Source of the DNA: Hymenobacter sp. 15J16-1T3B
GTDB lineage: Bacteria > Bacteroidota > Bacteroidia > Cytophagales > Hymenobacteraceae
Assembly: GCF_020711235.1 (NCBI RefSeq)
Contig: NZ_JAJFAV010000008.1
Span: forward strand, 124,001-188,000
DNA length: 64,000 nt
Direction of reading: 5' to 3'
The position numbers and the translations under genes are program-made. The first letter of the stretch is position 1. Each line of letters begins with the position of its first letter. This document shows positions 1 through 64,000 of the stretch, in pieces. The notes under the pieces were generated by a model that did no database searches, had not been told where the DNA came from, and worked only from the letters and a program-made list of their open reading frames with translations.

Positions 1-2561
1 TTGAAGCGGATGTCGCCGGGGGCGGCGCCGGTCTGAGTGGCGTGGCTGCGCACGTCCTCAGGCGTCTGGAAGAGGCCGTCGGCCACGTAGCCGCGGAAGA
101 AGCCGAAGGGGTGGCCTTTGTCGTAGCGCACCACCGCGCCGCTGCGGTACGTCTGCCCGTCGTAGGGCAGGCCCGAGCCCAGCGAGGTCAGCTCGTTTTT
201 AAAGGTCGAGAAGTTCAGCGTGGTCGACCAGGTAAAGTCGCCCTTGGCCACGTTGTGGGTGGTCAGGGCCAGGTCCAGGCCGCGGTTGTAGGCCGAGGCC
301 GCGTTGGTGGGCGGCGACTCGTAGGTGCCCGACACCAGGGACGGCGGCACGCCCGCAATCAGGTTCGGCGACTTGCGGTTGTACACGTCGATAAAGGCCT
401 CGACGCGGTTTTCCCACAGGCCCAGGTCCAGGCCCACGTTGAGCTGCTGGTTTTTCTCCCACTTCAGGTAGGGGTTGGGCAGGATGGTCGGGCCCGAGCC
501 CTGGTTGACCACCTGACCCTGGTCGCCGAAGGGGTAAATCAGCCCCGGGTTGATGGTGGCCAGCGAGGCAAACTGGCCGGCGTTGGCCGGGTTGCCTACT
601 ACGCCGTAGCCGGCGCGCAGCTTCAGGTTGCTGATGAGGCGGTTTTCCTGCAGGAAGCCCTCCTCCGAGATACGCCAGCCCGCCGACACGCCCGGGAACA
701 AGCCAAACCGCTCCCCTTTCTTAAAGGCCGACGAGCCGTCGTAGCGGACCGTGGCAGAGAGGATGTACTTGCCGGCAAACTCGTAGTTGAGGCGGCCGAA
801 GTACGAGGCCAGCGAGGTTTCTTTGCTGGTGCCGTAGTTGTAAAGTTGGTCGTTGCGCGGGCCGGCGTCCAGTTCCTGCAGGTCGGGGCGCACGTAGCCG
901 CCGCGGCCGCCGCCCACGTTGTAGCTGTTGAACTGCTGGCCCGACTGGCCCAGCAGCAGCGTCAGCTGGTGCTTGTCGGCGAAGAGGCGGTCGTAGGTGG
1001 CCGTGTTTTCGATGAGGAAGCTCGGCGAGTAGGTCGAACCGGAGTTGGCCGTGCGCAGCGCGTACTTCGGAATGTCGGGCAGGCCCGGGCGGAAGTAGCG
1101 GTTGTAGTCGAAAATCAGGTCCACGCCCACGTTGGTGCGGAAGCGCAGTCCTTTGACCGGCTCCACCTCGGCGTAGAAGGTGTTGAGCACCCGGTTGCGG
1201 GTGAACTTCTTCTTGTCGAGCAGGGCTTCGATGAGCGGGTTGGGCTCCGAGAAGCCGTCGGCCACCGGGTCGGGCATGTTCCAGCTGCCGTCAGCCTTGT
1301 AAGGCTGCACCGTGGGCGGCATCTGCAGGGCCAGCGTCACGATGCCGTTGAACTCGTCGGTGGTGTTGACCTGCCGGTCGTTCAGGTTCGTGAGCGAGAG
1401 GCTGTTGCCGATGCGCAGCCACTTCTTGATGTCCAGGTCGCCGTTGGCGCGCAACGTGAAGCGCTCAAAGTGCGAGCCGACCACCGTGCCGTCCTGCTTG
1501 TAGTAGCTGCCCGACACGGCGAAGCGCGCTTTGTCGCTGCCGCCGGTGGCCGAGAGGGAGTAGTTCTGAATGGCCGCGCGGCGGAAAATCTGGTCCTGCC
1601 AGTTGGTGCCTTCGCCCAAGGACTGCGGGTCCTGCAGCTTGGGCAGCAGGGCCTGGCCGGCGGCAATGCGCCCTTCGTTGTTGATGACGGCGTACTCACG
1701 GGCGTTGAGCATGTCCAGCTTGCGCCACACCTGCTGCACGCCGCGGTAGGCGTCGAAGTTGATGCTGGCCTTGCCCGACTTGCCGCGCTTGGTGGTGATG
1801 ATGACCACCCCGTTGGCGGCGCGCACGCCGTAAATGGCCGTGGCCGAGGCGTCCTTGAGCACGTCGATGCTCTCGATGTCGTTCGGGCTGATGGCGTTCA
1901 GCTGGTTTTCATCGCCGGAGGGCAGCGGAAAGCCGTCGACCACGTACAGCGGCGCGTTGTAGCCGGCCGAGGTTACGCCGCGCACCCGCACCGAGGTGCC
2001 GCCCGCCCCGCCCGGGGCGCCCGAGTTTTGCGTCACCGTCACGCCGGCGGCGCGGCCCTGCAGGGCTTGCGTGGGGTCCGAAATGGGTTGTTGGCGGATT
2101 TCGGGGCCCGAAACCGAGGCCACCGAGCCCGTCACGCTGCTGCGTTGCTGGGTGCCGTAGCCCACCACCACTACTTCGCCGAGGGCCTGCAGGTCTTCCT
2201 GCAGCTTCACGTCGAGGCCGGAGGTAGCGCCCGTCACCGGGACTTCCTGCTTCACGAAACCCACCGCGCTAATAACCAGCGTGCTGTTCTCGGGCACGTT
2301 TAGCGAGAAGACACCTTCGGCGTTGGTGCTGGTGCCCAGCGTGGTGCCCTTCACAATAACCGTCACGCCCGGCATGGGCGCGCCGTTGGCCTGCGTCACG
2401 CGGCCCGAGACGGGCACGTCGGCCACGGCGGCGCGAAGCCGGGGGGCAGCCGCGGCGCCCGGAGCGGCGGCCAGTGCGGGACCGGCTAGCGTCAGCAGGC
2501 CGCTGGCTGCTAGGGGCACCGCCCGCCGCAGGAAGGAATGCGGGTAAAAGTGGTAGCTCAT
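1..2561 (-). CDS. SusC/RagA-family TonB-linked outer membrane receptor (3' end outside window)
   Basis: Imports oligosaccharides across the outer membrane using TonB energy, normally with a SusD lipoprotein lid. The frame opens at ATG 2561 and stays open to base 1, so at least 853 residues are present and the C-terminal barrel strands are missing. Visible in order: a signal peptide (residues 1-32), a CarboxypepD_reg-like domain (VSGRVTQANG, about 50-130), the SusC TonB-box region (GEVVVVGYGTQ), and a plug domain with the family hallmarks LQGRAAGV, VRVRGV, DASATAIYG and GVVIITTKRG. The barrel follows. It has its own promoter at 2875-2906, set apart from the upstream sensor gene by a terminator. 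The neighbouring GH5 and GH16 enzymes suggest a beta-glucan substrate, which is inference. The matching SusD should lie beyond the left edge. Confidence 0.95.
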   Translation of the reverse strand, partial: MSYHFYPHSFLRRAVPLAASGLLTLAGPALAAAPGAAAAPRLRAAVADVPVSGRVTQANGAPMPGVTVIVKGTTLGTSTNAEGVFSLNVPENSTLVISAVGFVKQEVPVTGATSGLDVKLQEDLQALGEVVVVGYGTQQRSSVTGSVASVSGPEIRQQPISDPTQALQGRAAGVTVTQNSGAPGGAGGTSVRVRGVTSAGYNAPLYVVDGFPLPSGDENQLNAISPNDIESIDVLKDASATAIYGVRAANGVVIITTKRGKSGKASINFDAYRGVQQVWRKLDMLNAREYAVINNEGRIAAGQALLPKLQDPQSLGEGTNWQDQIFRRAAIQNYSLSATGGSDKARFAVSGSYYKQDGTVVGSHFERFTLRANGDLDIKKWLRIGNSLSLTNLNDRQVNTTDEFNGIVTLALQMPPTVQPYKADGSWNMPDPVADGFSEPNPLIEALLDKKKFTRNRVLNTFYAEVEPVKGLRFRTNVGVDLIFDYNRYFRPGLPDIPKYALRTANSGSTYSPSFLIENTATYDRLFADKHQLTLLLGQSGQQFNSYNVGGGRGGYVRPDLQELDAGPRNDQLYNYGTSKETSLASYFGRLNYEFAGKYILSATVRYDGSSAFKKGERFGLFPGVSAGWRISEEGFLQENRLISNLKLRAGYGVVGNPANAGQFASLATINPGLIYPFGDQGQVVNQGSGPTILPNPYLKWEKNQQLNVGLDLGLWENRVEAFIDVYNRKSPNLIAGVPPSLVSGTYESPPTNAASAYNRGLDLALTTHNVAKGDFTWSTTLNFSTFKNELTSLGSGLPYDGQTYRSGAVVRYDKGHPFGFFRGYVADGLFQTPEDVRSHATQTGAAPGDIRF

Positions 2562-2874
2562 GTGGGAATGGATGTGGTTGAGTGAGGTGTCTTTCGGCAA
2601 TCGGCGCCAGACCGCAGCGGGCTACGGCAAGGCAAAGGAGCAGCCGGGCTCCGAACGGCAACGGTCCGGAACGGGCGGGGAGCAGCAAGGGAACACGGCC
2701 CTAGTGCGAACAGGCTAGGAGCGCAGCGGGCGCCTACCTAATTAGCCGGGGCAGGCACGCACCGGGGGTGCGGGAGTGGCGCCCCGGGGCCGCCGAGCGA
2801 ACGGCAAGTCCGACGAGCAGAGGCCAAGGCAGCGGGGCTAAGCAGCGCGGGGTTGGCAGCGGGTTGAGAATGGC

Positions 2875-2906
2875 CAAATATACCGGCGTTGTTTCTGAAA
2901 AATCAA
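2875..2906 (-). promoter_or_regulatory. Bacteroidota-type promoter of the SusC gene
   Basis: Read on the minus strand, TTG (2906-2904) is followed after 21 bases by TATATTTG (2882-2875), matching the Bacteroidota -33/-7 consensus TTTG / TAnnTTTG. Transcription would start near 2868, giving a leader of about 300 bases before ATG 2561. No further gene is seen in 2562-2874. Confidence 0.65.
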
Positions 2907-2945
2907 GCCCCAAAAATGCGCTAACGGGCCAGAAACAAGGATTTT

Positions 2946-2977
2946 CGCTTACATCGCACAATCAACTGTACGCTTAC
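2946..2977. promoter_or_regulatory. CGCTTAC boxes upstream of SusC promoter
   Basis: Two copies of CGCTTAC lie 25 bases apart (2946-2952 and 2971-2977). The second sits in the 9-mer TGTACGCTT (2967-2975), which is also found upstream of the two GH16 genes (12060-12068 and 39079-39087). The boxes lie about 75-110 bases upstream of the predicted start of transcription, a position that would suit an activator. The binding protein is unknown. Confidence 0.45.
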
Positions 2978-3010
2978 GGCACCCTCTTTTTTCGCTAATA
3001 ATAGGGCTAC

Positions 3011-3024
3011 TGCAATCGTTTGCA
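3011..3024. promoter_or_regulatory. LacI-type operator (imperfect palindrome)
   Basis: TGCAATCGTTTGCA is a 14-bp palindrome with a central CG and one mismatched pair, typical of LacI/GalR-family sites. It lies about 145 bases upstream of the predicted SusC start site. It matches the perfect palindrome TGCAAACGTTTGCA at 12123-12136, upstream of the GH16 gene, at nearly the same distance from that promoter. Confidence 0.55.
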
Positions 3025-3062
3025 ACATTCTCCCCGAACGGCACTGACGGGTAAAAAACACC

Positions 3063-3094
3063 AAAAAAAGTGGGCGGTTAGCCCATCTTTTTTT
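3063..3094 (-). terminator. Intrinsic terminator of the 7TMR-DISM gene
   Basis: On the minus strand GATGGGC and GCCCAC form a hairpin flanked by A and T runs. The TAA stop codon of the sensor gene (3078-3080) lies in the loop. The A/T runs on both sides could let it work in either direction. Confidence 0.75.
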
Positions 3095-5153
3095 CACTAG
3101 TTTTTGCTTTACCAGCCCAAGTCTCCACTTTCCGGCTTAGCCCCGGAGTCATGGTGGCTTCCTCCTCCCCTATTTCGTCCGTCTCGGCGGCCGTATCGTC
3201 GAGCAAGAGGTCGGTCCAGCTGTCGTCTTCAGTGGCTTCGCCGGCCTGGCGGCGCATGGCGTCGAGCACTTTTTGGCTGAAACTCCAGCAGGTAGCACGG
3301 CGCAAATCGAGCACGCGCGAGAGTTCCTGAGCCGAGTAGCTGCCCTTGTGAGTGTGCAGCAGAAACACGGCATAAAAGGCTTTGGTAATGGGGAACTTGC
3401 ACTTCTGCAGCAGGGTGTAGGCCGTAGCCGATTCTACGTAGCGGCAGCGGGTGCAGCGGCGGGAGTGCGGCTCGCGGCCCTCGCAGTAGTTGTCGTGGCT
3501 GCACTTGCGGCAGCGGTAGCCCTGGGCCCATTTCAGGTCGGCCAGGTAGCTCAGGCAGGCTTCCTTGTCGGGGTAGATCTGGCTGAACTCGCCGAAATCC
3601 ACTTCCTGGGCCAGCACCCGGGCGGCCTGGGCCTTCTGCAGGTCGCGCTGCAGGTCGCCGTTGAGCTTCTCGATGGCGGCCGATTGCAGGGCCAACAGGC
3701 CGTTGGCCTGCAGCAGCTCACGGTTCTGGGCGGCAATGGTTTCGCCCTGCTGGCGCAGCTCCTCGGTGCGCTGGGCCACGAGGTTTTCCAACTCCGTATT
3801 GAGCTGGTCTTTAAGCTCATCGTTCTGCCGCAGCTGCTCTACCAGCTGCTCCTGCACCTCGTGCTTTTTGCGCAACTGCTTCACCAGACGTTGTTGGGCC
3901 CGCAGCGTTGCGTCCTGAATACCCTTGATTTTCTCGCCCAAGGCGTAGGACAAAATCACCACTTCCAGCACAAACGCGGCGTTCATGCTGTACACGGTGA
4001 AGGTGTTGGTGAAGGTGTCGATGCCGAGCTTGCGCAGGATGAGGAAGCCGACGCTGACCACTACCAGCGTGTGAGACAGTAGGAAAAACCGCGCCGGCCG
4101 GAAGCCCCCGCGCCACACCCGCATGGCGGCCACGAACAGCATGCCGTAGGGCAACAAGTACAGCCAAAAGCTCAGGTCCGACTGCCACCAGAGCGCGTCG
4201 AGCAGCAGGGCAGCCGCGCTGAGCAGCACCACGTTGCGCACCCAGGGGTCGTAGTGCGGCAGGCGCTGCGGGGCGTCGAGGAAGTGGCGGGCGTAGTAGC
4301 TGAAGGTGAGCAGCAGCAGGGGCGCCGAGCTGATGATGACCAGCTGGTTGAACCAGGGGTGGTCGGGCCAGAGGTACTGAAACCCCAGGCCGTCTTCGGA
4401 GAGGAACACGAGGCTGCAGCTAAGCACGTAAAGCACGTAGCGCAGGTAGGTTTGCTCGTGGGTGAAGAAGTACAGGCATAGGTTGTACACCACCATGATG
4501 AGCAAGATGCCGTAGAAGCCGCCCAGCAGGCCGTATTCCTGCTGAAAACGCTCCACCAAGCCCTGCTCGGTGCGCAGGCGGGCGAGGAAGCTGGTCTTGG
4601 AATTGGCCTGCAGGCGCAGGTAATAGGTCTGCGTCTCGTTGGCGCGCAGGGGCAGGCGCAGCAGGAAGTTCTTGTAGCCGTAGGGGCGCGAGAGAAACGA
4701 GCGGTCGGCGCCGGTGTGCACGGCGCTGGCCGGGTCGGCCGGATCGGGAAAAAACACCACCTCGCTCAGGTGGGAGTCGTAGAGCTCCAGGTACCAGTGC
4801 TGGGGCAGCGGGCCGCGGGCCTGCACCGTCAGGCGCAGCCAGTAGGCCGCGCCGGTGTGCTGCATGTTGGTGGAAATGGAGGAACCGGCCACGAAGCGGG
4901 CGGCATTCACGCCCAGTTGCACGTCGGTCAGCGTCATGCGGCCGCTGGGGTCTTCGAGCACGCTGTAGTTGGGCGGCAGTATCAGGACTTCCTCCTGCCG
5001 GGCACTGACGCTCAACGGCTTTTCCGGACCGGGCGGCGCCGTGGCCGTGGCCTGGGCCCAGAGCAGGCAGCACAACACGGCGCCTACCCAGCGCCAGGAG
5101 CCAGAACAGGCCGAACGAAAGAACGTGTTGGTAATGGCGAAAGTGGGGCGCAT
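3078..5153 (-). CDS. 7TMR-DISM membrane sensor fused to an IS1595-type zinc-ribbon domain
   Basis: Membrane receptor of 691 residues. Visible in order: signal/anchor segment (about 20-40), an extracytoplasmic 7TMR-DISMED2-like beta domain (about 55-195, with YWLRL), seven hydrophobic helices (about 205-405, starting GLLGGFYGILL), a long coiled coil (about 410-515), and a domain at 519-636 resembling the N-terminal zinc ribbon of IS1595/ISXO2 transposases. The paired cysteines are CRKC (548, 551) and CTRC (567, 570), followed by a helical stretch like the family's (KFPITKAFYAVFLL). An acidic tail ends the protein. Known DISM receptors bind carbohydrate-like ligands and usually end in kinase, cyclase or phosphatase domains; none is present. 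I infer that the zinc ribbon binds DNA or a partner, coupling extracellular sugar to nearby promoters. The DDE transposase core is absent and the frame is intact, so this is not a broken insertion sequence. Confidence 0.85.
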   Translation of the reverse strand: MRPTFAITNTFFRSACSGSWRWVGAVLCCLLWAQATATAPPGPEKPLSVSARQEEVLILPPNYSVLEDPSGRMTLTDVQLGVNAARFVAGSSISTNMQHTGAAYWLRLTVQARGPLPQHWYLELYDSHLSEVVFFPDPADPASAVHTGADRSFLSRPYGYKNFLLRLPLRANETQTYYLRLQANSKTSFLARLRTEQGLVERFQQEYGLLGGFYGILLIMVVYNLCLYFFTHEQTYLRYVLYVLSCSLVFLSEDGLGFQYLWPDHPWFNQLVIISSAPLLLLTFSYYARHFLDAPQRLPHYDPWVRNVVLLSAAALLLDALWWQSDLSFWLYLLPYGMLFVAAMRVWRGGFRPARFFLLSHTLVVVSVGFLILRKLGIDTFTNTFTVYSMNAAFVLEVVILSYALGEKIKGIQDATLRAQQRLVKQLRKKHEVQEQLVEQLRQNDELKDQLNTELENLVAQRTEELRQQGETIAAQNRELLQANGLLALQSAAIEKLNGDLQRDLQKAQAARVLAQEVDFGEFSQIYPDKEACLSYLADLKWAQGYRCRKCSHDNYCEGREPHSRRCTRCRYVESATAYTLLQKCKFPITKAFYAVFLLHTHKGSYSAQELSRVLDLRRATCWSFSQKVLDAMRRQAGEATEDDSWTDLLLDDTAAETDEIGEEEATMTPGLSRKVETWAGKAKTSEKKMG

Positions 5154-5269
5154 GGTAGTCTACAAGTTAGGGAAACTACCCGCAGCGGGCGCAGCCGGCC
5201 GAATCAGCACAGGGGCCGGCCCGCGCGGCGGGCAAACCGTAGTGTATTCGTAATTAGCAACTTGCCATA

Positions 5270-5309
5270 TATCCAATGGATAAGCAGAGCGGTGTATGCT
5301 TCAAAAGTA
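5270..5309 (-). promoter_or_regulatory. Candidate promoter and palindrome before the DISM sensor gene
   Basis: On the minus strand TACTTTTG (5309-5302) fits the -7 consensus TAnnTTTG, but no clear TTG lies at -33. Just downstream of the predicted start is a perfect 13-bp palindrome, TATCCA-A-TGGATA (5270-5282), well placed for an operator. The rest of 5154-5371 shows no gene. Confidence 0.4.
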
Positions 5310-5371
5310 AGTGTTAGCTCACTGGTACCGCCCCCCGCGCAACCTGCCAATAGCTGCCTCCGAGGCTGCCC

Positions 5372-7273
5372 TTACTGCCCGCCTTGCGTAGCGGCTTTGG
5401 TGTCGGTGAAGCGCAGCCAGCCGAGTACCGCCCCGGGCTGCTCTACCAGCAGCCGCAGCGTGTGCGTGCCCGCCGGCAGGGTCGCGGTGCCCCCGCTGAC
5501 GGTCTGCCAACCAGCGTCTTCGGAGGCGGCGGACGCCACGGTGAACGTGCCGAGCGCGGAGTCGTTTAGCGTCAGCCGCAGCCGGGCCGGAACCGCGCCG
5601 GCGTTGGTGGCGCGCAGCTGCAGGGCGTAGGTCCCGGCTTTGGGCACCGTCACGGTGTAGTTGAGCCATTCACCGGCCTCGGTGTGGCCCACGCCGAAGC
5701 CGGTGCCGCCCGCATCCGAAATGGCTTGCACGTCCACGCCGTCGTTGCGGTAAGCGTTGCCGCTGTTGGTGGGCTTCAACTCCCGGTAGTCGGTGCGGGC
5801 GTTGTAGGTGTCGTGGTAGGCCACGCCCTCGCGGCCCAGGTCGTAGTCGGCGGCCCGGATGGTGCCGGGCAGCGAGTGGGCGGCAAAGGGCTGTCGGGCC
5901 GCGGCGGGCTGGGTCAGGGCAAAAACGACGTCGCGGTTTACCGCACAGTTGGCGAATTGGGCGTTGCGCAGCAGCACCTCCCGGCCGGCGGCCGTCAGGA
6001 TGCTGCCGTAGGGCTTCACCCGCAGCAGGCTGCTGCCGGCATCCACGCGCTTGAGGTTCCAGTGGCACCACCCGATGCCTTGGCCGTTGAGCTGCTGCAC
6101 GGCGGCGGCAAACCACTCGTTGGAATTTTCGCCCGTCTCCCCCACCCACACCGGCACCTGCCACCGGTCCCGAAACGCCACCAGGTTTTTCACCAGATTG
6201 ATTTGGTTCGGGTTGGGGTCGAGGGCCGCCGCGTCGTTGGGGCACCAGTAGCGGTGGGCGTTGTACACAAGGCCGGTGTTGTCTTTGACCTTCAGCTTGT
6301 CCGGGGTCAGGTTGGTGTACTCGTTGCCGTAGCCGTTGCCTTCCAGCAGCAGCAAGTGCCGGTCTTGCTGCGCCCGCACCGCGTCAATCAGCCGGCTGTA
6401 AAGTGCGGTTAGCTCCTGATTGTCGGCCGAGAGGCCGTGCTGGGGGTTGAGGTTGTGCGGCTCGTTGAGCAGGTCGTACATGGCCACGCGCGGGTCGTTG
6501 CGGTAGCGCTTGGCCAGCTGCTCCCAGAGGCGCACGGTCATATCTTGATAAATCAGGCGCCCGCAGGCGTCGCGGCGCTTCCAGAGGTCGAGGGGGCGGA
6601 AATTGTCGTTGATGTTGGCGTCGGTGCCCTGACCGCCGGGGGCCGCGTGCAGATCGAGCACCACGTACATGTGGTTGGCCCCGCACCAGTCGAGCACCTG
6701 GTCGAGGTAGCGGAAGCCGTCGAGCGTTTGGGGGTCGGCGGTGAACAGTTCGTTTGCCTCGTACCAGCCGCTGAGCGCCCGCACGTAAGCGTGCACGGCA
6801 GCGTCGCTTTTCGGGTGTTGCAGGGCCGCGGTGCGGGCCCGGCGCTGCTTGGCCGTCAGAAACAGGTCGTAGTGAAACGGCAGGCGCACGCAGTTGAAGC
6901 CTTGCCGGGCCAGCCAGTCGATGTCGGCCTTGGTAACGAAGCCGGCGCGGAACTGGCGGTAAAACGCTTCCACGTCTTTTTCGGGCATCACCCGCAGCAG
7001 GCCCTGCTGAATGCGGCGCTGGCAACCCAAGGTGTCGGTTTTGAGGATGTAGCTTTCCTGCAAGAGCCAGCCGCCCACGTTGCAGCCGCGCAGCACCACC
7101 GGCCGGCGCTGCGCGTCAACCACTTGGGTGCCTTGGGCCGTGAGCCAGCTTAGCTGCTGGGCCGCCGCCGGGCGCAGCAGGCCCAACAGCATTATCAGCA
7201 GGGCCAGGGTGCCGGCGCGCAGCCGGCGGGGCACGAGAAAACGAGGGGTAACAGGCGGGGTAAGCTGATTCAT
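5372..7273 (-). CDS. GH5 beta-glucanase with C-terminal CBM6-like domain
   Basis: Secreted glycoside hydrolase of 633 residues. A signal peptide (1-39, hydrophobic LALLIMLLGLL, ending AAAQ) supports the start at 7273; an in-frame ATG at 7348 would add 25 residues without improving it. The GH5 barrel spans about 45-460. RGCNVGGWL is the family's N-terminal signature, the acid/base Glu is E271 in LLNEP, and the nucleophile is E379 in VWVGETGE. A CBM6-like beta-sandwich follows at about 490-628 (GEWLNYTV). No T9SS sorting domain is seen. It lies 84 bases after the GH16 gene and is probably cotranscribed with it. The substrate is probably a beta-1,3 or mixed-linkage glucan, inferred from the GH16 neighbour; the GH5 subfamily cannot be fixed by eye. 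Confidence 0.88.
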   Translation of the reverse strand: MNQLTPPVTPRFLVPRRLRAGTLALLIMLLGLLRPAAAQQLSWLTAQGTQVVDAQRRPVVLRGCNVGGWLLQESYILKTDTLGCQRRIQQGLLRVMPEKDVEAFYRQFRAGFVTKADIDWLARQGFNCVRLPFHYDLFLTAKQRRARTAALQHPKSDAAVHAYVRALSGWYEANELFTADPQTLDGFRYLDQVLDWCGANHMYVVLDLHAAPGGQGTDANINDNFRPLDLWKRRDACGRLIYQDMTVRLWEQLAKRYRNDPRVAMYDLLNEPHNLNPQHGLSADNQELTALYSRLIDAVRAQQDRHLLLLEGNGYGNEYTNLTPDKLKVKDNTGLVYNAHRYWCPNDAAALDPNPNQINLVKNLVAFRDRWQVPVWVGETGENSNEWFAAAVQQLNGQGIGWCHWNLKRVDAGSSLLRVKPYGSILTAAGREVLLRNAQFANCAVNRDVVFALTQPAAARQPFAAHSLPGTIRAADYDLGREGVAYHDTYNARTDYRELKPTNSGNAYRNDGVDVQAISDAGGTGFGVGHTEAGEWLNYTVTVPKAGTYALQLRATNAGAVPARLRLTLNDSALGTFTVASAASEDAGWQTVSGGTATLPAGTHTLRLLVEQPGAVLGWLRFTDTKAATQGGQ

Positions 7274-7357
7274 AGCCAAAGCCGGAAGCGCCCAAAAGCG
7301 AGAAACAGGGCAGGGAAGCCCCGCCCTGTTGCCCTCGCATTCACTCACTTCAATGGG

Positions 7358-10300
7358 TTATTCCTTGATGATTTTCTGGGTGTGCACGCCCGAGGCGCTG
7401 CGCACCGTGAGCTGGTACACGCCCGGGCGCAGCGGCTGCACGCTAAGCGTGGCCGCCGCCTGCTGCCCGGTGGTTTGCCGCGCGAGCACCACCCGGCCGA
7501 GGGCGTCGCTCAGCGTGACGGTGGCGGCTTCGGCGGCGGGCAGGGTCACCGTGAGCTGTTCGCCTACGGGGTTGGGGTAAGCCAGCGGCGCGGACGACGC
7601 CGCGGCCGTTTTGCTGGCCAGGGCGCCACGGCTGTTGGTGCACGTGCTGCCGGCGGTGTAGCTGTGCGGGGTGGCGCTGGAGTTACGCTCGGCCGTGGTC
7701 GTGCCCACGCGGTAGGTGAAGTAGAACGACAGCGCCGCGCCAGCGGCCTGCGCCTGGCTGAAGGTGAAGTTGCTGCCCGCCGCCGTCATGGCGTACCCCG
7801 CGTAGCCGCCGGTTCCGGTTTTAAGGTAAATCAGCGCCAGCGAGCTGCCGGCAATGGGTGCCAGCGGCACGAACTTCCAGTTTACCGTGCCGTTGGTGGT
7901 CGACACCTCGTAGCTGTAGTCGCCGTTGGCGGCGGTGCCGGTGCACGCGCTGCCACCCGGGGTGGTGCCGCCGGCCGCGGAGCCGTACACTTCCAGTTCG
8001 TAGAGCGAGTAGCCGTAAGCGGTGCCGCGGGCCGTGCCGTACATGCGCACGTAGCGGCCGGTGCCGCTCAGGCCGGTGTGGTCGTTGACGAGCGTAGCGT
8101 TGCCCGCGACGGTTTTGATGGTGGTCCAGGTGGCCGCATCAGCCGACACCTGCACCAGGTAATCCTTGCCGTAGGCGCCTTCCCAGGTCAGCTTCACCCG
8201 GCTCACGTTGTAGCTGGCGCCCAGGTCCACGTACAGCCACTGCGGGTCGGCAAAGGCGCTGCTCCAGCGGGTGCTCGTGGCGTTGCCGTCGACGGCGGCC
8301 GCGCCGGGCGTGCCCGCGTTTTCCGTCGACGAGGTGTAGGTGGGCTTGTTCAGGGCCAGGTTGGGAGCCGCAGCAGCCGTAAAGTTCAGCCAGTTGACGT
8401 TGCAGCCCGTCGAAGCCGAGGCGTAGAGCCGCAGCGTCTGGGCGCCCGCGGGCAGGGTCACGGTGGTGCCGATGGTTTGCCAGCTTTGCCAGCCGCCGGT
8501 GTTGCCCACGTTGATGCTGCCGAGCACCGCGCCGCCGCTGGTGCGCAGCTGCAGGGTAGCCCCGCCGTTGGCCGAGGCCACGCGGAGCTCCACCGCGTAC
8601 GGCCCGGCCGCGGCCACGTTCACGCTGTAGTCCAGCCAGTCGCCGGTTTCAAACCAGTCCACGTTCTGCCCGCCGCCGGTGTCGGTGGTCGTTTCCTTGT
8701 CCGTGCCCGACTGCGTACTAAAGCTTTCCGCCTCGATCTTGCCCGGAATGGCCTGGGCCGTGGGCGCCGCTACGCTCACGCTGACGGCCGCCGAGGTGGT
8801 GGCGGCGCCGGCGTTGTCGGTGGCTTTGGCCGTGAGGTTGTAGGTGCCCGCCGGTACGCCGGCCCACGTGTAGCTGTAGGGGCTGCTGGTAGCAGTGCCG
8901 AGCAGCGTGGTGCCGCTGAAGAACTCCACCTTGCTGATCGAGCCGTCGGCGTCGGCGGCGCTGGCGGCCAGGCTGATGCTGGCCGGCGCCGTGAACGAGG
9001 TGCCGCTGGCGGGCGAGGTCAGGCTGACGCTCGGGGCCGCGTTGGCCGCGCCGTTTTTGGTCAGGCTGCGCAGGTTGTCGAGGTAGAACGTGTAGTTCGT
9101 CAGCGAGTTGGGCGCGAAGAGAAACACCGAGTTGTCCACGTCGGAATCGGGCGTGCCGGGGTCGGGGGCGCTGGCGAAGGTGAAGATGAGGGTATGCCAG
9201 GCGTTGGTTTGCTTCACCACGGCCTGGTAGATGCTGTGGCGGCCGGTGGGGTAGTTCTGCGGGCGCGAGGCCGCGCTGCTCTCCAGCTGCCAGGAAACGA
9301 CGGTGCCGGCCGGAGCCGAGGTGTACACGTCCAGGGCAAACACCTTGTCGCCCTTTTTGTAGGCCGCGCCGTCCTTGGTCAGCAGGTTGCGGAAGGCCAG
9401 CACGTCGTACTGCTCGCTGGCGTTGCGGGTGTATTGCCCCACCTTGGCCGAGGTGTTGATGCCCGTGGCCGCGGGGTTGTTCACCACGGCTGCGTAGGCG
9501 CCGTTGGCGCTCAGCAAGGTCAGGTTGCGCGTCGCGTCGTAGTTCTCGAAGGTAGTACCGGCCGCGTAAGTCGGCGCGGCGGACCGCTTCACGATGCGGA
9601 TGTTGTCGACGTAGTAGGTGTCGCCGGTAAGGGAGTTGTTGCCAAACAGAAACGCCAGCTCGTCGATGGCCACGTTGGCCGTGCCGCCGTCGGGCGAAGT
9701 TACGTAATTGAAGGTCAGCGTCTGCCACTGGTTCTGCACCGTCGTGCGCGCCTCATAGGTGCTGTTGCGCCCGGCCGGGTAGGTATTAGCGGCGGCAGCT
9801 TTGTTCTGCAGGTTCAGCAGCACGGCGGTGCCCACCGGCGCGGCCGTGTACACATCGGCCTGGATCTGGTAGGTCTGGTTCTTAAACAGCGCCGCGTCCT
9901 CGACGATGGTGCCCGCGGGGCCGGCGTCGAAGAACAGCACGTCGTACTGCTCGGCCGGGTTGCGCACGTACTTGGCCACTTTGGCGGAAGTATTCACGCC
10001 GGTAGCCGCGGGGTTGGCGAAGTTGGCGGTGTAGGCCCCGTTGGTCTTGGCCGCGTTCTGCGTGATGCGGGCCGTGCCGTCGTAGTTGATCAGCACGTCG
10101 GTGCTCAGGATGGGCTGATCGGCCTGCTTTTTCACCAGCAGGTTGTCGAAGTAGAACGTGGCGCCGGAGCTGGTGGCGGGTTGAAACAGCAGCGTCACGT
10201 TGTCGATGCTGTAGATGCTGGTGCCCGCGTCGATGCTGCGCTCCAGGTCGAATTCCAGGGTTTCCCAGGCGTTTTGCCGGCTGGTGTAGGCCCGGTAAGC

Positions 10301-11746
10301 GCTGTGGCGGCCCAGCGGGAAGTTGGTAGCCGTCGTGACGGCGCTGTTTTCCAACTGCAGGGTCACCTTGCTGCCCACCGGCGCGGTGGAGTACACGTCG
10401 AGGTAGATTTTGCGCCGGCCCGCCACGAAGTCGTTGGCGTTGCCGATGGCCACGTTGCGCAGCGAAATCACGTCGTACTGCTCCGTGGTGTTGCGCACGT
10501 ACTTAGCGACTTTGGCCGAGGTATTTTGCCCCCCGCTCACCGGGTTGGCCAGGGCTTGGGTGAGCGTACCAGTAGCCGAGGCGTAGGTCACGAAGCGGTT
10601 GGCCTCAAAATCCTCGTACAGCTTCTCCAGCTGCAGGGCCGGGCCGACGGTGACGCCTAGCGAGTACGTGCCCGTGGGGCAGCCGCTCACGGCGGTGCTC
10701 ACCGCCACGTTGCCGCCCGCCGACGAGCCCCAGTTCACCTGAATGGCGTTGGTGCCCTGCCCGGCGGTGATGGTGGCGCCGACTGGCACCGACCAAGTAT
10801 AAGTGGCCCCGGTCACCGCGTCGAGGCGGTAGGTTTTACCCGTATCGTTCTGGTACACCGACTCGTCGCCGAGCACGGCGTAGTTGTACGTGCCTTTGTA
10901 GACGCGCACGAAATCCACCTGCATGGTGGTCGGGTAGTCGGCCGGATTGGGGTTGGTGTACCCCGTAAAGCCGGTGCCAGGGCCGCCCACCGCGGCGTTG
11001 AGCATCAGGTAGAAGTTGCCGTCGTTAAAGGGCCAGGCGCCGCCCGAGGTGGTTTTGGGCGAGGCCGTGTGGTAGAGCGTGTTGTCGATAAACCACTTAA
11101 TCTGGTTGGGGCTCCACTCCACCGCGTAGGTGTGAAACCCGGTGCTCAAGTCCACCGTGCCCGCGTACTCGCGGCCGGTAAAGTGCCAGCCGTTGTCGTC
11201 GTAGTGAATAGTGCCGGCGACGGAGGTTGGGTTTTTGTGCTTGGCCTCTATAATGTCGATTTCGCCGGTGCTGGGCCAGTTGCCGGGGTCGGGCAGCATC
11301 CAGAACGCAGGCCACACGCCCTGCCCCGAGGGCAGCTTGATGCTGGCTTCGATGCGGCCGTACTTGAAGGTTTGCAGGGCGCCGGCGGCCGTTTTGGAAA
11401 ACAGCTTGGCCGAGGAGTAGCTGTAGTTGCGCCCGCCCACGGTGCTCGGCTCGTAGCGGGTGGTGATGGTGAGGTAGCCCCCGGCCACGGCGGCGTTGGC
11501 CGCACGGTAGGCCTGCAGCTCGGCGTTGCCGAAGTTGCAGTTGCCCTCGGCGCAGCCGTCGCCCTCGTACACGCGCCATTTGCTCAGGTCGCCGGCGGTG
11601 GTGAATTCGTCCTGCCAGACCAGCTGATTGCACTGAGCCTGAGCCAGAGTGGGGCTGAGCACGGCGAGGCCCGCACCAGCAGCCAGCCCGTAGGCGCTGC
11701 GGCGGAGCCACTGCCTGGCGCGGCCGGAAAGTAGAGGTGTTGTCAT
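7358..11746 (-). CDS. Modular GH16 beta-glucanase (laminarinase-like), T9SS cargo
   Basis: Very large secreted enzyme of 1,462 residues from ATG 11746; an upstream ATG at 11779 would add 11 residues before the signal peptide. Modules in order: signal peptide (1-38), GH16 domain (about 40-285) with the catalytic motif GEIDIIE (E162, D164, E167), a PKD-like linker (290-370), three tandem copies of a roughly 170-residue beta-rich module (374-541, 554-722, 732-898), an Ig-like domain (905-992), CBM6 (1000-1125), an F5/8 type C domain (1128-1257), a CBM56-like module (1268-1370, with SFYFTYRVG and ERNSSA) and a T9SS type A sorting domain (1385-1462, YPNPVGEQ to KIIKE). CBM56 binds beta-1,3-glucan, which favours laminarin-type substrates. 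Exported by type IX secretion and probably held at the cell surface. Confidence 0.93.
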   Translation of the reverse strand: MTTPLLSGRARQWLRRSAYGLAAGAGLAVLSPTLAQAQCNQLVWQDEFTTAGDLSKWRVYEGDGCAEGNCNFGNAELQAYRAANAAVAGGYLTITTRYEPSTVGGRNYSYSSAKLFSKTAAGALQTFKYGRIEASIKLPSGQGVWPAFWMLPDPGNWPSTGEIDIIEAKHKNPTSVAGTIHYDDNGWHFTGREYAGTVDLSTGFHTYAVEWSPNQIKWFIDNTLYHTASPKTTSGGAWPFNDGNFYLMLNAAVGGPGTGFTGYTNPNPADYPTTMQVDFVRVYKGTYNYAVLGDESVYQNDTGKTYRLDAVTGATYTWSVPVGATITAGQGTNAIQVNWGSSAGGNVAVSTAVSGCPTGTYSLGVTVGPALQLEKLYEDFEANRFVTYASATGTLTQALANPVSGGQNTSAKVAKYVRNTTEQYDVISLRNVAIGNANDFVAGRRKIYLDVYSTAPVGSKVTLQLENSAVTTATNFPLGRHSAYRAYTSRQNAWETLEFDLERSIDAGTSIYSIDNVTLLFQPATSSGATFYFDNLLVKKQADQPILSTDVLINYDGTARITQNAAKTNGAYTANFANPAATGVNTSAKVAKYVRNPAEQYDVLFFDAGPAGTIVEDAALFKNQTYQIQADVYTAAPVGTAVLLNLQNKAAAANTYPAGRNSTYEARTTVQNQWQTLTFNYVTSPDGGTANVAIDELAFLFGNNSLTGDTYYVDNIRIVKRSAAPTYAAGTTFENYDATRNLTLLSANGAYAAVVNNPAATGINTSAKVGQYTRNASEQYDVLAFRNLLTKDGAAYKKGDKVFALDVYTSAPAGTVVSWQLESSAASRPQNYPTGRHSIYQAVVKQTNAWHTLIFTFASAPDPGTPDSDVDNSVFLFAPNSLTNYTFYLDNLRSLTKNGAANAAPSVSLTSPASGTSFTAPASISLAASAADADGSISKVEFFSGTTLLGTATSSPYSYTWAGVPAGTYNLTAKATDNAGAATTSAAVSVSVAAPTAQAIPGKIEAESFSTQSGTDKETTTDTGGGQNVDWFETGDWLDYSVNVAAAGPYAVELRVASANGGATLQLRTSGGAVLGSINVGNTGGWQSWQTIGTTVTLPAGAQTLRLYASASTGCNVNWLNFTAAAAPNLALNKPTYTSSTENAGTPGAAAVDGNATSTRWSSAFADPQWLYVDLGASYNVSRVKLTWEGAYGKDYLVQVSADAATWTTIKTVAGNATLVNDHTGLSGTGRYVRMYGTARGTAYGYSLYELEVYGSAAGGTTPGGSACTGTAANGDYSYEVSTTNGTVNWKFVPLAPIAGSSLALIYLKTGTGGYAGYAMTAAGSNFTFSQAQAAGAALSFYFTYRVGTTTAERNSSATPHSYTAGSTCTNSRGALASKTAAASSAPLAYPNPVGEQLTVTLPAAEAATVTLSDALGRVVLARQTTGQQAAATLSVQPLRPGVYQLTVRSASGVHTQKIIKE
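9053..10627 (-). repeat. Three tandem protein modules within the GH16 gene
   Basis: Codons for three homologous modules lie at about 10124-10627, 9581-10087 and 9053-9553. Each has the order NTSAKV, then Y-RN--EQYDV, then DVY(S/T)(S/A)AP-G, then a P-GR-S-Y segment, and ends FY-DN or YY-DN. They look like beta-sandwich carbohydrate-binding modules of the CBM4/9 sort, but I cannot assign them to a named family. Copies differ at many residues, so duplication is not recent. Confidence 0.8.
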
Positions 11747-11979
11747 ACTGGTTGTGGAGGTTGGGGAATGAGCAGGCATTAGCCGGCTGTCCGCCCCGCA
11801 AGCAGGGCAACAACCACGACCGGCGGGTGAAGCCGACCGGCCGCCGGCGCACCGCTAGCTTGGTAGCAGGCCGCACCGGCGTGGGACGAGAAGAGCAGGA
11901 AGGGCCCGAGCGCGGCCGTGTTGGGGAAGAGGCGAAGTGCGGTGACCGTTAAGGCTCACCCTCAGCGGCTCGGGTTGGT

Positions 11980-12010
11980 CAAAGCTAGGCGCGTTGTTAG
12001 GCAAAAGCAA
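11980..12010 (-). promoter_or_regulatory. Bacteroidota-type promoter of the GH16-GH5 unit
   Basis: On the minus strand TTG (12010-12008), a 20-base spacer and TAGCTTTG (11987-11980) fit the -33/-7 consensus. The start would be near 11973, giving a leader of about 225 bases (11747-11973) in which no gene is seen. Confidence 0.65.
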
Positions 12011-12049
12011 GCGCAAAATCCTGCATAAATAGCCAAAAACAGCGTTTTA

Positions 12050-12070
12050 CGCTTACGTGTGTACGCTTAA
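12050..12070. promoter_or_regulatory. CGCTTA(C/A) direct repeat upstream of GH16
   Basis: CGCTTAC (12050-12056) and CGCTTAA (12064-12070) repeat at 14-base spacing. The second lies in TGTACGCTT (12060-12068), the 9-mer shared with the SusC promoter and the second GH16 gene. It lies about 75-100 bases upstream of the predicted transcription start. Confidence 0.5.
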
Positions 12071-12122
12071 CGCACACGAGTTTGTCACGTATTTGCCGCT
12101 TGATGGCCCGCAAATCAGCCAC

Positions 12123-12136
12123 TGCAAACGTTTGCA
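12123..12136. promoter_or_regulatory. Perfect LacI-type operator
   Basis: TGCAAACGTTTGCA is a perfect 14-bp palindrome with the AACGTT core typical of LacI/GalR regulators. It lies about 150 bases upstream of the GH16 promoter start. The same site with one mismatched pair occurs upstream of SusC at 3011-3024. Two LacI regulators (36175 and 43614) are encoded in the window; which one binds is not known. Confidence 0.65.
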
Positions 12137-12154
12137 CAACGGATAACAAACAAT

Positions 12155-12183
12155 AAAAAAAGTGGGCAAATGGCCCACTTTTT
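12155..12183 (-). terminator. Intrinsic terminator of the xylan locus
   Basis: AAAAAGTGGGC (12157-12167) and GCCCACTTTTT (12173-12183) form a perfect hairpin with a 5-base loop, 35 bases after the GH39 stop codon. On the minus strand a T run follows. It separates the xylan genes from the GH16-GH5 unit. Confidence 0.85.
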
Positions 12184-12217
12184 CCGCGGATGAAATTCCC
12201 CGTCGACGGCCCCCCTC

Positions 12218-13789
12218 CTACTTGCCGGCCCTGGGCAACGGCGTCAGCTTGAGCAGCACGACGTCGTTGTCACGCAGCTCCACTTGCTCATGGACGGCCC
12301 CCTGACTGACCTGCACGGTTTTCTGCCAGAGCGGCTGGTCGGCGGTGGCCGCCGCTAGCGTGCTTACCTGTTGCCGCGTCAGTTCGGTTGGGCGCCCCAG
12401 CCGCAGGTAGGCCGAGTAGGCGTCGTTTTGGTCGTAGCCCACCTTGTAGGCTGCGCAGCGGTAAGCGCCGGGTGCCAGGTGGCTTATCAGCAGCTGCACC
12501 GTGCGCGGATTGCCGGCCGGGTGCTCCTGCCCGAAGTAGACCTGATCAGTGCTGCTGCCCAGGGCCGGGGGCGCGAAGTTCCAGCACAGCAGCTGCACGC
12601 CGCCCTGCGCGTCGCGGGTGGCCCAAGAGGCGGAATCGGCGTTGTGCAGCTCGGTGGTTCCGAGCTGGTGCAAGTACTTGTAGGCAAAATACGCCGGCTT
12701 GCGGATGCCCTGCAGATTCAGCAGCCCAAAGCCGCCGTGGAACGGCGTGGGGGCCGGCCCGGCCTCCTCAAAGATGTCGGTAAACGTCCAGTACGACATA
12801 CTGGTGGCCGCCCGCTCCGTCTGTTTGAGTGTGTTGAGCAGGTAAGCGGCGCTATGGTAGGAGTCGTGCACCGGGTCGCGCGAGGAGTACGAGGTGCTCC
12901 ACTCCGTGATGTGCAGCTCGGCCTGGGGCCGGGCCGAAGCCTCGATTTTGCGGCGCACGGCCTGCACGTTGCGCGCAATGCCGTTCGGGTCGCCGAGTTG
13001 CTGCTGGCCCTGCCCAAACTCGTCGAGGCCACCCTCCCGCACGCCGTAGTCGTGGGTGCTGACGAAATCCAGCGGCACTTGCTGGTGGGCGCAGTAGCTG
13101 AGCGTCTCGTCAATCCAACCCACGCCCGAGGAAGCCGGCCCGCCCACCCGGTACGTGGCCGACACGCGCTTGATGGCCCGGGCCGTGGCGGCGTACAGGC
13201 AGAAGTAATCGGCCTGGGTGCCGGAAAAGAAAGCGGGGTAATTCGGCTCGTTCCACACTTCAAAGTACCAGCTTTCCACCTCCCGCCGGCCGTAGCGCGC
13301 TTCCCAGTGCCGCACCAGCGCCTCCACCAGGGCTTCCCACTTGGCGTAGTCCTTGGGCGGCGACACATTGGCCCGCCACCAGAACACGGTTTTATCGGTG
13401 CTGCGCAGGGCGGCGGGCATGAACGATAGCTCCACGAAAGGCTTCACCCCGATGCTCAGCAGGTAGTCGTAGAGCTGATCGATGTACTGAAAGTTGTAGA
13501 CGGGGCGGCCGGCGCGGTCCTCCTGGTACACGCCCATGTCGTCGTGCAGCAGGCCGTGGAAGCGCAGGTACCGAAAGCCGCATTCCTGTTTGAGCCGGGC
13601 CAACTGCCGCTGCCAGTCGGCGCGCAGGCCTTCGTGGGCCCGGCCGGCCCCCACGCACAGCTCGAACGAGCGGCTCAACGGGCCTTTCGCCTGGCGGGCA
13701 TCGACGCGAATGACGCGGGGAGTGGGCTGCGCCCGCACAGCCAGGCCCAGCGGCCAGGCTGCCAATAACAAGGTGACAAGCAAACGCAT
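12218..13789 (-). CDS. GH39 beta-xylosidase
   Basis: Exported glycosidase of 523 residues, expected to release xylose from xylo-oligosaccharides. A signal peptide (1-20, ending VRAQ) is followed by a GH39 barrel. The acid/base residue is E181 in EVWNEPN and the nucleophile E296 in HITEWS; YLRFHGLL near 74-81 is also family-typical. A beta-sandwich fills the C-terminal 130 residues. Length agrees with GH39 enzymes. It is the last gene of the xylan run, 171 bases after GH115 and just before a strong terminator. GH39 also contains iduronidases, but the context points to xylosidase. Confidence 0.88.
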   Translation of the reverse strand: MRLLVTLLLAAWPLGLAVRAQPTPRVIRVDARQAKGPLSRSFELCVGAGRAHEGLRADWQRQLARLKQECGFRYLRFHGLLHDDMGVYQEDRAGRPVYNFQYIDQLYDYLLSIGVKPFVELSFMPAALRSTDKTVFWWRANVSPPKDYAKWEALVEALVRHWEARYGRREVESWYFEVWNEPNYPAFFSGTQADYFCLYAATARAIKRVSATYRVGGPASSGVGWIDETLSYCAHQQVPLDFVSTHDYGVREGGLDEFGQGQQQLGDPNGIARNVQAVRRKIEASARPQAELHITEWSTSYSSRDPVHDSYHSAAYLLNTLKQTERAATSMSYWTFTDIFEEAGPAPTPFHGGFGLLNLQGIRKPAYFAYKYLHQLGTTELHNADSASWATRDAQGGVQLLCWNFAPPALGSSTDQVYFGQEHPAGNPRTVQLLISHLAPGAYRCAAYKVGYDQNDAYSAYLRLGRPTELTRQQVSTLAAATADQPLWQKTVQVSQGAVHEQVELRDNDVVLLKLTPLPRAGK

Positions 13790-13960
13790 GGGGCAGCCGT
13801 TGAAAATCAGAAGTAACCATGACCGGTAGCCAATTAGCCCAACGCGTAGGTAGAAGTCGGTACTTTTTGGGCGTGCCTGCTACTGGGCAGCAAGCATTTT
13901 TTGCGGCCCTCTTCGCCCCACCCACGTGAAGTGCTTACCGCTCAACTGCGCGGGCAGCTA

Positions 13961-16600
13961 CTACGGGTTTCTGCCCCCGCCCCGCGGGCTTTCCGGCGGA
14001 CCGAGGTAGCTGGGCTTGAGCCCGCCGCGGTCGAGGACGAGTTTTTCCAGCACCACCCCGGGGTCGACCACCCAGAACTTGAGCGTGTGCGGCCCGGCCG
14101 TGGTGAGCTGGTGCTGCGACGTCTTGACGATGATGTTCTGGGCCACGGCCTGTTCCCAGGGCCGGTTGCCGTTGTCGGCTACCAAACCGGTGTGCAGGTT
14201 GACGAGCTGCGGGGCTTCGTCGTCGAAGCTGACCGCGTAGCGCAGGCCGCCCTGGTTGGTGAAGTCCAGCGTCGGGGCCAGGTAGGCGTGCACCGTCACG
14301 GGGCCGGGGCCGCTGAGTTGCACCTGGTACTGCAGGTGCGGGCTGCCGGCGCCCGGCCTCTGGGCGGGCGCGGTGGCGGGCTGCGCCGTCACGCCCGAGA
14401 GCGTGCGGCCCAAGTCCGGAAGTACCTGCCAGCTCAGGCCGCTGCCGTGCACCGCTTGGCTGAAGTGCTCGGCCTCGATGCTCACGTAGCCGTCGGCTTC
14501 GACGAAAACTCCCGCCGCGGAAGCGGCTGGCGGCCGGGTCACCGCGGCGGCAGTGGTCGGCTCCACCAGAGCCGTGATTTTGTCGGCCGGCAGGGTCACC
14601 ACGTCGGGCATTTTATCCACCGGCGGCTGCTGCCAGTAGGTATAGCCGATGTGCGTCTGGTCCATCATGTGGTTCCACTTGCCGCCCGCTACCGCGTGGT
14701 AGCGCTGCTTGATTTCGGCGTCCTTGGCAAACAGCGCCCGGGCCTGCTCGGCCAGCACGTTGGCGGTGCTCCAGCCGCTGGCCGCCGCCTGTCGGTTGCG
14801 GGCCACCGTGTAGTACAGCTCGTTGAGGTTGGCGCAGGCCAGAATGGGGTGCAGCACCAGTTCGAAGTACGCGTCGCGCTGGGCAGCGGGCAGCTTTGCC
14901 TGCAGCGCCTCGGCCTGCTGCCGCAGCTGCTGCCACTCGGCCATCACCGCGGGCCACTCGGCGTAGTTGGTGAGGCTGTACGTAGTGGCGTCGAGCAGTT
15001 CGGGCTTGCGGCGGGCGTTGTACTTGGCGTAGCGGCTCAGCATGTCGCCGATGGCCGGCGCGTGCTCCGGGCCGAACTGTTGCCGGGCCCAGCCGCGGGC
15101 GTAGTCGGCCACTTGGTCGGCGCCGAGTTTGGCGGGGTTCCAGGCGTAGTCGAGGAAAAAGCTGATGGGCAGTTCCATGGGTTTCAGGTCGCCCACGTTC
15201 ACAATCCAGATCTGGTTGGCCCCATACTGGTGGGCTAGGTGCATCTGCTCCCAGATGCGCGGCAGCGGATTCGTGTTCAGCCACTTGTAGTTGCGCGGGC
15301 CGCCCACGTAGTCGAAGTGGTAGTAGATGCCGTAGCCGCCGCGGCGGGGCTTCTCCCCTAGCTTGGGCAGCTTGCGCAGGTTGCCCCAGTTGTCGTCGCA
15401 GAGCAGCAGGGTCACGTCGTCGGGCACGCGCATGCCGCGGTCGTAGTAGTCCTGCACTTCCTTGTAAAGGGCCCAGAGCTGGGGCGTTTGCTCGGCGGGC
15501 TTGCCGGTTTCGTCGGCAATGATCTGGCGCTGGTCGGCCACGATGCGCTCCAGCAGGGCAATGTTGCTCTGCTCGCTCATGGGCTCGTCGCCGTCGCCGC
15601 GCATGCCGATGGTCACGATGTTTTCGCGCTGGCCCATGCGGCGCATGCCGCCGCGCCAGAACTCGCGCAGCGTCTCGGCGTTGGTCTGGTAGTTCCACGG
15701 GCCTTTGCCGCCCTTCTGCCACTCGGCGTGGGCCCGCGTCAGCGGCTCGTGGTGGGAGGTGCCCATCACGATGCCGTACTCGTCGGCCAGCACGGGGTTT
15801 TGCGGGTCGTCCACGTTGAACATATTGCCCCACATGGCCGGCCAGAGGTAGTTGCCTTTCAGCCGCAGGATCAGCTCAAACATGCGGGCGTACATCTTCG
15901 AGTTGACGCCGCCGAACTTTTCCTGGGCCCAGCCCTGCAGGGCCGGCGCCTCGTCGTTGATGAAGATGCCGCGGTATTTCACCGCCGGCTCGCCCAGGGT
16001 GTGCCGGCCGGGCAGCACGTACAGCGCCTTCTGCGGCGGCACCGGCACGTCGGCCCACCAGTACCAGGGCGAAACGCCCATCTGCTGCGAAAGGTCGTAG
16101 ATGCCGTAGATGGTCCCGCGCTTGTCGCTGCCGGCCACCACCAAGGCCTGCTCCACGCCCGGCAGGGGATTGTCCACGGCCTGCACCACAAAGGTTTCCC
16201 ACTTGCCGGTCAGGCCGCTGGCATCGAGCTTTTTACCTTGAATCAGCCCGTCGATGAGCGGGCTTTTGCCCACGGTGCCGATGATGACGACCTGCTTGCC
16301 GCTCGGCGCCTGATCAGTCGTCAGCGCGGGCTGCCGCTGCGTGACGCGCTGAATGTCGGCCTGCAGGTCGCGGGCGGCGCGCAACACGCCGGGCCAGTCC
16401 GCGGCGCTGGCAAAAAGCGGGGCGGCCTGCCCGCCCGCCACCAGCGGAAAGCGGCCCTTGCCCTTGTCGGCCGACACGTAGGTATCGGCGCCGGGCACGG
16501 CGGGGCCGGCCAGCGCGGGCCGCGCGGCCGTCAGCAGCCAGACGAGCAGCACGGGCAGCCAGCTCAGACGAAGCGAATAAAAAGAACGGGGTACGGTCAT
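13961..16600 (-). CDS. GH115 xylan alpha-1,2-glucuronidase
   Basis: Removes (4-O-methyl)glucuronic acid from xylan, including from internal residues. The 879-residue protein has a signal peptide (1-31, ending ARPALAGP), then the GH115 N-terminal and catalytic regions: VVIIGTVGKSPLI, GIYGIY-like KRGTIYGIYDLS, SPWYWWADVP, YRGIFINDEAPAL, MWGNMF and GMRGDGDEPM are all typical of the family. The last 170 residues form the C-terminal beta domain (VSIEAEHF, about 715 onward). Length matches other GH115 proteins. It complements the GH67 enzyme at 32354, which acts on short oligosaccharides. Upstream DNA carries a REP-like element rather than a clear promoter. Confidence 0.93.
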   Translation of the reverse strand: MTVPRSFYSLRLSWLPVLLVWLLTAARPALAGPAVPGADTYVSADKGKGRFPLVAGGQAAPLFASAADWPGVLRAARDLQADIQRVTQRQPALTTDQAPSGKQVVIIGTVGKSPLIDGLIQGKKLDASGLTGKWETFVVQAVDNPLPGVEQALVVAGSDKRGTIYGIYDLSQQMGVSPWYWWADVPVPPQKALYVLPGRHTLGEPAVKYRGIFINDEAPALQGWAQEKFGGVNSKMYARMFELILRLKGNYLWPAMWGNMFNVDDPQNPVLADEYGIVMGTSHHEPLTRAHAEWQKGGKGPWNYQTNAETLREFWRGGMRRMGQRENIVTIGMRGDGDEPMSEQSNIALLERIVADQRQIIADETGKPAEQTPQLWALYKEVQDYYDRGMRVPDDVTLLLCDDNWGNLRKLPKLGEKPRRGGYGIYYHFDYVGGPRNYKWLNTNPLPRIWEQMHLAHQYGANQIWIVNVGDLKPMELPISFFLDYAWNPAKLGADQVADYARGWARQQFGPEHAPAIGDMLSRYAKYNARRKPELLDATTYSLTNYAEWPAVMAEWQQLRQQAEALQAKLPAAQRDAYFELVLHPILACANLNELYYTVARNRQAAASGWSTANVLAEQARALFAKDAEIKQRYHAVAGGKWNHMMDQTHIGYTYWQQPPVDKMPDVVTLPADKITALVEPTTAAAVTRPPAASAAGVFVEADGYVSIEAEHFSQAVHGSGLSWQVLPDLGRTLSGVTAQPATAPAQRPGAGSPHLQYQVQLSGPGPVTVHAYLAPTLDFTNQGGLRYAVSFDDEAPQLVNLHTGLVADNGNRPWEQAVAQNIIVKTSQHQLTTAGPHTLKFWVVDPGVVLEKLVLDRGGLKPSYLGPPESPRGGGRNP

Positions 16601-16639
16601 GGAAATGCGAAATGCGCCAACGCAAGGCTAAAACTAGCT

Positions 16640-16790
16640 CCCCTCCTTAGATTAAGGAGGGGCTGGGGTGGTTGAAAGATCAGAGCGGGAAACCACCCCA
16701 CGTCAGCCTGCGAGATGTCTCGACACGCTCGACCTGACGTGCTCAATGGGCCATTTAATTTCGAGCCCCCGCTCCTCTGAGGAGGGGCTG
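16640..16790. repeat. REP-like composite palindromic element
   Basis: Several nested dyads lie between the GH10 and GH115 genes: CCCCTCCTTA-GAT-TAAGGAGGGG (16640-16662), GGGGTGGTT with AACCACCCC (16665-16699), ACGTCAG with CTGACGT (16700-16740) around GAGATGTCTC, and CTCCTC-T-GAGGAG (16772-16784). The CCCCTCC/GGAGGGG type of intergenic repeat is widespread in Bacteroidota genomes. It may fold in the mRNA between the two cistrons. Confidence 0.75.
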
Positions 16791-16834
16791 GTTTCTAGCC
16801 TTCGTTCTAACCCTGGTTTATGCTTTGGGCTGCT

Positions 16835-17938
16835 TTAGAAATTCACCACCGCCTGGAAAGCCTTTTTCGGCTTTAGGTTCTGGTCGAAGAGCAGCGGGTG
16901 GTTTTTGCGGCCCGCTACGGGGTAAGTATCCAGCCAGGTGTAGCGGTCCGACACGTTCCAGAACGTGACGCCGGTCAGCACGTTTTTGTAGTCACGGAAC
17001 ACGCGGAAGAACATGCGGTACTGCTCGGTCTGTTGCTGCTCCAGCGCCGGCGTGTAGGCATCCGACTCGCCCGCACGCTTGGCGCGGCGCTCTTTCTCCC
17101 AGGGGTAGATGGACACGTCCAGCTCGGTAACCTGTACTTTCAGGCCCAGGGAGGCGTACCGCTCGATGGCCGCGCGCAGCTCCTGTTCGGTGGGTTCCTG
17201 CAGCGACCAGTGCCCCTGCAGCCCCACGGCGTGCACCGGCACTTTCGCGTCGACGAGCTGCTTGAGCAGGCGGTACACCCGCTCGCGCTTCTCGGGGCGC
17301 TCCGTGTTGTAGTCGTTGTAGAAGAGCACGGCCTGCGGGTCGGCGGCGTGGGCGTACTCGAAGGCCTTGGCAATGAACTCGTCGCCGCAGATCTGCAGCC
17401 ACTCCGAGTTGCGCAAAAACTCCTGCGGGTTGTCGCTGATGGCTTCGTTGACCACGTCCCAGGCGTAAATCTTGCCCTTGTAGCGCTTCACCACGGTCTC
17501 GATGTGGTCCTTGAGGCGCTGCAGCAGCACGGCCTTGCTGACGGGCTTGCCCGCGGCGTCCTTGAATAGCCACTTGGGCGTCTGCTCGTGCCAGAGCAGG
17601 TTGTGGCCGCGCACGCGCAGCTGGTTGGCCTGGGCAAAGCTTACGATGGCGTCGGCGTCGCGCCAGAAGTAGCGGTTTTCCTCCGGGTGAATCGGCCCCA
17701 TCTTCATGGCGTTTTCCGGCGTCACGCTGTTGAACTGGGCCTTGATCAGCGCGGCCTCCTCGCCTTGCAAGGACTGCGGCCCGACGGCCACGCCCACGGG
17801 GAAGTAGTCTTTGTAGTAGTCTTTCAGGCCTTTGTCGGCGGCGGGGCGCTGGCTGCTGAGCAAGGTGGTGCTGCCGGCGAGCAAGCCCGCGACGAGCAGG
17901 CGGCGGCCCCGGCGGGCGGGCGAATTGAGCGTACGCAT
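16835..17938 (-). CDS. GH10 endo-beta-1,4-xylanase
   Basis: Cleaves the xylan backbone. ATG 17938 gives 367 residues with an N-terminal export signal (RRGRRLLVAGLLAG, 9-22); an in-frame start at 18067 would read through the repeat element and is unlikely. Single GH10 barrel: GHNLLWHEQTP (111-121), acid/base E165 in DVVNEA, nucleophile E272 in VTELDVS. No carbohydrate-binding module and no T9SS domain, unlike the other GH10 at 19770, so it may act in the periplasm on imported oligosaccharides. It lies between GH51 and GH115 in the same orientation. Confidence 0.93.
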   Translation of the reverse strand: MRTLNSPARRGRRLLVAGLLAGSTTLLSSQRPAADKGLKDYYKDYFPVGVAVGPQSLQGEEAALIKAQFNSVTPENAMKMGPIHPEENRYFWRDADAIVSFAQANQLRVRGHNLLWHEQTPKWLFKDAAGKPVSKAVLLQRLKDHIETVVKRYKGKIYAWDVVNEAISDNPQEFLRNSEWLQICGDEFIAKAFEYAHAADPQAVLFYNDYNTERPEKRERVYRLLKQLVDAKVPVHAVGLQGHWSLQEPTEQELRAAIERYASLGLKVQVTELDVSIYPWEKERRAKRAGESDAYTPALEQQQTEQYRMFFRVFRDYKNVLTGVTFWNVSDRYTWLDTYPVAGRKNHPLLFDQNLKPKKAFQAVVNF

Positions 17939-17957
17939 GGAGGAGACAAGAAAGCGT

Positions 17958-18059
17958 CCGGCCGAGCCAGTCGAAGCAGCTCCACTGCTTCGTCGGACCC
18001 ATTCACTCACCAAAAGCATCGGAGTACTGAAGTGAAGATGCTTCGACGGGCTCGGCGGG
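17958..18059. repeat. Imperfect inverted repeat between GH51 and GH10
   Basis: A 21-base arm at 17958-17978 (starting CCGGCCGAGCC) is repeated in inverted form at 18039-18059 with three differences, separated by 60 bases; the left arm also overlaps a smaller GAAGCAG/CTGCTTC dyad. It resembles dispersed REP elements carrying a GTCGAAGCA core. It occupies nearly all of the space between the two cistrons. Confidence 0.65.
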
Positions 18060-18105
18060 ACGCGCACGAAAAAAGTTGTGGTCGGGGAAAAGCCGGCGGG
18101 CGCGC

Positions 18106-19641
18106 TCAGGTCAGCTGCAGCACCACCACCGACTTGGGCGGCAGCGTCACGCGCAGCTTGTCGCCGCGCTTCTGGGCCCCTTTGAAGGCGGCCGGCTGCA
18201 CGACGGCGGGTTGGTCAAAGGAGTTGTAGTCGTTCACCTTGGGCGCGGTCAGCACCCGGCCGGTCACCGTTTTCCAGGTTACGCCGGGCAGGGCCGCCTC
18301 CAGCGTCAGCGCGTTGCCCGGGTCGAGGTTGACCAGCGAGAGGTGCACCGCGCCAGTTTTGTCCCTGGAAGCCGACGCGTTCAGGGCCGGAATTTTCTCG
18401 GAGCCGAAGGCGTAGTCTGGGCTCTGGAATTGCAGCGGCAACCACTCGGCATCCTGGTGCACTTGGTAGAGGTCGAAGACGTGGTAGGTGGGCGTGAGCA
18501 GCATCTTCTCCTTGTCAGTGAGAATAAGCGCCTGCAGCACGTTGACGGCCTGGGCCAGGTTGGCCCCGCGCACCCGGTCGCAGTGGTTGTTGAAGATGTT
18601 CAGGGTGGTGGCGGCCACCAGGGCGTCGCGCAGGGTGTTTTGCTGGTAGAGGGCGCTGCTGTTGGGCAGCGGGTCGGTCCACACGCCCCACTCGTCCACC
18701 AGCAGCGCCACCTTCTTGTCCTTGTCGTAGCGGTCCATGATGGCCGCGTGGCGGCTCACCACCTGGTCCATTTTCAGGGCGTTGCGCAGGGTGCTGAAGT
18801 ACTGGTCCTCGCCGAAGCCGGTGGAGGCGCCTTTGCTGCCCGACCAGCTGCCGGTGGGCAGGGTGTACTGGTGCAGCGTCAGGCCCCACATCAGCTCGGC
18901 CGGAATCTGCTTCATGCAGGTTTCGGTCCAGTGCGCGTCGTCGCCGTTGGCCCCGCTGGCAATGCGCTTGAGCGGCGCCCCCGGAAAGTTGTGGGCGAAG
19001 GTGGCGTAGCGGCGGTACACGTCGGTGTAGTGCTCGGCAGTCATGTTGCCGCCGCAGCCCCAGCTTTCGTTGCCCACGCCCCACCAGCTCACCTTGTAAG
19101 GCGCCGGGTGGCCGTTTTGCTCGCGCTGCCGGGCCAGGGTGGTGCCGCTGGCGTTAAGGTACTCCACCCAGTCGGCCATTTCCTGCACCGTGCCGCTGCC
19201 CACGTTGGCGGCCATGTACGGCTCGGTGCCGAGCAGCTGGCACAGCTCCAGGAATTCGTGGGTGCCAAAGCTATTGTCCTCGGGCGTGTCGCCCCACCAC
19301 ACGTTCAGGCGGCTGGGGCGCTGGGCCGCGGGCCCCACCCCGTCGCGCCAGTGGTAGGCATCGGCGAAGCAGCCGCCGGGCCAGCGCAGGTTCGGCACCT
19401 TGATTTTTTGCAAGGCCTGCACCACGTCCAGCCGGATGCGGCCCTGCTTGGGCACGTTCAGCGCCGGATCTACCCAGAAGCCGTCGTACACGCAGCGGCC
19501 CAGGTGCTCGGCGAAGTGCCCGTAGATGTGGCGGCTGATGGTGAGCTTGGGGTTGCCGGGCTGCACGGTCAGCGGCAGCGGCTGCTGGGCCCGGGCAGCA
19601 GTGGCAGTAAGCAAGCAACAAGCGAAAAGGCGAAGACGCAT
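18106..19641 (-). CDS. GH51 alpha-L-arabinofuranosidase
   Basis: Releases arabinofuranose side chains from arabinoxylan or its oligosaccharides. The 511-residue protein has a signal peptide (1-18), the N-terminal strand-rich signature SRHIYGHFAEHLG (36-48), NLRWPGGCFAD (84-94), the acid/base E192 in GVGNESWGCGG and the nucleophile E317 in LLVDEWGVW. A C-terminal beta-sandwich follows (about 390-511). All catalytic residues are present and the length is usual for the family. Predicted periplasmic, as no sorting domain is seen. It lies 128 bases after the T9SS GH10 gene. Confidence 0.94.
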   Translation of the reverse strand: MRLRLFACCLLTATAARAQQPLPLTVQPGNPKLTISRHIYGHFAEHLGRCVYDGFWVDPALNVPKQGRIRLDVVQALQKIKVPNLRWPGGCFADAYHWRDGVGPAAQRPSRLNVWWGDTPEDNSFGTHEFLELCQLLGTEPYMAANVGSGTVQEMADWVEYLNASGTTLARQREQNGHPAPYKVSWWGVGNESWGCGGNMTAEHYTDVYRRYATFAHNFPGAPLKRIASGANGDDAHWTETCMKQIPAELMWGLTLHQYTLPTGSWSGSKGASTGFGEDQYFSTLRNALKMDQVVSRHAAIMDRYDKDKKVALLVDEWGVWTDPLPNSSALYQQNTLRDALVAATTLNIFNNHCDRVRGANLAQAVNVLQALILTDKEKMLLTPTYHVFDLYQVHQDAEWLPLQFQSPDYAFGSEKIPALNASASRDKTGAVHLSLVNLDPGNALTLEAALPGVTWKTVTGRVLTAPKVNDYNSFDQPAVVQPAAFKGAQKRGDKLRVTLPPKSVVVLQLT

Positions 19642-19769
19642 GCGGTAAAGCGGTAATGAAGCAACGGCTGCCCCGAGCGGACTAGCCCGCCGAAGCTGGC
19701 GCGAAGAAGGTTGTGGTGGCAGAATTCATCCGCGGGGTCGGCGACGCGACGCCGCCCCCGCGGATGGGC

Positions 19770-21665
19770 TTATTCGAGGAGCAGCTTGCTGGTAGCCTGC
19801 CCGCCCTGGGCATCCAGCAGCTGCACGGCGTAGAGGCCGGCGGGCAGCGGCAGGCGCAGTTCCACCGAGGCTTGGCGGTTGAGCGCCTGCTCGTGCACCA
19901 CGCGGCCCAGCCGGTCGGTGATGCGCAGATGGGTCAGGGCCGCGGTGCCGGTGAGGGTGAAACGGCCGTCCTGGGCCGGGTTCGGGAAGAGCTGCACGCG
20001 GGCCGCGGCCGCGCCGGCCTTGGTGCCGAGCACGGTGGTGCGCACGTAGTTCTGCAGCCACACGAAGGCCGACCGTTCGGAGTTGTCGGCGTTGGCCAGG
20101 TAGGCGCCCTGGGCGGTGCGCCAGTGGCCGGGGCGGTAGCCCCAGAGAGTAATGCCCTTCACGCCGGGGTGGGTCCACAAGGTCGGGAACACGCGTTGGT
20201 ACTCGGCCAGCTGAATGGCGTCGTCGAGGTTGTTGCCGGAGTCCACCCCGTCGATGTCCAGCTCGGTGATGTAAAGCGGCTTGCCGGCCGAGGCCAGCGT
20301 CGTCAGGTTGGCCGCCAGCGTGGTGGCCGGAATGCCCCGCGTCTCGAACGCGTGGCCCTGAATGCCCACGCCGTCCACGAGGTTGCGGGCCGTCAGCAGG
20401 TTGATCAGCGAGAGGTAGCGCTGGGTGTTGGTGCTGCTGGTGATGACGCCGTAGTCGTTGATCATCAGCTGGGCGTTGGGGAAGTACTGCCGCGCCAGCG
20501 TAAAGGAGGTGATGACCCAGTCCCAACCCGTAGTGCCGGCCCCGCCCAGGGCGTTGTAGTAGTTGCCGGCCCCGCTGCCGGGCGTGTTCGGGCCGTTGTT
20601 GCCGGTCGAACCGTTGAGCGGCAAGTCGTTCAGGGCCTCGTTCACCACCTCGATCTGGGCAATGTTGGGGTAGCGCTGGGCCACGGCCTGAAACCACTCG
20701 TTGATTTCGGCCAGCTGGTCGGCGTCCGACAGCGTCTCAATCCAGATCGGCTGCTGCTGCCCCCAAATTAGCGTGTGCATCTTGAACGGAATGCCGTTGC
20801 GCTGGGCCAGGGCGTAGGTCGAGTCCAGCTCGGCCCAGTTCATCTGGTTGCGGGTGCCCTCCACCGAGCCCCACTTTCCCGCGTTTTCGGGCGTCACCTG
20901 GTTGAAGTACTTGTTGAAAAACGGCTTCTGCGGGGTGCTCCACACGCCGCCCAAATACTTGGGCTTGCCCTGGGCCATGGGCGGGCCGGTGGGCACGAAG
21001 GTGACGGGCGGCGTGCTGCTGCCCTGCTGGCCCGCGTCGAGCTGGGCCGGGGTGAAGTAGATGCCGGTCTGGCCGAACACCAGCTTGTCGATGTCGAGGC
21101 CGTCTTCGCGGGCGCCGAGCTGGAAGGTCTGCGCCAGCGCGCCGGCGGCCACGGCGAAGGTGACGGGCGCCTCCCCGCCGTTGAACTTGGAGAGGTTGAT
21201 CCACTTCCACACGCCGGTGCCGGCCCCGCCCGCGCCGTCCACGGCCACGTTGCCGGCGGTGCTCACGTAACCCACCGCGTTCAGGTTGTTGACGGTAATC
21301 CAGTTCGTGTCGTCGGCGGGCAGCTTCTGGCCGAAGCCGTTGGCGTAGTAAAAGCTGTCGTCGTTGGCCCCGTTCGGGCCCACGCGCACCCGGGCGTAGA
21401 GGTCATAAGAGCCCGCGCCGGGGAAGGTCACGGCGTAGCTTATCACGCGGGCCGCCGTGCCGGGGTTCTGCGCGTTGATGGTGGCCGTGGGCGTGATGGT
21501 CACGTACTGCACGCCGGCCTGCGCGGGCGGGGTCGTCCAGTCGGCGCCCAGTGTGCCCGCCTCGGCCTGCTGCGTGACGGGCGCGTTTTGCGCCCGCGCG
21601 ATGGGCATAGCGCCCAGGGTGAAGAGCCCGAGCAGGCTCAGAAATAGGGTAGCGTTTTGGCTCAT
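19770..21665 (-). CDS. GH10 endo-xylanase with N-terminal CBM-like domain, T9SS cargo
   Basis: Probable surface xylanase of 631 residues. ATG 21665 opens a clear signal peptide (1-25, ending IARAQ); an upstream in-frame start at 21848 would overlap the GH3 gene and is rejected. A beta-rich domain (about 33-200, AEAGTLGADW onward, ending DIDKLVFGQ) resembles CBM35/CBM6-type modules. The GH10 barrel spans about 230-535: HTLIWGQQQP, acid/base E343 in VVNEA, nucleophile E468 in ITELDID. The acid/base loop carries a Gly/Asn-rich insertion (350-375). The C-terminal 75 residues are a T9SS sorting domain (LFPNPAQDG to KLLLE). With the cytoplasm-distal location it probably makes the first cuts in polymeric xylan. 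Confidence 0.93.
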   Translation of the reverse strand: MSQNATLFLSLLGLFTLGAMPIARAQNAPVTQQAEAGTLGADWTTPPAQAGVQYVTITPTATINAQNPGTAARVISYAVTFPGAGSYDLYARVRVGPNGANDDSFYYANGFGQKLPADDTNWITVNNLNAVGYVSTAGNVAVDGAGGAGTGVWKWINLSKFNGGEAPVTFAVAAGALAQTFQLGAREDGLDIDKLVFGQTGIYFTPAQLDAGQQGSSTPPVTFVPTGPPMAQGKPKYLGGVWSTPQKPFFNKYFNQVTPENAGKWGSVEGTRNQMNWAELDSTYALAQRNGIPFKMHTLIWGQQQPIWIETLSDADQLAEINEWFQAVAQRYPNIAQIEVVNEALNDLPLNGSTGNNGPNTPGSGAGNYYNALGGAGTTGWDWVITSFTLARQYFPNAQLMINDYGVITSSTNTQRYLSLINLLTARNLVDGVGIQGHAFETRGIPATTLAANLTTLASAGKPLYITELDIDGVDSGNNLDDAIQLAEYQRVFPTLWTHPGVKGITLWGYRPGHWRTAQGAYLANADNSERSAFVWLQNYVRTTVLGTKAGAAAARVQLFPNPAQDGRFTLTGTAALTHLRITDRLGRVVHEQALNRQASVELRLPLPAGLYAVQLLDAQGGQATSKLLLE

Positions 21666-21763
21666 TGGTGTTGGAAATGCGGGCCGCCGCGGCGGCCCGG
21701 GTGGTGGTAATAGCGTAATAGAAAAATGCCGTTGGCAAACCTGCCCGGAGCCGGGCGGCCGGG

Positions 21764-23965
21764 TTACTTCACCGCCAGCTGGGCCGTGACGGGCGCGGCC
21801 ACGCCGAGCTGCTGGCTGCGCGGGCTGGGGGCGGCCCCGGCCACCCACACGGTCAGCGGCCCGCTGGGCGCCACCGCGCAGCCCTGCGCATCGATGCGGG
21901 CCAGCTGCTCGGGCGTGAGGGTGAACTTGACTGTCTGGCTGGCGCCGGGCGCGAGCTGCACGCGCCGGAAGCCTTTCAGGGAGTACAGCGGCGTTTGGGC
22001 GCCCTTTTGCGGCTGGTGCGCGAGGTAGAGCTGCACCACCTCCTCCCCCGCCACCGCGCCGCGGTTGGTGACGGTAGCTTCCACCGCCACAGGCTTGCCC
22101 TTGGCGGCTTTTTTGGGCAGCTTCAGCCCCGAATACTCAAATTTGGCGTAGCTCAGGCCGTAGCCGAAGGGATACATCGGTTCGGCGGCCAAGTAGCGGT
22201 AGGTGCGCCCCCGCATGCCGTAAGCGTCGTAGGCGGGCAGCTGGTCCAGGCTCTTGGGAAAGGTAATCGGCAGCTTGCCCGAGGGCGCGGCTTTGCCGAA
22301 GACGATGTCGGCCACGGCCGCGCCGCCTTCCTCGCCGGGGTACCAGGCCAGCAGCACCGCGTCGGCCAGCTCGTGCACCTGCTCCAGGTTCATGGGCGAG
22401 CCACCGGTAATCACCGCCACGATGGGGCGGGTGTTGCCCTGGCGCAGCTTGCGCAGGAAGTCAATCTGGTTTTGCGGCAGGTTGTAGTCGAGCCGGTCGC
22501 CGGCGTGGGCCGAGGCAATGGACTCGCCCTCCTCCCCTTCGATCTGCCCGGTGATGCCGAGCACCACGATGGTCGCATCCGACTTCTTCGCGTCGCCGGT
22601 GGTCCAGTCGGCGGGGTTCACGTTGGGGCGGTCGAGCAGGATGCCGGGCTTGTACTGCATCTGGCTGCCCGGCTCGATGGCGCCCACCAGCCCTTCCAGG
22701 ATGGTTGTCATGCGCGGGTTCACGCCGTAGTAGTTGCCGATGAGCGCGTCGAGGCTGGTGGCGTTGGGGCCGCACACGTAGTACTTGGGCAGGTCGTTGC
22801 GCAGGGGCAGCGCGCCGTTGTTTTTGAGCAGCACCACCGACTTCAGTGCCGCCTCCCGGGCCAGCGCGCGGTGCTTCTCGCTGTTGACCACCGACACCGG
22901 CAGGTTGTCGTAGGGCGAGCTGCCCTTGGGGTCGAAGAGGCCGAGCTTGAAGCGAGTGCGCAGCAGAATGGCCAAGGCGCTGTCCACCTGCGCTTCCGTC
23001 ACCAAGCCCTGCTTCACCGCGTCGGCCAAGTTCTTGTACTCGGTGCCGCAGTTGAGGCTCACGCCCATTTTCACCGCCATGGCCGAGGCCTCGGCGGCGT
23101 TTTTGGCCACGTGGTGGCCCGAGGCCGAAAAGTAATCTTCCAGCGCGCCGCAGTCCGTCACCACGTGGCCACGGAAGCCCCACTCCTTGCGCAGCACATC
23201 CTGCAGGAGAAACTTGTTGGAGCAGCACGGCTCGCCGTTGGTGGCGTTGTAGGCGCACATCACCGACTCCACGCCCGCTTCCTGCACCAGGGCCCGGAAG
23301 GCTGGCAGGTAGGTTTCGCGCAAGTCCTGGGGCGAGGCCTGGGCGTTGAACTCGTGGCGCAGCTTTTCGGGGCCGCTGTGCACGGCGTAGTGCTTGGCGC
23401 AGGCCGCCACCTTCAGGTGCTGCGGGTCGGGGCCCTGCAGGCCGCGCACGAAGTTCACCCCGATGCGCGAGGTCAGGTAGGGGTCTTCGCCGTAGGTTTC
23501 CTGCCCGCGGCCCCAACGCGGGTCGCGGAAGATGTTCACGTTGGGCGTCCAGAAGGTGAGCCCGCCGTAGCGCAGGCGGTAGTCCTTGGCCGCGGCGGCG
23601 TTGTACATGGCCCGCGCCTCGTCGGATACGGCCGTGGCCACGCGCAGGGCTAGGTCCTCGTCGAAGGCCGCGCCCAGGGCAATGGCCTGCGGAAACACCG
23701 TGGCCGCGCCGGAGCGGCCCACGCCGTGCAGGGCCTCGTTCCACCAGTTGTAGGTCGGGATGTTCAGGCGCGGAATGGCCACGCTATAGTCCATCATCTG
23801 GCTGGCTTTTTCTTCCAGCGTCATGCGCCCCATCAAATCCTGCACGCGGCGGTTCAGCGGCTGCTGGGCGTCGAGGTAGAGCGGGGCCACGGAGGCCGGC
23901 GCCTGGGCCAGCGCCGCGGGGGCGGCCAGTAGCAGGGCAAGGCGCAGCAAAGACTTGGCGGGCAT
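21764..23965 (-). CDS. GH3 beta-xylosidase/beta-glucosidase
   Basis: Exo-acting glycosidase of 733 residues, predicted to release xylose from xylo-oligosaccharides. A signal peptide (1-20) precedes the GH3 barrel; KHYAVHSGPE (191-200) and the nucleophile D271 in VVTDCGALEDY match the xylosidase branch of GH3. The alpha/beta sandwich domain and a C-terminal fibronectin III-like domain (about 640-720) are both present, so the enzyme is complete. Specificity rests on the xylan context and on the TDCGA motif, so beta-glucosidase or arabinofuranosidase activity remains possible. It is followed after 98 bases by the T9SS GH10. Confidence 0.9.
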   Translation of the reverse strand: MPAKSLLRLALLLAAPAALAQAPASVAPLYLDAQQPLNRRVQDLMGRMTLEEKASQMMDYSVAIPRLNIPTYNWWNEALHGVGRSGAATVFPQAIALGAAFDEDLALRVATAVSDEARAMYNAAAAKDYRLRYGGLTFWTPNVNIFRDPRWGRGQETYGEDPYLTSRIGVNFVRGLQGPDPQHLKVAACAKHYAVHSGPEKLRHEFNAQASPQDLRETYLPAFRALVQEAGVESVMCAYNATNGEPCCSNKFLLQDVLRKEWGFRGHVVTDCGALEDYFSASGHHVAKNAAEASAMAVKMGVSLNCGTEYKNLADAVKQGLVTEAQVDSALAILLRTRFKLGLFDPKGSSPYDNLPVSVVNSEKHRALAREAALKSVVLLKNNGALPLRNDLPKYYVCGPNATSLDALIGNYYGVNPRMTTILEGLVGAIEPGSQMQYKPGILLDRPNVNPADWTTGDAKKSDATIVVLGITGQIEGEEGESIASAHAGDRLDYNLPQNQIDFLRKLRQGNTRPIVAVITGGSPMNLEQVHELADAVLLAWYPGEEGGAAVADIVFGKAAPSGKLPITFPKSLDQLPAYDAYGMRGRTYRYLAAEPMYPFGYGLSYAKFEYSGLKLPKKAAKGKPVAVEATVTNRGAVAGEEVVQLYLAHQPQKGAQTPLYSLKGFRRVQLAPGASQTVKFTLTPEQLARIDAQGCAVAPSGPLTVWVAGAAPSPRSQQLGVAAPVTAQLAVK

Positions 23966-24427
23966 GGGTTTGAGCGGGTCGGTGGTTGGGGTATTCGTCG
24001 GCGGCGCGCCGCATGGGCGGGCCGGCGGGCGCCGCCGGTTGGGGCAGCGCCTTCAGATAGGTCAGGCAGCAATTCAGCAATGGCCGGGCGGCGCGGGTGC
24101 CGCCGGCAAAGCCGGCAGCTGCTGCTTTCCTCACTCAGAATAGCAGTAGCTGCCGGCAGCCAGCCCGCCAGGTCTCTCGCCCCGGCGGCGGCACGGTCCC
24201 TCGGGCGCGGGGCCCCTCGCTGCGGCGCCGGGGCCTTGAGCACCGGCCGCCGCTACACGTATTCCCCTGTTCCCCAACGCGCCCACAGGCGCGTCAGTCG
24301 TGCACGGCCGGCGGCGAGTTCCCACGCCCGTCGTCGGCCTGAGCGGCCCCGGTCCCGAAGGCCGTTCACCGGTCCGTAGCTGCGGGCCGGTAAGTCGGAG
24401 TGCGCCGCCCGCGGGCGGCGCGGCTGC
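23966..24427. other. GC-rich gap with an inverted repeat
   Basis: No credible gene lies in these 462 bases between the esterase and GH3. A 16-base inverted repeat with one mismatch (24111-24126 and 24142-24157, starting GCCGGCAGCT) could form a stable hairpin, but no T run follows on either strand. It may be an RNA-processing or attenuation point that lets GH3 and later genes be expressed differently from SusC/SusD. No consensus -7 element is seen. Confidence 0.45.
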
Positions 24428-26377
24428 TTAGTGGTCGGTGCGGAAGGGCGAGGCCGGCAGCCCCGCTTTGTTGTAGAGGTTGGCGCCCTCGGGGTTGTCG
24501 GCCCAGGCGTAGCGCACGGCCACGGGGTTGGGCACCTGCTCGTTCCAGACGACGACCTTGTCGCCTTCGATACGGGCCTGCGCCCACTGCCACTGCTGGT
24601 CGGGGCCGGCAATGGCAAACTGCTTTAGCTCGCCCCCGCCCTTGGCCACCAAGCCCCCGCCCACGCCCGTGAACGAGAGCGTGATTTTGTTGCCGCTCAC
24701 TTTCATGCCCTGGTACAGCGGCCCCGAGGCCACGAGGCCGCTTTCCCCGTACACGTCCTTCTCGGCCGCCAGCGCCAGGCGGTGGCCCACCGACTGCTTG
24801 TCGAGTGGGTGAATGTCGTTCCACTCGCCCAGGTCGATGGCCACGGCCATGGCGGTGTGCGGCACGGCGGCCAGGGTGCGGCGCTGCTGGTCGCGCAGCT
24901 CGGCCCAGCTGCTTTCGGTGGGTTGCTCCTTCACGGCCATGAAATTGGCCAGCTGCACGTAGAGAAAGGGCATAGCGGGCTGGTTCCAGGCGCGGCGCCA
25001 GTCCCCGATCAGGCTGCTCATCAGCGGCAGGTACTCCTTGGGCGCTTTGGTGTTGGCCTCGCCTTGGTACCAGATGACGCCCTTCACGGTATAGGGCGCC
25101 AGCGGGGCCACCATGCCGTTGTAGAGCACGCCGGGCTGCCACTGCCAGAACGTGGGCGCGGCCAGCGGCTCGCTCTTGGCGCCGAGCTTGACTTGCCAGG
25201 CTCCGCGCAAATCCACCGCCTGCTCGCCGGCGCGCAGCTCGTAAGGCTTGTCGAGGGTGAAGCCGCCGCGGCCCGCGCTGTTGATGACGCGCACCACCAG
25301 CACGTTTTTGCCGGGCTTGAGCGCGCCCACCGGCAGCTCGTACTTGCGCGGCGGGTACTGGTAGGCCGTCGTGCCCACGAAGCGCCCGTTCAGGTACACC
25401 GAGTCGGCGTCGACGATGGTGCCCAGGTTCAGGCGCACGGGCTGGCTGGCCATAGCGGCCGGCACGTCCACTTCCTTACGAAGCCACACCACGCCGTTAA
25501 TGGGGCCCAGCCCTTGGTCGGCCCAGTAGCCGGGGATGGTCATGGTTTTCCAGTCGCGGGTATCTAGGTCCGGGGCGTACCAAGGCGTTTGGCCCTTGGC
25601 GAAGCCCTGGTCCTGCTGGCGCAGGTTGCGGTACCAGGCCACGTCGCGGGCCCGCTCCTGCTGCTGCACGCCGGCCACGTACAGGCTGTCCTGGAGCTGC
25701 CGGGCGCGTTGCTCGTAGGCCGGAAAGGCTTTCAGGGCGTCGGCGCTCAGCCAGGCTTCGGCCGGCGAGCCGCCCACCGCCGCCCGGATCAGGCCGATGG
25801 GCACCTTGTACTTGGCGTGCAGCTCCTTGGCGAAGAAGTAGCCCACGGCCGAGAACTGCAGCACCGATTTGGGGTCGGCGGCCGTCCAGCGCCCGCTCGG
25901 CAAGTCGGCCTGCGGGCGCGAGCGGCTGTAGCGCGTGGGCGCATCGAACTGCCGGATCTGCGCGTTGGTCGACTGCGCAATGACGTCGGGGTACTTGTCC
26001 TTGACGCGCGCCATCGGCAGCTCCATGTTCGACTGGCCCGAGGCCAGCCACACGTCGCCCACCAGAATATCCTTCACTTCCAGCTGGTTGCTGGCCTTGA
26101 GGCTCATCACGTAGGGCCCGCCGGGCTTGAGCGCGGGCAGCAGCAGCTGCCAGCGGCCGTCTGGGCCGGCCGTGGCGCGGTAGCTTTTGCCCTGAAACGT
26201 GACGGCCACGGCCTCGCCCTTGTCGGCCCAGCCCCACACCCGCACGGGTGTGCCGCGCTGCAGCACCATGCCGTCGCTGATGAGGCGGGGCAGGCGCACG
26301 GCGGCGTTGGCGGGGGCAGCGGCCAGCGCGCTCAGGCCAAGGGCCCAGATGGTTCGAAGCGACAGGTTAGGGTTCAT
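24428..26377 (-). CDS. SASA-domain carbohydrate acetylesterase (sialate O-acetylesterase-like)
   Basis: Serine esterase of 649 residues with a signal peptide (1-25). VRLPRLISDGMVLQRG (27-42) is the usual start of the mature family. The nucleophile is S116 in the SGNH-type block I motif GQSNME; WYQGEANTK and the DIHPLDK segment supply the later conserved blocks. An inserted galactose-binding-like beta domain lies at about 260-400. Annotated homologues are called sialate O-acetylesterases, but inside a xylan locus the likely role is removal of acetyl groups from xylan or xylo-oligosaccharides. It lies 69 bases after susD and is probably in the same transcript. Confidence 0.88.
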   Translation of the reverse strand: MNPNLSLRTIWALGLSALAAAPANAAVRLPRLISDGMVLQRGTPVRVWGWADKGEAVAVTFQGKSYRATAGPDGRWQLLLPALKPGGPYVMSLKASNQLEVKDILVGDVWLASGQSNMELPMARVKDKYPDVIAQSTNAQIRQFDAPTRYSRSRPQADLPSGRWTAADPKSVLQFSAVGYFFAKELHAKYKVPIGLIRAAVGGSPAEAWLSADALKAFPAYEQRARQLQDSLYVAGVQQQERARDVAWYRNLRQQDQGFAKGQTPWYAPDLDTRDWKTMTIPGYWADQGLGPINGVVWLRKEVDVPAAMASQPVRLNLGTIVDADSVYLNGRFVGTTAYQYPPRKYELPVGALKPGKNVLVVRVINSAGRGGFTLDKPYELRAGEQAVDLRGAWQVKLGAKSEPLAAPTFWQWQPGVLYNGMVAPLAPYTVKGVIWYQGEANTKAPKEYLPLMSSLIGDWRRAWNQPAMPFLYVQLANFMAVKEQPTESSWAELRDQQRRTLAAVPHTAMAVAIDLGEWNDIHPLDKQSVGHRLALAAEKDVYGESGLVASGPLYQGMKVSGNKITLSFTGVGGGLVAKGGGELKQFAIAGPDQQWQWAQARIEGDKVVVWNEQVPNPVAVRYAWADNPEGANLYNKAGLPASPFRTDH

Positions 26378-26446
26378 AGCAAAGTCAAACGCCCGGGGCC
26401 AGCGCCGGCGGCCGCCACTACGGGGCCGCCGGCGCCGCCTCAGCGG

Positions 26447-28219
26447 TTAGTTGTAGCCGGGGTTCTGGGTGATTTTGCCGCCGGTCCGGTCGATTTCCTG
26501 CTGCGGAATGGGCCGCAGCACGTGGAAGGGCTGGATGTTAGCGGCCGCGTTCGAGCCGTACTGGTCGGTGCCGCCGGGGATGGGCGAGGGTTTGGAGCCC
26601 ACGTAGGCCGGCACGTAGCGCTTCACGCGCTCCACCAGCTTGCCGGTGCGCACCAGGTCGTACCAGCGCGTAAACTCGCCGCACAGCTCGCGGGTGCGCT
26701 CTTCCAGGATGAAGTCGATGTTGAGCTGCGAGGCGGTGATTTCCATCTGGCTGGTGCGGCCGGGGGCCGCGGCCCGGCGGCGGATGGTGTTGATCTGATC
26801 CACGGCCCGGGAGGTGTTGCCCAGGTACATATTGGCCTCGGCCGCAATCAGGTAGGTCTCCGACAAGCGGTAGAAAATCAGCGGACGGTCGGAGCTGTTG
26901 TTGACGGCCGCGCGGGTGGCGTCGTCGTACTTGTTGATGTAGGGCGAGAAGTTGGTGGTGTAGGTGCTAGGCGTGCCCACCACGTAGCGGCCGTTGGGGC
27001 GGTTGTTGATGCGGGTTTGTTCGGCGGCCGTCAGCTCGCGGCCGGCGTACCAGGCGGCCGTGTCCCCCACCACGGCGCGGGGGTTAAAGGCCGTGCCCCC
27101 GTTGCCGCCCGGCGAATTCACCAGCCACAGCGTCGAGAACCACTTGGCGTAGCGGGTGTCGGTGGTGCGCCACTGGCGCGGCGAGGTTTCCGAAGCCAGC
27201 TTGTACGAGTCGAGCAGGTAGGGCGTGGAGCCCAGGCGCCCGAACGGACGGCCATAGGCCACGCTGCGGGCCATGTTCGGCAGCAGGTCGTAGCGGACGC
27301 GGAACAGGAAGTTGGTCTGGTTCTGGCCGGCGCCGCCCGCCCCGTTGTCGGAAATGCCCGTGAAGACGGGGTCGTTGTTGAACTGCACGTTCATCAGCAC
27401 CTCCTTGCCGTTCTCGTTGCCTTCGGCAAATACCTGGGCCGGGTCGGCTTCCAGGCCTTTGTTGTACTTGGTGGTGGCGTCGCGAATCAGCTCCTCGGCG
27501 TACTGGGCGGCCTTGGCGTAGTCGTCGGCGGCGCGGGCCGAGGAAGTGGCCCGGGTCAGGTGCACCTTGGCCAGCAGGTGCAGGGCCGTGGCGCGCGTGA
27601 CGCGGCCCTGCTGGGGGTTGGTGTTGGCAATGCCCGTGGCCGGGTCGAGGGCTTCGTTCAGGTCCTTGACGATGGCGGCGTACACGTCGGCCACCGGGGC
27701 ACGCGCAATGTCCTTGGTGGGCGAGTCCACGAACTTGAGCATCAGCGGCACGTCGCCGAAGGACTGCACCAGGTAGAAGTAGTTCCAGGCGCGCAGGATC
27801 TTGGCTTCGGCCACAATCTGGTTCAGGGTGGCCGGCGCCAGCCCCTGCACCGTGCCGGCGTACTGCAGCACGCCGTTGGCCGTGTTGATGTTGCCGTAGA
27901 AAGCGGTCCAGAGGTTGGTAGCCGTGCCGTTGGTGGAGCTCATCTGGCCCGCGTTGTAGTCCTCGAAGCCGTCGGAGGCACCGAAGCCGCGCATGAACTC
28001 ATCGGTGCCCTGCGACATGAAGTTCGAGCCGCCCTGGTCGGAGGTAACGTTGCGCAGGCCCGAGTACACGCCCACCAGGCCGGCCTGAATGCCGTCGGGG
28101 GTGCCGAAGAAGCCGGGCACCAGCACCGAGCGCGGGTCTTCTACCAGGGTGTCTTTATCGCAGCCGGCGGTGGCCAGCAGCAGTGCCAAGGCCGAGCCGG
28201 TAAACAGAATCTTTTTCAT
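26447..28219 (-). CDS. SusD/RagB-family outer membrane lipoprotein
   Basis: Surface glycan-binding lipoprotein that caps the SusC transporter. The 590-residue protein begins with a lipoprotein signal (hydrophobic stretch, lipobox ATAGC with Cys20), followed by the SusD N-terminal region (NTANGVLQY near 115) and TPR-like helices; the C-terminal part has the typical SusD strings FYRLSETYLIAAEA and LDFILEERTRELCGE-like (NIDFILEERTRELCGE). It lies 42 bases downstream of susC in the same orientation, the standard pair. Expected ligands are xylan oligosaccharides, judged by the surrounding enzymes. Confidence 0.96.
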   Translation of the reverse strand: MKKILFTGSALALLLATAGCDKDTLVEDPRSVLVPGFFGTPDGIQAGLVGVYSGLRNVTSDQGGSNFMSQGTDEFMRGFGASDGFEDYNAGQMSSTNGTATNLWTAFYGNINTANGVLQYAGTVQGLAPATLNQIVAEAKILRAWNYFYLVQSFGDVPLMLKFVDSPTKDIARAPVADVYAAIVKDLNEALDPATGIANTNPQQGRVTRATALHLLAKVHLTRATSSARAADDYAKAAQYAEELIRDATTKYNKGLEADPAQVFAEGNENGKEVLMNVQFNNDPVFTGISDNGAGGAGQNQTNFLFRVRYDLLPNMARSVAYGRPFGRLGSTPYLLDSYKLASETSPRQWRTTDTRYAKWFSTLWLVNSPGGNGGTAFNPRAVVGDTAAWYAGRELTAAEQTRINNRPNGRYVVGTPSTYTTNFSPYINKYDDATRAAVNNSSDRPLIFYRLSETYLIAAEANMYLGNTSRAVDQINTIRRRAAAPGRTSQMEITASQLNIDFILEERTRELCGEFTRWYDLVRTGKLVERVKRYVPAYVGSKPSPIPGGTDQYGSNAAANIQPFHVLRPIPQQEIDRTGGKITQNPGYN

Positions 28220-28261
28220 CGGAAAGGAGGCGCCGCAGCGCCGGAAGAGTTGAGGGAAGAA

Positions 28262-31200
28262 TTAGAAGCCCACGTTCAGGCCCACGATGAAGGCGCGCGT
28301 GGTGGGATAGTTCACGCCCCGGCCGGCCAGGCCGTTGTTCACGGCGCTGTTCAGGTCGCCCTCGGCGAAGGCCACCCCACCGTTGACGGAGGTGCTGCCG
28401 CTAAAGCGCGTGGAGTAGGACAGCGCATCCGGGTCGATGGCTTTGTTCTTTTTGAAGTATTCCTCCGGCGACCAGATCAGCGGGTTCTGCACCTGCACGT
28501 AAATGCGGGCCGAGCTCATTTTGGCCTTGCCCACCACGCTCTGCGGCAGGGTGTAGCCCAGGTCGATGCTGCGCACTTTAATGAACGTGCCGCTCAGGTA
28601 GGCCAGCGACTGGGCGTTGGGCACAAAGTCGCCGAAGTAGCTCTGGTTGGGCTGCGGGTAGCGGTTATCGGGGGTAGAAGGCGTCCAGTACGGCAGATTC
28701 ACCTGGTTGCGGCGGCCGCTGAAGGTGGTGAAGTACGAGGGCGAGTACAGCACCGGGTCGACGATGGTGGCGCCCACCCGGGTCAGGGCCACCGCGTTCA
28801 GGTCGAAGCCCTTGAAGCGGAAGCGCTGGGTGGTGCCGGCCTCAAACTTGGGCTGGCGCGAGCCGATGATTTGCCGGTCGCCCGCGTCCACCACGCCGTT
28901 GCCGTTCAGGTCCTGAATCTTCACCTGCCCGACCTTGGTGCCGGCCTTGGTAGCGGCGGCGGCTTCGTTGGTTTGGTAGATGCCGTCGTACTTGTAGTCG
29001 TAGAACACGTAGAGCGGCTGGCCGATGAAGCGCTGGTTGCTGATGTCGCTGCGCTGCTTGCCGTTTTCGTCCTTGCCCAGGCCCAGGTCCAGCACCTTCT
29101 CGCGGTTCATGGTGAAGTTCCAGTCCGACGACCACTCGAAGCCGCTGTCCGTGCGCACGTTCACCGTGGTCAGGCTTACTTCCACGCCCCGGTTCTGGGT
29201 TTTGCCGATGTTCTTCGTAAACGAGCCGTAGCCGCTGGTGGTGGGCAGCGCGTCGGGCAGCAGCAGGTCGTTGGTGCGCTGCTGGTACACCTCAATCGAG
29301 CCCGACACGCGGTTGTCGAAGAAGCCGAAGTCCAGGCCGAAGTTGGTGGTGCCGGTGTATTCCCAGCCCAGGTTGGGGTTCGGAATGCTGGCCGGGCGCA
29401 CGCCCGCCACCCCGGTGGTGCCGAAGTTGTAGTAGCCGTTGCCCAGGCCGGTCCCGAGCGAGCCTTTCGTCTGGTAGGGGTTCACGGCGGTGCTGCCGGT
29501 GCGGCCGTAGCTGGCGCGCAGCTTCAGGCTGCTGATCCAGCCCTGGCTTTGCATAAACGACTCGTTGGCCAGGTTCCAGGCCACGGCCACCGAGGGGAAA
29601 GCCCGGTAGATGTTGCTCGACAGGCGCGAGGAGCCGTCGACGCGCACCGTACCCGTCACGGAGTAGCGGTTGTCGAAGGCGTAGTTCAGGCGGCCCATGT
29701 AGGAAATGATGTCCCAGCGGCCCTCGAAGCTGGTGGCCGAGGTGGGCGTGCCGGTGCCCAGGTTGGAGGCCAGCTGGTAGTTGGCCAGCAGGTTCTGGGA
29801 GCCGGTGCCGAAGCCGTCGTTGCGGAAGCCCTGCCAGCTGTAGAGCCCGGTGAAGTTCACGTCGTGCTTTTCGGCAAACGTGCGGTTGTAAATCAGCAGG
29901 TTTTCCGCCAGCAGGTTGAAGGCGGTGCTCGTCGAGCGCGACGCGGCGCTTTGCTGGTTGCCGCGGCCGGTGGTGCCGCTGGCCCCGAAGCCCTCGTTGA
30001 ACTCGGCGCGGGCGTCCAGGCCCAGGTTGAAGCGGTAATCCAGGCCCTTCAGCAGGTTTACCTGGGCGTACAGGCTGTTGAAGGTGCGGATGCGCCGGCG
30101 CTGGTCCAGGCGCCCGTCCTTGATGTAGTTGGTGAGCGGGTTCGAGTAAGCCGTTTCGCCGTCCACCGGGTAGAGCTTGGGCGTGCCGTCGGCGTTGTAG
30201 GGCGTAGCCAGCGGGCTCGACGTCAATATGTTGTACATATTGTTGAGGCCCGGGTCTTTTTGCTGAGTGAAGCTATTGAGGGTATTCAGGCCCACTTTCA
30301 CCCGCTTGCCCACTTGCTGGTCGAGGGTACCGCGCAGGGAGTAGCGCTTGATGCCCTGCACCGGCACAATGGCGGTTTCGTCGTAGTAGCCCAGCGAAGC
30401 CGAGTACTGCGTCTGCTCGGTGCCGCCGCTCAGGCCCAGGGCGTGGTTTTGAATGCGCCCGTTCTGGTACAGCAGGTCCTGGTAGTCGAAGTCGCGGCCG
30501 GCGGCGAGGTTGGCTTTTTCGTCGTCGGTGAGGAAGCCGGCGGCCGTGTTCGGGTCCAGGCCGGCGGCCCGGAAGGCCTCCGAGCGGAAGTTGAAGTACT
30601 CCTGCCCGTTCTGCAGGTCGTAGCGGCCGTAGGCTTTCTTCACGCCGTAGTAGGCGCTGTAAGTGGCGCGCGGGGCGCCGGCCTTGCCGCGCTTGGTCGT
30701 GATGAGGATAACGCCGTTGGCGCCGCGGGCCCCGTAAATGGCCGTCGACGAGGCGTCTTTCAGCACTTCCAGCGAGCTGATGTCGTCGGGGTTTAGGTCG
30801 TTCAGGCTGCCGTCGAAGGGCACGCCGTCCACCACCAGCAGCGGGTCGTTGGAGCCGGCGAAGGAGCGGTTGCCCCGGATGCGGATAACCGGGGCCTGGC
30901 CGGGGGTGGTGTTGGCGCTGCTGATGTTGACGCCCGCCGCGCGGCCCTGCAGGGCCTGGCCGATGTTGGCCACCGGCACGTCGCGCAGCTGCTGCTCGTC
31001 GACCGAGGAAATGGCCCCCGTCACCTGGCTTTTCTTCTGCACCCCGTAGCCGACCACTACCACTTCGTTGATGTTCTGCACGTCTTCCAGCAGCTTCACG
31101 TCCACCGAGCTGCGGCTGCCCACGGCCACGCGCTGGGTGGCGTAGCCCACGAAGGAGTAGGTGAGCGTGGCGCCCGCGGGCACGCCCTGCAGGTTGTACA

Positions 31201-31420
31201 CGCCCTCCGCGTTGGTGGTGGTGCCCTGGGTGGTGCCGGCCACGACCACGCTCACGCCCGGCAGGCCGTTGCCGTCGGCGCCCGTCACGCGCCCCGATAC
31301 CGATTGGGTCGTTTGCGCCACGGCGCTCAGCGGCGCCCCGGCAAAGGCCAGCGGCAGGGCCGCGGCCGTCAGCAGCGGCCAGCTGAGCTGCAGGGCCGTT
31401 CTGCGTAAAGGTGTAGTCAT
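28262..31420 (-). CDS. SusC/RagA-family TonB-linked outer membrane receptor (xylan locus)
   Basis: Complete outer-membrane importer of 1,052 residues. A signal peptide (1-36) is followed by a CarboxypepD_reg-like domain (QSVSGRVTGADG, about 40-115), the TonB-box region (NEVVVVGYGVQ), the plug (LQGRAAGVNIS, DASSTAIYGARGANGV, LITTKRG) and a beta-barrel that ends in the usual aromatic position (VGLNVGF). It is partner to the SusD gene 42 bases downstream. It starts 55 bases after the SDR stop codon, so it probably shares the uxuA transcript. Function as xylo-oligosaccharide importer is inferred from context. Confidence 0.96.
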   Translation of the reverse strand: MTTPLRRTALQLSWPLLTAAALPLAFAGAPLSAVAQTTQSVSGRVTGADGNGLPGVSVVVAGTTQGTTTNAEGVYNLQGVPAGATLTYSFVGYATQRVAVGSRSSVDVKLLEDVQNINEVVVVGYGVQKKSQVTGAISSVDEQQLRDVPVANIGQALQGRAAGVNISSANTTPGQAPVIRIRGNRSFAGSNDPLLVVDGVPFDGSLNDLNPDDISSLEVLKDASSTAIYGARGANGVILITTKRGKAGAPRATYSAYYGVKKAYGRYDLQNGQEYFNFRSEAFRAAGLDPNTAAGFLTDDEKANLAAGRDFDYQDLLYQNGRIQNHALGLSGGTEQTQYSASLGYYDETAIVPVQGIKRYSLRGTLDQQVGKRVKVGLNTLNSFTQQKDPGLNNMYNILTSSPLATPYNADGTPKLYPVDGETAYSNPLTNYIKDGRLDQRRRIRTFNSLYAQVNLLKGLDYRFNLGLDARAEFNEGFGASGTTGRGNQQSAASRSTSTAFNLLAENLLIYNRTFAEKHDVNFTGLYSWQGFRNDGFGTGSQNLLANYQLASNLGTGTPTSATSFEGRWDIISYMGRLNYAFDNRYSVTGTVRVDGSSRLSSNIYRAFPSVAVAWNLANESFMQSQGWISSLKLRASYGRTGSTAVNPYQTKGSLGTGLGNGYYNFGTTGVAGVRPASIPNPNLGWEYTGTTNFGLDFGFFDNRVSGSIEVYQQRTNDLLLPDALPTTSGYGSFTKNIGKTQNRGVEVSLTTVNVRTDSGFEWSSDWNFTMNREKVLDLGLGKDENGKQRSDISNQRFIGQPLYVFYDYKYDGIYQTNEAAAATKAGTKVGQVKIQDLNGNGVVDAGDRQIIGSRQPKFEAGTTQRFRFKGFDLNAVALTRVGATIVDPVLYSPSYFTTFSGRRNQVNLPYWTPSTPDNRYPQPNQSYFGDFVPNAQSLAYLSGTFIKVRSIDLGYTLPQSVVGKAKMSSARIYVQVQNPLIWSPEEYFKKNKAIDPDALSYSTRFSGSTSVNGGVAFAEGDLNSAVNNGLAGRGVNYPTTRAFIVGLNVGF

Positions 31421-31475
31421 GGAAGTGAGAGTGGGAATTGTGGAAAGGTAGGAGTCAAGAGGGGGCCCGGCCGCG

Positions 31476-32312
31476 CTAGAAGCCGATGGAGTTGCCGCCG
31501 TCGACGGGCAGCGAGGCGCCGGTGATGTAGCGGGCCGCGTCGCTGGCCAGGAACACGGCCGCCCGGCCGATGTCCTCGGGCTGGCCGAAGGAGCCCATGG
31601 GCGTGCGGCGCAGGGCCCGGCTTTTGCGGTCGGGGTCGGAGTTCATGGCCGTGCGGCTCATCTCCGTTTCGATAAAGCCCGGCGCAATGGCGTTGACGCG
31701 CACGCCGTGGGCCGAAAACTCGGAGGCCAGCACCTTCACCATGCCCTCCACCGCCGACTTGGAGGCCGCGTAGGCCACCACGCGGTCGATGCCGTAGTAG
31801 GCAGCCATCGACGAAATCATCAGGATGACGCCGCGGCGCCGGGCCACCATGCGCTGGGCCGCGGCGCGGGTGAGGGCAAAGACGGAGTTGAGGTTGGTGT
31901 TGATGATGCGGGCGAATTCCTCGTCGGTGACCTGCAGGGCCGGCTTTTTCATGTTGATGCCGGCGTTGTTGACCAGCACGTCGAGCGGGCCGAAGGTGGT
32001 TTCGATGTGCTCGATCAGCCCGTCGATGGAGGCCAGGTCGCACACGTCGTTGACGAGGTACTGGGCCCGCTCGCCCAGGGCTTGCTTGGCTTCTTTGAGC
32101 ACTTCCTCGCGGCGGCCGGTGATGATGACCGTCGCGCCGGCCTGCGTCATGCAGCGCGCTATTTCCAGCCCGATACCGCTGCCGCCCCCGGTCACCAGGG
32201 CCAGGCGCCCGGCCAGCGAAAACGCCTGCTCGTGGGCCACCTGCCCGGTGGTCTTCGGTCCCGGTTCGTCGCGGCGGCCGTTTTGGCTGAGAAGTTCGAC
32301 GATATTTTCCAT
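31476..32312 (-). CDS. SDR-family oxidoreductase, probable D-mannonate oxidoreductase (UxuB-type)
   Basis: NAD(P)-dependent cytosolic reductase of 278 residues from ATG 32312. Classical SDR features are present: the glycine motif TGGGSGIG (41-48), NNAG, the catalytic Ser and YAASK Tyr/Lys pair, and PGFIETEM. Location between GH67 and uxuA points to reduction of D-fructuronate to D-mannonate, as done by the SDR-type UxuB of Bacillus, with UxuA dehydrating the product. Related SDRs act on gluconate or deoxygluconate, so the exact substrate is inference. The open frame extends upstream to 33068 inside GH67 on another frame, but that part has no SDR similarity. Confidence 0.82.
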   Translation of the reverse strand: MENIVELLSQNGRRDEPGPKTTGQVAHEQAFSLAGRLALVTGGGSGIGLEIARCMTQAGATVIITGRREEVLKEAKQALGERAQYLVNDVCDLASIDGLIEHIETTFGPLDVLVNNAGINMKKPALQVTDEEFARIINTNLNSVFALTRAAAQRMVARRRGVILMISSMAAYYGIDRVVAYAASKSAVEGMVKVLASEFSAHGVRVNAIAPGFIETEMSRTAMNSDPDRKSRALRRTPMGSFGQPEDIGRAAVFLASDAARYITGASLPVDGGNSIGF

Positions 32313-32353
32313 GCGTAAGCGGTAAAAGGAGGGTTGAGTCGGAGGAGGAAGGG

Positions 32354-34477
32354 TTAGCGCAGTTGGTAGAGGTCGACCAGCCGCTTCACGTCGGCGAGGG
32401 TGCGCTGGGGCGGGGCGAAAGGCGCCGGAATGGGCCGGCGGGCGTAGGTCTGGAAGTAGAGCACGCAGGCGTCGCGCCACCAGAGGGCTTCCTTGTGCTG
32501 GGTGAGCAGGCGGGCGGCCACGTCGGCGTGCAGGGCCGGGTCCACCCGGGGCTGCACCGCGGCCCACTGCCGCTGCAGCCACAGCACCGAGTCGGCGCCG
32601 GTGTAGTAGCGGGTGCACAGCTCGTCCCAGAGGGTGCGGCCGGTGCTGAGTTGCCGGCGCCAAGGCACGTGGTGAAACCAGAGCAGGTAGTCCGGCGCAA
32701 TCGTTTGCGCGTTGCCCCACAATTGTTGCACCTCGGGCTTGTACAAGGCCAGCGCGTTCGAGCCCGTGGCCGTGCGGTCGAAACCCAGCCCCACAGAGTC
32801 GGCGCGGTGGTAGTAGATGGCCGTCCAGTCGGGGCGGGCGCTGCGCTCCAGCCAGGGCTGCGGGCCGTAGTGGATGCTCTCGCCCATGATGTGGTGCAAA
32901 CCCAGCGGCGTGGTGTAGCGCACGTAGATGCTGCGCGTCTGCTGCATCATGGCGGCCACGGTCTGCACCGCCTGCGGGTCGGTCGTGAGCGTCTGCCGGG
33001 TCCACTCCTCGGCAATGGCTTTCGAGCCGAGCGTGTGGTCCCAGGCCAGGCGGCCGAAGGCGTACCAATTGGCCTGCCCAATGGGGTGGCCGGTCCAGTT
33101 GCGGTCGGCGCCGATGTTGGCCACGCCCGCCATGCCGCTCACCGCGTGCTTATCCACCGAGCCGTCGACCACGCGGGCCACCGTCGAGCCCTTGCCGCGG
33201 GCGTAGGTGTCCGAATCCAGGCACTCCTTGATGAGCGGGGCCAGGTACACGGCGTGGGTGGCAAAGCCCAGGTATTCCTGCGTGAGCTGCACTTCCAGCA
33301 CCAACGGGGTGCGCGGCATGGCCCCGAACAGCGGATGGAACGGCTCCCGGGCCTGGAAGTCAATCGGCCCGTTCTTCACCTGCACCAGCACCTTCGGAGC
33401 AAACTTGCCGTCGAGGGGCAAAAATTCTTCGGAGGCGGCCTTGAACCGGTCCCCTTTCGGGTCGGCTTTGTAGACGAAGGCCCGCCACATCACCAGCCCG
33501 TCGTGGCCTTCCAGCGCGGCGGCCAGCATGTTGGCGCCGTCGGCGTGGTTGCGGCCGTAGTCCTGCGGGCCGGGCTCCCCTTCCGAGTTGGCCTTCACCA
33601 AGAAGCCACCGAAGTCGGGGATAAGCTGGTAAATCTCGTCGGTCTTGGCTTTCCACCACTGCCGCACCTGCGGGTCGAGCGGGTCGGCCGTGGGCAGGCC
33701 GCCGATGACCTTGGGCGCGGCCCAGAACACCGACAAATACACCCGGATGCCGTAGGGCCGCAGCACGCCGGCCACGGCAGCCACCTTGTGCAGGTACTCG
33801 GTAGTGAGCAGGCGCGGCGAGGCGTTGACGTTGTTGAGCACCGCCCCGTTGATGCCCACGGAGGCGTTGGCGCGGGCGTAGTCGCGGTAGCGCGGGTCCA
33901 CCGTTTCCGGCAGCTCGTACCACTTCCAGATCGAAGAGCCCGCGTAGCCGCGCTCCACCGTGCCGTTGGGGTTGTCCCAGTGGTTGAGCAGGCGGTGCTG
34001 AATCTTCGGCACGCTGCTGAGTTTCAGGCCGTCGATGGGCTGGCGCGTCTGCACCTGCCGCAGCAGGGCAAAGGCGCCGTAGAGCACGGCCACGTCGCGG
34101 CGGCCGCTGATAATCAGGTTATTTTTCTCGGGGAAGATGCGGTAGCCTTCCTCCCCCAGCCCGGCGTTGTCGGCTGCGGTAGCCTCGACTCGCAGAACGA
34201 TGCCGCCCTTCCTGCCTTTGGCGTCGCCGATGAGCGGCACGGACTGGCCCAGCAGGCCGCTGAGGCCGGTTTGCAGCTCCTCGGCGGCCGCTTCCAGCGT
34301 GGCCGACGCCCCCGGGGCGCTGACAAACTGCGCCGCTTGCTGGTACTGCTTGCGCTGCCCCGCGTCCTGAATCAGGTCGTACTTCAGCCACAGCCGGTAG
34401 CCGTCGTCGGCCACGCCGCGGGTGGCGGCGCTGACGAGTAGGCACAGCAAGAGCAGGCAGGTACGCAGGAACATCAT
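32354..34477 (-). CDS. GH67 alpha-glucuronidase
   Basis: Cleaves 4-O-methylglucuronic acid from the non-reducing end of xylo-oligosaccharides. ATG 34477 gives 707 residues with a signal peptide (MMFLRTCLLLLCLLVSA); the in-frame start at 34558 adds only leader sequence. The N-terminal domain is GH67-like (AAEELQTGLSGLLG), followed by the barrel with FLVKANSEGEPGPQDYGR, which carries the conserved Glu of the active site, and the C-terminal helical domain. Length is right for GH67. It sits directly between uxuA (91 bases) and the SDR (41 bases), so glucuronate release and its catabolism are linked in one transcript. Confidence 0.94.
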   Translation of the reverse strand: MMFLRTCLLLLCLLVSAATRGVADDGYRLWLKYDLIQDAGQRKQYQQAAQFVSAPGASATLEAAAEELQTGLSGLLGQSVPLIGDAKGRKGGIVLRVEATAADNAGLGEEGYRIFPEKNNLIISGRRDVAVLYGAFALLRQVQTRQPIDGLKLSSVPKIQHRLLNHWDNPNGTVERGYAGSSIWKWYELPETVDPRYRDYARANASVGINGAVLNNVNASPRLLTTEYLHKVAAVAGVLRPYGIRVYLSVFWAAPKVIGGLPTADPLDPQVRQWWKAKTDEIYQLIPDFGGFLVKANSEGEPGPQDYGRNHADGANMLAAALEGHDGLVMWRAFVYKADPKGDRFKAASEEFLPLDGKFAPKVLVQVKNGPIDFQAREPFHPLFGAMPRTPLVLEVQLTQEYLGFATHAVYLAPLIKECLDSDTYARGKGSTVARVVDGSVDKHAVSGMAGVANIGADRNWTGHPIGQANWYAFGRLAWDHTLGSKAIAEEWTRQTLTTDPQAVQTVAAMMQQTRSIYVRYTTPLGLHHIMGESIHYGPQPWLERSARPDWTAIYYHRADSVGLGFDRTATGSNALALYKPEVQQLWGNAQTIAPDYLLWFHHVPWRRQLSTGRTLWDELCTRYYTGADSVLWLQRQWAAVQPRVDPALHADVAARLLTQHKEALWWRDACVLYFQTYARRPIPAPFAPPQRTLADVKRLVDLYQLR

Positions 34478-34568
34478 CGTGTGGGAATGCGGGGAAGCGG
34501 AGGCAGGGTGCCAGCCTGGGGAGGCCAGCGGGGGATTCGCGCAGCGGCGCGGGCGCAACAGTCGGAGC

Positions 34569-35834
34569 TTAGCTCAGCAGCCGGGCCGCGGCGTGGGCCG
34601 CCGGGCTGACCGACGCCAGTCCGGCGGGCACGGCGTCGATTTCGAGGGAGCGGCGGATGCCCAGCTCCAGGCCGCGCAGCTCCGCGAGGCCGCGCAGGCG
34701 GCCGATGGCGGAGTAGCCGGGGTAGGTTTTCTTCTGCAGGTCGTCGAGCATCTGGTGGCCGTGGTCGGGGCGCATGGGCAACTGGGGCTGCCCGAAGCCC
34801 TTGCGCTGCCGGCGCTGCTCCTGCAGCACCAGCTCGCGCACCACGGCGTACATATCCACGTCGCCGGTGAGGTGGTCGGCCTCGTGGAAGTTGCGCGGGT
34901 TCTGCTCGCGCTTGGTGGCCCGCAAATGCACAAAGTGGATGCGGTGCCCGAGCCGGCGCACGATGCCCGGCAAGTCGTTGTCGGGGCGCACGCCCAAGGA
35001 GCCGGTGCAGTAGGTGATGCCGTTGCTGGGGTGGTCGTAGGCGGCCATGAGGACGGCCAGGTCGGCTTCGGTGCTCACCACCCGGGGCAGGCCCAGCAGT
35101 GGGTACGGCGGGTCGTCGGGGTGAATGCAGAGGTTTACGCCCACTTCAGCAGCCACCGGGCCCACTTGCTGGATGAAATAGTGCAGGTGGGCGCGCAGCG
35201 TGTCCGCGTCGATGGCGGCGTACTCGTCGAGCAGCTGCTGGAACCCGGCCAGCTCGAAGGCTTCTTCCGAGCCGGGCAGGCCCAGCAGCACGGTGTTGGT
35301 CAAGTGCTGGCGCTCCGGCTCGCTCATGCGGGCGTACTGGTCGCGGGCGGCCGTGGCCACGTCGGGTTCGTAATCGGCCGCGGCGCCGGGGCGGTGCAGG
35401 ATGCAGAGGTCGAACACGGCAAAGTCCTGCCACACGAAGCGCAGGGCCCGCGAGCCGTCCGGTATCTCGAAGCTCAGGTTGGTGCGCGACCAGTCGAGCA
35501 CCGGCATGAAGTTGTAGCAGACGGTACGCAGGCCGCAGGCGGCCAGGTTGCGCAACGAGGTTTTGTAATTCTCAATGTACTGTTCCCGCGCCGGCAGGCC
35601 CTTCTTGATGGCCTCGTGCACCGGCAGGCTTTCCACCACCAGCCAGTGCAGCGGTGAGTACTCACTATTGTCGGCTTCGATGAGCTGCTGCCGGGCCCGA
35701 ATAGCCTCGACCGGCCACACCTCCCCCACCGGAATCTGGTGCAGGGCTGTGACGACGCCGGCGCAGCCCGCCTGGCGGATGTGGGACAAGGGGACCGGGT
35801 CGGACGGACCGAACCAGCGCATGGTGGGAAGCAT
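34569..35834 (-). CDS. uxuA: D-mannonate dehydratase
   Basis: Converts D-mannonate to 2-keto-3-deoxy-D-gluconate in glucuronate catabolism, in the cytosol. From ATG 35834 the protein has 421 residues and starts MLPTMRWFGPSDPV, matching the family's opening (RW-GP-DPV); an ATG at 35858 adds eight residues and one at 35822 removes four. Diagnostic stretches include GVVTALHQIPVGEVW, YNFMPVLDWSRT, CIHPDDPP and YCTGSLGVRPDND, whose His/Cys residues bind the metal. It is the first gene of the xylan transcript and stands divergent to the LacI regulator, with a dyad between them. A glucuronate isomerase (uxaC) and KDG kinase/aldolase are not in the window. Confidence 0.96.
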   Translation of the reverse strand: MLPTMRWFGPSDPVPLSHIRQAGCAGVVTALHQIPVGEVWPVEAIRARQQLIEADNSEYSPLHWLVVESLPVHEAIKKGLPAREQYIENYKTSLRNLAACGLRTVCYNFMPVLDWSRTNLSFEIPDGSRALRFVWQDFAVFDLCILHRPGAAADYEPDVATAARDQYARMSEPERQHLTNTVLLGLPGSEEAFELAGFQQLLDEYAAIDADTLRAHLHYFIQQVGPVAAEVGVNLCIHPDDPPYPLLGLPRVVSTEADLAVLMAAYDHPSNGITYCTGSLGVRPDNDLPGIVRRLGHRIHFVHLRATKREQNPRNFHEADHLTGDVDMYAVVRELVLQEQRRQRKGFGQPQLPMRPDHGHQMLDDLQKKTYPGYSAIGRLRGLAELRGLELGIRRSLEIDAVPAGLASVSPAAHAAARLLS

Positions 35835-36012
35835 ACGCGTGCTGGGGAGAAAGTACAATTATCCAGCTACCTACCCATCGTTCCACCGCAACGTGTGTGG
35901 GAATGTTGCCGGGGTGGGTGAGTGCTGACTTCTGGTCGAAGATAGGTGAACGACTTTCGGAAAAGCCAGCCCGTAAACCGCCTCAACTCCCTGATTTCGA
36001 AATAAAAATACC

Positions 36013-36036
36013 GGAAACGTTTTCGAAAACGGTTCC
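36013..36036. promoter_or_regulatory. 24-bp operator between uxuA and the LacI gene
   Basis: The sequence reads GGAAACGTTTTC (36013-36024) followed by GAAAACGGTTCC (36025-36036): two adjacent LacI-type boxes related by dyad symmetry, with 11 of 12 pairs matching. It covers the expected -33 region of the plus-strand promoter (TATATTTG at 36043-36050). On the minus strand it lies just upstream of a weaker -7 match, TATTTTTA (36010-36003). A repressor here could control uxuA and the regulator together. Confidence 0.65.
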
Positions 36037-36042
36037 GATAGG

Positions 36043-36050
36043 TATATTTG
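36043..36050 (+). promoter_or_regulatory. -7 element of the LacI regulator promoter
   Basis: TATATTTG fits TAnnTTTG exactly. No TTG lies at -33, but that zone falls in the 24-bp dyad. The start would be near 36057, leaving a leader of about 118 bases. The remainder of 35835-36174 shows no gene. Confidence 0.5.
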
Positions 36051-36174
36051 AGAACGGGCCACCGAAAAAAATTTCCTAGGATTATCTTCAAATAATCAAA
36101 GGCCGTACGAGGCCTTGTTCTCGCCCTCTCCGACCCGGATTTTCAAAAAATCCCATTCCCAGTCCCCACACGCT

Positions 36175-37353
36175 ATGATGAAGTGCAGCAAATGCAACTC
36201 CCCCGACGGAGTGCAGCGCGCCGGCTTTATTCGCGGCCGGCAGCGTTACTTCTGCAAGCTCTGCGACTACCACTTTATTGACCAGAAGCTGCCCCGCACG
36301 CCCGAGCGCCGCAGCCACCAGACCACCATCAGCGACGTGGCCAAAGTGCTCGGCGTGGCCCCCAGCACCGTGTCGCGCGCGCTCAACGGGCACGCCGACA
36401 TCAACACCAACACCCGGCAGGCCATTTTGGAAGTGGCTCGGCAACTCGATTACCAGCCCAACCTGCTGGCCCAGAGCCTGAAGAGCAGCGCCACCCACAC
36501 CATCGGCGTGGTCATCCCCGACATCGAGCGGCCGTTTTTTGCCACTTGCGTGAGCGGCATTCAGCAGGTGGCGGCCGAAGCCGGCTACCGCGTGATGATT
36601 TGCCAGTCGAAGGAGTCGTACGAAATGGAAGTGAGCAACGTGCAGGCGCTACTGGCCTCGCGCGTCGACGGGCTGCTGATCTGCCACGCCCGCGAGACGG
36701 AAAACTTCGACCACGTGAAGCAGCACGCCAGCAAGGGTATTCCCATCGTGCACTTCGACCGCGTGTGCGACGAGGTAAACAGCGCCCAGGTGGTGCTCGA
36801 CGACTGGGGCGGCGCCTTCGCCATCGTGGAGCACCTGATTCAGGAGGGCTGCCGGCGCATTGCCATCCTGGCCGGCCCCGAGTCCTTGCTCATCAGCCGG
36901 CAGCGCTTGGGCGGCTACCTCAACGCCCTGCACCACTACAAGCTGCCGGTGGAACCCGCCCTGCAGGTGCACAGCAACTTCCAGCCCGAAGCCGCCCTGG
37001 CCGCCCTGGATCAGTGGCTGGCCCTGCCCGAGCCGCCCGACGCTATTTTCTGCATCAACTACCGCAACGCCTTCGACATCATGCAGGCCCTGAAGCAGCG
37101 CGGCCTGCGCATTCCCGAGGACATTGCCGTGGTCGGCTACGGCGACGAGTTTCTGGCGGCCATGATCGAGCCGGCCCTGACCACCGTCAACCTGCACCCT
37201 TACCGCCTGGGCCAACAGGCAGCACGCCTGTTTCTGGAGCAGGTGCAGCAGAAAGAGAAGTTTCAGCCCCGCACCTTCGTCGTCAGCGGCGACCTGGTCA
37301 TCCGCAAATCCTCGCTCAAAGGCCAGGGCGGCGTGTTTGCCCTGGGCATCTGA
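36175..37353 (+). CDS. LacI-family regulator with N-terminal IS1 InsA-type zinc ribbon
   Basis: Transcription factor of 392 residues from ATG 36175; a further in-frame ATG at 36115 would add 20 unlikely residues. Residues 1-34 form a zinc ribbon with cysteines 4, 7, 27 and 30 and the string GFIRGRQRYFC, closely like the N-terminal domain of IS1 InsA. After a short basic linker comes a LacI helix-turn-helix (about 49-75, TISDVAKVLGVAPSTVSRAL) and a periplasmic-binding-protein-like effector domain (about 105-385, IGVVIPDIERPFFA, CINYRNAFD). It is divergent to uxuA and faces the xylan genes, so it is the likely regulator of that locus, with a glucuronate or xylan-derived effector; this is inference. 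The zinc ribbon is unusual for LacI proteins and could widen or alter DNA recognition. Confidence 0.92.
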   Translation: MMKCSKCNSPDGVQRAGFIRGRQRYFCKLCDYHFIDQKLPRTPERRSHQTTISDVAKVLGVAPSTVSRALNGHADINTNTRQAILEVARQLDYQPNLLAQSLKSSATHTIGVVIPDIERPFFATCVSGIQQVAAEAGYRVMICQSKESYEMEVSNVQALLASRVDGLLICHARETENFDHVKQHASKGIPIVHFDRVCDEVNSAQVVLDDWGGAFAIVEHLIQEGCRRIAILAGPESLLISRQRLGGYLNALHHYKLPVEPALQVHSNFQPEAALAALDQWLALPEPPDAIFCINYRNAFDIMQALKQRGLRIPEDIAVVGYGDEFLAAMIEPALTTVNLHPYRLGQQAARLFLEQVQQKEKFQPRTFVVSGDLVIRKSSLKGQGGVFALGI

Positions 37354-37400
37354 GCGCCCGGCCGGGTACCGCGGGCCGCAACTCATCCTGGTATAAACCC

Positions 37401-37439
37401 ACGAAGGCCCGGCGTGCTGCACGCCGGGCCTTCGTTTTT
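37401..37439. terminator. Bidirectional intrinsic terminator
   Basis: ACGAAGGCCCGGCGTGC and GCACGCCGGGCCTTCGT form a nearly perfect 17-bp stem followed by a T run. It lies 48 bases after the LacI stop codon and 15 bases from the convergent GH16 stop codon. Confidence 0.85.
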
Positions 37440-37453
37440 GTTGCACCGCCTGG

Positions 37454-38902
37454 TTACTCCTTCACGAAGCGCTGGGTGCGCACCGAGCCCGCGCCTTCCA
37501 CCAGCAGCAGGTACACGCCTTTGGGCAGCGGACTCACGTCGAGCTGCGCGGCGGTTTCGGGGCCCGCCTGCCGCCGCAGCAGCACCCGGCCGAGCAGGTT
37601 GGTGACGGTAAGCTGCTGGGGCTGGCCACCCGGCAGCTTCACGTTGAGCGTGTGTTGCACCGGGTTCGGGTACAGCTCCAGCGGCGCCGCGTGCTCGTCC
37701 AAGCGGCTGGTAGCGGCCGGGGCCGACGCGTCCGCGGTGGCGCGGGCGGCACCGCTGCGCGTGATGCGCACCCAGTTCAGGTTCCAGCCGCCGGTTTGGG
37801 CAAAGACGCCGAAGTTGTAGGTGCCGGCGTTGACGTTGACAGTGCGCGACACGGTGGTCCAATTCTGCCAGCCGCCAGTGGCCGGAATGGCCGTGTTGCC
37901 CAGCTGAATGGCGCCCGCGTTCAAATCCGAGGAGAGGGTGCCGCCCGAGGGGCTGGCCACGCGGTACTCGATCAAGTAGCTGCCGGAGGTGGGAAAATTG
38001 ACGTTGTTGTAGGCCATCCAGTCGCCCTGGTCGATGTAGCCCACGTTCTGGCCGCCCTCGGAGCAGGCTTCCACCTGCACGCCGTTCATGGCCGAGTAGC
38101 TTTCGGCCTGCAGGGTGACGGAGCTGGGCGCGGAAGTCGTTTTCTGGTACACCCGCACGTAGTCCACCGCCATGGTGGCGGGCAGCTTGCTCTCGTCCAC
38201 CGTCTGCCCGGGCCAGTTGCCGGCCACGGCCAGGTTCAGCAGCAGGAAAAACGGCCGCTGAAACTCCTCGGTGCTGCCCGTGCCGCCCTGAATCAGGATT
38301 TCGTGGTACTTCACCCCGTCGACAAACCAGCGGATGTAGCTGGCGTCCCACTCCACCGCGTACACGTGGTAAGCCTCGGGCGTGGTGATGGTGTTGCCGC
38401 CGTACTCAGCGTGGCCGTTGCTGTCCCAGTGCACGGTGCCGTACACCTTGTTTTCGGCGTTGATGTGCTCCATCACGTCGATTTCGCCGCAGGCCGGCCA
38501 GCCCACTGAGCCGATGTTGGCGCCCAGCATCCAGAACGCCGGCCACAGCCCCTGCCCCAGCGGCAGCTTCATGCGCGCCTCGATCTTGCCGAAGGTGAAC
38601 TGCTTGGTGCCCTGCGTTTTCATGCGGGCCGAGGTATAGGGCATGCCGCCCACGCTCTGCTTGCGGGCCGTAATCTGCAGTTCCGTGCTGGTGACGGTGG
38701 CGTTGGCGCGCTGGTAGTACTGCTTTTCGTTGTTGCCCCAGCCGCCCCCGCCGGTTTCGAATACCCAGTCCGGGCTGATGCTGCCGTTGAACTCGTCGGC
38801 CCACACGAGCTGGTAGGTTTGGGCCTGGGCGTGGGTGGGCGCGGCCAGGCACAGCAAGGCCGCAGCCCCTGCGCCCAGCAGGGAGGTAAACAGGTTTTTC
38901 AT
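37454..38902 (-). CDS. GH16 beta-glucanase with CBM6, T9SS cargo
   Basis: Secreted endo-glucanase of 482 residues. ATG 38902 opens a signal peptide (1-27, ending HAQAQ); a frame running on to 39040 has no sense upstream of it. The GH16 jelly-roll spans about 30-262 with GEIDVMEH (E140, D142, E145), the laminarinase/lichenase form of the active-site strand. A CBM6 (about 270-395, VTLQAESYS, GDWMAYNNV) and a T9SS sorting domain (about 410-482, LYPNPVQHT to RFVKE) follow. It stands alone, convergent to the LacI gene, but a TGTACGCTT box 180 bases upstream links it to the SusC/GH16 promoters of region 1. Likely substrate is beta-1,3 or mixed-linkage glucan. Confidence 0.94.
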   Translation of the reverse strand: MKNLFTSLLGAGAAALLCLAAPTHAQAQTYQLVWADEFNGSISPDWVFETGGGGWGNNEKQYYQRANATVTSTELQITARKQSVGGMPYTSARMKTQGTKQFTFGKIEARMKLPLGQGLWPAFWMLGANIGSVGWPACGEIDVMEHINAENKVYGTVHWDSNGHAEYGGNTITTPEAYHVYAVEWDASYIRWFVDGVKYHEILIQGGTGSTEEFQRPFFLLLNLAVAGNWPGQTVDESKLPATMAVDYVRVYQKTTSAPSSVTLQAESYSAMNGVQVEACSEGGQNVGYIDQGDWMAYNNVNFPTSGSYLIEYRVASPSGGTLSSDLNAGAIQLGNTAIPATGGWQNWTTVSRTVNVNAGTYNFGVFAQTGGWNLNWVRITRSGAARATADASAPAATSRLDEHAAPLELYPNPVQHTLNVKLPGGQPQQLTVTNLLGRVLLRRQAGPETAAQLDVSPLPKGVYLLLVEGAGSVRTQRFVKE

Positions 38903-39078
38903 AAGGTGTTTTGGGTTGGGAATGGTTGGGTCGGGAACGGAGCGGCGGCGAGGCCGGGCGGCGGTAGCCGAGGCGGCGGAATCGGGAAAAATCCGCGGCT
39001 GCAGTACCCTAATGTTTATACTTCCTTCCCTAAAATGCAAGTCCTGACGGCGCGCACCCTGCCCCCAAAAAACGCCTT

Positions 39079-39087
39079 TGTACGCTT
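39079..39087. promoter_or_regulatory. TGTACGCTT box upstream of the second GH16
   Basis: This is the third copy of the 9-mer found at 2967-2975 and 12060-12068, in the same orientation relative to its minus-strand gene. A related inverted stretch (GCGTACA, 39101-39107) lies next to it. A TTG (39040-39038 on the minus strand) is suitably placed for -33, but the -7 match is weak. Confidence 0.45.
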
Positions 39088-39243
39088 GTCAGCCCGGCTA
39101 GCGTACACGTAGCGCACACGCGGAACGGCCGCGCAACCGGCCCCCGAACCATAGCCAGCCGCCCCGGCGTGCGGATAAAAAACACGTGAAAAACGGCCTC
39201 GGACTGGCTACATTTTTCCTTGCCTGCCCCGCCGACCCGTCAC

Positions 39244-39276
39244 TTGTGACGCTTCGGCCGCCACTTGCTATACTTG
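39244..39276 (+). promoter_or_regulatory. Candidate promoter of the pirin gene
   Basis: TTG (39244-39246), a 22-base spacer and TATACTTG (39269-39276, one mismatch to TAnnTTTG) precede the pirin ATG by about 128 bases. The rest of 38903-39403 holds only the GH16 upstream box and no gene. Confidence 0.4.
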
Positions 39277-39403
39277 GTACCCCGGCGGAAACCCACGCCG
39301 CGCCAAACCAGCCGCACCCGGGGCGGTAGTGCTTGCGGCGGCCATTGCTTAAGCGGTTCGAAGTGCCGCCGCACCCTGTTTCGGAAGCTTTTCCCTGTTC
39401 TCC

Positions 39404-40330
39404 ATGCTCGACCTCGTTATCGACGCCCGCCAAGCGGCCATCAGCCCCGGCTTCAACGTGCGCCGCATCTTGCCCTACCGGCTGCGCCGGATGCTGGGAC
39501 CGTTCATCTTTATGGACCACGCCGGCCCGGTGCAGGTAGCGCCCGAGCAAGTGCACGACCTCGACGTGCTGCCCCACCCCCACATCGGCCTTTCCACGGT
39601 GAGCTACCTGTTCGGCGGGCAGGTCACGCACCGCGACAGTCTGGGCGTGGAGCAAATCATCCGGCCGGGCGAGGTAAACTGGATGACGGCCGGCCGCGGC
39701 ATTGCGCACTCCGAGCGGTTTGAGGACCCGGCCACGCTGGCCGGCGGACAGCTGGAAATGATTCAGACCTGGGTGGCCCTGCCCGAAGCGGCCGAGGAAA
39801 GCGCCCCGAGCTTCGTGAACTACCAACCCCACGAGTTGCCCGTCTTCACCGATACCGGCGTGTGGATGCGCCTGATTGCCGGCGACGCCTACGGCCTCGG
39901 CAACGCGGTGCGCACGCACTCCCCGCTGTTTTACCTGCACGTGCTGCTGCAGCCCGGCGCCCGCTTCGGGCTGCCGCGCGGCTACCCCGAGCGCGGCGCC
40001 TACGTGGCCAAGGGCCTGGTGGAAGTCGGCGGGCACCGCTACGGCCCGGGGCAGCTGCTGGTCTTCACGCCTAGCATCGACCCAGTCATCGTGGCGCTGG
40101 AAGCCTCGACGCTGATGCTGCTGGGCGGCGAGCCGCTGGGGGAGCGGTTTATCTGGTGGAATTTCGTGTCCTCGCGCAAGGAGCGCATCGAGCAGGCCAA
40201 AGCCGACTGGCAGGCCGGCCGCATCGAGTTGCCGCCCAACGACAACGCCGAGTTTGTGCCCCTGCCCCAGGACCGTAGCCGGCCGGCGGGCTCGGGCGGC
40301 CCGGCGCCCGCCCCGCAGGCCCTGTCGTAA
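39404..40330 (+). CDS. Pirin-family bicupin
   Basis: Cytosolic cupin protein of 308 residues. The N-terminal cupin carries the metal-binding pattern of pirins: HPHIGLSTVSYLFGG (His pair at about 59 and 61) and GRGIAHSE (His about 103), preceded by GPFIFMDHAGP. The C-terminal pirin_C domain follows (about 175-285). Characterised pirins have quercetinase activity or act in redox sensing; the substrate here is not known. It is transcribed away from the GH16 gene and ends before a short membrane-peptide gene. Confidence 0.93.
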   Translation: MLDLVIDARQAAISPGFNVRRILPYRLRRMLGPFIFMDHAGPVQVAPEQVHDLDVLPHPHIGLSTVSYLFGGQVTHRDSLGVEQIIRPGEVNWMTAGRGIAHSERFEDPATLAGGQLEMIQTWVALPEAAEESAPSFVNYQPHELPVFTDTGVWMRLIAGDAYGLGNAVRTHSPLFYLHVLLQPGARFGLPRGYPERGAYVAKGLVEVGGHRYGPGQLLVFTPSIDPVIVALEASTLMLLGGEPLGERFIWWNFVSSRKERIEQAKADWQAGRIELPPNDNAEFVPLPQDRSRPAGSGGPAPAPQALS

Positions 40331-40459
40331 GGCCGGCCGCGGGCGGGTGAAATTTCTCGCGCGCCGGCCGCGTTGCAGCTTAAGGGGGCGCAGCGGCGCG
40401 TTATCTGCGCGGCGGCCCGCCCGTATAGAGTAGTATTCACTTCCACTTTTCCTGTCGTC

Positions 40460-40576
40460 ATGGAACGCCCCACCCGCCCGCGCCGGATGCTGCCGCCGGC
40501 CAACTCGAAATACGTCATCATCGTGGTCTTGGTGGCCCTGGTGCTGATGTGGCTGCTGGAACGCTTCGGCGGCTGA
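40460..40576 (+). CDS. 38-residue single-pass membrane peptide
   Basis: Small open frame: a basic N-terminus (MERPTRPRRMLPPANSK) followed by one hydrophobic helix (YVIIVVLVALVLMWLLE) and a short tail, an N-in arrangement by the positive-inside rule. The ATG at 40460 is preferred to an in-frame ATG at 40373, whose extension is not membrane-like. It is followed 36 bases later by a strong terminator, which supports a real transcript. No family is recognised. It might be the last cistron of the pirin unit. Confidence 0.5.
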   Translation: MERPTRPRRMLPPANSKYVIIVVLVALVLMWLLERFGG

Positions 40577-40611
40577 GTGCCGCGCCGGCGCGCCGCGGGC
40601 CTTGCCGTTGA

Positions 40612-40655
40612 GCCCGCCGCGGCGCTCCTGCGTGGGGCGCCGCGGCGGGCTTTTT
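40612..40655 (+). terminator. Intrinsic terminator after the small membrane peptide
   Basis: GCCCGCCGCGGCGC (40612-40625) and GCGCCGCGGCGGGC (40637-40650) form a perfect 14-bp stem followed by TTTTT. Confidence 0.85.
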
Positions 40656-40761
40656 CGCATCTGCCGGGCCGGCCCGGCAACGCGCCGCGGCCGAACGCAG
40701 TATTTATCCGGACCCGGCCGCGCCGCCCGGCCCCTCGGCCGACGCGCCCGCGCTTCCCCGC

Positions 40762-42078
40762 ATGATTCCGCAGTTTTTATTCGCCACCGGCATCGAAAAC
40801 AGCAACCCGACCATTCAGAACGGCCGGGTGCGCATCGATGAAATGGCCAAGTGCCGCCACTACGAGTTCTGGCAGAAGGATTTCGACCTGGTTGAGGAGC
40901 TGGGTATTCACTTTCTGCGCTACGGCCCGCCCATTCACACCACCTGGCTGGGCCCGGGCAAGTACGACTGGAGCTTCGCCGACGAAACCTTCCACGACCT
41001 GGGCCGCCGCAACATTTCCCCCATCGTCGACCTCTGCCACTTCGGCGTGCCCGACTGGGTTGGCAACTTCCAGAACCCGGACTTCCCGCAGCTGTTTGCC
41101 GACTACGCCCGGGCGTTTGCCGAGCGGTTTCCCTGGGTGCAGCTCTACACCCCGGTCAACGAAATGTTCATCTGCGCGCAGTTTTCGGCCCTGTACGGCT
41201 GGTGGAACGAGCAGCTGACCACCGACCAGGGCTTCGTGACGGCGCTCAAGCACATCGTAAAGGCCAACGTGCTGGCCATGCACGTCATCGGCGACGTGCG
41301 GCCCGACGCGCTGTTTATCCAGAGCGAGTCGTCAGAGTACTTCCACGCCGAAAACCCGGCGGCCATCAAGCCCGCCGAGCTGATGAACGCCCGCCGCTTC
41401 CTCTCGCTGGACCTCAACTACGGCCGGCGCGTGGACTCGGAGATGTACGAGTACCTGCTCGACAACGGCATGACGCGCGAGGAGTACCACTTCTTCCTCA
41501 AGAATCACCGCCGCCACCAGTGCATCATGGGTAACGACTACTACAAAACCAACGAGCACCGCGTGCGCGCCGACGGGAGCACCACCGCCGCGGGCGAAGT
41601 CTTCGGCTACCACGTCATCACCCGCCAGTACCACGACCGGTACCGCCTGCCCGTGATGCACACCGAAACCAACCTTTGGCAGGGCCCCTGCGGCGACGAG
41701 GCCGTGAACTGGCTCTGGAAAGAATGGGCCAACGTGCTGCGCGTGCGCAACGACGGGGTGCCCATCGTGGGCTTCACCTGGTACTCGCTCACCGACCAGG
41801 TCGACTGGGACTCGGCCCTGCGCGAGGACCGCGGCATCGTCAACCCGCTGGGCCTCTACGACCTGGACCGCAACATCCGCCCCGTGGGCGAGGCCTACAA
41901 GCAGCTCATCCAGGACTGGTGCCAGGTGCTGCCCGCCCAGAGCGTGTGCCTGCAGATGCCCATCGTGATGCCGCACGAGGCCAATCAGCAATGGGCCCAG
42001 CACAAGCAGGACCAGGCCGAAGCCCAGCAGCACGACAAATCGACCGTGGCGGCCAATACTGCCTCCACCGAAGCGTAG
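40762..42078 (+). CDS. GH1-like family glycosidase, cytosolic
   Basis: Protein of 438 residues related to the family 1 beta-glucosidase/beta-galactosidase group (COG2723). It has no signal peptide. The barrel shows LGIHFLRYGPP near 47-57, the acid/base E134 in TPVNEMF (the family usually has NEP) and a candidate nucleophile E302 in HTETN. GFTWYSLTDQVDWD near 350 is the usual aglycone-side strand. After about residue 395 the tail is Gln/Ala-rich and probably disordered. It is followed by an SDR gene 184 bases later, with no terminator between them. Substrate unknown; the branch differs from classical cellobiases. Confidence 0.82.
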   Translation: MIPQFLFATGIENSNPTIQNGRVRIDEMAKCRHYEFWQKDFDLVEELGIHFLRYGPPIHTTWLGPGKYDWSFADETFHDLGRRNISPIVDLCHFGVPDWVGNFQNPDFPQLFADYARAFAERFPWVQLYTPVNEMFICAQFSALYGWWNEQLTTDQGFVTALKHIVKANVLAMHVIGDVRPDALFIQSESSEYFHAENPAAIKPAELMNARRFLSLDLNYGRRVDSEMYEYLLDNGMTREEYHFFLKNHRRHQCIMGNDYYKTNEHRVRADGSTTAAGEVFGYHVITRQYHDRYRLPVMHTETNLWQGPCGDEAVNWLWKEWANVLRVRNDGVPIVGFTWYSLTDQVDWDSALREDRGIVNPLGLYDLDRNIRPVGEAYKQLIQDWCQVLPAQSVCLQMPIVMPHEANQQWAQHKQDQAEAQQHDKSTVAANTASTEA

Positions 42079-42262
42079 GCTGGGCGTGGTTCTGCGCCCA
42101 GCACAGGTCAGCCTTCATGGCTTTTACAGAGAAATAAGCCTACTCTGTGCCCCCACGGCCAGCGGGGCCGTTGTAAGCACCTTGGTTCGGTTACGCCTCA
42201 GACCGGCCGCTTTCCGCGCATGTCACCACTTCACAACTTCACCATTTCACCTTTGCCCACAG

Positions 42263-43000
42263 ATGCGTTTTCAGGATAAAGTTGCCATTGTTACCGGCGG
42301 TGCCAGCGGCATCGGGCTGGCCATTTCCAAGCGGTTGGCCTCGGAAGGCGCCCGCCTCGTACTCGTGGGGCGCAACGAAAAGCAGCTCGCGGATGGCGCC
42401 GAGCAGGTCAAGCAAGCCGGCGCGCCCGAGGTGTGGGGCAGCGTGTGCGACGTGTCGGTGGAGGCGCAGGTGGAAGCCACCGTGAAGGGCACGCTGGAGC
42501 GTTTCGGCCGGCTCGACATCATCGTGAACAACGCCGGCTTGATGCTCTTTAAAACCATTGAGGAGCTGACCGGCGACGACTGGCTGCGCGTGCTCAGCGT
42601 GGATTTGCTCGGGGCCTTCTACTTCATCAAGCAGGGCTTTTTGCGCATGAAGCCCGGCAGCACCATCGTCAACGTGTCGAGCATTCACGCCATCGAAACC
42701 TCTCCGCTGGTGGCGCCCTACGCGGCGGCCAAGGCGGGCGTGAACTCGCTCACGCGCACCGCCGCGCTGGAAGGCAAGCCCAAGGGCATCCGCGTCAACG
42801 TGGTCATGCCCGGCGCCATCGACACGCCCATGCTCTGGGACAACCCCAACGTGAAAAGCGGCGTGGAAACCATCGACAAGGCTGACGTGGGCCGCCCCGA
42901 GGACGTGGCCGCCACCGTGGCCTACCTCGCCTCCGACGACGCGGCCTTTGTGCAAGGCGCGGAAGTGCGCGTGGACGGCGGCCGGCTGGACCGGCTCTAG
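42263..43000 (+). CDS. SDR-family oxidoreductase
   Basis: Classical short-chain dehydrogenase of 245 residues from ATG 42263; an in-frame ATG at 42086 would add 59 residues with no similarity. It has TGGASGIG (12-19), NNAGL, the catalytic Ser in NVSSIH and the Tyr/Lys pair YAAAK, then PGAIDTPM. The motif set suggests an NAD(P)-dependent sugar or alcohol dehydrogenase. The GH1-like gene upstream and the LacI gene downstream suggest a small sugar-processing unit, but the substrate cannot be read from sequence. Terminator follows at 43174-43228. Confidence 0.88.
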   Translation: MRFQDKVAIVTGGASGIGLAISKRLASEGARLVLVGRNEKQLADGAEQVKQAGAPEVWGSVCDVSVEAQVEATVKGTLERFGRLDIIVNNAGLMLFKTIEELTGDDWLRVLSVDLLGAFYFIKQGFLRMKPGSTIVNVSSIHAIETSPLVAPYAAAKAGVNSLTRTAALEGKPKGIRVNVVMPGAIDTPMLWDNPNVKSGVETIDKADVGRPEDVAATVAYLASDDAAFVQGAEVRVDGGRLDRL

Positions 43001-43173
43001 CCGGTCTGCCTGACTAGCCCGCATAGGAGTCGAGGTAGATACCCAGAATGCCACCTGCAGCGGGTGCACGCGCCGCAAACCGCAGGTCGACCGAGTCAAG
43101 GACCATCCTCAAGCCTTGCACCACCAACGCAGACCTAGCCGCCAACTGCCAGTGCGGTAAACCAGCAACAACC

Positions 43174-43228
43174 AGAAAAGCGCAGCCACCACGGCCCGGA
43201 TGAACGGGCGGCGGGGCTGCGCTTTTCT
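43174..43228 (+). terminator. Intrinsic terminator after the SDR gene
   Basis: AGAAAAGCGCAGCC (43174-43187) and GGCTGCGCTTTTCT (43215-43228) form a perfect 14-bp stem around a GC-rich loop, with a T run inside the 3' arm. The A-rich 5' arm could allow use in both directions. Confidence 0.8.
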
Positions 43229-43613
43229 GTTGGGGCGGCGCACGAGCCAGATTCTGGATTACGTCGACTTGCGGTTCAGCTGCGCCTCGGACCAGCGTTT
43301 TGGGTGCGCTGGGCTGGCCCCTGGTTCGGCATGAGTAGCTAGGAACTGCGCGAGGATGATGCGCAGCGCATTTCGGCCCCGCAGCGGCAGGCTGCCCGGA
43401 GAAGTCCGTTTCGCCGTGCTGTTCTTCGGCACGGTGTAATCGACAGACCGACACTAGACCCTGCGCCGCTGGGCCGGCTCTCTTCCGGGGCCTCCAACGC
43501 TCGGCTTGCCGAGAATCGGGCGCCGGGCGGTAACTTGCCCCGGGCCGCGGCCGCCGCACTTTCTTCGGCGCCGCCTCCGGGTCCGGGCGGTCCTGATTTA
43601 ACGAACGACGACG
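43229..43613. other. Gap before the second LacI gene
   Basis: No credible gene. A small dyad CCGTGC/GCACGG lies near 43421-43440 without a T run. TAACTTG near 43529 is an imperfect -7 match. No LacI-type palindrome was found here, so autoregulation of the next gene is not evident. Confidence 0.4.
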
Positions 43614-44657
43614 ATGCAGCGGGTTTCCCTGACCGAACTGGCCAAACAACTCAACCTCTCGCCCTCCACCGTGTCGCGCGCGTTGGCCGACCACAGCGAG
43701 GTGAGCGAGGCAACCAAAGTGCGGGTGCGCGAACTGGCCCGCGCGCTCAACTACCAACCCAACCAGCTGGCCGCCGCCCTGCGCCGGGGCCGCAGCAACA
43801 CCTTGGGCGTGCTGGTGCCGCACATCACCGGCCACTTCTTCCCGCAGGTGGTCCACGGCATTGCCACCGAGGCCAGCCGGGCCGGCTTCACGGTGATGAT
43901 CTGCCAATCCAACGAGGATGCGCAGCAGGAACGCAAGAACATCGAGCTGCTGCGCCACAACCAGGTAGAGGGCATCCTGGTGTCGCTGGCCAACACCACC
44001 CAGGACTTCAGCCACTTCGAGGAGCTGCGCCAGCAAGGCGTGCCGCTGGTGTTTTTCGACCGCGTGGTGGAAGACTTCCGCGGCACCAACGTTTCGGCCG
44101 TGGTGCTCGACGACCACGCCGGGGCCTACCAGGTTACTTCGCACCTCATCGAGCAGGGCTGCCGGCGGATTGCGCACTTCACCGGGCCGCTGCACATGAA
44201 CATCCACAAAAACCGCCACCAAGGCTACCGCGACGCCCTGCAGGCCCACGGCCTGCCCCTCGACGAGCAGCTCATCGTGCACTGCGAACAGTCGCAGGCC
44301 GGGGGCACGGCGGCCATGCAGCAACTGCTGCGCGAGCTGCCGGCGCCGCCCGACGCCGTGTTTGCCTCCAACGACCTGGCGGCGGTGGGCGCCATGCGCG
44401 TGGCCAAAGCGGCCGGGCTGCGCGTGCCCCAGGACGTGGCCGTGGCCGGCTTCAGCAACGAAACTTTCACCACGCTCACCGAACCCAACCTGACTTCCGT
44501 GGACCAAGGCTGCGAAACCATGGGCATATCGGCCGTGCGCCTGCTGCAGCAAATGCTGCACACCACCGCCGAGCACCGCCAGCCGCAGCCCCGCAACGTG
44601 GTGCTCAAGCCCCAATTGCTGGTGCGCGAGTCGTCCTTGCGCAAGCCGCGCGAGTAG
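43614..44657 (+). CDS. LacI-family transcriptional regulator
   Basis: DNA-binding regulator of 347 residues. The helix-turn-helix (3-50) reads SLTELAKQLNLSPSTVSRAL, followed by the hinge helix (NYQPNQLAAALRRG) and a periplasmic-binding-protein-like sugar domain (about 60-335, LGVLVPHITGHFFPQVV, DAVFASNDLAAVGAM). It has no zinc ribbon, unlike the LacI protein at 36175. It could be the protein that binds TGCAAACGTTTGCA at 12123 and its partner at 3011, as the recognition helix is of the usual AACGTT-binding type, but this is only a candidate link. Effector unknown. Confidence 0.95.
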   Translation: MQRVSLTELAKQLNLSPSTVSRALADHSEVSEATKVRVRELARALNYQPNQLAAALRRGRSNTLGVLVPHITGHFFPQVVHGIATEASRAGFTVMICQSNEDAQQERKNIELLRHNQVEGILVSLANTTQDFSHFEELRQQGVPLVFFDRVVEDFRGTNVSAVVLDDHAGAYQVTSHLIEQGCRRIAHFTGPLHMNIHKNRHQGYRDALQAHGLPLDEQLIVHCEQSQAGGTAAMQQLLRELPAPPDAVFASNDLAAVGAMRVAKAAGLRVPQDVAVAGFSNETFTTLTEPNLTSVDQGCETMGISAVRLLQQMLHTTAEHRQPQPRNVVLKPQLLVRESSLRKPRE

Positions 44658-45025
44658 CCCGCGTCGGGTGCCACGCTCGCGCAGCGGAGCTCGAACCCGT
44701 GGCCGGCCGCAAATGCGCATGCCACACGGGCGGGCCCAAGCAGTGAAAGACCGAGCTGCTGGCGCCAGGATGTAGCAGCTATTGCGCCCATTAGCCGCCT
44801 CGTCGTTCCCTGCGCTTTTCCAACTTCGCCAGAGTAGGGCGCGGCCAACCCGAGCAGCTCGTTTGGCTCCTCGCCTGCCGCCCAGCCCGCGCCCTTGTCC
44901 ACCTCATTCTGCCCAACACCAGAAAACCCGGCTACCTTCACCCGCAACTTCACCCGGCTCACCCGGGGGCTATGTCCCCCCTACGGCCGCCTACACTGCG
45001 CGGGCAGGGCCGGCTACCGTCACCC
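44658..45025. other. Gap between lacI and pyrD
   Basis: No gene is supported here. The open frames seen are GC-driven and lack family similarity. A TACCTTCA sequence near 44932-44939 is a weak -7 match for pyrD. No terminator hairpin with T run was found. Confidence 0.35.
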
Positions 45026-46060
45026 ATGTACAAGGCACTCGTCAAACCAGCACTGTTTACCCTCGACGCCGAGCGCGCCCACCACTTTGTGTTCGACAAC
45101 CTGCGGCGGGCGGCCCGCGTGCCGGGAACCAAAGCCCTGCTACGCAGCCTCTACGAGGTGCAGCACCCGAGCTTGGTCCGGGAGGTGTTCGGGCTCAAGT
45201 TCCCCAACCCGGTGGGTTTGGCGGCGGGGTTTGATAAGAACGCGGCCCTGACGGATGAGCTGGCGACGCTGGGCTTCGGGTTTGTGGAAATTGGCACGGT
45301 AACGCCCCGGCCCCAGGCCGGCAACCCGCAGCCGCGCTTGTTCCGCCTGCCGCAGGACGAGGCATTGGTCAACCGCATGGGCTTCAACAACGACGGCGCG
45401 GCGGCTGTGGCGGCGCGGCTGGCCAGGCGCCAGAACCGGCAGCTCATCATCGGCGGCAACATTGGCAAGAACAAAGACACGCCCAACGAACGGGCCGCCG
45501 AGGACTACGTGGCTTGTTTTGAGGCGCTGGCGGAGCAAGTCGACTACTTCGTGGTCAACGTGTCGTCGCCCAACACGCCCAACCTGCGCCAGCTGCAGGA
45601 GAAAGAGCCCCTGATAGACTTGCTGCAACGCGTGCAGGAACGCAACCTGAGCCGCGCCCAGCCGCGCCCCCTGCTGCTGAAAATAGCCCCGGATTTGACG
45701 GATTCGCAGCTGGACGACATTCTCGACATTGCCCGCGAAACCAAGCTCAGCGGGCTGGTTTCGACCAACACCACCATCAGCCGGGAGGGCTTGGTCACGG
45801 ATGCCGGGCAGGTGGCCGCGTTGGGGGCGGGCGGCCTGAGCGGGCGGCCGCTCCGGGCGCGGGCCACCGAGGTCATCCGCTACCTGCACCAGCGCAGCCG
45901 GGGCGAGTTGCCGATTATCGGCGCCGGCGGCATTCACTCAGCAGCCGATGCGCAGGAAAAACTAGCCGCCGGCGCCTCGCTGGTACAGCTGTACACGGGC
46001 TTTATCTACGAAGGCCCGGCGCTGGTGAGTCGGATCAACAAGGCGCTGATTCGGGGGTAG
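45026..46060 (+). CDS. pyrD: Dihydroorotate dehydrogenase (quinone), class 2
   Basis: Oxidises dihydroorotate to orotate at the membrane with quinone as acceptor, the fourth step of pyrimidine synthesis. From ATG 45026 the protein has 344 residues. The N-terminal helical segment ([20 protein letters not shown]) is the membrane-associating extension of class 2 enzymes. FMN and substrate motifs include [31 protein letters not shown], and [12 protein letters not shown] with the catalytic Ser of class 2. An upstream in-frame ATG at 44972 is not needed. pyrB and pyrC lie downstream in the same direction. Confidence 0.96.
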
Positions 46061-46084
46061 CATGGTGCCGGCCAAAGACAAAAC

Positions 46085-46114
46085 AGCCCGTAAGTACTAA
46101 GTGCTTCACGGGCT
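46085..46114 (+). terminator. Hairpin after pyrD (possible weak terminator)
   Basis: AGCCCGT (46085-46091) and ACGGGCT (46108-46114), with an inner imperfect AAGTACT/AGTGCTT pairing, form a stem 25 bases after the pyrD stop. No T run follows, so termination is doubtful. The stretch 46115-46290 shows nothing else. Confidence 0.4.
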
Positions 46115-46290
46115 TGACGGCTTGCCGCTAGCGCGTGGCGGTCTGCCAATTAGGCGGAATAAAGAGCTGGTGTTAGCATGGTTTGTGCCGGCCAAGCACC
46201 AGTTAGCCCGCATGCCCGAACCGAACGGTTGAAAATTCGGCGCCCGAAAAAATTACTGTTACCGATGAAGTGCCGGGCGTAACAATGCCG

Positions 46291-46298
46291 TAGTTTTG
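46291..46298 (+). promoter_or_regulatory. -7 element of the pyrB promoter
   Basis: TAGTTTTG fits TAnnTTTG exactly; no TTG is found at -33. Transcription would begin near 46305, giving a leader of about 390 bases before pyrB. Confidence 0.5.
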
Positions 46299-46333
46299 CA
46301 CCGTGCTTCAACCAAAAGACTCGTTGATGAAGC

Positions 46334-46475
46334 GCGGGGCCTTGCTCGGCAAGGAACCGCGAGAGGACCAAAAGGTCTTCGCCCCCGCCGGTTTTCCCGC
46401 TTTTGCCTCCGGCGTTTCCGTTGTTTTTTCTGGTTGTTGCCCCGCTGCCGTTTCGGATTTCGAAACGGTTTTTTT
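46334..46475 (+). promoter_or_regulatory. Structured pyrB leader with attenuator-like terminator
   Basis: The leader can fold as a three-way junction: outer stem GCGGGGC (46334-46340) with GCCCC-C-GC (46381-46388), hairpin CCTTGC-TCG-GCAAGG (46340-46354) and hairpin GACC-AAAA-GGTC (46366-46377); the shared base at 46340 means one pair must open. CGCCGG (46386-46391) can instead pair with CCGGCG (46409-46414), excluding the outer stem. A perfect terminator follows: CCGTTTCG-GATTT-CGAAACGG (46448-46468) with seven T. The string CCGCGAGAGG (46358-46367) resembles the GAGAGG core of PyrR-binding loops. Together this suggests pyrimidine-responsive attenuation; the class is unknown. Confidence 0.5.
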
Positions 46476-46698
46476 GTGCCCAATGGGTTCGGCGGCGGCG
46501 GCCCTGCGGCCTATTCGCAGCACCAACAGCGCGAAACGCAACTCGCCTCTGGGCACCGTCACCCTTGCTCCTACCCGCGGCAGCGCCCCCAGCGCCTCGG
46601 CCCGCCCCGGCCGCTCGTTGCGCCGTCGTGGGGAGCGGCAGAACAGCCTTCACACCGTCCGTTTTAGCTAGACGACCTCACTTTTCCTCGCCTTCGGT

Positions 46699-47679
46699 AT
46701 GGCACGTAAAGACCTGCTCGACATTGCATCCCTTCACCGTGAGGAAATCGAGTTCCTGCTCGACCAATCCACGTCTTTCAAGCAGCTGTTCACCCAATCG
46801 GTGAAAAAAGTCCCCGCCCTCGAGGGCAAGTCCGTGCTCATGCTGTTCTACGAGCCCAGCACCCGCACGCACACGTCCTTTGAAGTCGCGGCCAAGCGCC
46901 TCTCCGCCGAGGTGACGAACTTCGACATCGCCCAGTCGTCCATCACCAAAGGCGAATCGGTGCGCGAAACGGTGGAAACGCTGCAGGCCATGCGCACCGA
47001 CTACATCGTCGTGCGCCACGGGCGGTCGGGCCTGCCCGGCATGATTGCCCGCCTCACCAAGGCTTCGGTCATCAACGCCGGCGACGGGGCGCACGCGCAC
47101 CCGACCCAGGCCCTGCTGGACGCCTTCACCATCAAGGAGAAATTCCCCAACCCGGTGGGCAAGAAAGTCCTCATCATCGGGGACATTCTCCACTCCCGCG
47201 TCGCACGCTCCACCAGCACCCTGCTGAAAAAGCTGGGCATCGACGTGGCCTACCTCGGCCCGGGCTCCTTGGTGCCCAAGTACGGCCCGGAAAACATCCG
47301 CCGCTTCACCAACTACGAGGAGGCCATGGCCTGGGCACCCGACTTCGTGTACCTGCTGCGCGTGCAGATGGAACGCCAGGACGTGCAGTTTTTCCCCAGC
47401 CTGCGCGAATACCACCGCCTCTACGGCATCACCAACACGCGCCTGGAGGAAATCCGCCAGCGCGGCCTCTACCTCATGCACCCCGGCCCCGTCAACCGGG
47501 GCGTCGAGCTGTGCGACGCCGTGATGGACTACGAGCGCAGCCTGATCAACAACCAGGTCGAAAACGGCATTGCCGTGCGCATGGCCGTGCTCGACTGGCT
47601 CACGCCGGGCGGGGAAGCGCCGAAGTCGGAGCCGACGTTTGAGCGGTCGTTTGCCCCGCTTCCGCACCTGACGGCCTAG
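46699..47679 (+). CDS. pyrB: Aspartate carbamoyltransferase catalytic subunit
   Basis: Joins carbamoyl phosphate and aspartate, the committed step of pyrimidine synthesis, in the cytosol. The 326-residue protein has the carbamoyl-phosphate motif FYEPSTRTHTSFE, QSSITKGES with the loop Ser and Lys, the HAHPTQALLDAF segment, RVQMERQDVQFF, and HPGPVNRGVE near the C-terminus. Length fits the family. No regulatory pyrI subunit is seen. A structured leader with an intrinsic terminator lies upstream. pyrC starts 111 bases later. Confidence 0.97.
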   Translation: MARKDLLDIASLHREEIEFLLDQSTSFKQLFTQSVKKVPALEGKSVLMLFYEPSTRTHTSFEVAAKRLSAEVTNFDIAQSSITKGESVRETVETLQAMRTDYIVVRHGRSGLPGMIARLTKASVINAGDGAHAHPTQALLDAFTIKEKFPNPVGKKVLIIGDILHSRVARSTSTLLKKLGIDVAYLGPGSLVPKYGPENIRRFTNYEEAMAWAPDFVYLLRVQMERQDVQFFPSLREYHRLYGITNTRLEEIRQRGLYLMHPGPVNRGVELCDAVMDYERSLINNQVENGIAVRMAVLDWLTPGGEAPKSEPTFERSFAPLPHLTA

Positions 47680-47790
47680 CCCTCGGCCCCGGCCGTGCAC
47701 GCCGCAAGCGGCGGCTTCCGCCCTTTATTTGTCCCTCTGATAGCCCGGACCTCCCACCCTCTCTTGCCCGTTTACCGCAATCAACCCTCC

Positions 47791-49068
47791 ATGCTTCTTC
47801 TTCAAAACGCCCGCATCGCCTCCGAACATTCACCTGCACTTCTCGAGGGCGACGTCCTGATTGTCGAAGGAAAAATCCGGGAAATCGGCCCCAACCTCGC
47901 CGTTCCCGAAGGCGCCCGCGTCATCGACGCGCGCGGCCGGCTGCTCATGCCGGCCATGTTCGATGCCCACGTGCATTTCCGCGCCCCGGGCTTTGAAAAC
48001 AAGGAAACCATCACCACCGGCAGCGAAGCGGCCATCAACGGCGGCGTCACCGGCGTGGTGATGATGCCCAACACCCGCCCGGCCATCGACTCGGCGGCGG
48101 TGGTGTCGACGGTGCTGGAAAGCGCCCAGCGCAAGGCCCGCATTCCGGTGTACACCTCCGGCTGCGTCACCAAGAACCGCGAGGGCAAGGAGCTGGCCGA
48201 AATCGACGGCATGCGCATGCTCGGGGTGAAAATGCTCACCGACGACGGCGACACCACCAACGACCCGGCGGTGCTGCTGCGGGCCATGCAGTACGCCACC
48301 GAGTTCGGGATGTTCTTTGCCAGCCACTGCGAAGTGCCGGAGCTGGCCGGGCCGCGCGCCCTCAACGAAGGCGTGATGAGCTACCGGCTCGGCATCAAAG
48401 GCTCGCCGGCCTGCGCGGAGGAAATCATCATCGACCGCGACATTCGCCTGGCCCGGGCGGCGGGCGCGCACATTCACATCCAGCACGTGTCCAGCAAGAT
48501 GGGCATGGAAACCATCCGCTGGTGGAAATCCCGCGGTGACGTGAAGGTGACGGCGGAAGTGGCCCCGCACCACCTGCTCTTCACCGACGAGCACATCGGC
48601 GACTACGACACGAACTACAAGATGAACCCGCCGCTGCGCACGCAGGCCGACTGCGACGCGCTGCTTGAGGGGCTCAAAGAAGGCGTGTTCGACCTCATTG
48701 CCACCGACCACGCCCCCCACACGCCGTTCGAAAAAGCCCAGGACTTCATCAGCGCGCCCAACGGCATCACCGGCCTGGAAACGGCCCTGGTGTCGCTCTA
48801 CCACTACTTCGTGCGGCCCGAGAAATTCGGCTGGGACCTGGTGGTGAAGCGCTATTCGGCCGAGCCCCGCCGCCTGATGGGCCTGCCGGTGCCCACCATC
48901 GAAGTCGGCCAGCAAGCCGAGTGCCTGCTGTTCGATACCGAAGCGGAAACGACTTTCACGAAGGAATTTATGAAGTCCAAATCCCAGAACACGCCCTTTA
49001 TCAACCAGACGTTGAAAGGCCGGGTAGACCTGGTGATTTTGGGCACGGAAATCCTGCTGGAGCGCTAA
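47791..49068 (+). CDS. pyrC: Dihydroorotase (type I)
   Basis: Cyclises carbamoyl aspartate to dihydroorotate, the third pyrimidine step. From ATG 47791 the protein has 425 residues of the amidohydrolase fold. DAHVHFRAPGFENKE carries the first metal His pair; further ligands and active-site motifs are MPNTRP, SHCEVPEL, HIQHVSS and IATDHAPH. GD-ADLVILG-like ending (VDLVILGTEILLER) shows the usual C-terminal composite domain. An in-frame ATG at 47695 would extend into the gap after pyrB. Sits directly downstream of pyrB and probably shares its transcript. Confidence 0.95.
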   Translation: MLLLQNARIASEHSPALLEGDVLIVEGKIREIGPNLAVPEGARVIDARGRLLMPAMFDAHVHFRAPGFENKETITTGSEAAINGGVTGVVMMPNTRPAIDSAAVVSTVLESAQRKARIPVYTSGCVTKNREGKELAEIDGMRMLGVKMLTDDGDTTNDPAVLLRAMQYATEFGMFFASHCEVPELAGPRALNEGVMSYRLGIKGSPACAEEIIIDRDIRLARAAGAHIHIQHVSSKMGMETIRWWKSRGDVKVTAEVAPHHLLFTDEHIGDYDTNYKMNPPLRTQADCDALLEGLKEGVFDLIATDHAPHTPFEKAQDFISAPNGITGLETALVSLYHYFVRPEKFGWDLVVKRYSAEPRRLMGLPVPTIEVGQQAECLLFDTEAETTFTKEFMKSKSQNTPFINQTLKGRVDLVILGTEILLER

Positions 49069-49141
49069 CATATAGTTGCGCTGGGAGCTGTATTGTTCAG
49101 GCTCCTTCTGCGCTTGCGGGCCGCCGCTAGTGCTGCCGCAT

Positions 49142-49149
49142 TAGTTTTG
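49142..49149 (+). promoter_or_regulatory. Candidate -7 element of purEK
   Basis: TAGTTTTG fits TAnnTTTG. The nearest TTG (49114-49116) is 25 bases away, longer than usual. No purine-responsive RNA was recognised between pyrC and purE. Confidence 0.4.
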
Positions 49150-49227
49150 CGGCATCGGCCAAGGGCATTCCAGCGGAATGTCCGTTTCATCAGAGGGCAA
49201 TGCCCAGCCCCGTTTACCAGGCTCACC

Positions 49228-49749
49228 ATGAGTACCCCTTCCTTACCCAACGCCTCATCCCCGGATAAACCCCTGGTCGGCGTGGTCATGGGTTCCAGCA
49301 GCGACTGGGACACCATGCAGTATGCCGTGCAGATTCTCACCGACTTTGGCGTAGCCCACGAAGCGCGCGTAGTATCGGCCCACCGCATGCCCGACGACTT
49401 GTTTGCCTACGCCGAACAAGCCGGCCCGCGCGGCTTGCAAGCCATTATTGCCGGCGCGGGCGGTGCCGCCCACTTGCCGGGCATGATGGCCGCCAAAACG
49501 ACGGTGCCCGTGCTGGGCGTGCCGGTGGCCAGCCGCCATTTGCAGGGCGTGGATTCGCTGCACAGCATCGTGCAAATGCCCAAGGGGGTGCCGGTGGCCA
49601 CGTTTGCTATTGGCAACGCCGGCGCGGCCAATGCCGCGCTGTTTGCCGTCAGCCTGCTGGCCCTGCACGACGCGGACCTAGCGGCCAAGCTGCTGGTGTT
49701 TCGCGCCGAACAGACCGAAGCCGCCCGCGCCATGAAGCTGCCGGTATGA
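49228..49749 (+). CDS. purE: N5-carboxyaminoimidazole ribonucleotide mutase
   Basis: Class I PurE, which converts N5-CAIR to CAIR in purine synthesis. The 173-residue protein from ATG 49228 has [13 protein letters not shown] (phosphate loop), VVSAHRMPD with the catalytic His, and [13 protein letters not shown]. An in-frame ATG at 49093 adds 45 residues outside the family. The stop codon overlaps the purK start in ATGA, so the two are translationally coupled, as the unstable intermediate would favour. Confidence 0.97.
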
Positions 49750-50996
49750 ACGACCACCTTCACGTTGCATCCATGAGCCCGATTTACCCCGGTAGTGTGG
49801 ACGCTGCGGGCCAGCGGGCCACCCTGGGGGTGCTGGGCGGCGGCCAGCTGGGCCGGATGTTTGTGCACGCCGCCCAGCGCCTGGGCTACTTCACCGCCGT
49901 GCTGGACCCGGACGCGCAAAGCCCGGCCGGGCTGGTGAGTCACCACCACATCCGGACCGGCTACGACGACCCGGCCGGGCTGGCGCAACTGGCCCAGTTG
50001 TGCCAGGCCATTACCACCGAGTTTGAGAACGTGCCGGCCCAGGCCCTGCAGACGCTGGCGCAGACCCGCCCCGTGGCGCCGGGTGCGGCCGTGGTGGGCA
50101 TTGCCCAAAACCGCATCGAGGAAAAAGCCCACTTTGCGGCCTGCGCGGCCGTGTCGGGGGTGAGCTGCGGGCCCTACGCGGTGATTGAAACGCCGGCTCA
50201 GCTGCAGGCCGCGCAGACCGACCGGACGGATTTGCTGCCCGGCATCCTGAAAACCGCGCGCCTGGGCTACGATGGCAAAGGCCAGATTCGCGTCAAAACC
50301 GCCGCCGAACTGGCCACCGCCTGGACGGAGCTAGGCGGTGTCGCCTGCGTGCTGGAAAAGATGCTGCCGCTCACCGCCGAGTGTTCGGTGCTGGTGGCGC
50401 GTGGTTGGGACGGGCAGGTGGTCAGTTTCGCCCCGCAGCGCAACGTACACGTGGATGGCATTCTGGCCGTGACCCACGCCTACGAAGGCAATCTGCCGCC
50501 TGCCCTGGCCGACAGGGCCCGCGAGGCGGCCGTTTCCATCGCGCAGCATCTGAGCTACGTCGGGGTGCTGTGCGTTGAGTTCTTCGTGGTGGACGACGGC
50601 AGTGAGCACGGCGGCTTGGTGGTCAACGAAATGGCCCCGCGCCCGCACAACAGCGGCCACTACACCCTGGACGCCTGCGACGCGTCGCAGTTTGACCTGC
50701 AGGTCCACGCCATGGCAGGCTTGCCCCTGCCCCAGCCGCGGCAGCACTCCCCGGCCATCATGCTCAACCTGCTGGGCGAGGTGTGGTTCGATGCCGGCGG
50801 CCAACGGCGGGCCCCGGACTGGCACGCCGTGCTAAGCCTGGCGGGCACGCACCTGCACCTGTACGGCAAGGAACACGCGCGCGCAGGCCGCAAGATGGGC
50901 CACCTGACCGTCACCGGCCCGGACGTGGCCAGCGTCAAGACTGTGGCGCGCCGCGCCGCCGGTCTGCTCGGCTTGCCGGGCCTGGAGGCCATTTAG
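49746..50996 (+). CDS. purK: N5-carboxyaminoimidazole ribonucleotide synthase
   Basis: ATP-dependent carboxylation of AIR to N5-CAIR, feeding PurE. The 416-residue protein is of the ATP-grasp superfamily: [12 protein letters not shown] near 27-38, TEFENVP, the ATP-grasp segment [14 protein letters not shown], and [15 protein letters not shown] with metal ligands. About nine residues may be extra if translation starts at the internal Met10, but the ATGA overlap with purE favours the start at 49746. A terminator follows at 51014. Confidence 0.97.
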
Positions 50997-51013
50997 AAAC
51001 CATGTGAAGGAGT

Positions 51014-51056
51014 GGGACGGTGCGTCACCCTCGACGACCGTCCCTTCATTCTTTTT
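51014..51056 (+). terminator. Intrinsic terminator of purEK
   Basis: GGGACGGT (51014-51021) and ACCGTCCC (51037-51044) form a perfect stem, followed by TTCATTC and TTTTT. The stretch 51057-51231 shows nothing else. Confidence 0.8.
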
Positions 51057-51231
51057 CATTGCGGCCGCGCTGCTCGCCATGGTTGAATTTTGACTTGGCG
51101 CGCTTCCAAAGTATGCGCGCTGAGCGGGCGGATGGGGTGCAGGACCGTACCGGCGCATTGAGCACCACGCGCAACCGAACACCGGCGTAGGCAACGGGCT
51201 TGTGACTACATCCTAACTGCCAAAGTGCCGG

Positions 51232-51975
51232 TTAGGGCTGCAGGCTCGCTACGCCACGGCTCATTACCCAGCCTTCTTCCCCGTTTGTCCGCTGCACCTT
51301 CACCCATTCCGCATAGGAGGCTTGTAGGCGCACCGTCTCTCCCTCCTGCAGGGTGAATAGTTGCCGCGCCGCGGGCCCGGGCCCGATCCGGCCGGCCACG
51401 CGGGCATCGACTACCACGGCCGGCGCCCGGTGGAGCAGCATCGTCGCTCCGAGTGCCAGTAGCGCTGCGCAGGTCAGCAGCCCGTACCGGCTCCATTGCA
51501 GCAGCCGGGCCCGGCGGGGGGCAGCTAGGCTGAGGGCCGCCAGTAGCAGCGCACCGGTTCCCACCAGCCCGAACAGCCCGAGTTGCCCGGCCACATCGGC
51601 TGCCCGGGCGCGCTGGTAGCTGACTGGGATAGGCAGCAGGCCCCGCCGAAGCAGGGCCTGCTGCACCAGGTTTCGGTTTTGCACGAGCTGCGCGTCCCAG
51701 GGGGCTAGTTGCAGGGCTTTTTCGGCGTGGTACCAGGCCCAGCCCAGCTGGCCGAGCCGGTAGCGGGCAATGCCGGCGTTGCAGTGCAGCTCCGCCCGCT
51801 CCACCCCGCGCCGGCGCAGCTGTTCGTACGCCCGTACGGCGCCGGCGTACTCGCGCCGCGCCAGCAAGGCGTTGCCGTGCTCGAAGTCCCGCGCCACCTC
51901 GGCAGCGCGGGGCCCACCGGCCAGAGCCACCAGGCTAACGAGCAGTAGCCAGCCGCTGGTCAGGAGCTTGATCAT
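51232..51975 (-). CDS. batE: BatE: TPR and SH3-like membrane protein
   Basis: Last gene of the Bat (Bacteroides aerotolerance) operon. The 247-residue protein has a signal peptide (1-24), about two TPR units (28-105, NAGIARYRLGQLGWAWYHAEKAL), two membrane helices (about 128-150 and 158-180) and a bacterial SH3-like domain (about 185-240, LQEGETVRLQ, GEEGWV). This architecture is that of BatE. Its start overlaps the end of batD by 41 bases. It is expected to act in the cell envelope with the vWA proteins BatA and BatB; the precise role of the Bat system is unsettled. Confidence 0.85.
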   Translation of the reverse strand: MIKLLTSGWLLLVSLVALAGGPRAAEVARDFEHGNALLARREYAGAVRAYEQLRRRGVERAELHCNAGIARYRLGQLGWAWYHAEKALQLAPWDAQLVQNRNLVQQALLRRGLLPIPVSYQRARAADVAGQLGLFGLVGTGALLLAALSLAAPRRARLLQWSRYGLLTCAALLALGATMLLHRAPAVVVDARVAGRIGPGPAARQLFTLQEGETVRLQASYAEWVKVQRTNGEEGWVMSRGVASLQP

Positions 51976-53392
51976 GGAGGTAGGTATCTAGTTGGTGGAT
52001 CAGGCCGGCCAGCTTCGTTTGCTGCTGCGGCCACGCGCACTGCTCGGCGCCGGCGCCGGCAAACCGGAGCTTGTAATGCCGCTGCAGTTCGTGCAGAGTT
52101 TGCGCCCGCACCGGTGCCGGCAGGGCCTGCACCGCGGGGTGAGTGGCAAAATCGATGAGCGTGAAGGCGGACCGGGGCCAGGCTAGCTTGCGGCACAGGT
52201 AGGTAATCAGGATTTCGTCTGCCGCCAGGCAGCGCGCCTCGGCAGCGGATACATCGGGGCGCGCGGCCACACGCCGCAGGGCCCACAGCGCCCGGTACCG
52301 GGCCACCTTGCCACGCCCGGGCAGGGTGTGCGGCGGCAGCTGCCGGTAATAGTGGAGGCCGGCGCCCAGCCCTAGCAACAGCCCCGTCAGCCCCAGCAGC
52401 AGGTAAAAGCGGCCGGAGCCGTAGAACCGGTAGTAGTCGTGGGCCTGGTACAAGCTGGCCTGCACGAACAGCCGGGGCTGGGCGGCCCGGCGTTTGGCTG
52501 AAACCCGCGCTGGCGCCGGGGCCGGCGGCCCCGACGTAACCCGCCACGTGTAGGCGGGCGCCACGTATAGGCGGTACTGGCCCGCAGCCGGGTCGAAATA
52601 GCCGATGCGCAGCCCCGCCACGGTGTAGGTGCCGCGGTACTTGGCGTACAGCTCGCCGGTATACGTGTATTCCGCCCGCAGGCCCGCCTCCGTCAAGCGC
52701 TGCCCGCGCTGCTCCGCCCCGCCGAACAGCTCTACGTGGGCGGGCAAGGCGGGTGCGGGCAGCGCAAACAGCTGCAGACTGCCCGTACCCCGAATTTTCA
52801 GCTGCAGGGCCAGGCGGCGGCCGTCGGATACGGCCGGCCCAAACCGGGGCTCAAACTGAAACTGCCCCACGGCCCGGGCAAACGGAATGGAATCGGGTAC
52901 CGGAGGCAGGGCCAGCACCGGCAGCGTCTGGGCCGGGGAGCGGAGCGTGCGGGTGAGAATGCGCGGCTCCCCGAAAAAGTCCTCGGGGTCGGGTGGCGCG
53001 CTGATTTTGTAGCGCAGCGTGACGACGGGTAGGGGCAGCGGACCGGCCACCTGGGGCGTCACGGCGTATTTGCCGAGCTGGCGCACCCGGTATGTGGCCC
53101 CCTGCCACCGCTCGGTGGTTTCCACCTCGGAGCGCGGATAAGCCTCCACCAAGCAATTGGGAAAGGTTACTTCCAGCTCGTTTTCCGGGTCAATCAGCGC
53201 CGTGCGGTAGTAGAGCAAGTAACGAATGACGATGGTCTGGCCGGCGTACACGCGCTGGGGGCTGACCTGCGGCCGGATGAAAAACGCGGCGGCCGAGTCC
53301 GGCGCAGCGGCCACGCAGGCGGACGCGGCGGTTACTAGCAGAAGCAAGCCGCTCAGCAGCGCGCGCCTTACCAGCCACCCGAAATTCATCAT
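51935..53392 (-). CDS. batD: BatD-type oxygen-tolerance membrane protein
   Basis: Protein of 485 residues from ATG 53392; a longer frame to 53434 would overlap batC. It has a signal peptide (1-29), a periplasmic region of beta-sandwich domains (about 35-300, with VSPQRVYAGQTIVIRYLL), one membrane helix (about 330-350, YLLLGLTGLLLGLGAGL) and a cytosolic helical tail rich in Arg. This is the BatD layout. Homologues are membrane proteins of aerotolerance operons. Genes batC and batE flank it on the same strand. Confidence 0.85.
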   Translation of the reverse strand: MMNFGWLVRRALLSGLLLLVTAASACVAAAPDSAAAFFIRPQVSPQRVYAGQTIVIRYLLYYRTALIDPENELEVTFPNCLVEAYPRSEVETTERWQGATYRVRQLGKYAVTPQVAGPLPLPVVTLRYKISAPPDPEDFFGEPRILTRTLRSPAQTLPVLALPPVPDSIPFARAVGQFQFEPRFGPAVSDGRRLALQLKIRGTGSLQLFALPAPALPAHVELFGGAEQRGQRLTEAGLRAEYTYTGELYAKYRGTYTVAGLRIGYFDPAAGQYRLYVAPAYTWRVTSGPPAPAPARVSAKRRAAQPRLFVQASLYQAHDYYRFYGSGRFYLLLGLTGLLLGLGAGLHYYRQLPPHTLPGRGKVARYRALWALRRVAARPDVSAAEARCLAADEILITYLCRKLAWPRSAFTLIDFATHPAVQALPAPVRAQTLHELQRHYKLRFAGAGAEQCAWPQQQTKLAGLIHQLDTYLHDQAPDQRLATAR

Positions 53393-53430
53393 TGCCCGAA
53401 CACTAGCTCTTGGTATCATAGCCCGACCGC

Positions 53431-54144
53431 TCAATAAGCTTTTTCATCCGACACGGCCCGCACCTCGCGCTGCTTTTTGGCCAGGGTTTTCGCCCTGACG
53501 GCACTTTCGTTATCCGCCACCATGCCCAGCAGGCCGCGCATCTGCTCATGCGACAGCGCCATTTCCTCGCTGGCCCCGTCCTGCCCGGTCGTTTGCGGGG
53601 ATTTGCTGGAGGCGTTCTGCTCTGGCTCGGCCCGCCGACGGTCAGCCGAGGGGGCCTGGGGCGGCGGGGTGGGCCGAGCGGCCGCGGCGGCCTGGTGGTG
53701 TACCAGCAGAAAATCCTGGCGGATGCGGGCATCGGTGCGGGCGCTGAGAAGCGCCTGCCGGTACGCGGCTTCGCTGCGCTGCAAATCGTGGAGCTGGTAG
53801 TAGGCGTTGCCCAAGTTGGCCCACACCTGCGGCCGTTGCGCCGCGGGGCCGGTGGCCAGCAGCTGCCGGTACAGCCGGATGGCCTCGGCGTAGCGGCCCT
53901 GCTGGTACAGGGCGTTAGCCAGGTTGAAGCTGATGGCCGGGCTGCCCGGCGCGGCGCGCAGGGCGGCGCGGTAGGCCACCTCGGCGTCGCCGGGGGCCTC
54001 GGCATAATAGGCGCGCTGGCCGCGCCCGAACTGCAGCCAGTACTGCCCGGCCCGCAGCAGCGGCCGCGCCCCGAGTAGCAGCGCCACAGCTAGTCCGGCT
54101 GCCAGGGCGCTGGTGTTAATCAGGCTGCGCATACGGGCGAGCAT
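53431..54144 (-). CDS. batC: BatC: TPR protein
   Basis: Protein of 237 residues with an N-terminal membrane anchor or signal (about 8-30), then at least three TPR units (about 50-145, ISFNLANALYQQGRYAEAIRLYRQLL, VWANLGNAYYQLHDLQRSEAAYRQALL) and a polar, low-complexity C-terminal stretch. BatC is the TPR member of the Bat operon. Its start overlaps the end of batB by 29 bases (17 if Met5 is used), indicating coupled translation. Confidence 0.82.
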   Translation of the reverse strand: MLARMRSLINTSALAAGLAVALLLGARPLLRAGQYWLQFGRGQRAYYAEAPGDAEVAYRAALRAAPGSPAISFNLANALYQQGRYAEAIRLYRQLLATGPAAQRPQVWANLGNAYYQLHDLQRSEAAYRQALLSARTDARIRQDFLLVHHQAAAAARPTPPPQAPSADRRRAEPEQNASSKSPQTTGQDGASEEMALSHEQMRGLLGMVADNESAVRAKTLAKKQREVRAVSDEKAY

Positions 54145-55105
54145 AGAGGATGGAAGGCAGGGCCAGCTCCACGAGCAGCAGCACCAGCGCTACCAGCAGG
54201 CATACCCGAAACTGCGGCTGGCCCGCGGCCAACCGCCGGGCGCCGGCCGGTGGGGGCAGTTGCTGCGCCGCCTGCACGAAGCGGGTAGCCACCACTTCGT
54301 AATCATCCAGCTGCTGGTAGCCGGCGGGCTGCTCGTGCACGAGGCGGCGCAGCCGGGCCGCGTCCAGCGCGGAACGAATGGGTTGCCCCTGCGGGTCGAG
54401 CTTGGGGCGCAGGCGCGCGCTGCCCGGCACCCCTTCCCAGACGGGCCCGCCCTGCGCCGTGCCCACCCCAATAGCAAAGACGTGAATGCCCGCCCGGAGC
54501 AGCGAATCCGCCACCTGCTGGTCGCGCCGGGCGTGGCTTTCCCCGTCGGAGAGGATGCACACGACGCGGTTGCCGGGCGGGTCGGGGCTGAAGACCAGCG
54601 CGGCCAGCGTCAGCGCTTCGGCCAGGGAAGAGCCCTGCCGGGAAAGCAGCGCCGGCGTGATGCTGCTGCAGGCTTGCCCCACGGTGGCGTAGTCGGTGGT
54701 CAGGGGCAGGTAACGCTGGGCGTTGCCGGCAAATACCACCACGCCCACCTGCTCGCTGCGCAGCTGCCGCACGATGCTGCCCAGCGTCAAGCGGGCCTGC
54801 GTCAGCCGGTCGGGCACCACGTCCCGGGTCAGCATGCTATTCGACACGTCGACCACCAGCACCAGCTGCGTGGCGCGGCGCACCCAGCCGCCCCGTCCCG
54901 CCCCCAGCGGATTGGCCAAGGCCAGCACCAAAGCCAGCACGACCAGCAGCGGCAGGGCCCAGCGGGCGTACGTCAGCCACCGCCGCCCGGGGGCCGGGGG
55001 CCAGGCGGTCCGGGCGGTGTAGTAGCGGCTCAGGGCGTAGGCCGCCAGCAGCAGCGGCAGCAGCCCGGCGTAGCGCAGGTAGTGGGGCGCTTCAAACGTC
55101 ATCAT
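54116..55105 (-). CDS. batB: BatB: vWA-domain membrane protein
   Basis: Protein of 329 residues from ATG 55105, which overlaps the batA stop by one base (TGATG). Two N-terminal membrane helices (about 10-28 and 48-65) precede a von Willebrand A domain (about 80-280) with a complete MIDAS start, VVDVSNSM, and LSDGE. A final helix lies at the C-terminus (VCLLVALVLLLVELAL). A longer frame to 56197 exists but runs through batA in another frame. BatB is thought to form complexes with BatA in the cytoplasmic membrane. Confidence 0.88.
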   Translation of the reverse strand: MMTFEAPHYLRYAGLLPLLLAAYALSRYYTARTAWPPAPGRRWLTYARWALPLLVVLALVLALANPLGAGRGGWVRRATQLVLVVDVSNSMLTRDVVPDRLTQARLTLGSIVRQLRSEQVGVVVFAGNAQRYLPLTTDYATVGQACSSITPALLSRQGSSLAEALTLAALVFSPDPPGNRVVCILSDGESHARRDQQVADSLLRAGIHVFAIGVGTAQGGPVWEGVPGSARLRPKLDPQGQPIRSALDAARLRRLVHEQPAGYQQLDDYEVVATRFVQAAQQLPPPAGARRLAAGQPQFRVCLLVALVLLLVELALPSILYARPYAQPD

Positions 55106-56103
55106 CACGACAGGGAGCGAAACAGGGTGAGCCGCAGCGCTTCGGCGCCGAGGAAGAAGCCCAGCGCCGCCCACACAAACCAGCGGTAGTGGTGCTGGTA
55201 CTGCAAACGGCTGCGGTAGCCGGTGGGCGCCTGCTCCAGGGCACTGATGGCGGCGTAAATCTGCCCGAGCGCGGCCGCGTCGGTGGCCCGAAAAAACCGC
55301 CCGCCGGTGCCCTCGGCCACGCGCCGCAGCGCCGGCTCGTCGAGGCTTACGCGCACGTAGTGGTAGATTTTCTCGCCGGCTAGGGTGTAGCGCGGCATGG
55401 GCGCCAGGCCCGTGCTGCCGATGCCGATGGTGTACACCCGGATGCCGTGTTGCCGGGCCAGCCGGGCCGCCGTGGCCGGCGCCACGAATCCGGCGTTGTT
55501 TTCTCCGTCGGTGAGCAGGATGACCACCTTGCTTTTGCCCTTGCTCAGGCGCAGGGCATTCACTGCCGACGCCAGCCCCAGCCCAATGGCCGTGCCGTCG
55601 GCCAAAACCGGCTCGTTGAGCTGGTTGAGCTTGGTTTGCAGAAAGGCGTAGTCCTGGGTGAGCGGACACCAGTTCAGGCTTTCCCCGGCGTACACCACCA
55701 AGCCCACCCGGTCCCCGTCGCGCCCGGCCACGAAGCGGGAAATAACGGTTTTGATGCCCTCCAGCCGGTTGGGCTTGATGTCTTCGATGAGCATGCTGGC
55801 TGAAATGTCCAGCGCCAGCACGATGTCGATGCCGGTGGCGGGCAGCGGCTGCCGCCGCACCACGGCCGTCCGGAAGTCGGCTAGGGCCAGGATGAGGGCG
55901 GCCAGGGCCAGCAGCCGCAGGGCAAACAGCACGTCCGGCGGCGTCAGCCGCTGCCGGCGCGCTTGTAGGCGCTCGGGCAGCGCGGCCAGCAGAAACGCCG
56001 GCTGCCGGTGGCGCCAGTAGCGCAGGTGCAGCCCCAGCAGCAGCGGCAGCGCGGCCAGCAGTAGCAGCCACCCGGGCTCGTGAAATGCGGCGTGTGGCAT
56101 CAT
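55105..56103 (-). CDS. batA: BatA: vWA-domain membrane protein
   Basis: Protein of 332 residues with two N-terminal membrane helices (about 12-26 and 60-78), a vWA domain (about 90-285) with the MIDAS motif LALDISASM and LLTDGENNAG, and a C-terminal membrane helix (about 308-325). This is the BatA layout. Starts at an ATGA overlap with the preceding gene and ends in an overlap with batB, so the genes are translated in step. Confidence 0.9.
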   Translation of the reverse strand: MMPHAAFHEPGWLLLLAALPLLLGLHLRYWRHRQPAFLLAALPERLQARRQRLTPPDVLFALRLLALAALILALADFRTAVVRRQPLPATGIDIVLALDISASMLIEDIKPNRLEGIKTVISRFVAGRDGDRVGLVVYAGESLNWCPLTQDYAFLQTKLNQLNEPVLADGTAIGLGLASAVNALRLSKGKSKVVILLTDGENNAGFVAPATAARLARQHGIRVYTIGIGSTGLAPMPRYTLAGEKIYHYVRVSLDEPALRRVAEGTGGRFFRATDAAALGQIYAAISALEQAPTGYRSRLQYQHHYRWFVWAALGFFLGAEALRLTLFRSLS

Positions 56104-56924
56104 GACTGGGGCTGTTGTAGTAGAACGTGGGAATCATCCGGCAACTCCGCCACCGCCTGCCGGACGCTGGCCACCAGTTGCCGTTGCGCCGCCGCATCGG
56201 GGCGTAGGGGCGCGAAACGTACCTGGCTCAGGGCACCGAGCGCCGCGCTCAGCCGGGCGTGTTCGGCCACCGGTGCCCCGGTCCCCAAATGGGCGCGCAG
56301 CAGGTCGGTGAGTTGCTCGGCCACGGGCTCGTCCAGCGCCTGCCCGGCGGCCAGGCGCTGCTCCAGCCGCGTGAGCTGCGCCAGCAGCTGCCGGTGCCGC
56401 GTAGCCGCGGGCCGCGACCGGTAATACCGCCCCAGCACGAACCCGCCTGCCACCAGCAAGGCCCCCACGGCCACCCAGCCCCAGGGCCCGGCGGCCAGGC
56501 TTTGCCCGACGGTCGGGCCGGGCCGGAGAGGATGCAGGGCGGTGCGCAGCGGCTCGGCGGCATACTGTACGTCGATAAGTGGCGCGTAGAGGGTATCGGG
56601 GCCGACGGCGCCGCTGAGCACCACCGGCAGCGGCCCTAGCCGGTGCCGGCCGGCCTCCACCAGCGTAAACACCACAGCGTGCTGCCCCGTGGCAGCCCCC
56701 GGCCCGGCCTGCAGCAGCACCACGCCAGGCAGCCGGGCCAGGTGCTGGTCGAGCACCTGCCACTGCACCTGCCCGGGGTGGCTCAGCCAAAACGTGGCCG
56801 TGACGGGCTGGCCCACCCGGCCCGGCCGCGGCGCCAGCTGCACGTGCACGGGCCCGGCCGCTTCGGCCCCGGAACCGGCGGCGGCCAGCAGCACTGCCCC
56901 CGCGAAGGCGACCAGACGGCTCAT
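56100..56924 (-). CDS. Bat-operon membrane protein of unknown role
   Basis: Protein of 274 residues from ATG 56924, which overlaps the DUF58 stop in ATGA. It has a signal peptide (1-22), a periplasmic beta domain (about 25-135), one membrane helix (about 148-168, WVAVGALLVAGGFVLGRYY) and a cytosolic helical part. It occupies the slot between the DUF58 gene and batA that is filled by a poorly characterised membrane protein in other Bacteroidota Bat operons (DUF4381-like). No catalytic motif is seen. A longer frame to 57419 has no support. Confidence 0.75.
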   Translation of the reverse strand: MSRLVAFAGAVLLAAAGSGAEAAGPVHVQLAPRPGRVGQPVTATFWLSHPGQVQWQVLDQHLARLPGVVLLQAGPGAATGQHAVVFTLVEAGRHRLGPLPVVLSGAVGPDTLYAPLIDVQYAAEPLRTALHPLRPGPTVGQSLAAGPWGWVAVGALLVAGGFVLGRYYRSRPAATRHRQLLAQLTRLEQRLAAGQALDEPVAEQLTDLLRAHLGTGAPVAEHARLSAALGALSQVRFAPLRPDAAAQRQLVASVRQAVAELPDDSHVLLQQPQS

Positions 56925-57787
56925 GGGCGCAGCTGCAAAAAGCGGATGAGGTCGGGCAGGTAGTCGCCGGCGGCATCGAGGCTCACGCGGCGGGCGCCCG
57001 ACTGGGCAAATGCGGCCTGAAAGCGGGCTTCCAGCTGCGCGTGCTCTTGCTGGCAGCCGGCCCGAAACGCGGCGCCCGAGGTGTTGACCCAGCGGCTCCG
57101 GCCGCTTTCGGTGTCCTGCAGCTGCAGCCAGCCCACGGCGGGCACCGCGTGCTGCCGCTCGTCGGTCAGGCGGATGGCCACCAGTTCGTGCTGCTGGGCC
57201 AGCAGGCGCAGGGCCGGGGCGTAGTCGGGGGTCAGAAAGTCGGAAATCAGGAAAACCAGGGCGTTTTTGCCGTGGCTGTTCACCAGATACGACAGTGCCC
57301 CGGCCATATCGGTAGCCCGGCTGATGGGCCGCAGCGCCACCAGCTCCTGGGCAATGCGCCAGAAGTGCACGCTGCCCCGCCCCGGCGGAATCAGCCGTTC
57401 GATTTTGTCGCTGAAGCACAGCACCCCTACCCTATCCTGGTTGTCGAGGCCGCTGCTGGCCAGCGTGGCGGCCACTACCAGGGCGGCGTGGTAGCGGCTG
57501 CGCCCGGCGCTGGTGTGCGTCACCGAGCGGCTCACGTCCACCAGCAGCCAGATCAGCCGCTCCCGCTCCTGCGCGTACGTCTTCACATAGGCGTCGCGGT
57601 AGCGGGCCGTCACGTTCCAGTCGATGTCCTTCACGTTGTCGCCGGCCTCGTACTTGCGCAAGTGGTCCAGCTGCCACCCAGCGCCCTTGCTGGCGCTCTG
57701 AAACAGCCCGGCCAGCTGTTGCTGGGTCAGCGTCTGGCTCAGCACCTGGGCGCGGCGGACGGCTTGGATGAGTTCCTGCAGTTCCAT
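56921..57787 (-). CDS. DUF58 domain protein of the Bat operon
   Basis: Protein of 288 residues. The DUF58 signature LRKYEAGDNVKDIDWNVTAR (43-62) is followed by a vWA-like region with a partial metal site (LLVDVSRSV). No membrane helix. DUF58 proteins follow MoxR ATPases in many bacteria and probably work with them. It starts 33 bases after moxR and overlaps the next gene. Confidence 0.9.
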   Translation of the reverse strand: MELQELIQAVRRAQVLSQTLTQQQLAGLFQSASKGAGWQLDHLRKYEAGDNVKDIDWNVTARYRDAYVKTYAQERERLIWLLVDVSRSVTHTSAGRSRYHAALVVAATLASSGLDNQDRVGVLCFSDKIERLIPPGRGSVHFWRIAQELVALRPISRATDMAGALSYLVNSHGKNALVFLISDFLTPDYAPALRLLAQQHELVAIRLTDERQHAVPAVGWLQLQDTESGRSRWVNTSGAAFRAGCQQEHAQLEARFQAAFAQSGARRVSLDAAGDYLPDLIRFLQLRP

Positions 57788-57820
57788 GGGTGGAGAAAAA
57801 ATCGGGGCCGCCGGCCGGGG

Positions 57821-58825
57821 TCAGGGCATGGGAATGGTGGCCAAGATGGTGGCCAGCAGGGCGTCGGCCGTCATGCTTTCGGCGCGGGCCGCGTAGGTCA
57901 GCCCAATGCGGTGGCGCAGCACGTCGAAGTACACCCGGCGCACATCCTCGGGCAGCACGAAGGAGCGCTTCTGCAAAAAGGCCTGAGCCCGGGCCGCCAG
58001 GGCCAGGTTGATGCTGCCCCGCGGCGAGGAGCCGAACCGAATCAGGGGCTGGAGCTGGGCCAAGCCGTACTGCTGCGGGTAGCGGGTGCAAAACACCAGA
58101 TCCAGGATGTAGCTTTCCACTTTCTCGTCCACGTACACGCGCCGCACCAGTTCCTGGGCCCGCAGCACCTCGGCCAGCGGCAGCGCGGGCAGTCGGTCTT
58201 GGGGGCGGGGCTCCAGGTGGTGGCGCACGATGGTGCGCTCCTCCTCCAGCGAGGGATACGAAATCAGCACCTTGAGCATAAACCGGTCGAGCTGGGCTTC
58301 CGGCAGCTCGTAGGTGCCGCCCTGCTCGATGGGGTTTTGGGTGGCCAGCACCAGGAAGGGCGACTCCAGCGCGTAACTGCTGCCCCCGATGCTAACCTGC
58401 TGTTCCTGCATCACTTCCAGCAGGGCGCTCTGCACTTTTTCGGGCGCCCGGTTGATTTCGTCGGCCAGCACCAGGTTGGCGAAGACCGGCCCCTTTTTCA
58501 CACTGAACTCGTTGGTGTGCAGGTTGAAAATCATCGTGCCCAGGATGTCGGCCGGCAGCAGGTCGGGCGTAAACTGGATACGGGCAAACTCAGCCCCAAC
58601 GGCCTGCGACAGAGCCTTGACGGCCAGCGTTTTGGCCAGCCCCGGCACGCCCTCCAGCAGAATGTGCCCGTTGCCCAACAGCCCCACCAGCAGTTTCTCC
58701 AGCAAATCCTCTTGGCCGACGATGGTTTGGCGCAGACAGGCCCGCAGGTCGTCCACGAAGGAGCCCGCCTGCTCGATGTCCCGCTCCAGCTCGTGCCACA
58801 CCCGCGTTTCCAATACCTGTTCCAT
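57821..58825 (-). CDS. MoxR-family AAA+ ATPase
   Basis: Cytosolic AAA+ ATPase of 334 residues from ATG 58825. Walker A is GVPGLAKT, Walker B LVLADEINRAP, sensor 1 ATQNPIEQGGT, followed by LPEAQLDRFM and the helical lid (FGSSPRGSINL). MoxR proteins act as chaperone-like partners of vWA proteins and lead Bat operons. An upstream extension to 59245 is in a frame overlapping the TPR gene and is rejected. The TPR gene ends 68 bases upstream. Confidence 0.94.
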   Translation of the reverse strand: MEQVLETRVWHELERDIEQAGSFVDDLRACLRQTIVGQEDLLEKLLVGLLGNGHILLEGVPGLAKTLAVKALSQAVGAEFARIQFTPDLLPADILGTMIFNLHTNEFSVKKGPVFANLVLADEINRAPEKVQSALLEVMQEQQVSIGGSSYALESPFLVLATQNPIEQGGTYELPEAQLDRFMLKVLISYPSLEEERTIVRHHLEPRPQDRLPALPLAEVLRAQELVRRVYVDEKVESYILDLVFCTRYPQQYGLAQLQPLIRFGSSPRGSINLALAARAQAFLQKRSFVLPEDVRRVYFDVLRHRIGLTYAARAESMTADALLATILATIPMP

Positions 58826-58893
58826 CCGATAGTTGTCGTTTATCCGCTTGTGCTTCCCGGAGCCCGCGGCTGCCGCGCCCGGTCCGGGCCTTG

Positions 58894-61875
58894 CTAGTTC
58901 GGGGCGAAGGCGTAGTTCTTTTTCAGCTGCGTGTACTGCGTGCGGTAGTTCTTGATCTTGTTGAATTCCATCAAAAAGGCATCTTCCTGGGTTTCCACGT
59001 CCTCCTTGCGCAGCCGCAGCCGCTGCAGCTGGTAGGCCTTTTCGAATTGCTGCAGGGCTTTGTCGTACTGTTTGTCGCGGGCGTAGGCGCAGCCCAAGCC
59101 GAACACGGCCTGCGGGTTGTCGGGCCGGTGGCTCAGCACCTGGTTGAAGTGCCCGATGGCGTCCGCGTTGTTGTTCAGGTACAGATCGAGCACGCCGTAA
59201 TTCAGGTAGAACAGGCTGTCGAGGCCCTCGGTGGCCCGGGCGCACACCCGGAAGTCCTTGGCGGCGGCGGTGTAGTTCTTGTTGCGCATATAGCTCAGGC
59301 CCCGCAGATAGTACGTTTCGCGGGCTGCGCGGCCGCTGTCCGCCTTCAGGGCCGCGCTGAAGTTGCCGATGGCCTGCTCGTAGTTCTTGCTGTTGAGCAA
59401 TACCTTTCCGTTGGCGTGGTAGTACTTGAAGAGCGGGGCGAGCTTGATGGCCTGCTCGTAGCTGCGAATGGCCTTGGGCGCGTCATTTTGGGCGGCGCTG
59501 GTCAGGCCCAGCCAGTACAGCGCTTCCGCGTTCTTCTTGTTGCTTTGCAGGGCCTTATCGGCCGTCATGCTAGCGTTGACGTACTGCTTCTGCTGGTAGT
59601 AAGACTGGCTCAGCAGCTGGTAGGCCAGCGACAAATCCTGGGTACTGCTCGCCACCAGCGCCTCTTGGTTTTTCTTCTTAGCCGTCTCGATGACCTGTTC
59701 CAGCACTTTCGCCGCCAGCGACAAATCCTTGCTGGCTTCGGCGTACTGGGCCATTTCCACCTTGGTGGAGCCGCGCTCCAGCAGCGCCTTTACGTTGCTC
59801 GCATCCGATTCCAGGGCCGCCGTGTAGCTGCTCAGCGCCAGCGGGTACTGCCCCGTCTGCTGGTAGATTTCCCCGCGGCGCAGGTGCGCCGCCGAGTACT
59901 TCGGATTGCAGTCGAGCGCCTTCTGGTACCGCTCCAGCGCCTGCTCGTATGCCCCCGCGGCCGGCGCCTGGGCCAATTTGATTTCGCCTTTGCCGTACCA
60001 AGCCAGTTGATTGCAGCGCCGGATGGAAATAGCGCAGTCGTACGCGCTGTCGGCCTTGGCCAGCTGCTTGGCCGCGAAAAGCTTAAGCGCCTGGTCAACG
60101 TACTCCTTGCTGGCATTTTCGACCTCCAGCAGCTGAGCGGGCGTGATGCCAATGGCCTCGGCCATGGCGAAGTCCACGCCGGCGTTGGTTACGTCTTTGA
60201 GCGCCAGGTAGCACTTGCCCCGCATGTAGTAGGCCGCGCTGTTCTTGGCGTCCTGCTTTGCCACCGTGTTGAAGGTGTTCAGCGCATCGGCGTAGCGTTT
60301 GAGGCGGTAGAGCACCGTCCCCATTTCCATGCGCGCCGCTCCGGCGTCGGGCAGCAGGGTAATGGCCTGCTGGTAATAGCTGAGCGCCCGGTCGTGGTTG
60401 TCCAGCCCGTTGGCCACATCCGACAAATCCCGCCACCGGGCCATGGCCAGCAGGTAACTGGGCTTTTCGGGGGCCGAGTCCAGCGTGTTGTTGGCCACCA
60501 CTTCGTAGTCGGTAATGGCCCGCGCGTAGTCCCGCTTGTGCGTGGCGTAAAAGCTCGCCCGGGCCAGCCGTGCATCCACGTAGTTGGGAAAGGCCACAAT
60601 AGCCTTGTTATAAAATTCCAGCGCGTGGTCGAGCGACCATGAGCCCGTCATTCTTTTTTCGGCCGCCAGCTGATTGGCCCTCCCTTTATAATAATAAAGC
60701 TCGGGAAAGCTTTTTTCGTCTTTTTTATTCTTTTTCAAAATATTATCACAGGCCTCAATCACTGCCGCATAATTACCGGCCTCTAATCGATTTTTGGGCA
60801 GTTCGATTTCCTCTAGCTTTTTAGAAATAGTGGTAATTTCTGCATCAATCCCGGTGTGCGCCTCCGGCCTAATCGTCAGCGCTTCTTTGTAGTACTGCAG
60901 GGCGTCGCTGTAGCGCCGCTCGTTGCGGGCCTGGTCCGCCTGCGACTTCAGCGTTTCAAAGTTGTGCCCCGACACCAATCGTTTGGTATCCAGTATTTTT
61001 TTATCAAGCGCCGGCGTCAGCGGCTTCAGCTCCTTGGCTTTGCCGTAGAACTCCAAGGCCTCTTGGTATTGCTTGTTGAGACGGTACTTGTTGGCCTCCA
61101 CCAAGTACTCGTCGAAGGCTTCCTGCTTCTGCCGTTCCTCCAGTTGTCGGGCCAGTTGAAATTCCTGCTGCTCCCGCTCAAAGTCTTCCCGGCTCACCAG
61201 GCTTTCTGCTTCCGAAGAGTTACTGGCAGACAGTATTTGCACGTTATTTTCCGTCGACTCAATGGGCGCGGCCGGGTCGTAGTAGCTAATGCCGATAATA
61301 AAGGCCTTCCAGCTGCTGCTCACACTCAGGAACCGCACCAGCGCCACGCGCTGCCTGACCGGATAAGGTTTGCCGCTTAGCTTGTGTACACCACCAAATT
61401 TCTGATCAAACTTTACTTTTGCATAGAAATAATCCTTCTTCTTGATATTAGAAACCACGACATTATCAATCGATATATTATAATCCGCAGTTTTCTCGTA
61501 TTGCAGATCGAAATTATTTAAGTATTTCCGAATCGGCGTATCACTAGCATTAACCGGGCTCTGCTGCGGGTCGAGGTCGTCCTCGATTATAGCTTCTCCG
61601 TCAAGAAACAATTGAAACTTTGAGGCTTTATAACTATTCTGAATATATCCTTCCAGCTCACTTGGCACGTTATCGTTGAATGCCACCGTGTTCAGTAAAT
61701 CCCGGTACTCGCCCACAATTGTTTTGGCCTGGTAAGTCATTTCCTTGGCATCACGCAAGGAAATCTTCTCCTGCGCAAAACCAGGTTGCGCCGGCCAAGC
61801 CCAAAGTGCCACCAGGGCAATGAACAGTCCGCGAGCTGTTGCCGTACTGGCTATTGATAACGTAAACCCAAACAT
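58894..61875 (-). CDS. Large secreted TPR-repeat protein
   Basis: Protein of 993 residues from ATG 61875, with a signal peptide (1-35, ending PGFAQ). Residues about 40-215 form a beta-rich domain with no family I recognise; a coiled coil (REDFEREQQEFQLARQLEERQKQ, about 228-252) leads into at least ten TPR-like units (about 255-965, e.g. ALEFYGKAKEL, ALQYYKEAL, ALSYYQQAI). Such proteins usually scaffold envelope complexes. It starts 10 bases after the next upstream gene and precedes moxR by 68 bases, so it may belong to the Bat transcript. Its N-terminal third is clearly richer in A/T than the Bat genes. Confidence 0.8.
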   Translation of the reverse strand: MFGFTLSIASTATARGLFIALVALWAWPAQPGFAQEKISLRDAKEMTYQAKTIVGEYRDLLNTVAFNDNVPSELEGYIQNSYKASKFQLFLDGEAIIEDDLDPQQSPVNASDTPIRKYLNNFDLQYEKTADYNISIDNVVVSNIKKKDYFYAKVKFDQKFGGVHKLSGKPYPVRQRVALVRFLSVSSSWKAFIIGISYYDPAAPIESTENNVQILSASNSSEAESLVSREDFEREQQEFQLARQLEERQKQEAFDEYLVEANKYRLNKQYQEALEFYGKAKELKPLTPALDKKILDTKRLVSGHNFETLKSQADQARNERRYSDALQYYKEALTIRPEAHTGIDAEITTISKKLEEIELPKNRLEAGNYAAVIEACDNILKKNKKDEKSFPELYYYKGRANQLAAEKRMTGSWSLDHALEFYNKAIVAFPNYVDARLARASFYATHKRDYARAITDYEVVANNTLDSAPEKPSYLLAMARWRDLSDVANGLDNHDRALSYYQQAITLLPDAGAARMEMGTVLYRLKRYADALNTFNTVAKQDAKNSAAYYMRGKCYLALKDVTNAGVDFAMAEAIGITPAQLLEVENASKEYVDQALKLFAAKQLAKADSAYDCAISIRRCNQLAWYGKGEIKLAQAPAAGAYEQALERYQKALDCNPKYSAAHLRRGEIYQQTGQYPLALSSYTAALESDASNVKALLERGSTKVEMAQYAEASKDLSLAAKVLEQVIETAKKKNQEALVASSTQDLSLAYQLLSQSYYQQKQYVNASMTADKALQSNKKNAEALYWLGLTSAAQNDAPKAIRSYEQAIKLAPLFKYYHANGKVLLNSKNYEQAIGNFSAALKADSGRAARETYYLRGLSYMRNKNYTAAAKDFRVCARATEGLDSLFYLNYGVLDLYLNNNADAIGHFNQVLSHRPDNPQAVFGLGCAYARDKQYDKALQQFEKAYQLQRLRLRKEDVETQEDAFLMEFNKIKNYRTQYTQLKKNYAFAPN

Positions 61876-61885
61876 GGCCAATGAC

Positions 61886-62707
61886 TTAAGAAGGTATTTT
61901 GACGAGTTTACTTATTAGCCAACCCGAGTTCTGCGACTGTCGGTTAAACTGCTTGATTTCAATACGCCAGCCTTTTATTTGCAAAAAGCTATACGTAGTT
62001 GATGTTGCCTGAATAATTTTTAATTTATTACGCAAACAAGCATCAATGAACAAGTTTAAATTGCGGCTACGACCAGCAGAAGCAATTACAAAATTGCCGA
62101 TATTTTCAGGTTTCTGGGTAGCCAAATCCAGATTCATAAACCCGATAGCGTGACTCATCGGATTCAACGACGTCAATGAGTCAACTGGCTGCGGGCATTC
62201 CATAATACCATTCTGAGCTGCAACAGCCATAGTTTGCCGCATATTACTGTCAGCATACTTTACATCTACAATCACCCATTTGGCGCTGCCATCGGCGTAT
62301 GCCTTCCGTTGCATAATCAGCATGGCCGAATAAGGCTTCCCGCAGTAACTGATTCGACAGTTGACCCGCGCAAACCAATTGCCGGAATTAAAATCCAGGT
62401 ATTGGGGGTTGTCAACGCTGGACACTTGCTTGATAAAGGAATTTATGTCCCCAAAATTCCAATTGCTGCTCTTCGTATTAAAAAGACTTTTTATCATCTT
62501 TTCCCTACTTAGAGAAGAGGATGGATATTTTTTCTTTAAGTATTCGTTGATGAAAGCCGACTCCTCGTTGTTGAATCGTTCAATAAATTCATCAACTTGT
62601 TTTACTTCCCAAGCAAAATACACTTCGTATTCCTTCTCGTAGCTCTGCGCTGACAGCAACATCGGCACGAGCGTGAGCAACAGCAAAAGAGTGGCTTTGA
62701 GCTTCAT
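61886..62707 (-). CDS. Secreted protein of unknown function
   Basis: Protein of 273 residues with a typical signal peptide (MKLKATLLLLLTLVPMLLSAQ, cleaved near 20-21). The mature part is mixed alpha/beta, with YFAWEVKQVDEFIERFNNEES near 29-49 and RVNCRISYCGKPYSAMLIMQRKA near 113-135. I recognise no family. It sits 10 bases from the TPR gene, so the two are probably cotranscribed, and it has markedly lower GC than the Bat genes. Envelope function with the TPR protein is possible. Confidence 0.75.
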   Translation of the reverse strand: MKLKATLLLLLTLVPMLLSAQSYEKEYEVYFAWEVKQVDEFIERFNNEESAFINEYLKKKYPSSSLSREKMIKSLFNTKSSNWNFGDINSFIKQVSSVDNPQYLDFNSGNWFARVNCRISYCGKPYSAMLIMQRKAYADGSAKWVIVDVKYADSNMRQTMAVAAQNGIMECPQPVDSLTSLNPMSHAIGFMNLDLATQKPENIGNFVIASAGRSRNLNLFIDACLRNKLKIIQATSTTYSFLQIKGWRIEIKQFNRQSQNSGWLISKLVKIPS

Positions 62708-62843
62708 AAGAGTATTTCGCTGTGGGTGTTGAGCGCATTAAGAACCTTATCCCATTAGGCAATTCCTTCGTTTACCAGCCTACCGAATAGGTGTGCCTGT
62801 CAGTCACGCCAAGTGTAGTATGTGCAGAAGCCCACTAGGGACT

Positions 62844-62864
62844 TAGCAAACCTGACGTTTGCTA
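62844..62864. repeat. Hairpin between the two unrecognised genes
   Basis: TAGCAAAC-CTGAC-GTTTGCTA is a perfect 8-bp stem with a 5-base loop, in the 268-base space after the 62976 gene. It lacks a T run on both strands, so it might be an operator or RNA structure rather than a terminator. Confidence 0.4.
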
Positions 62865-62975
62865 GTTACCAGGAATAAAATCGCGTGCCACCTCGCCTAT
62901 TAGGCATTGGCACCAAGTCATCATCCTGAACTATTGAAATGGAAACGCGTTAATCAAACCGCGCTACCGACAACA

Positions 62976-64000
62976 TCATATTTTTTTGGTTTCTACCACG
63001 CCGATATCTCCTAAGTACACTTCCCACGACAGCATTGACTCGCCGTTCAGGGCTTTTTGATAAGGCCTTATCACGACCTCAACGGTACGTTTCGTTATAT
63101 CACCATAAATAATTTTTCCATCAACGGTGCCCTTGAACGTTTGCACAAACGTCACGACACCATGATAACTACCGTCTGTACCCTTAACAAAATTAGACAC
63201 GTAACTAAGGTTTGCGTATTCAACTTTAACCTTATCAAATTGCGTGCTTCGGAGCTTTAATCGCGTCAGATAATCACGAACTTTGTATTTCTTATTTTCA
63301 ATTCCACTAGCAACAGAAACCTCTACTCTTGAATTTTGATCCGCAAATAAGTCACAGGCCATATTAATTGCTTTATTTGCATTTTCACGGTCATAATTTA
63401 CGGCGGTTATGGTCTGAATATAATTCGTGAATTCCTTAATTTTATCTAATCCCTTGCGCTGAAACTCCTCGGTATTCATCGGGTTATCCACCCCCGCCCC
63501 TGGCTTCGTCTCTTTGGCGGTTCTGGCGGCGGCCGGCGCGGCCGCGTCTGTCCCGGCCGACAGCAACGAACTGGCCGATAAATTGGAGCCGGTCAACAAA
63601 TCCTGGATGAACCGTTGGCTGGCCAGGAGCACCGGTTGCGCTTGGACCGGGGCCATGAACACCTGATGGGTGCCGTTGCGCCGAATCAGAAAGCACAGGC
63701 CTGCCTTGGGCACCGTCAGTTTGTTGCCCTGGGCATTGCAAACCACCTGCGTTTCCGTTTCGCTCAGGATGGTGGTGGCCATTGCTTTGCCGCTGGCATC
63801 CACCAAGACATCGTACTGCTTGGCCTTGACGTCCGGGTTCATGAACTCTTCTCGTTGCCTTTTGGTCAGCGACTTGTTGTTGGCAAGAACCAGGTAGCTG
63901 CCGCTCTGATTGAAAGCGAAACTGATGTCGCTGTTGCTGCGAACCGCCACAGGCTTACTGAAGTCACTCACGTCCATCACCACGCTTTGGCGGTCGGAGA
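62976..64000 (-). CDS. Protein of unknown function (5' end outside window)
   Basis: The frame is open from the window edge to the stop at 62976, so only the C-terminal 341 or so residues are visible and the start is unknown; a GTG (63983) or ATG (63977) inside are weak start choices with no signal peptide. The visible part has an N-terminal beta-rich region (DISFAFNQSGSYLVLANN, LCFLIRRNG), an Ala-rich linker (about 130-160), and a C-terminal domain (about 165-335) with YIQTITAVNYDRENANKAINMACDLF and a string of beta strands (GVVTFVQTFKGTVDGK). No family is recognised. The 3' half is A/T-rich. It lies in the same direction as the TPR gene. Confidence 0.65.
   Translation of the reverse strand, partial: SDRQSVVMDVSDFSKPVAVRSNSDISFAFNQSGSYLVLANNKSLTKRQREEFMNPDVKAKQYDVLVDASGKAMATTILSETETQVVCNAQGNKLTVPKAGLCFLIRRNGTHQVFMAPVQAQPVLLASQRFIQDLLTGSNLSASSLLSAGTDAAAPAAARTAKETKPGAGVDNPMNTEEFQRKGLDKIKEFTNYIQTITAVNYDRENANKAINMACDLFADQNSRVEVSVASGIENKKYKVRDYLTRLKLRSTQFDKVKVEYANLSYVSNFVKGTDGSYHGVVTFVQTFKGTVDGKIIYGDITKRTVEVVIRPYQKALNGESMLSWEVYLGDIGVVETKKI

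Follow-up and report, generated by a model that had tools for sequence, protein, structure and literature searches.

The window, the whole stretch of 64,000 nucleotides of Hymenobacter sp. 15J16-1T3B that was analysed, contains a gene in which a membrane receptor is fused to a transposase-type zinc ribbon and HTH. Judging from the sequence, the encoded protein most probably activates a beta-glucan utilization locus as a one-component regulator that stays tethered to the membrane, acting via a tandem operator. The sequence itself supports the existence and conservation of the fusion, its linkage to SusC/SusD, the split between fusions and transposases in the tree, and the operator footprint; we infer operator binding by the fusion protein, the activating sign, dimerisation and the ligand.

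Architecture of the putative sensor-regulator

The gene and its domains are as follows.

3078..5153, minus strand: sensor-regulator gene, 691 aa, with DISMED2, 7TM, coiled coil, zinc ribbon and HTH
4575..4970, minus strand: 7TMR-DISMED2 periplasmic domain, residues 62-193, putative glycan sensor (Pfam, E 1.3e-24)
3933..4535, minus strand: 7TMR-DISM_7TM seven-helix domain, residues 207-407 (Pfam, E 3.4e-44)
3609..4004, minus strand: long helix leading out of the last membrane helix into a putative cytoplasmic coiled coil (AF2 helices 384-487 and 491-515)
3438..3569, minus strand: IS1595-type zinc ribbon, residues 529-572, with C548, C551, C567 and C570 (Pfam and model)
3240..3401, minus strand: HTH part of the IS1595 output domain, residues ~585-638 (NCBIfam and AF2 helices)

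The fusion, its coordinates and its domain order agree with the preliminary description, and Pfam recognises DISMED2 (87.1 bits, cut-off 22), the 7TM domain (151.6 bits, cut-off 29), which is present in all 66 full-length relatives, and the IS1595 zinc ribbon. The last of these, Zn_ribbon_IS1595 at residues 529-572, gave E 4.2e-5 and 23.9 bits with hmmscan, slightly below the cut-off of 25.4, and 28.5 bits, above it, in a six-frame search; it was matched at E ≤0.01 in 62 of the 66 relatives. The CRKC and CTRC pairs that had been reported at 548-570 were found to be C548/C551 and C567/C570. The HTH that follows the zinc ribbon had been overlooked. NCBIfam transpos_IS1595 matched residues 585-644 (E 7.7e-9, 35.7 bits) partially, over profile positions 2-62 of 215 and below the whole-protein cut-off of 75, and hence the transposase homology extends through the HTH and ends before the DDE domain. 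At E up to 1, Pfam detected in the sensor no DDE catalytic domain (PF12762), no HisKA, HATPase, receiver or AraC HTH, and, as had been claimed earlier, no kinase, cyclase or phosphatase domain; a sigma-70 or anti-sigma domain was found neither in the sensor nor among the neighbour families scanned.

The AF2 model of the sensor (mean pLDDT 83.8, pTM 0.62) falls below a pLDDT of 50 at residues 476-505 and places the HTH helices at 589-601, 608-615 and 619-638; the modelled helices suggest that the long cytoplasmic helix is a coiled coil. For the DISMED2 model, the top Foldseek matches were the RetS periplasmic sensor domain 3jyb (E 1.2e-5) and 2xbz (E 3.4e-5). The output domain, modelled separately with a mean pLDDT of 87.9 and pTM of 0.78, had no significant match among solved structures (best Foldseek E 0.86, best profile-search E 0.19), the top rows, none of them significant, being zinc modules of ribosomal proteins and kinases and a range of HTH proteins.

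A sequencing error had been named as a possible cause of the fusion. In 64 of 150 family genomes the output domain is part of an uninterrupted frame of 656 aa or more, and such conservation of the intact fusion excludes a frameshift or sequencing artefact. The gene is not universal, being present in 5 of the 8 same-genus genomes among the 150.

Genomic neighbourhood

The sensor gene lies, as described before, between a GH16-GH5 unit upstream and a SusC gene downstream.

1..2600, minus strand: SusC-like TonB-dependent transporter, extending beyond the window (Pfam run on the orthologue in L063; the start at 2600 is that of the longest frame and is possibly some 40 bp further in)
5372..7348, minus strand: GH5 + CBM6/35 gene, upstream of the sensor (Pfam)
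7358..11779, minus strand: GH16 + CBM6 + sorting-tail gene, first of the GH16-GH5 unit (Pfam)

Beyond the window, 3' of SusC, follow SusD, a PKD-domain protein and GH16 (L082). A search for the same domain order near SusC genes in other genomes had been proposed. With ORFs below 130 or 180 aa ignored, SusC lies downstream of the sensor, within three same-strand genes, in 32 of the 33 family loci considered, a set that omits the contig-end fragment L044, and in 21 of the 56 fusions sampled outside the family, in comparison with none of 21 other DISM receptors sampled (Fisher p 0.0004 for 21/56 vs 0/21). PUL exclusivity of the output domain was rejected, as 35 of the 56 outside fusions have no SusC downstream within that distance, and some of them (L150, L151, L179) adjoin housekeeping or unrelated transport genes.

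A candidate tandem operator at two promoters

Two regions, 2868-3030 and 11970-12140, had been named as likely DNA targets, and exactly these two share a positionally fixed element.

2969..2977, minus strand: distal candidate operator box GTAAGCGTA, 95 bp upstream of the SusC promoter -7 box
2944..2952, minus strand: proximal candidate operator box GTAAGCGAA, 70 bp upstream of the SusC promoter -7 box
2875..2906, minus strand: SusC operon promoter, TTG at 2904-2906 and TATATTTG at 2875-2882, which we take to be of the Bacteroidota type
12048..12070, minus strand: candidate boxes of the GH16 promoter, TTAAGCGTA at 12062-12070 and GTAAGCGTA at 12048-12056, 83 and 69 bp upstream of the -7 box
11980..12010, minus strand: GH16-GH5 unit promoter, TTGCTTT at 12004-12010 and TAGCTTTG at 11980-11987

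The combination of box and promoter occurs nowhere else in the whole genome (two matches, reversed control 0). The box-to-box spacing is 25 in the SusC promoter and 14 in the GH16 promoter, a difference of 11 bp.

The element recurs in relatives, whose orthologous loci are not independent of one another. Of 31 promoters, 27 have a GTAAG[C/T]G element, scored when it agreed with GTAAGCG at 6 or more of its 7 positions, at a distance of 94-95 bp on the upstream side of the -7 box; shuffled sequences averaged 0.095 and reached 2 at most. The next-best distance was that of the proximal box, 70 bp, in 9 of 31. A scan of the 33 family loci with two patterns, in which one promoter may score twice, gave 40 matches. 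Of these, 34 directly precede SusC, GH3, GH5 or GH16, and the remaining 6 precede short frames that themselves lie in front of SusC or GH5. The reversed control had 0 matches, and the three permuted ones had 0, 1 and 0. In the relative L042 (46% identical) the box is missing at the expected place (3/7 matches). Of 19 regions between sensor and SusC outside the family, 7 contain AAG[C/T]GTAT, a likeness spotted by eye first and counted afterwards; shuffled regions averaged 0.5 and reached 3 at most, and the full operator profile reached p <0.05 in only 5 of the 19. From these sequence comparisons, the sensor beside polysaccharide genes in Hymenobacter and its relatives probably reads their shared promoter tag.

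The boxes might instead be read by another, unlinked regulator, e.g. of the CRP or AraC type, with the fusion acting by protein contact and its zinc ribbon serving as a docking module. Zinc ribbons can also mediate protein contacts, and 25 of the 64 sensor-bearing genomes lack the exact pattern beside the sensor. We nevertheless consider this alternative unlikely. In the scan of the 150 family genomes, compared by hand with the sensor-presence table, the pattern tracked the sensor: it lay just 3' of it in 39 of 64 sensor-bearing genomes and anywhere in 43 of 64, versus 16 of 86 sensor-less ones, which is near the reversed control (13/150). Beyond SusC, SusD, the PKD protein, GH16, GH5 and GH3, every clustered gene family is confined to at most 6 of the 33 neighbourhoods, the rarer families having been only partly scanned for regulators. 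Moreover, the zinc ribbon and the HTH are retained together, and residues of the output domain such as K82, R109, W114 and K119 are common to fusions and transposases. Six pattern matches in sensor-bearing genomes were unlinked to the sensor. The four inspected (all but G025:C3 and G099:C2:3128529) comprised two before GH16-CBM6 genes, one before SusC and one (G031) with nothing labelled nearby, the G031 and G087 regions being labelled with eight profiles only and not with Pfam.

Somewhat less likely still is that the fusion protein represses, holding both promoters off until a glycan is sensed. With distances of ~70 and 83-95 bp from the -7 element, the boxes sit upstream of the core promoter and not within it, and from one promoter to the other the gap between them changes by 11 bp (25 vs 14), as one would expect for an activator that binds upstream. 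A further argument against repression is SusR, which has predicted tandem direct repeats and activates sus operons according to PMC3878776.

The operator was also considered as a relic of transposon ends. A profile scan of 14 inverted-repeat ends from 7 related IS1595 copies gave shuffle p values of 0.06-0.85, none below 0.05, and a relation between operator and transposon end is therefore not supported.

Conservation and origin of the output domain

Loss of the zinc ribbon in close homologues, which had been raised as a point against the proposal, was not seen: the four zinc cysteines are invariant in 33/33 close relatives, in 66/66 wider full-length relatives and in 82/82 domain sequences, transposases included. 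W646, near the C-terminus, is invariant in the 33 relatives and at least 90% kept in the 66. Mean column agreement among the 33 proteins was 0.86 for the zinc ribbon, 0.83 for the HTH, 0.76 for 7TM and 0.65 for DISMED2, which makes the output domain the best-conserved part of the sensor.

The same output domain was found on 53 sampled DISM receptors outside the family, on three HTCS-type Reg_prop/Y_Y_Y propeller sensors (L139-L141), one of which (L140) lies immediately upstream of SusC-SusD, and on one short membrane protein. In the tree, one branch (98/94) parts all 70 fusions from 19 transposases. Two sequences first labelled transposases were reassigned to the fusions ahead of this count: L211, which begins inside a DISM fusion where the contig ends, and L212, a 303-aa membrane protein with the output domain and without DDE. 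By eye, L212 has two hydrophobic stretches. As to the sequence of sensor swaps, the AU test rejected neither the DISM fusions (p 0.227) nor the propeller fusions (p 0.28) as a single clade. That the gene merely carries a recent or degenerate, functionless IS1595 insertion is extremely improbable: the output domain is indeed homologous to IS1595 transposases (52% identical over 112 residues to the nearest sampled one, L043), but the fusion is intact in 64 of the 150 family genomes and is found in several other families, its cysteines are invariant, its output domain is better conserved than the receptor, and the fusions are parted from the transposases by a single branch.

Proposed mechanism

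For the membrane-tethered activator, the following mechanism may be proposed. The DISMED2 periplasmic domain would sense a glycan, probably a beta-glucan oligosaccharide that GH16 and GH5 have set free; the seven helices, together with the coiled coil, would relay the signal and dimerise the protein; the IS1595-derived zinc ribbon and HTH, devoid of the transposase catalytic domain, would bind the tandem GTAAG[C/T]G(T/A)A operator; and, bound there at ~70 and 83-95 bp ahead of the -7 boxes of the SusC-SusD operon and the GH16-GH5 unit, the protein would switch both on. The preliminary description had read the protein as a one-component regulator, tethered to the membrane, that has adopted a transposase domain and could be a new type of PUL sensor; the sequence supports this reading, with DNA binding, ligand and regulatory sign entering it as suppositions.

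We also think it likely, if with a little less confidence than for the activator itself, that these proteins form a further class of PUL regulators, in which a DNA-binding module of a transposase was co-opted once in the Cytophagales lineage, then came to be attached to three or more types of membrane sensor (DISM receptor, HTCS-type propeller and short membrane protein), and reads tandem (T)AAG[C/T]GTAT-type operators ahead of SusC and glycanase genes while the regulator remains membrane-bound. Bacteroidota harvest glycans mainly through PULs. If true, this would be a previously unrecognised type of switch for polysaccharide gene sets, encoded by one gene and with a defined operator, which leads from membrane to DNA free of phosphorylation and is simple enough to be studied at the bench. 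It would also be a clear example of a transposase domesticated as a bacterial transcription factor, and the regulons of many environmental Cytophagales would become predictable from sequence.

Comparison with known systems

Among the literature matches listed (titles and abstract starts, mostly open access), no DISM- or SusC-linked IS1595 output domain was found; in the same scope, 7TMR-DISM paired with Zn_ribbon_IS1595 or 'polysaccharide utilization loci' was unmatched, and with 'transposase' or 'SusC' gave matches that were off-subject by title.

Like IS1595-family transposases, the protein has a zinc ribbon and then an HTH; unlike them, it has no DDE, carries the module at the C-terminus instead of the N-terminus, and is fused to a receptor. 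DISM receptors with a DNA-binding output were also seen in L245 (7TMR-DISM + GerE HTH) and L213 (a DISM-type HTCS), but there the output is of the LuxR or AraC type and SusC is not among the neighbours shown. With HTCSs it would share the role of PUL regulator, and the IS1595 output domain is carried by Reg_prop/Y_Y_Y sensors, which are typical of HTCSs, in L139-L141; it differs in lacking HisKA, HATPase, receiver and AraC domains. A figure legend of PMC8092284 includes, among other architectures, a DISM receptor that carries an unusual DNA-binding domain at its C-terminus, and, as far as that legend goes, the DNA-binding domain, phylum and context all differ from ours.

The Bacteroidetes-specific regulators named in PMC3878776 are SusR-like proteins, HTCSs and ECF sigma/anti-sigma pairs. 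Bacteroides SusR, as described there, activates sus operons, and its predicted binding motifs are tandem direct repeats. The protein studied here resembles SusR in its layout, a membrane protein whose sensor lies in the periplasm and whose DNA-binding part (predicted here) is at the cytoplasmic C-terminus, and in the tandem direct-repeat motif ahead of sus genes, a likeness in manner of working only. Compared by this description, it differs from SusR in its DISM 7TM sensor and IS1595 zinc ribbon/HTH, and in box spacing, the boxes being 14 or 25 bp apart here and 67 or 77 in SusR (PMC3878776).

Domain architecture and model of the sensor

The sensor is encoded by one uninterrupted reading frame, in which three domains are recognised:

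3078-5153, minus strand: sensor gene, single open frame of 691 codons
residues 62-193: 7TMR-DISMED2 (Pfam)
residues 207-407: 7TMR-DISM_7TM (Pfam)
residues 529-572: Zn_ribbon_IS1595 (Pfam)

Beyond these three, the sensor gave no Pfam match at E up to 1. For the zinc ribbon, hmmscan gave 23.9 bits (cut-off 25.4) and the search of the genome 28.5 bits. Residues 585-644 matched the first 62 of the 215 positions of the NCBIfam IS1595 transposase model with 35.7 bits, under its whole-protein cut-off of 75. The transposase-derived part thus consists of a zinc ribbon and a helix-turn-helix (HTH), and it stops where the catalytic domain would start.

The full-length AlphaFold2 model, built on a 66-row alignment, reached a mean pLDDT of 83.8 and a pTM of 0.62. 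In this model the periplasmic part is similar to the sensor domain of RetS (Foldseek E 1.2e-5). A long helix extends from the membrane in the direction of the output domain, and pLDDT drops below 50 at residues 476-505. Modelled in isolation (mean pLDDT 87.9, pTM 0.78), the output domain shows two ribbon strands and helices, the latter reading as a predicted HTH; neither a profile search nor Foldseek found a solved structure matching it significantly. The sensor carries the sole IS1595 zinc ribbon of its genome and is one of two DISM receptors there. The other is a complete DISM-sensor HTCS (L213:4733-7804, G000:C7), ordered DISMED2-7TM-HisKA-HATPase-receiver-AraC.

Conservation and PUL linkage in Hymenobacteraceae

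The output domain was matched in 69 of 150 family genomes, in 64 of them within a frame no shorter than 656 aa (counted from the match table); the remaining five have short frames, transposases or fragments. Five of eight same-genus genomes in this set, our own included, carry the fusion, and Hymenobacter is the source of all 10 family loci with a genus given. The four zinc cysteines are invariant in 33 of 33 aligned family proteins, where the ribbon is the best-conserved region, and in 66 of 66 proteins spanning many families; all 66 also have both DISM domains, and 62 have the ribbon at E up to 0.01. This is an old and constrained fusion.

We compared 33 family neighbourhoods, chosen from matches of the 64 fusion genomes. 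SusC follows within three same-strand genes in 32 (immediately in 25), and SusD was found in 32; only L045, which is the second copy in its genome, departs from this. The commonest order, that of a polysaccharide utilization locus (PUL), is GH16/GH5 - sensor - (GH3) - SusC - SusD - PKD-domain protein - GH16, from which some loci lack individual members, and it suggests a beta-glucan substrate such as laminarin. In our genome, the last three members of this order (SusD, PKD-domain protein, GH16) are located just beyond the window. Upstream of the GH16-GH5 unit, Pfam places GH39 and GH115 genes at 12218-16600, possibly a second (xylan) cluster.

A candidate operator associated with the sensor

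In the family loci, GTAAG[C/T]G keeps recurring in a constant position between the sensor and SusC (or GH3). The TANNTTTG box occurs in 31 of 32 intergenic regions (all except L071). In 27 of these 31, the sequence exactly 94 or 95 bp upstream of this box agrees with GTAAGCG at 6 or more of 7 positions; for shuffled upstream sequence, the same count averages 0.095 and never exceeds 2. The promoters without such a match are those of L070, L080, L058 and L042. The clade that includes our genome has a second, proximal box 25 bp nearer; 9 of the 31 have one at 70 bp. The region upstream of the GH16-GH5 unit of our genome is of the same design as the SusC promoter: the proximal box is 69 bp from the -7 box (70 at SusC) and 14 bp from the distal box (25 at SusC), the latter difference of 11 bp being about one helical turn.

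The pattern TAAGCGNA-N60-62-TANNTTTG has two matches in the whole genome, exactly the SusC and GH16-GH5 promoters, and its reversed control has none there; no genome-wide operator-promoter match stands in front of the GH39/GH115 genes. Across the 33 family loci, two operator-promoter patterns gave 40 matches, a promoter with both boxes entering twice. Of these, 34 stand directly before SusC, GH3, GH5 or GH16, and the remaining 6 before short frames that are themselves followed by SusC or GH5. One control was reversed and three were permuted, with 0, 0, 1 and 0 matches.

TAAGYGTA-N85-86-TANNTTTG was found in 59 of 150 family genomes (reversed control, 13 of 150), namely 43 of 64 sensor-bearing genomes vs 16 of 86 others, as compared by hand. 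It lies directly behind the sensor in 39 of the 64. In 12 genomes there is a match some 3.7-8.3 kb upstream of where the output domain matches, and the three such matches that were refetched (L251-L253) precede GH5 or GH16. Six matches in genomes with a sensor lie elsewhere, unlinked to it. Among the four fetched, two precede GH16-CBM6 genes (1650 and 1674 aa) and one SusC; for the fourth (genome G031), as for one match from the sensor-less genome G087, the profiles used labelled no target. The candidate operator tracks the sensor and is predictive of targets.

Outside the family, AAG[C/T]GTAT, whose likeness to the operator was spotted by eye before counting, is present in 7 of the 19 regions between sensor and SusC (in shuffles, 0.5 on average and at most 3), at 1.16 per kb vs 0.14 in 138 control regions. 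The full operator profile falls below p 0.05 in 5 of the 19. In L182-L186 and L158, another repeated element, CGTATCA or CGTATTA, is present in two copies between sensor and SusC; this element and the Hymenobacter operator have GCGTAT in common.

Fusions outside the family

At the level of the order, 136 of 341 genomes gave matches to an output-domain profile, and at the level of the phylum 42 of 395; some of these are plain transposases. From these lists 60 neighbourhoods were picked and fetched, and a fusion could be read in 56. The receptor is of the DISM type in 53 of them, and in three the domain sits on HTCS-type Reg_prop/Y_Y_Y sensors, which end in the IS1595 zinc ribbon/HTH in place of kinase and AraC domains; a domain scan found no kinase in the three:

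L139:5903-8893, Reg_prop/Y_Y_Y fusion
L140:5506-8709, Reg_prop/Y_Y_Y fusion
L141:3874-6906, Reg_prop/Y_Y_Y fusion

SusC lies downstream within three same-strand genes in 21 of the 56 (19 immediately), the propeller protein L140 included, vs 0 of 21 DISM receptors without the output domain, searched three genes before and four after in 12 genomes (our own and 11 of 15 others); Fisher p was 0.0004, for non-random picks and orthologues that are not independent. Two further loci that were scanned have xylan genes as neighbours: GH67, SDR and GH10 in L142, and GH10 with SusC/SusD in L172. In L142, L143, L147 and L164 (family f19) the fusion stands behind a gene run of similar sizes, which in L142, the one scanned, is GH67 - SDR - GH10; this composition hints at a regulon for xylan or glucuronoxylan.

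The other 35 fusions have no SusC downstream, and the scanned L150, L151 and L179 lie among housekeeping or unrelated transport genes, so the output-domain fusions are not a PUL-only family. These three, without a glycan link, exemplify families f15 and f20, which have many output-domain copies per genome; genomes G258 and G325 have 12 matches each. L212:1099-2010 adds a third, minimal sensor type: in its 303-aa product, the same output domain is accompanied by two hydrophobic stretches, recognised by eye, and a long middle part of helical appearance. L245:6596-8173, a DISM receptor with a GerE/LuxR-type HTH, is another one-component layout.

A tree was built from 89 output domains (130 columns, midpoint root for drawing, bootstrap not fully settled). 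In it, one branch with support 98/94 splits all 70 fusions, including two short rows first labelled transposases and later recognised as fusions, from 19 transposases. The fused domains thus probably stem from one co-option. The propeller fusions may have arisen within the DISM clade or beside it; an AU test does not reject the DISM fusions as a single clade (p 0.227).

Proposed mechanism and comparison with known regulators

The most likely mechanism is the following: DISMED2 would bind the glycan, the signal would travel along the 7TM bundle and the coiled coil, and zinc-ribbon/HTH units paired as a dimer would receive it, bind the tandem boxes and activate both PUL promoters from the membrane. 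We infer the DNA binding, dimerisation, sign and ligand. Positive feedback is possible given the position of the sensor gene, which follows GH5 in the GH16-GH5 run; in our genome, the 218-bp gap ahead of it holds a TACTTTTG box (5302-5309) and would equally allow it a promoter of its own.

The regulators proposed as Bacteroidetes-specific for PULs are SusR-like proteins, HTCS and ECF sigma/anti-sigma factors, and for SusR-like and HTCS regulators direct-repeat motifs have been reported (PMC3878776). Both DISM proteins with DNA-binding domains and membrane PUL regulators already exist; among the literature matches listed, we did not find the IS1595-derived output domain, its occurrence on several sensors or its operator. 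The Reg_prop/Y_Y_Y fusions and HTCS have similar sensors, but the fusions have no kinase and carry the IS1595 zinc ribbon/HTH where HTCS carry AraC.
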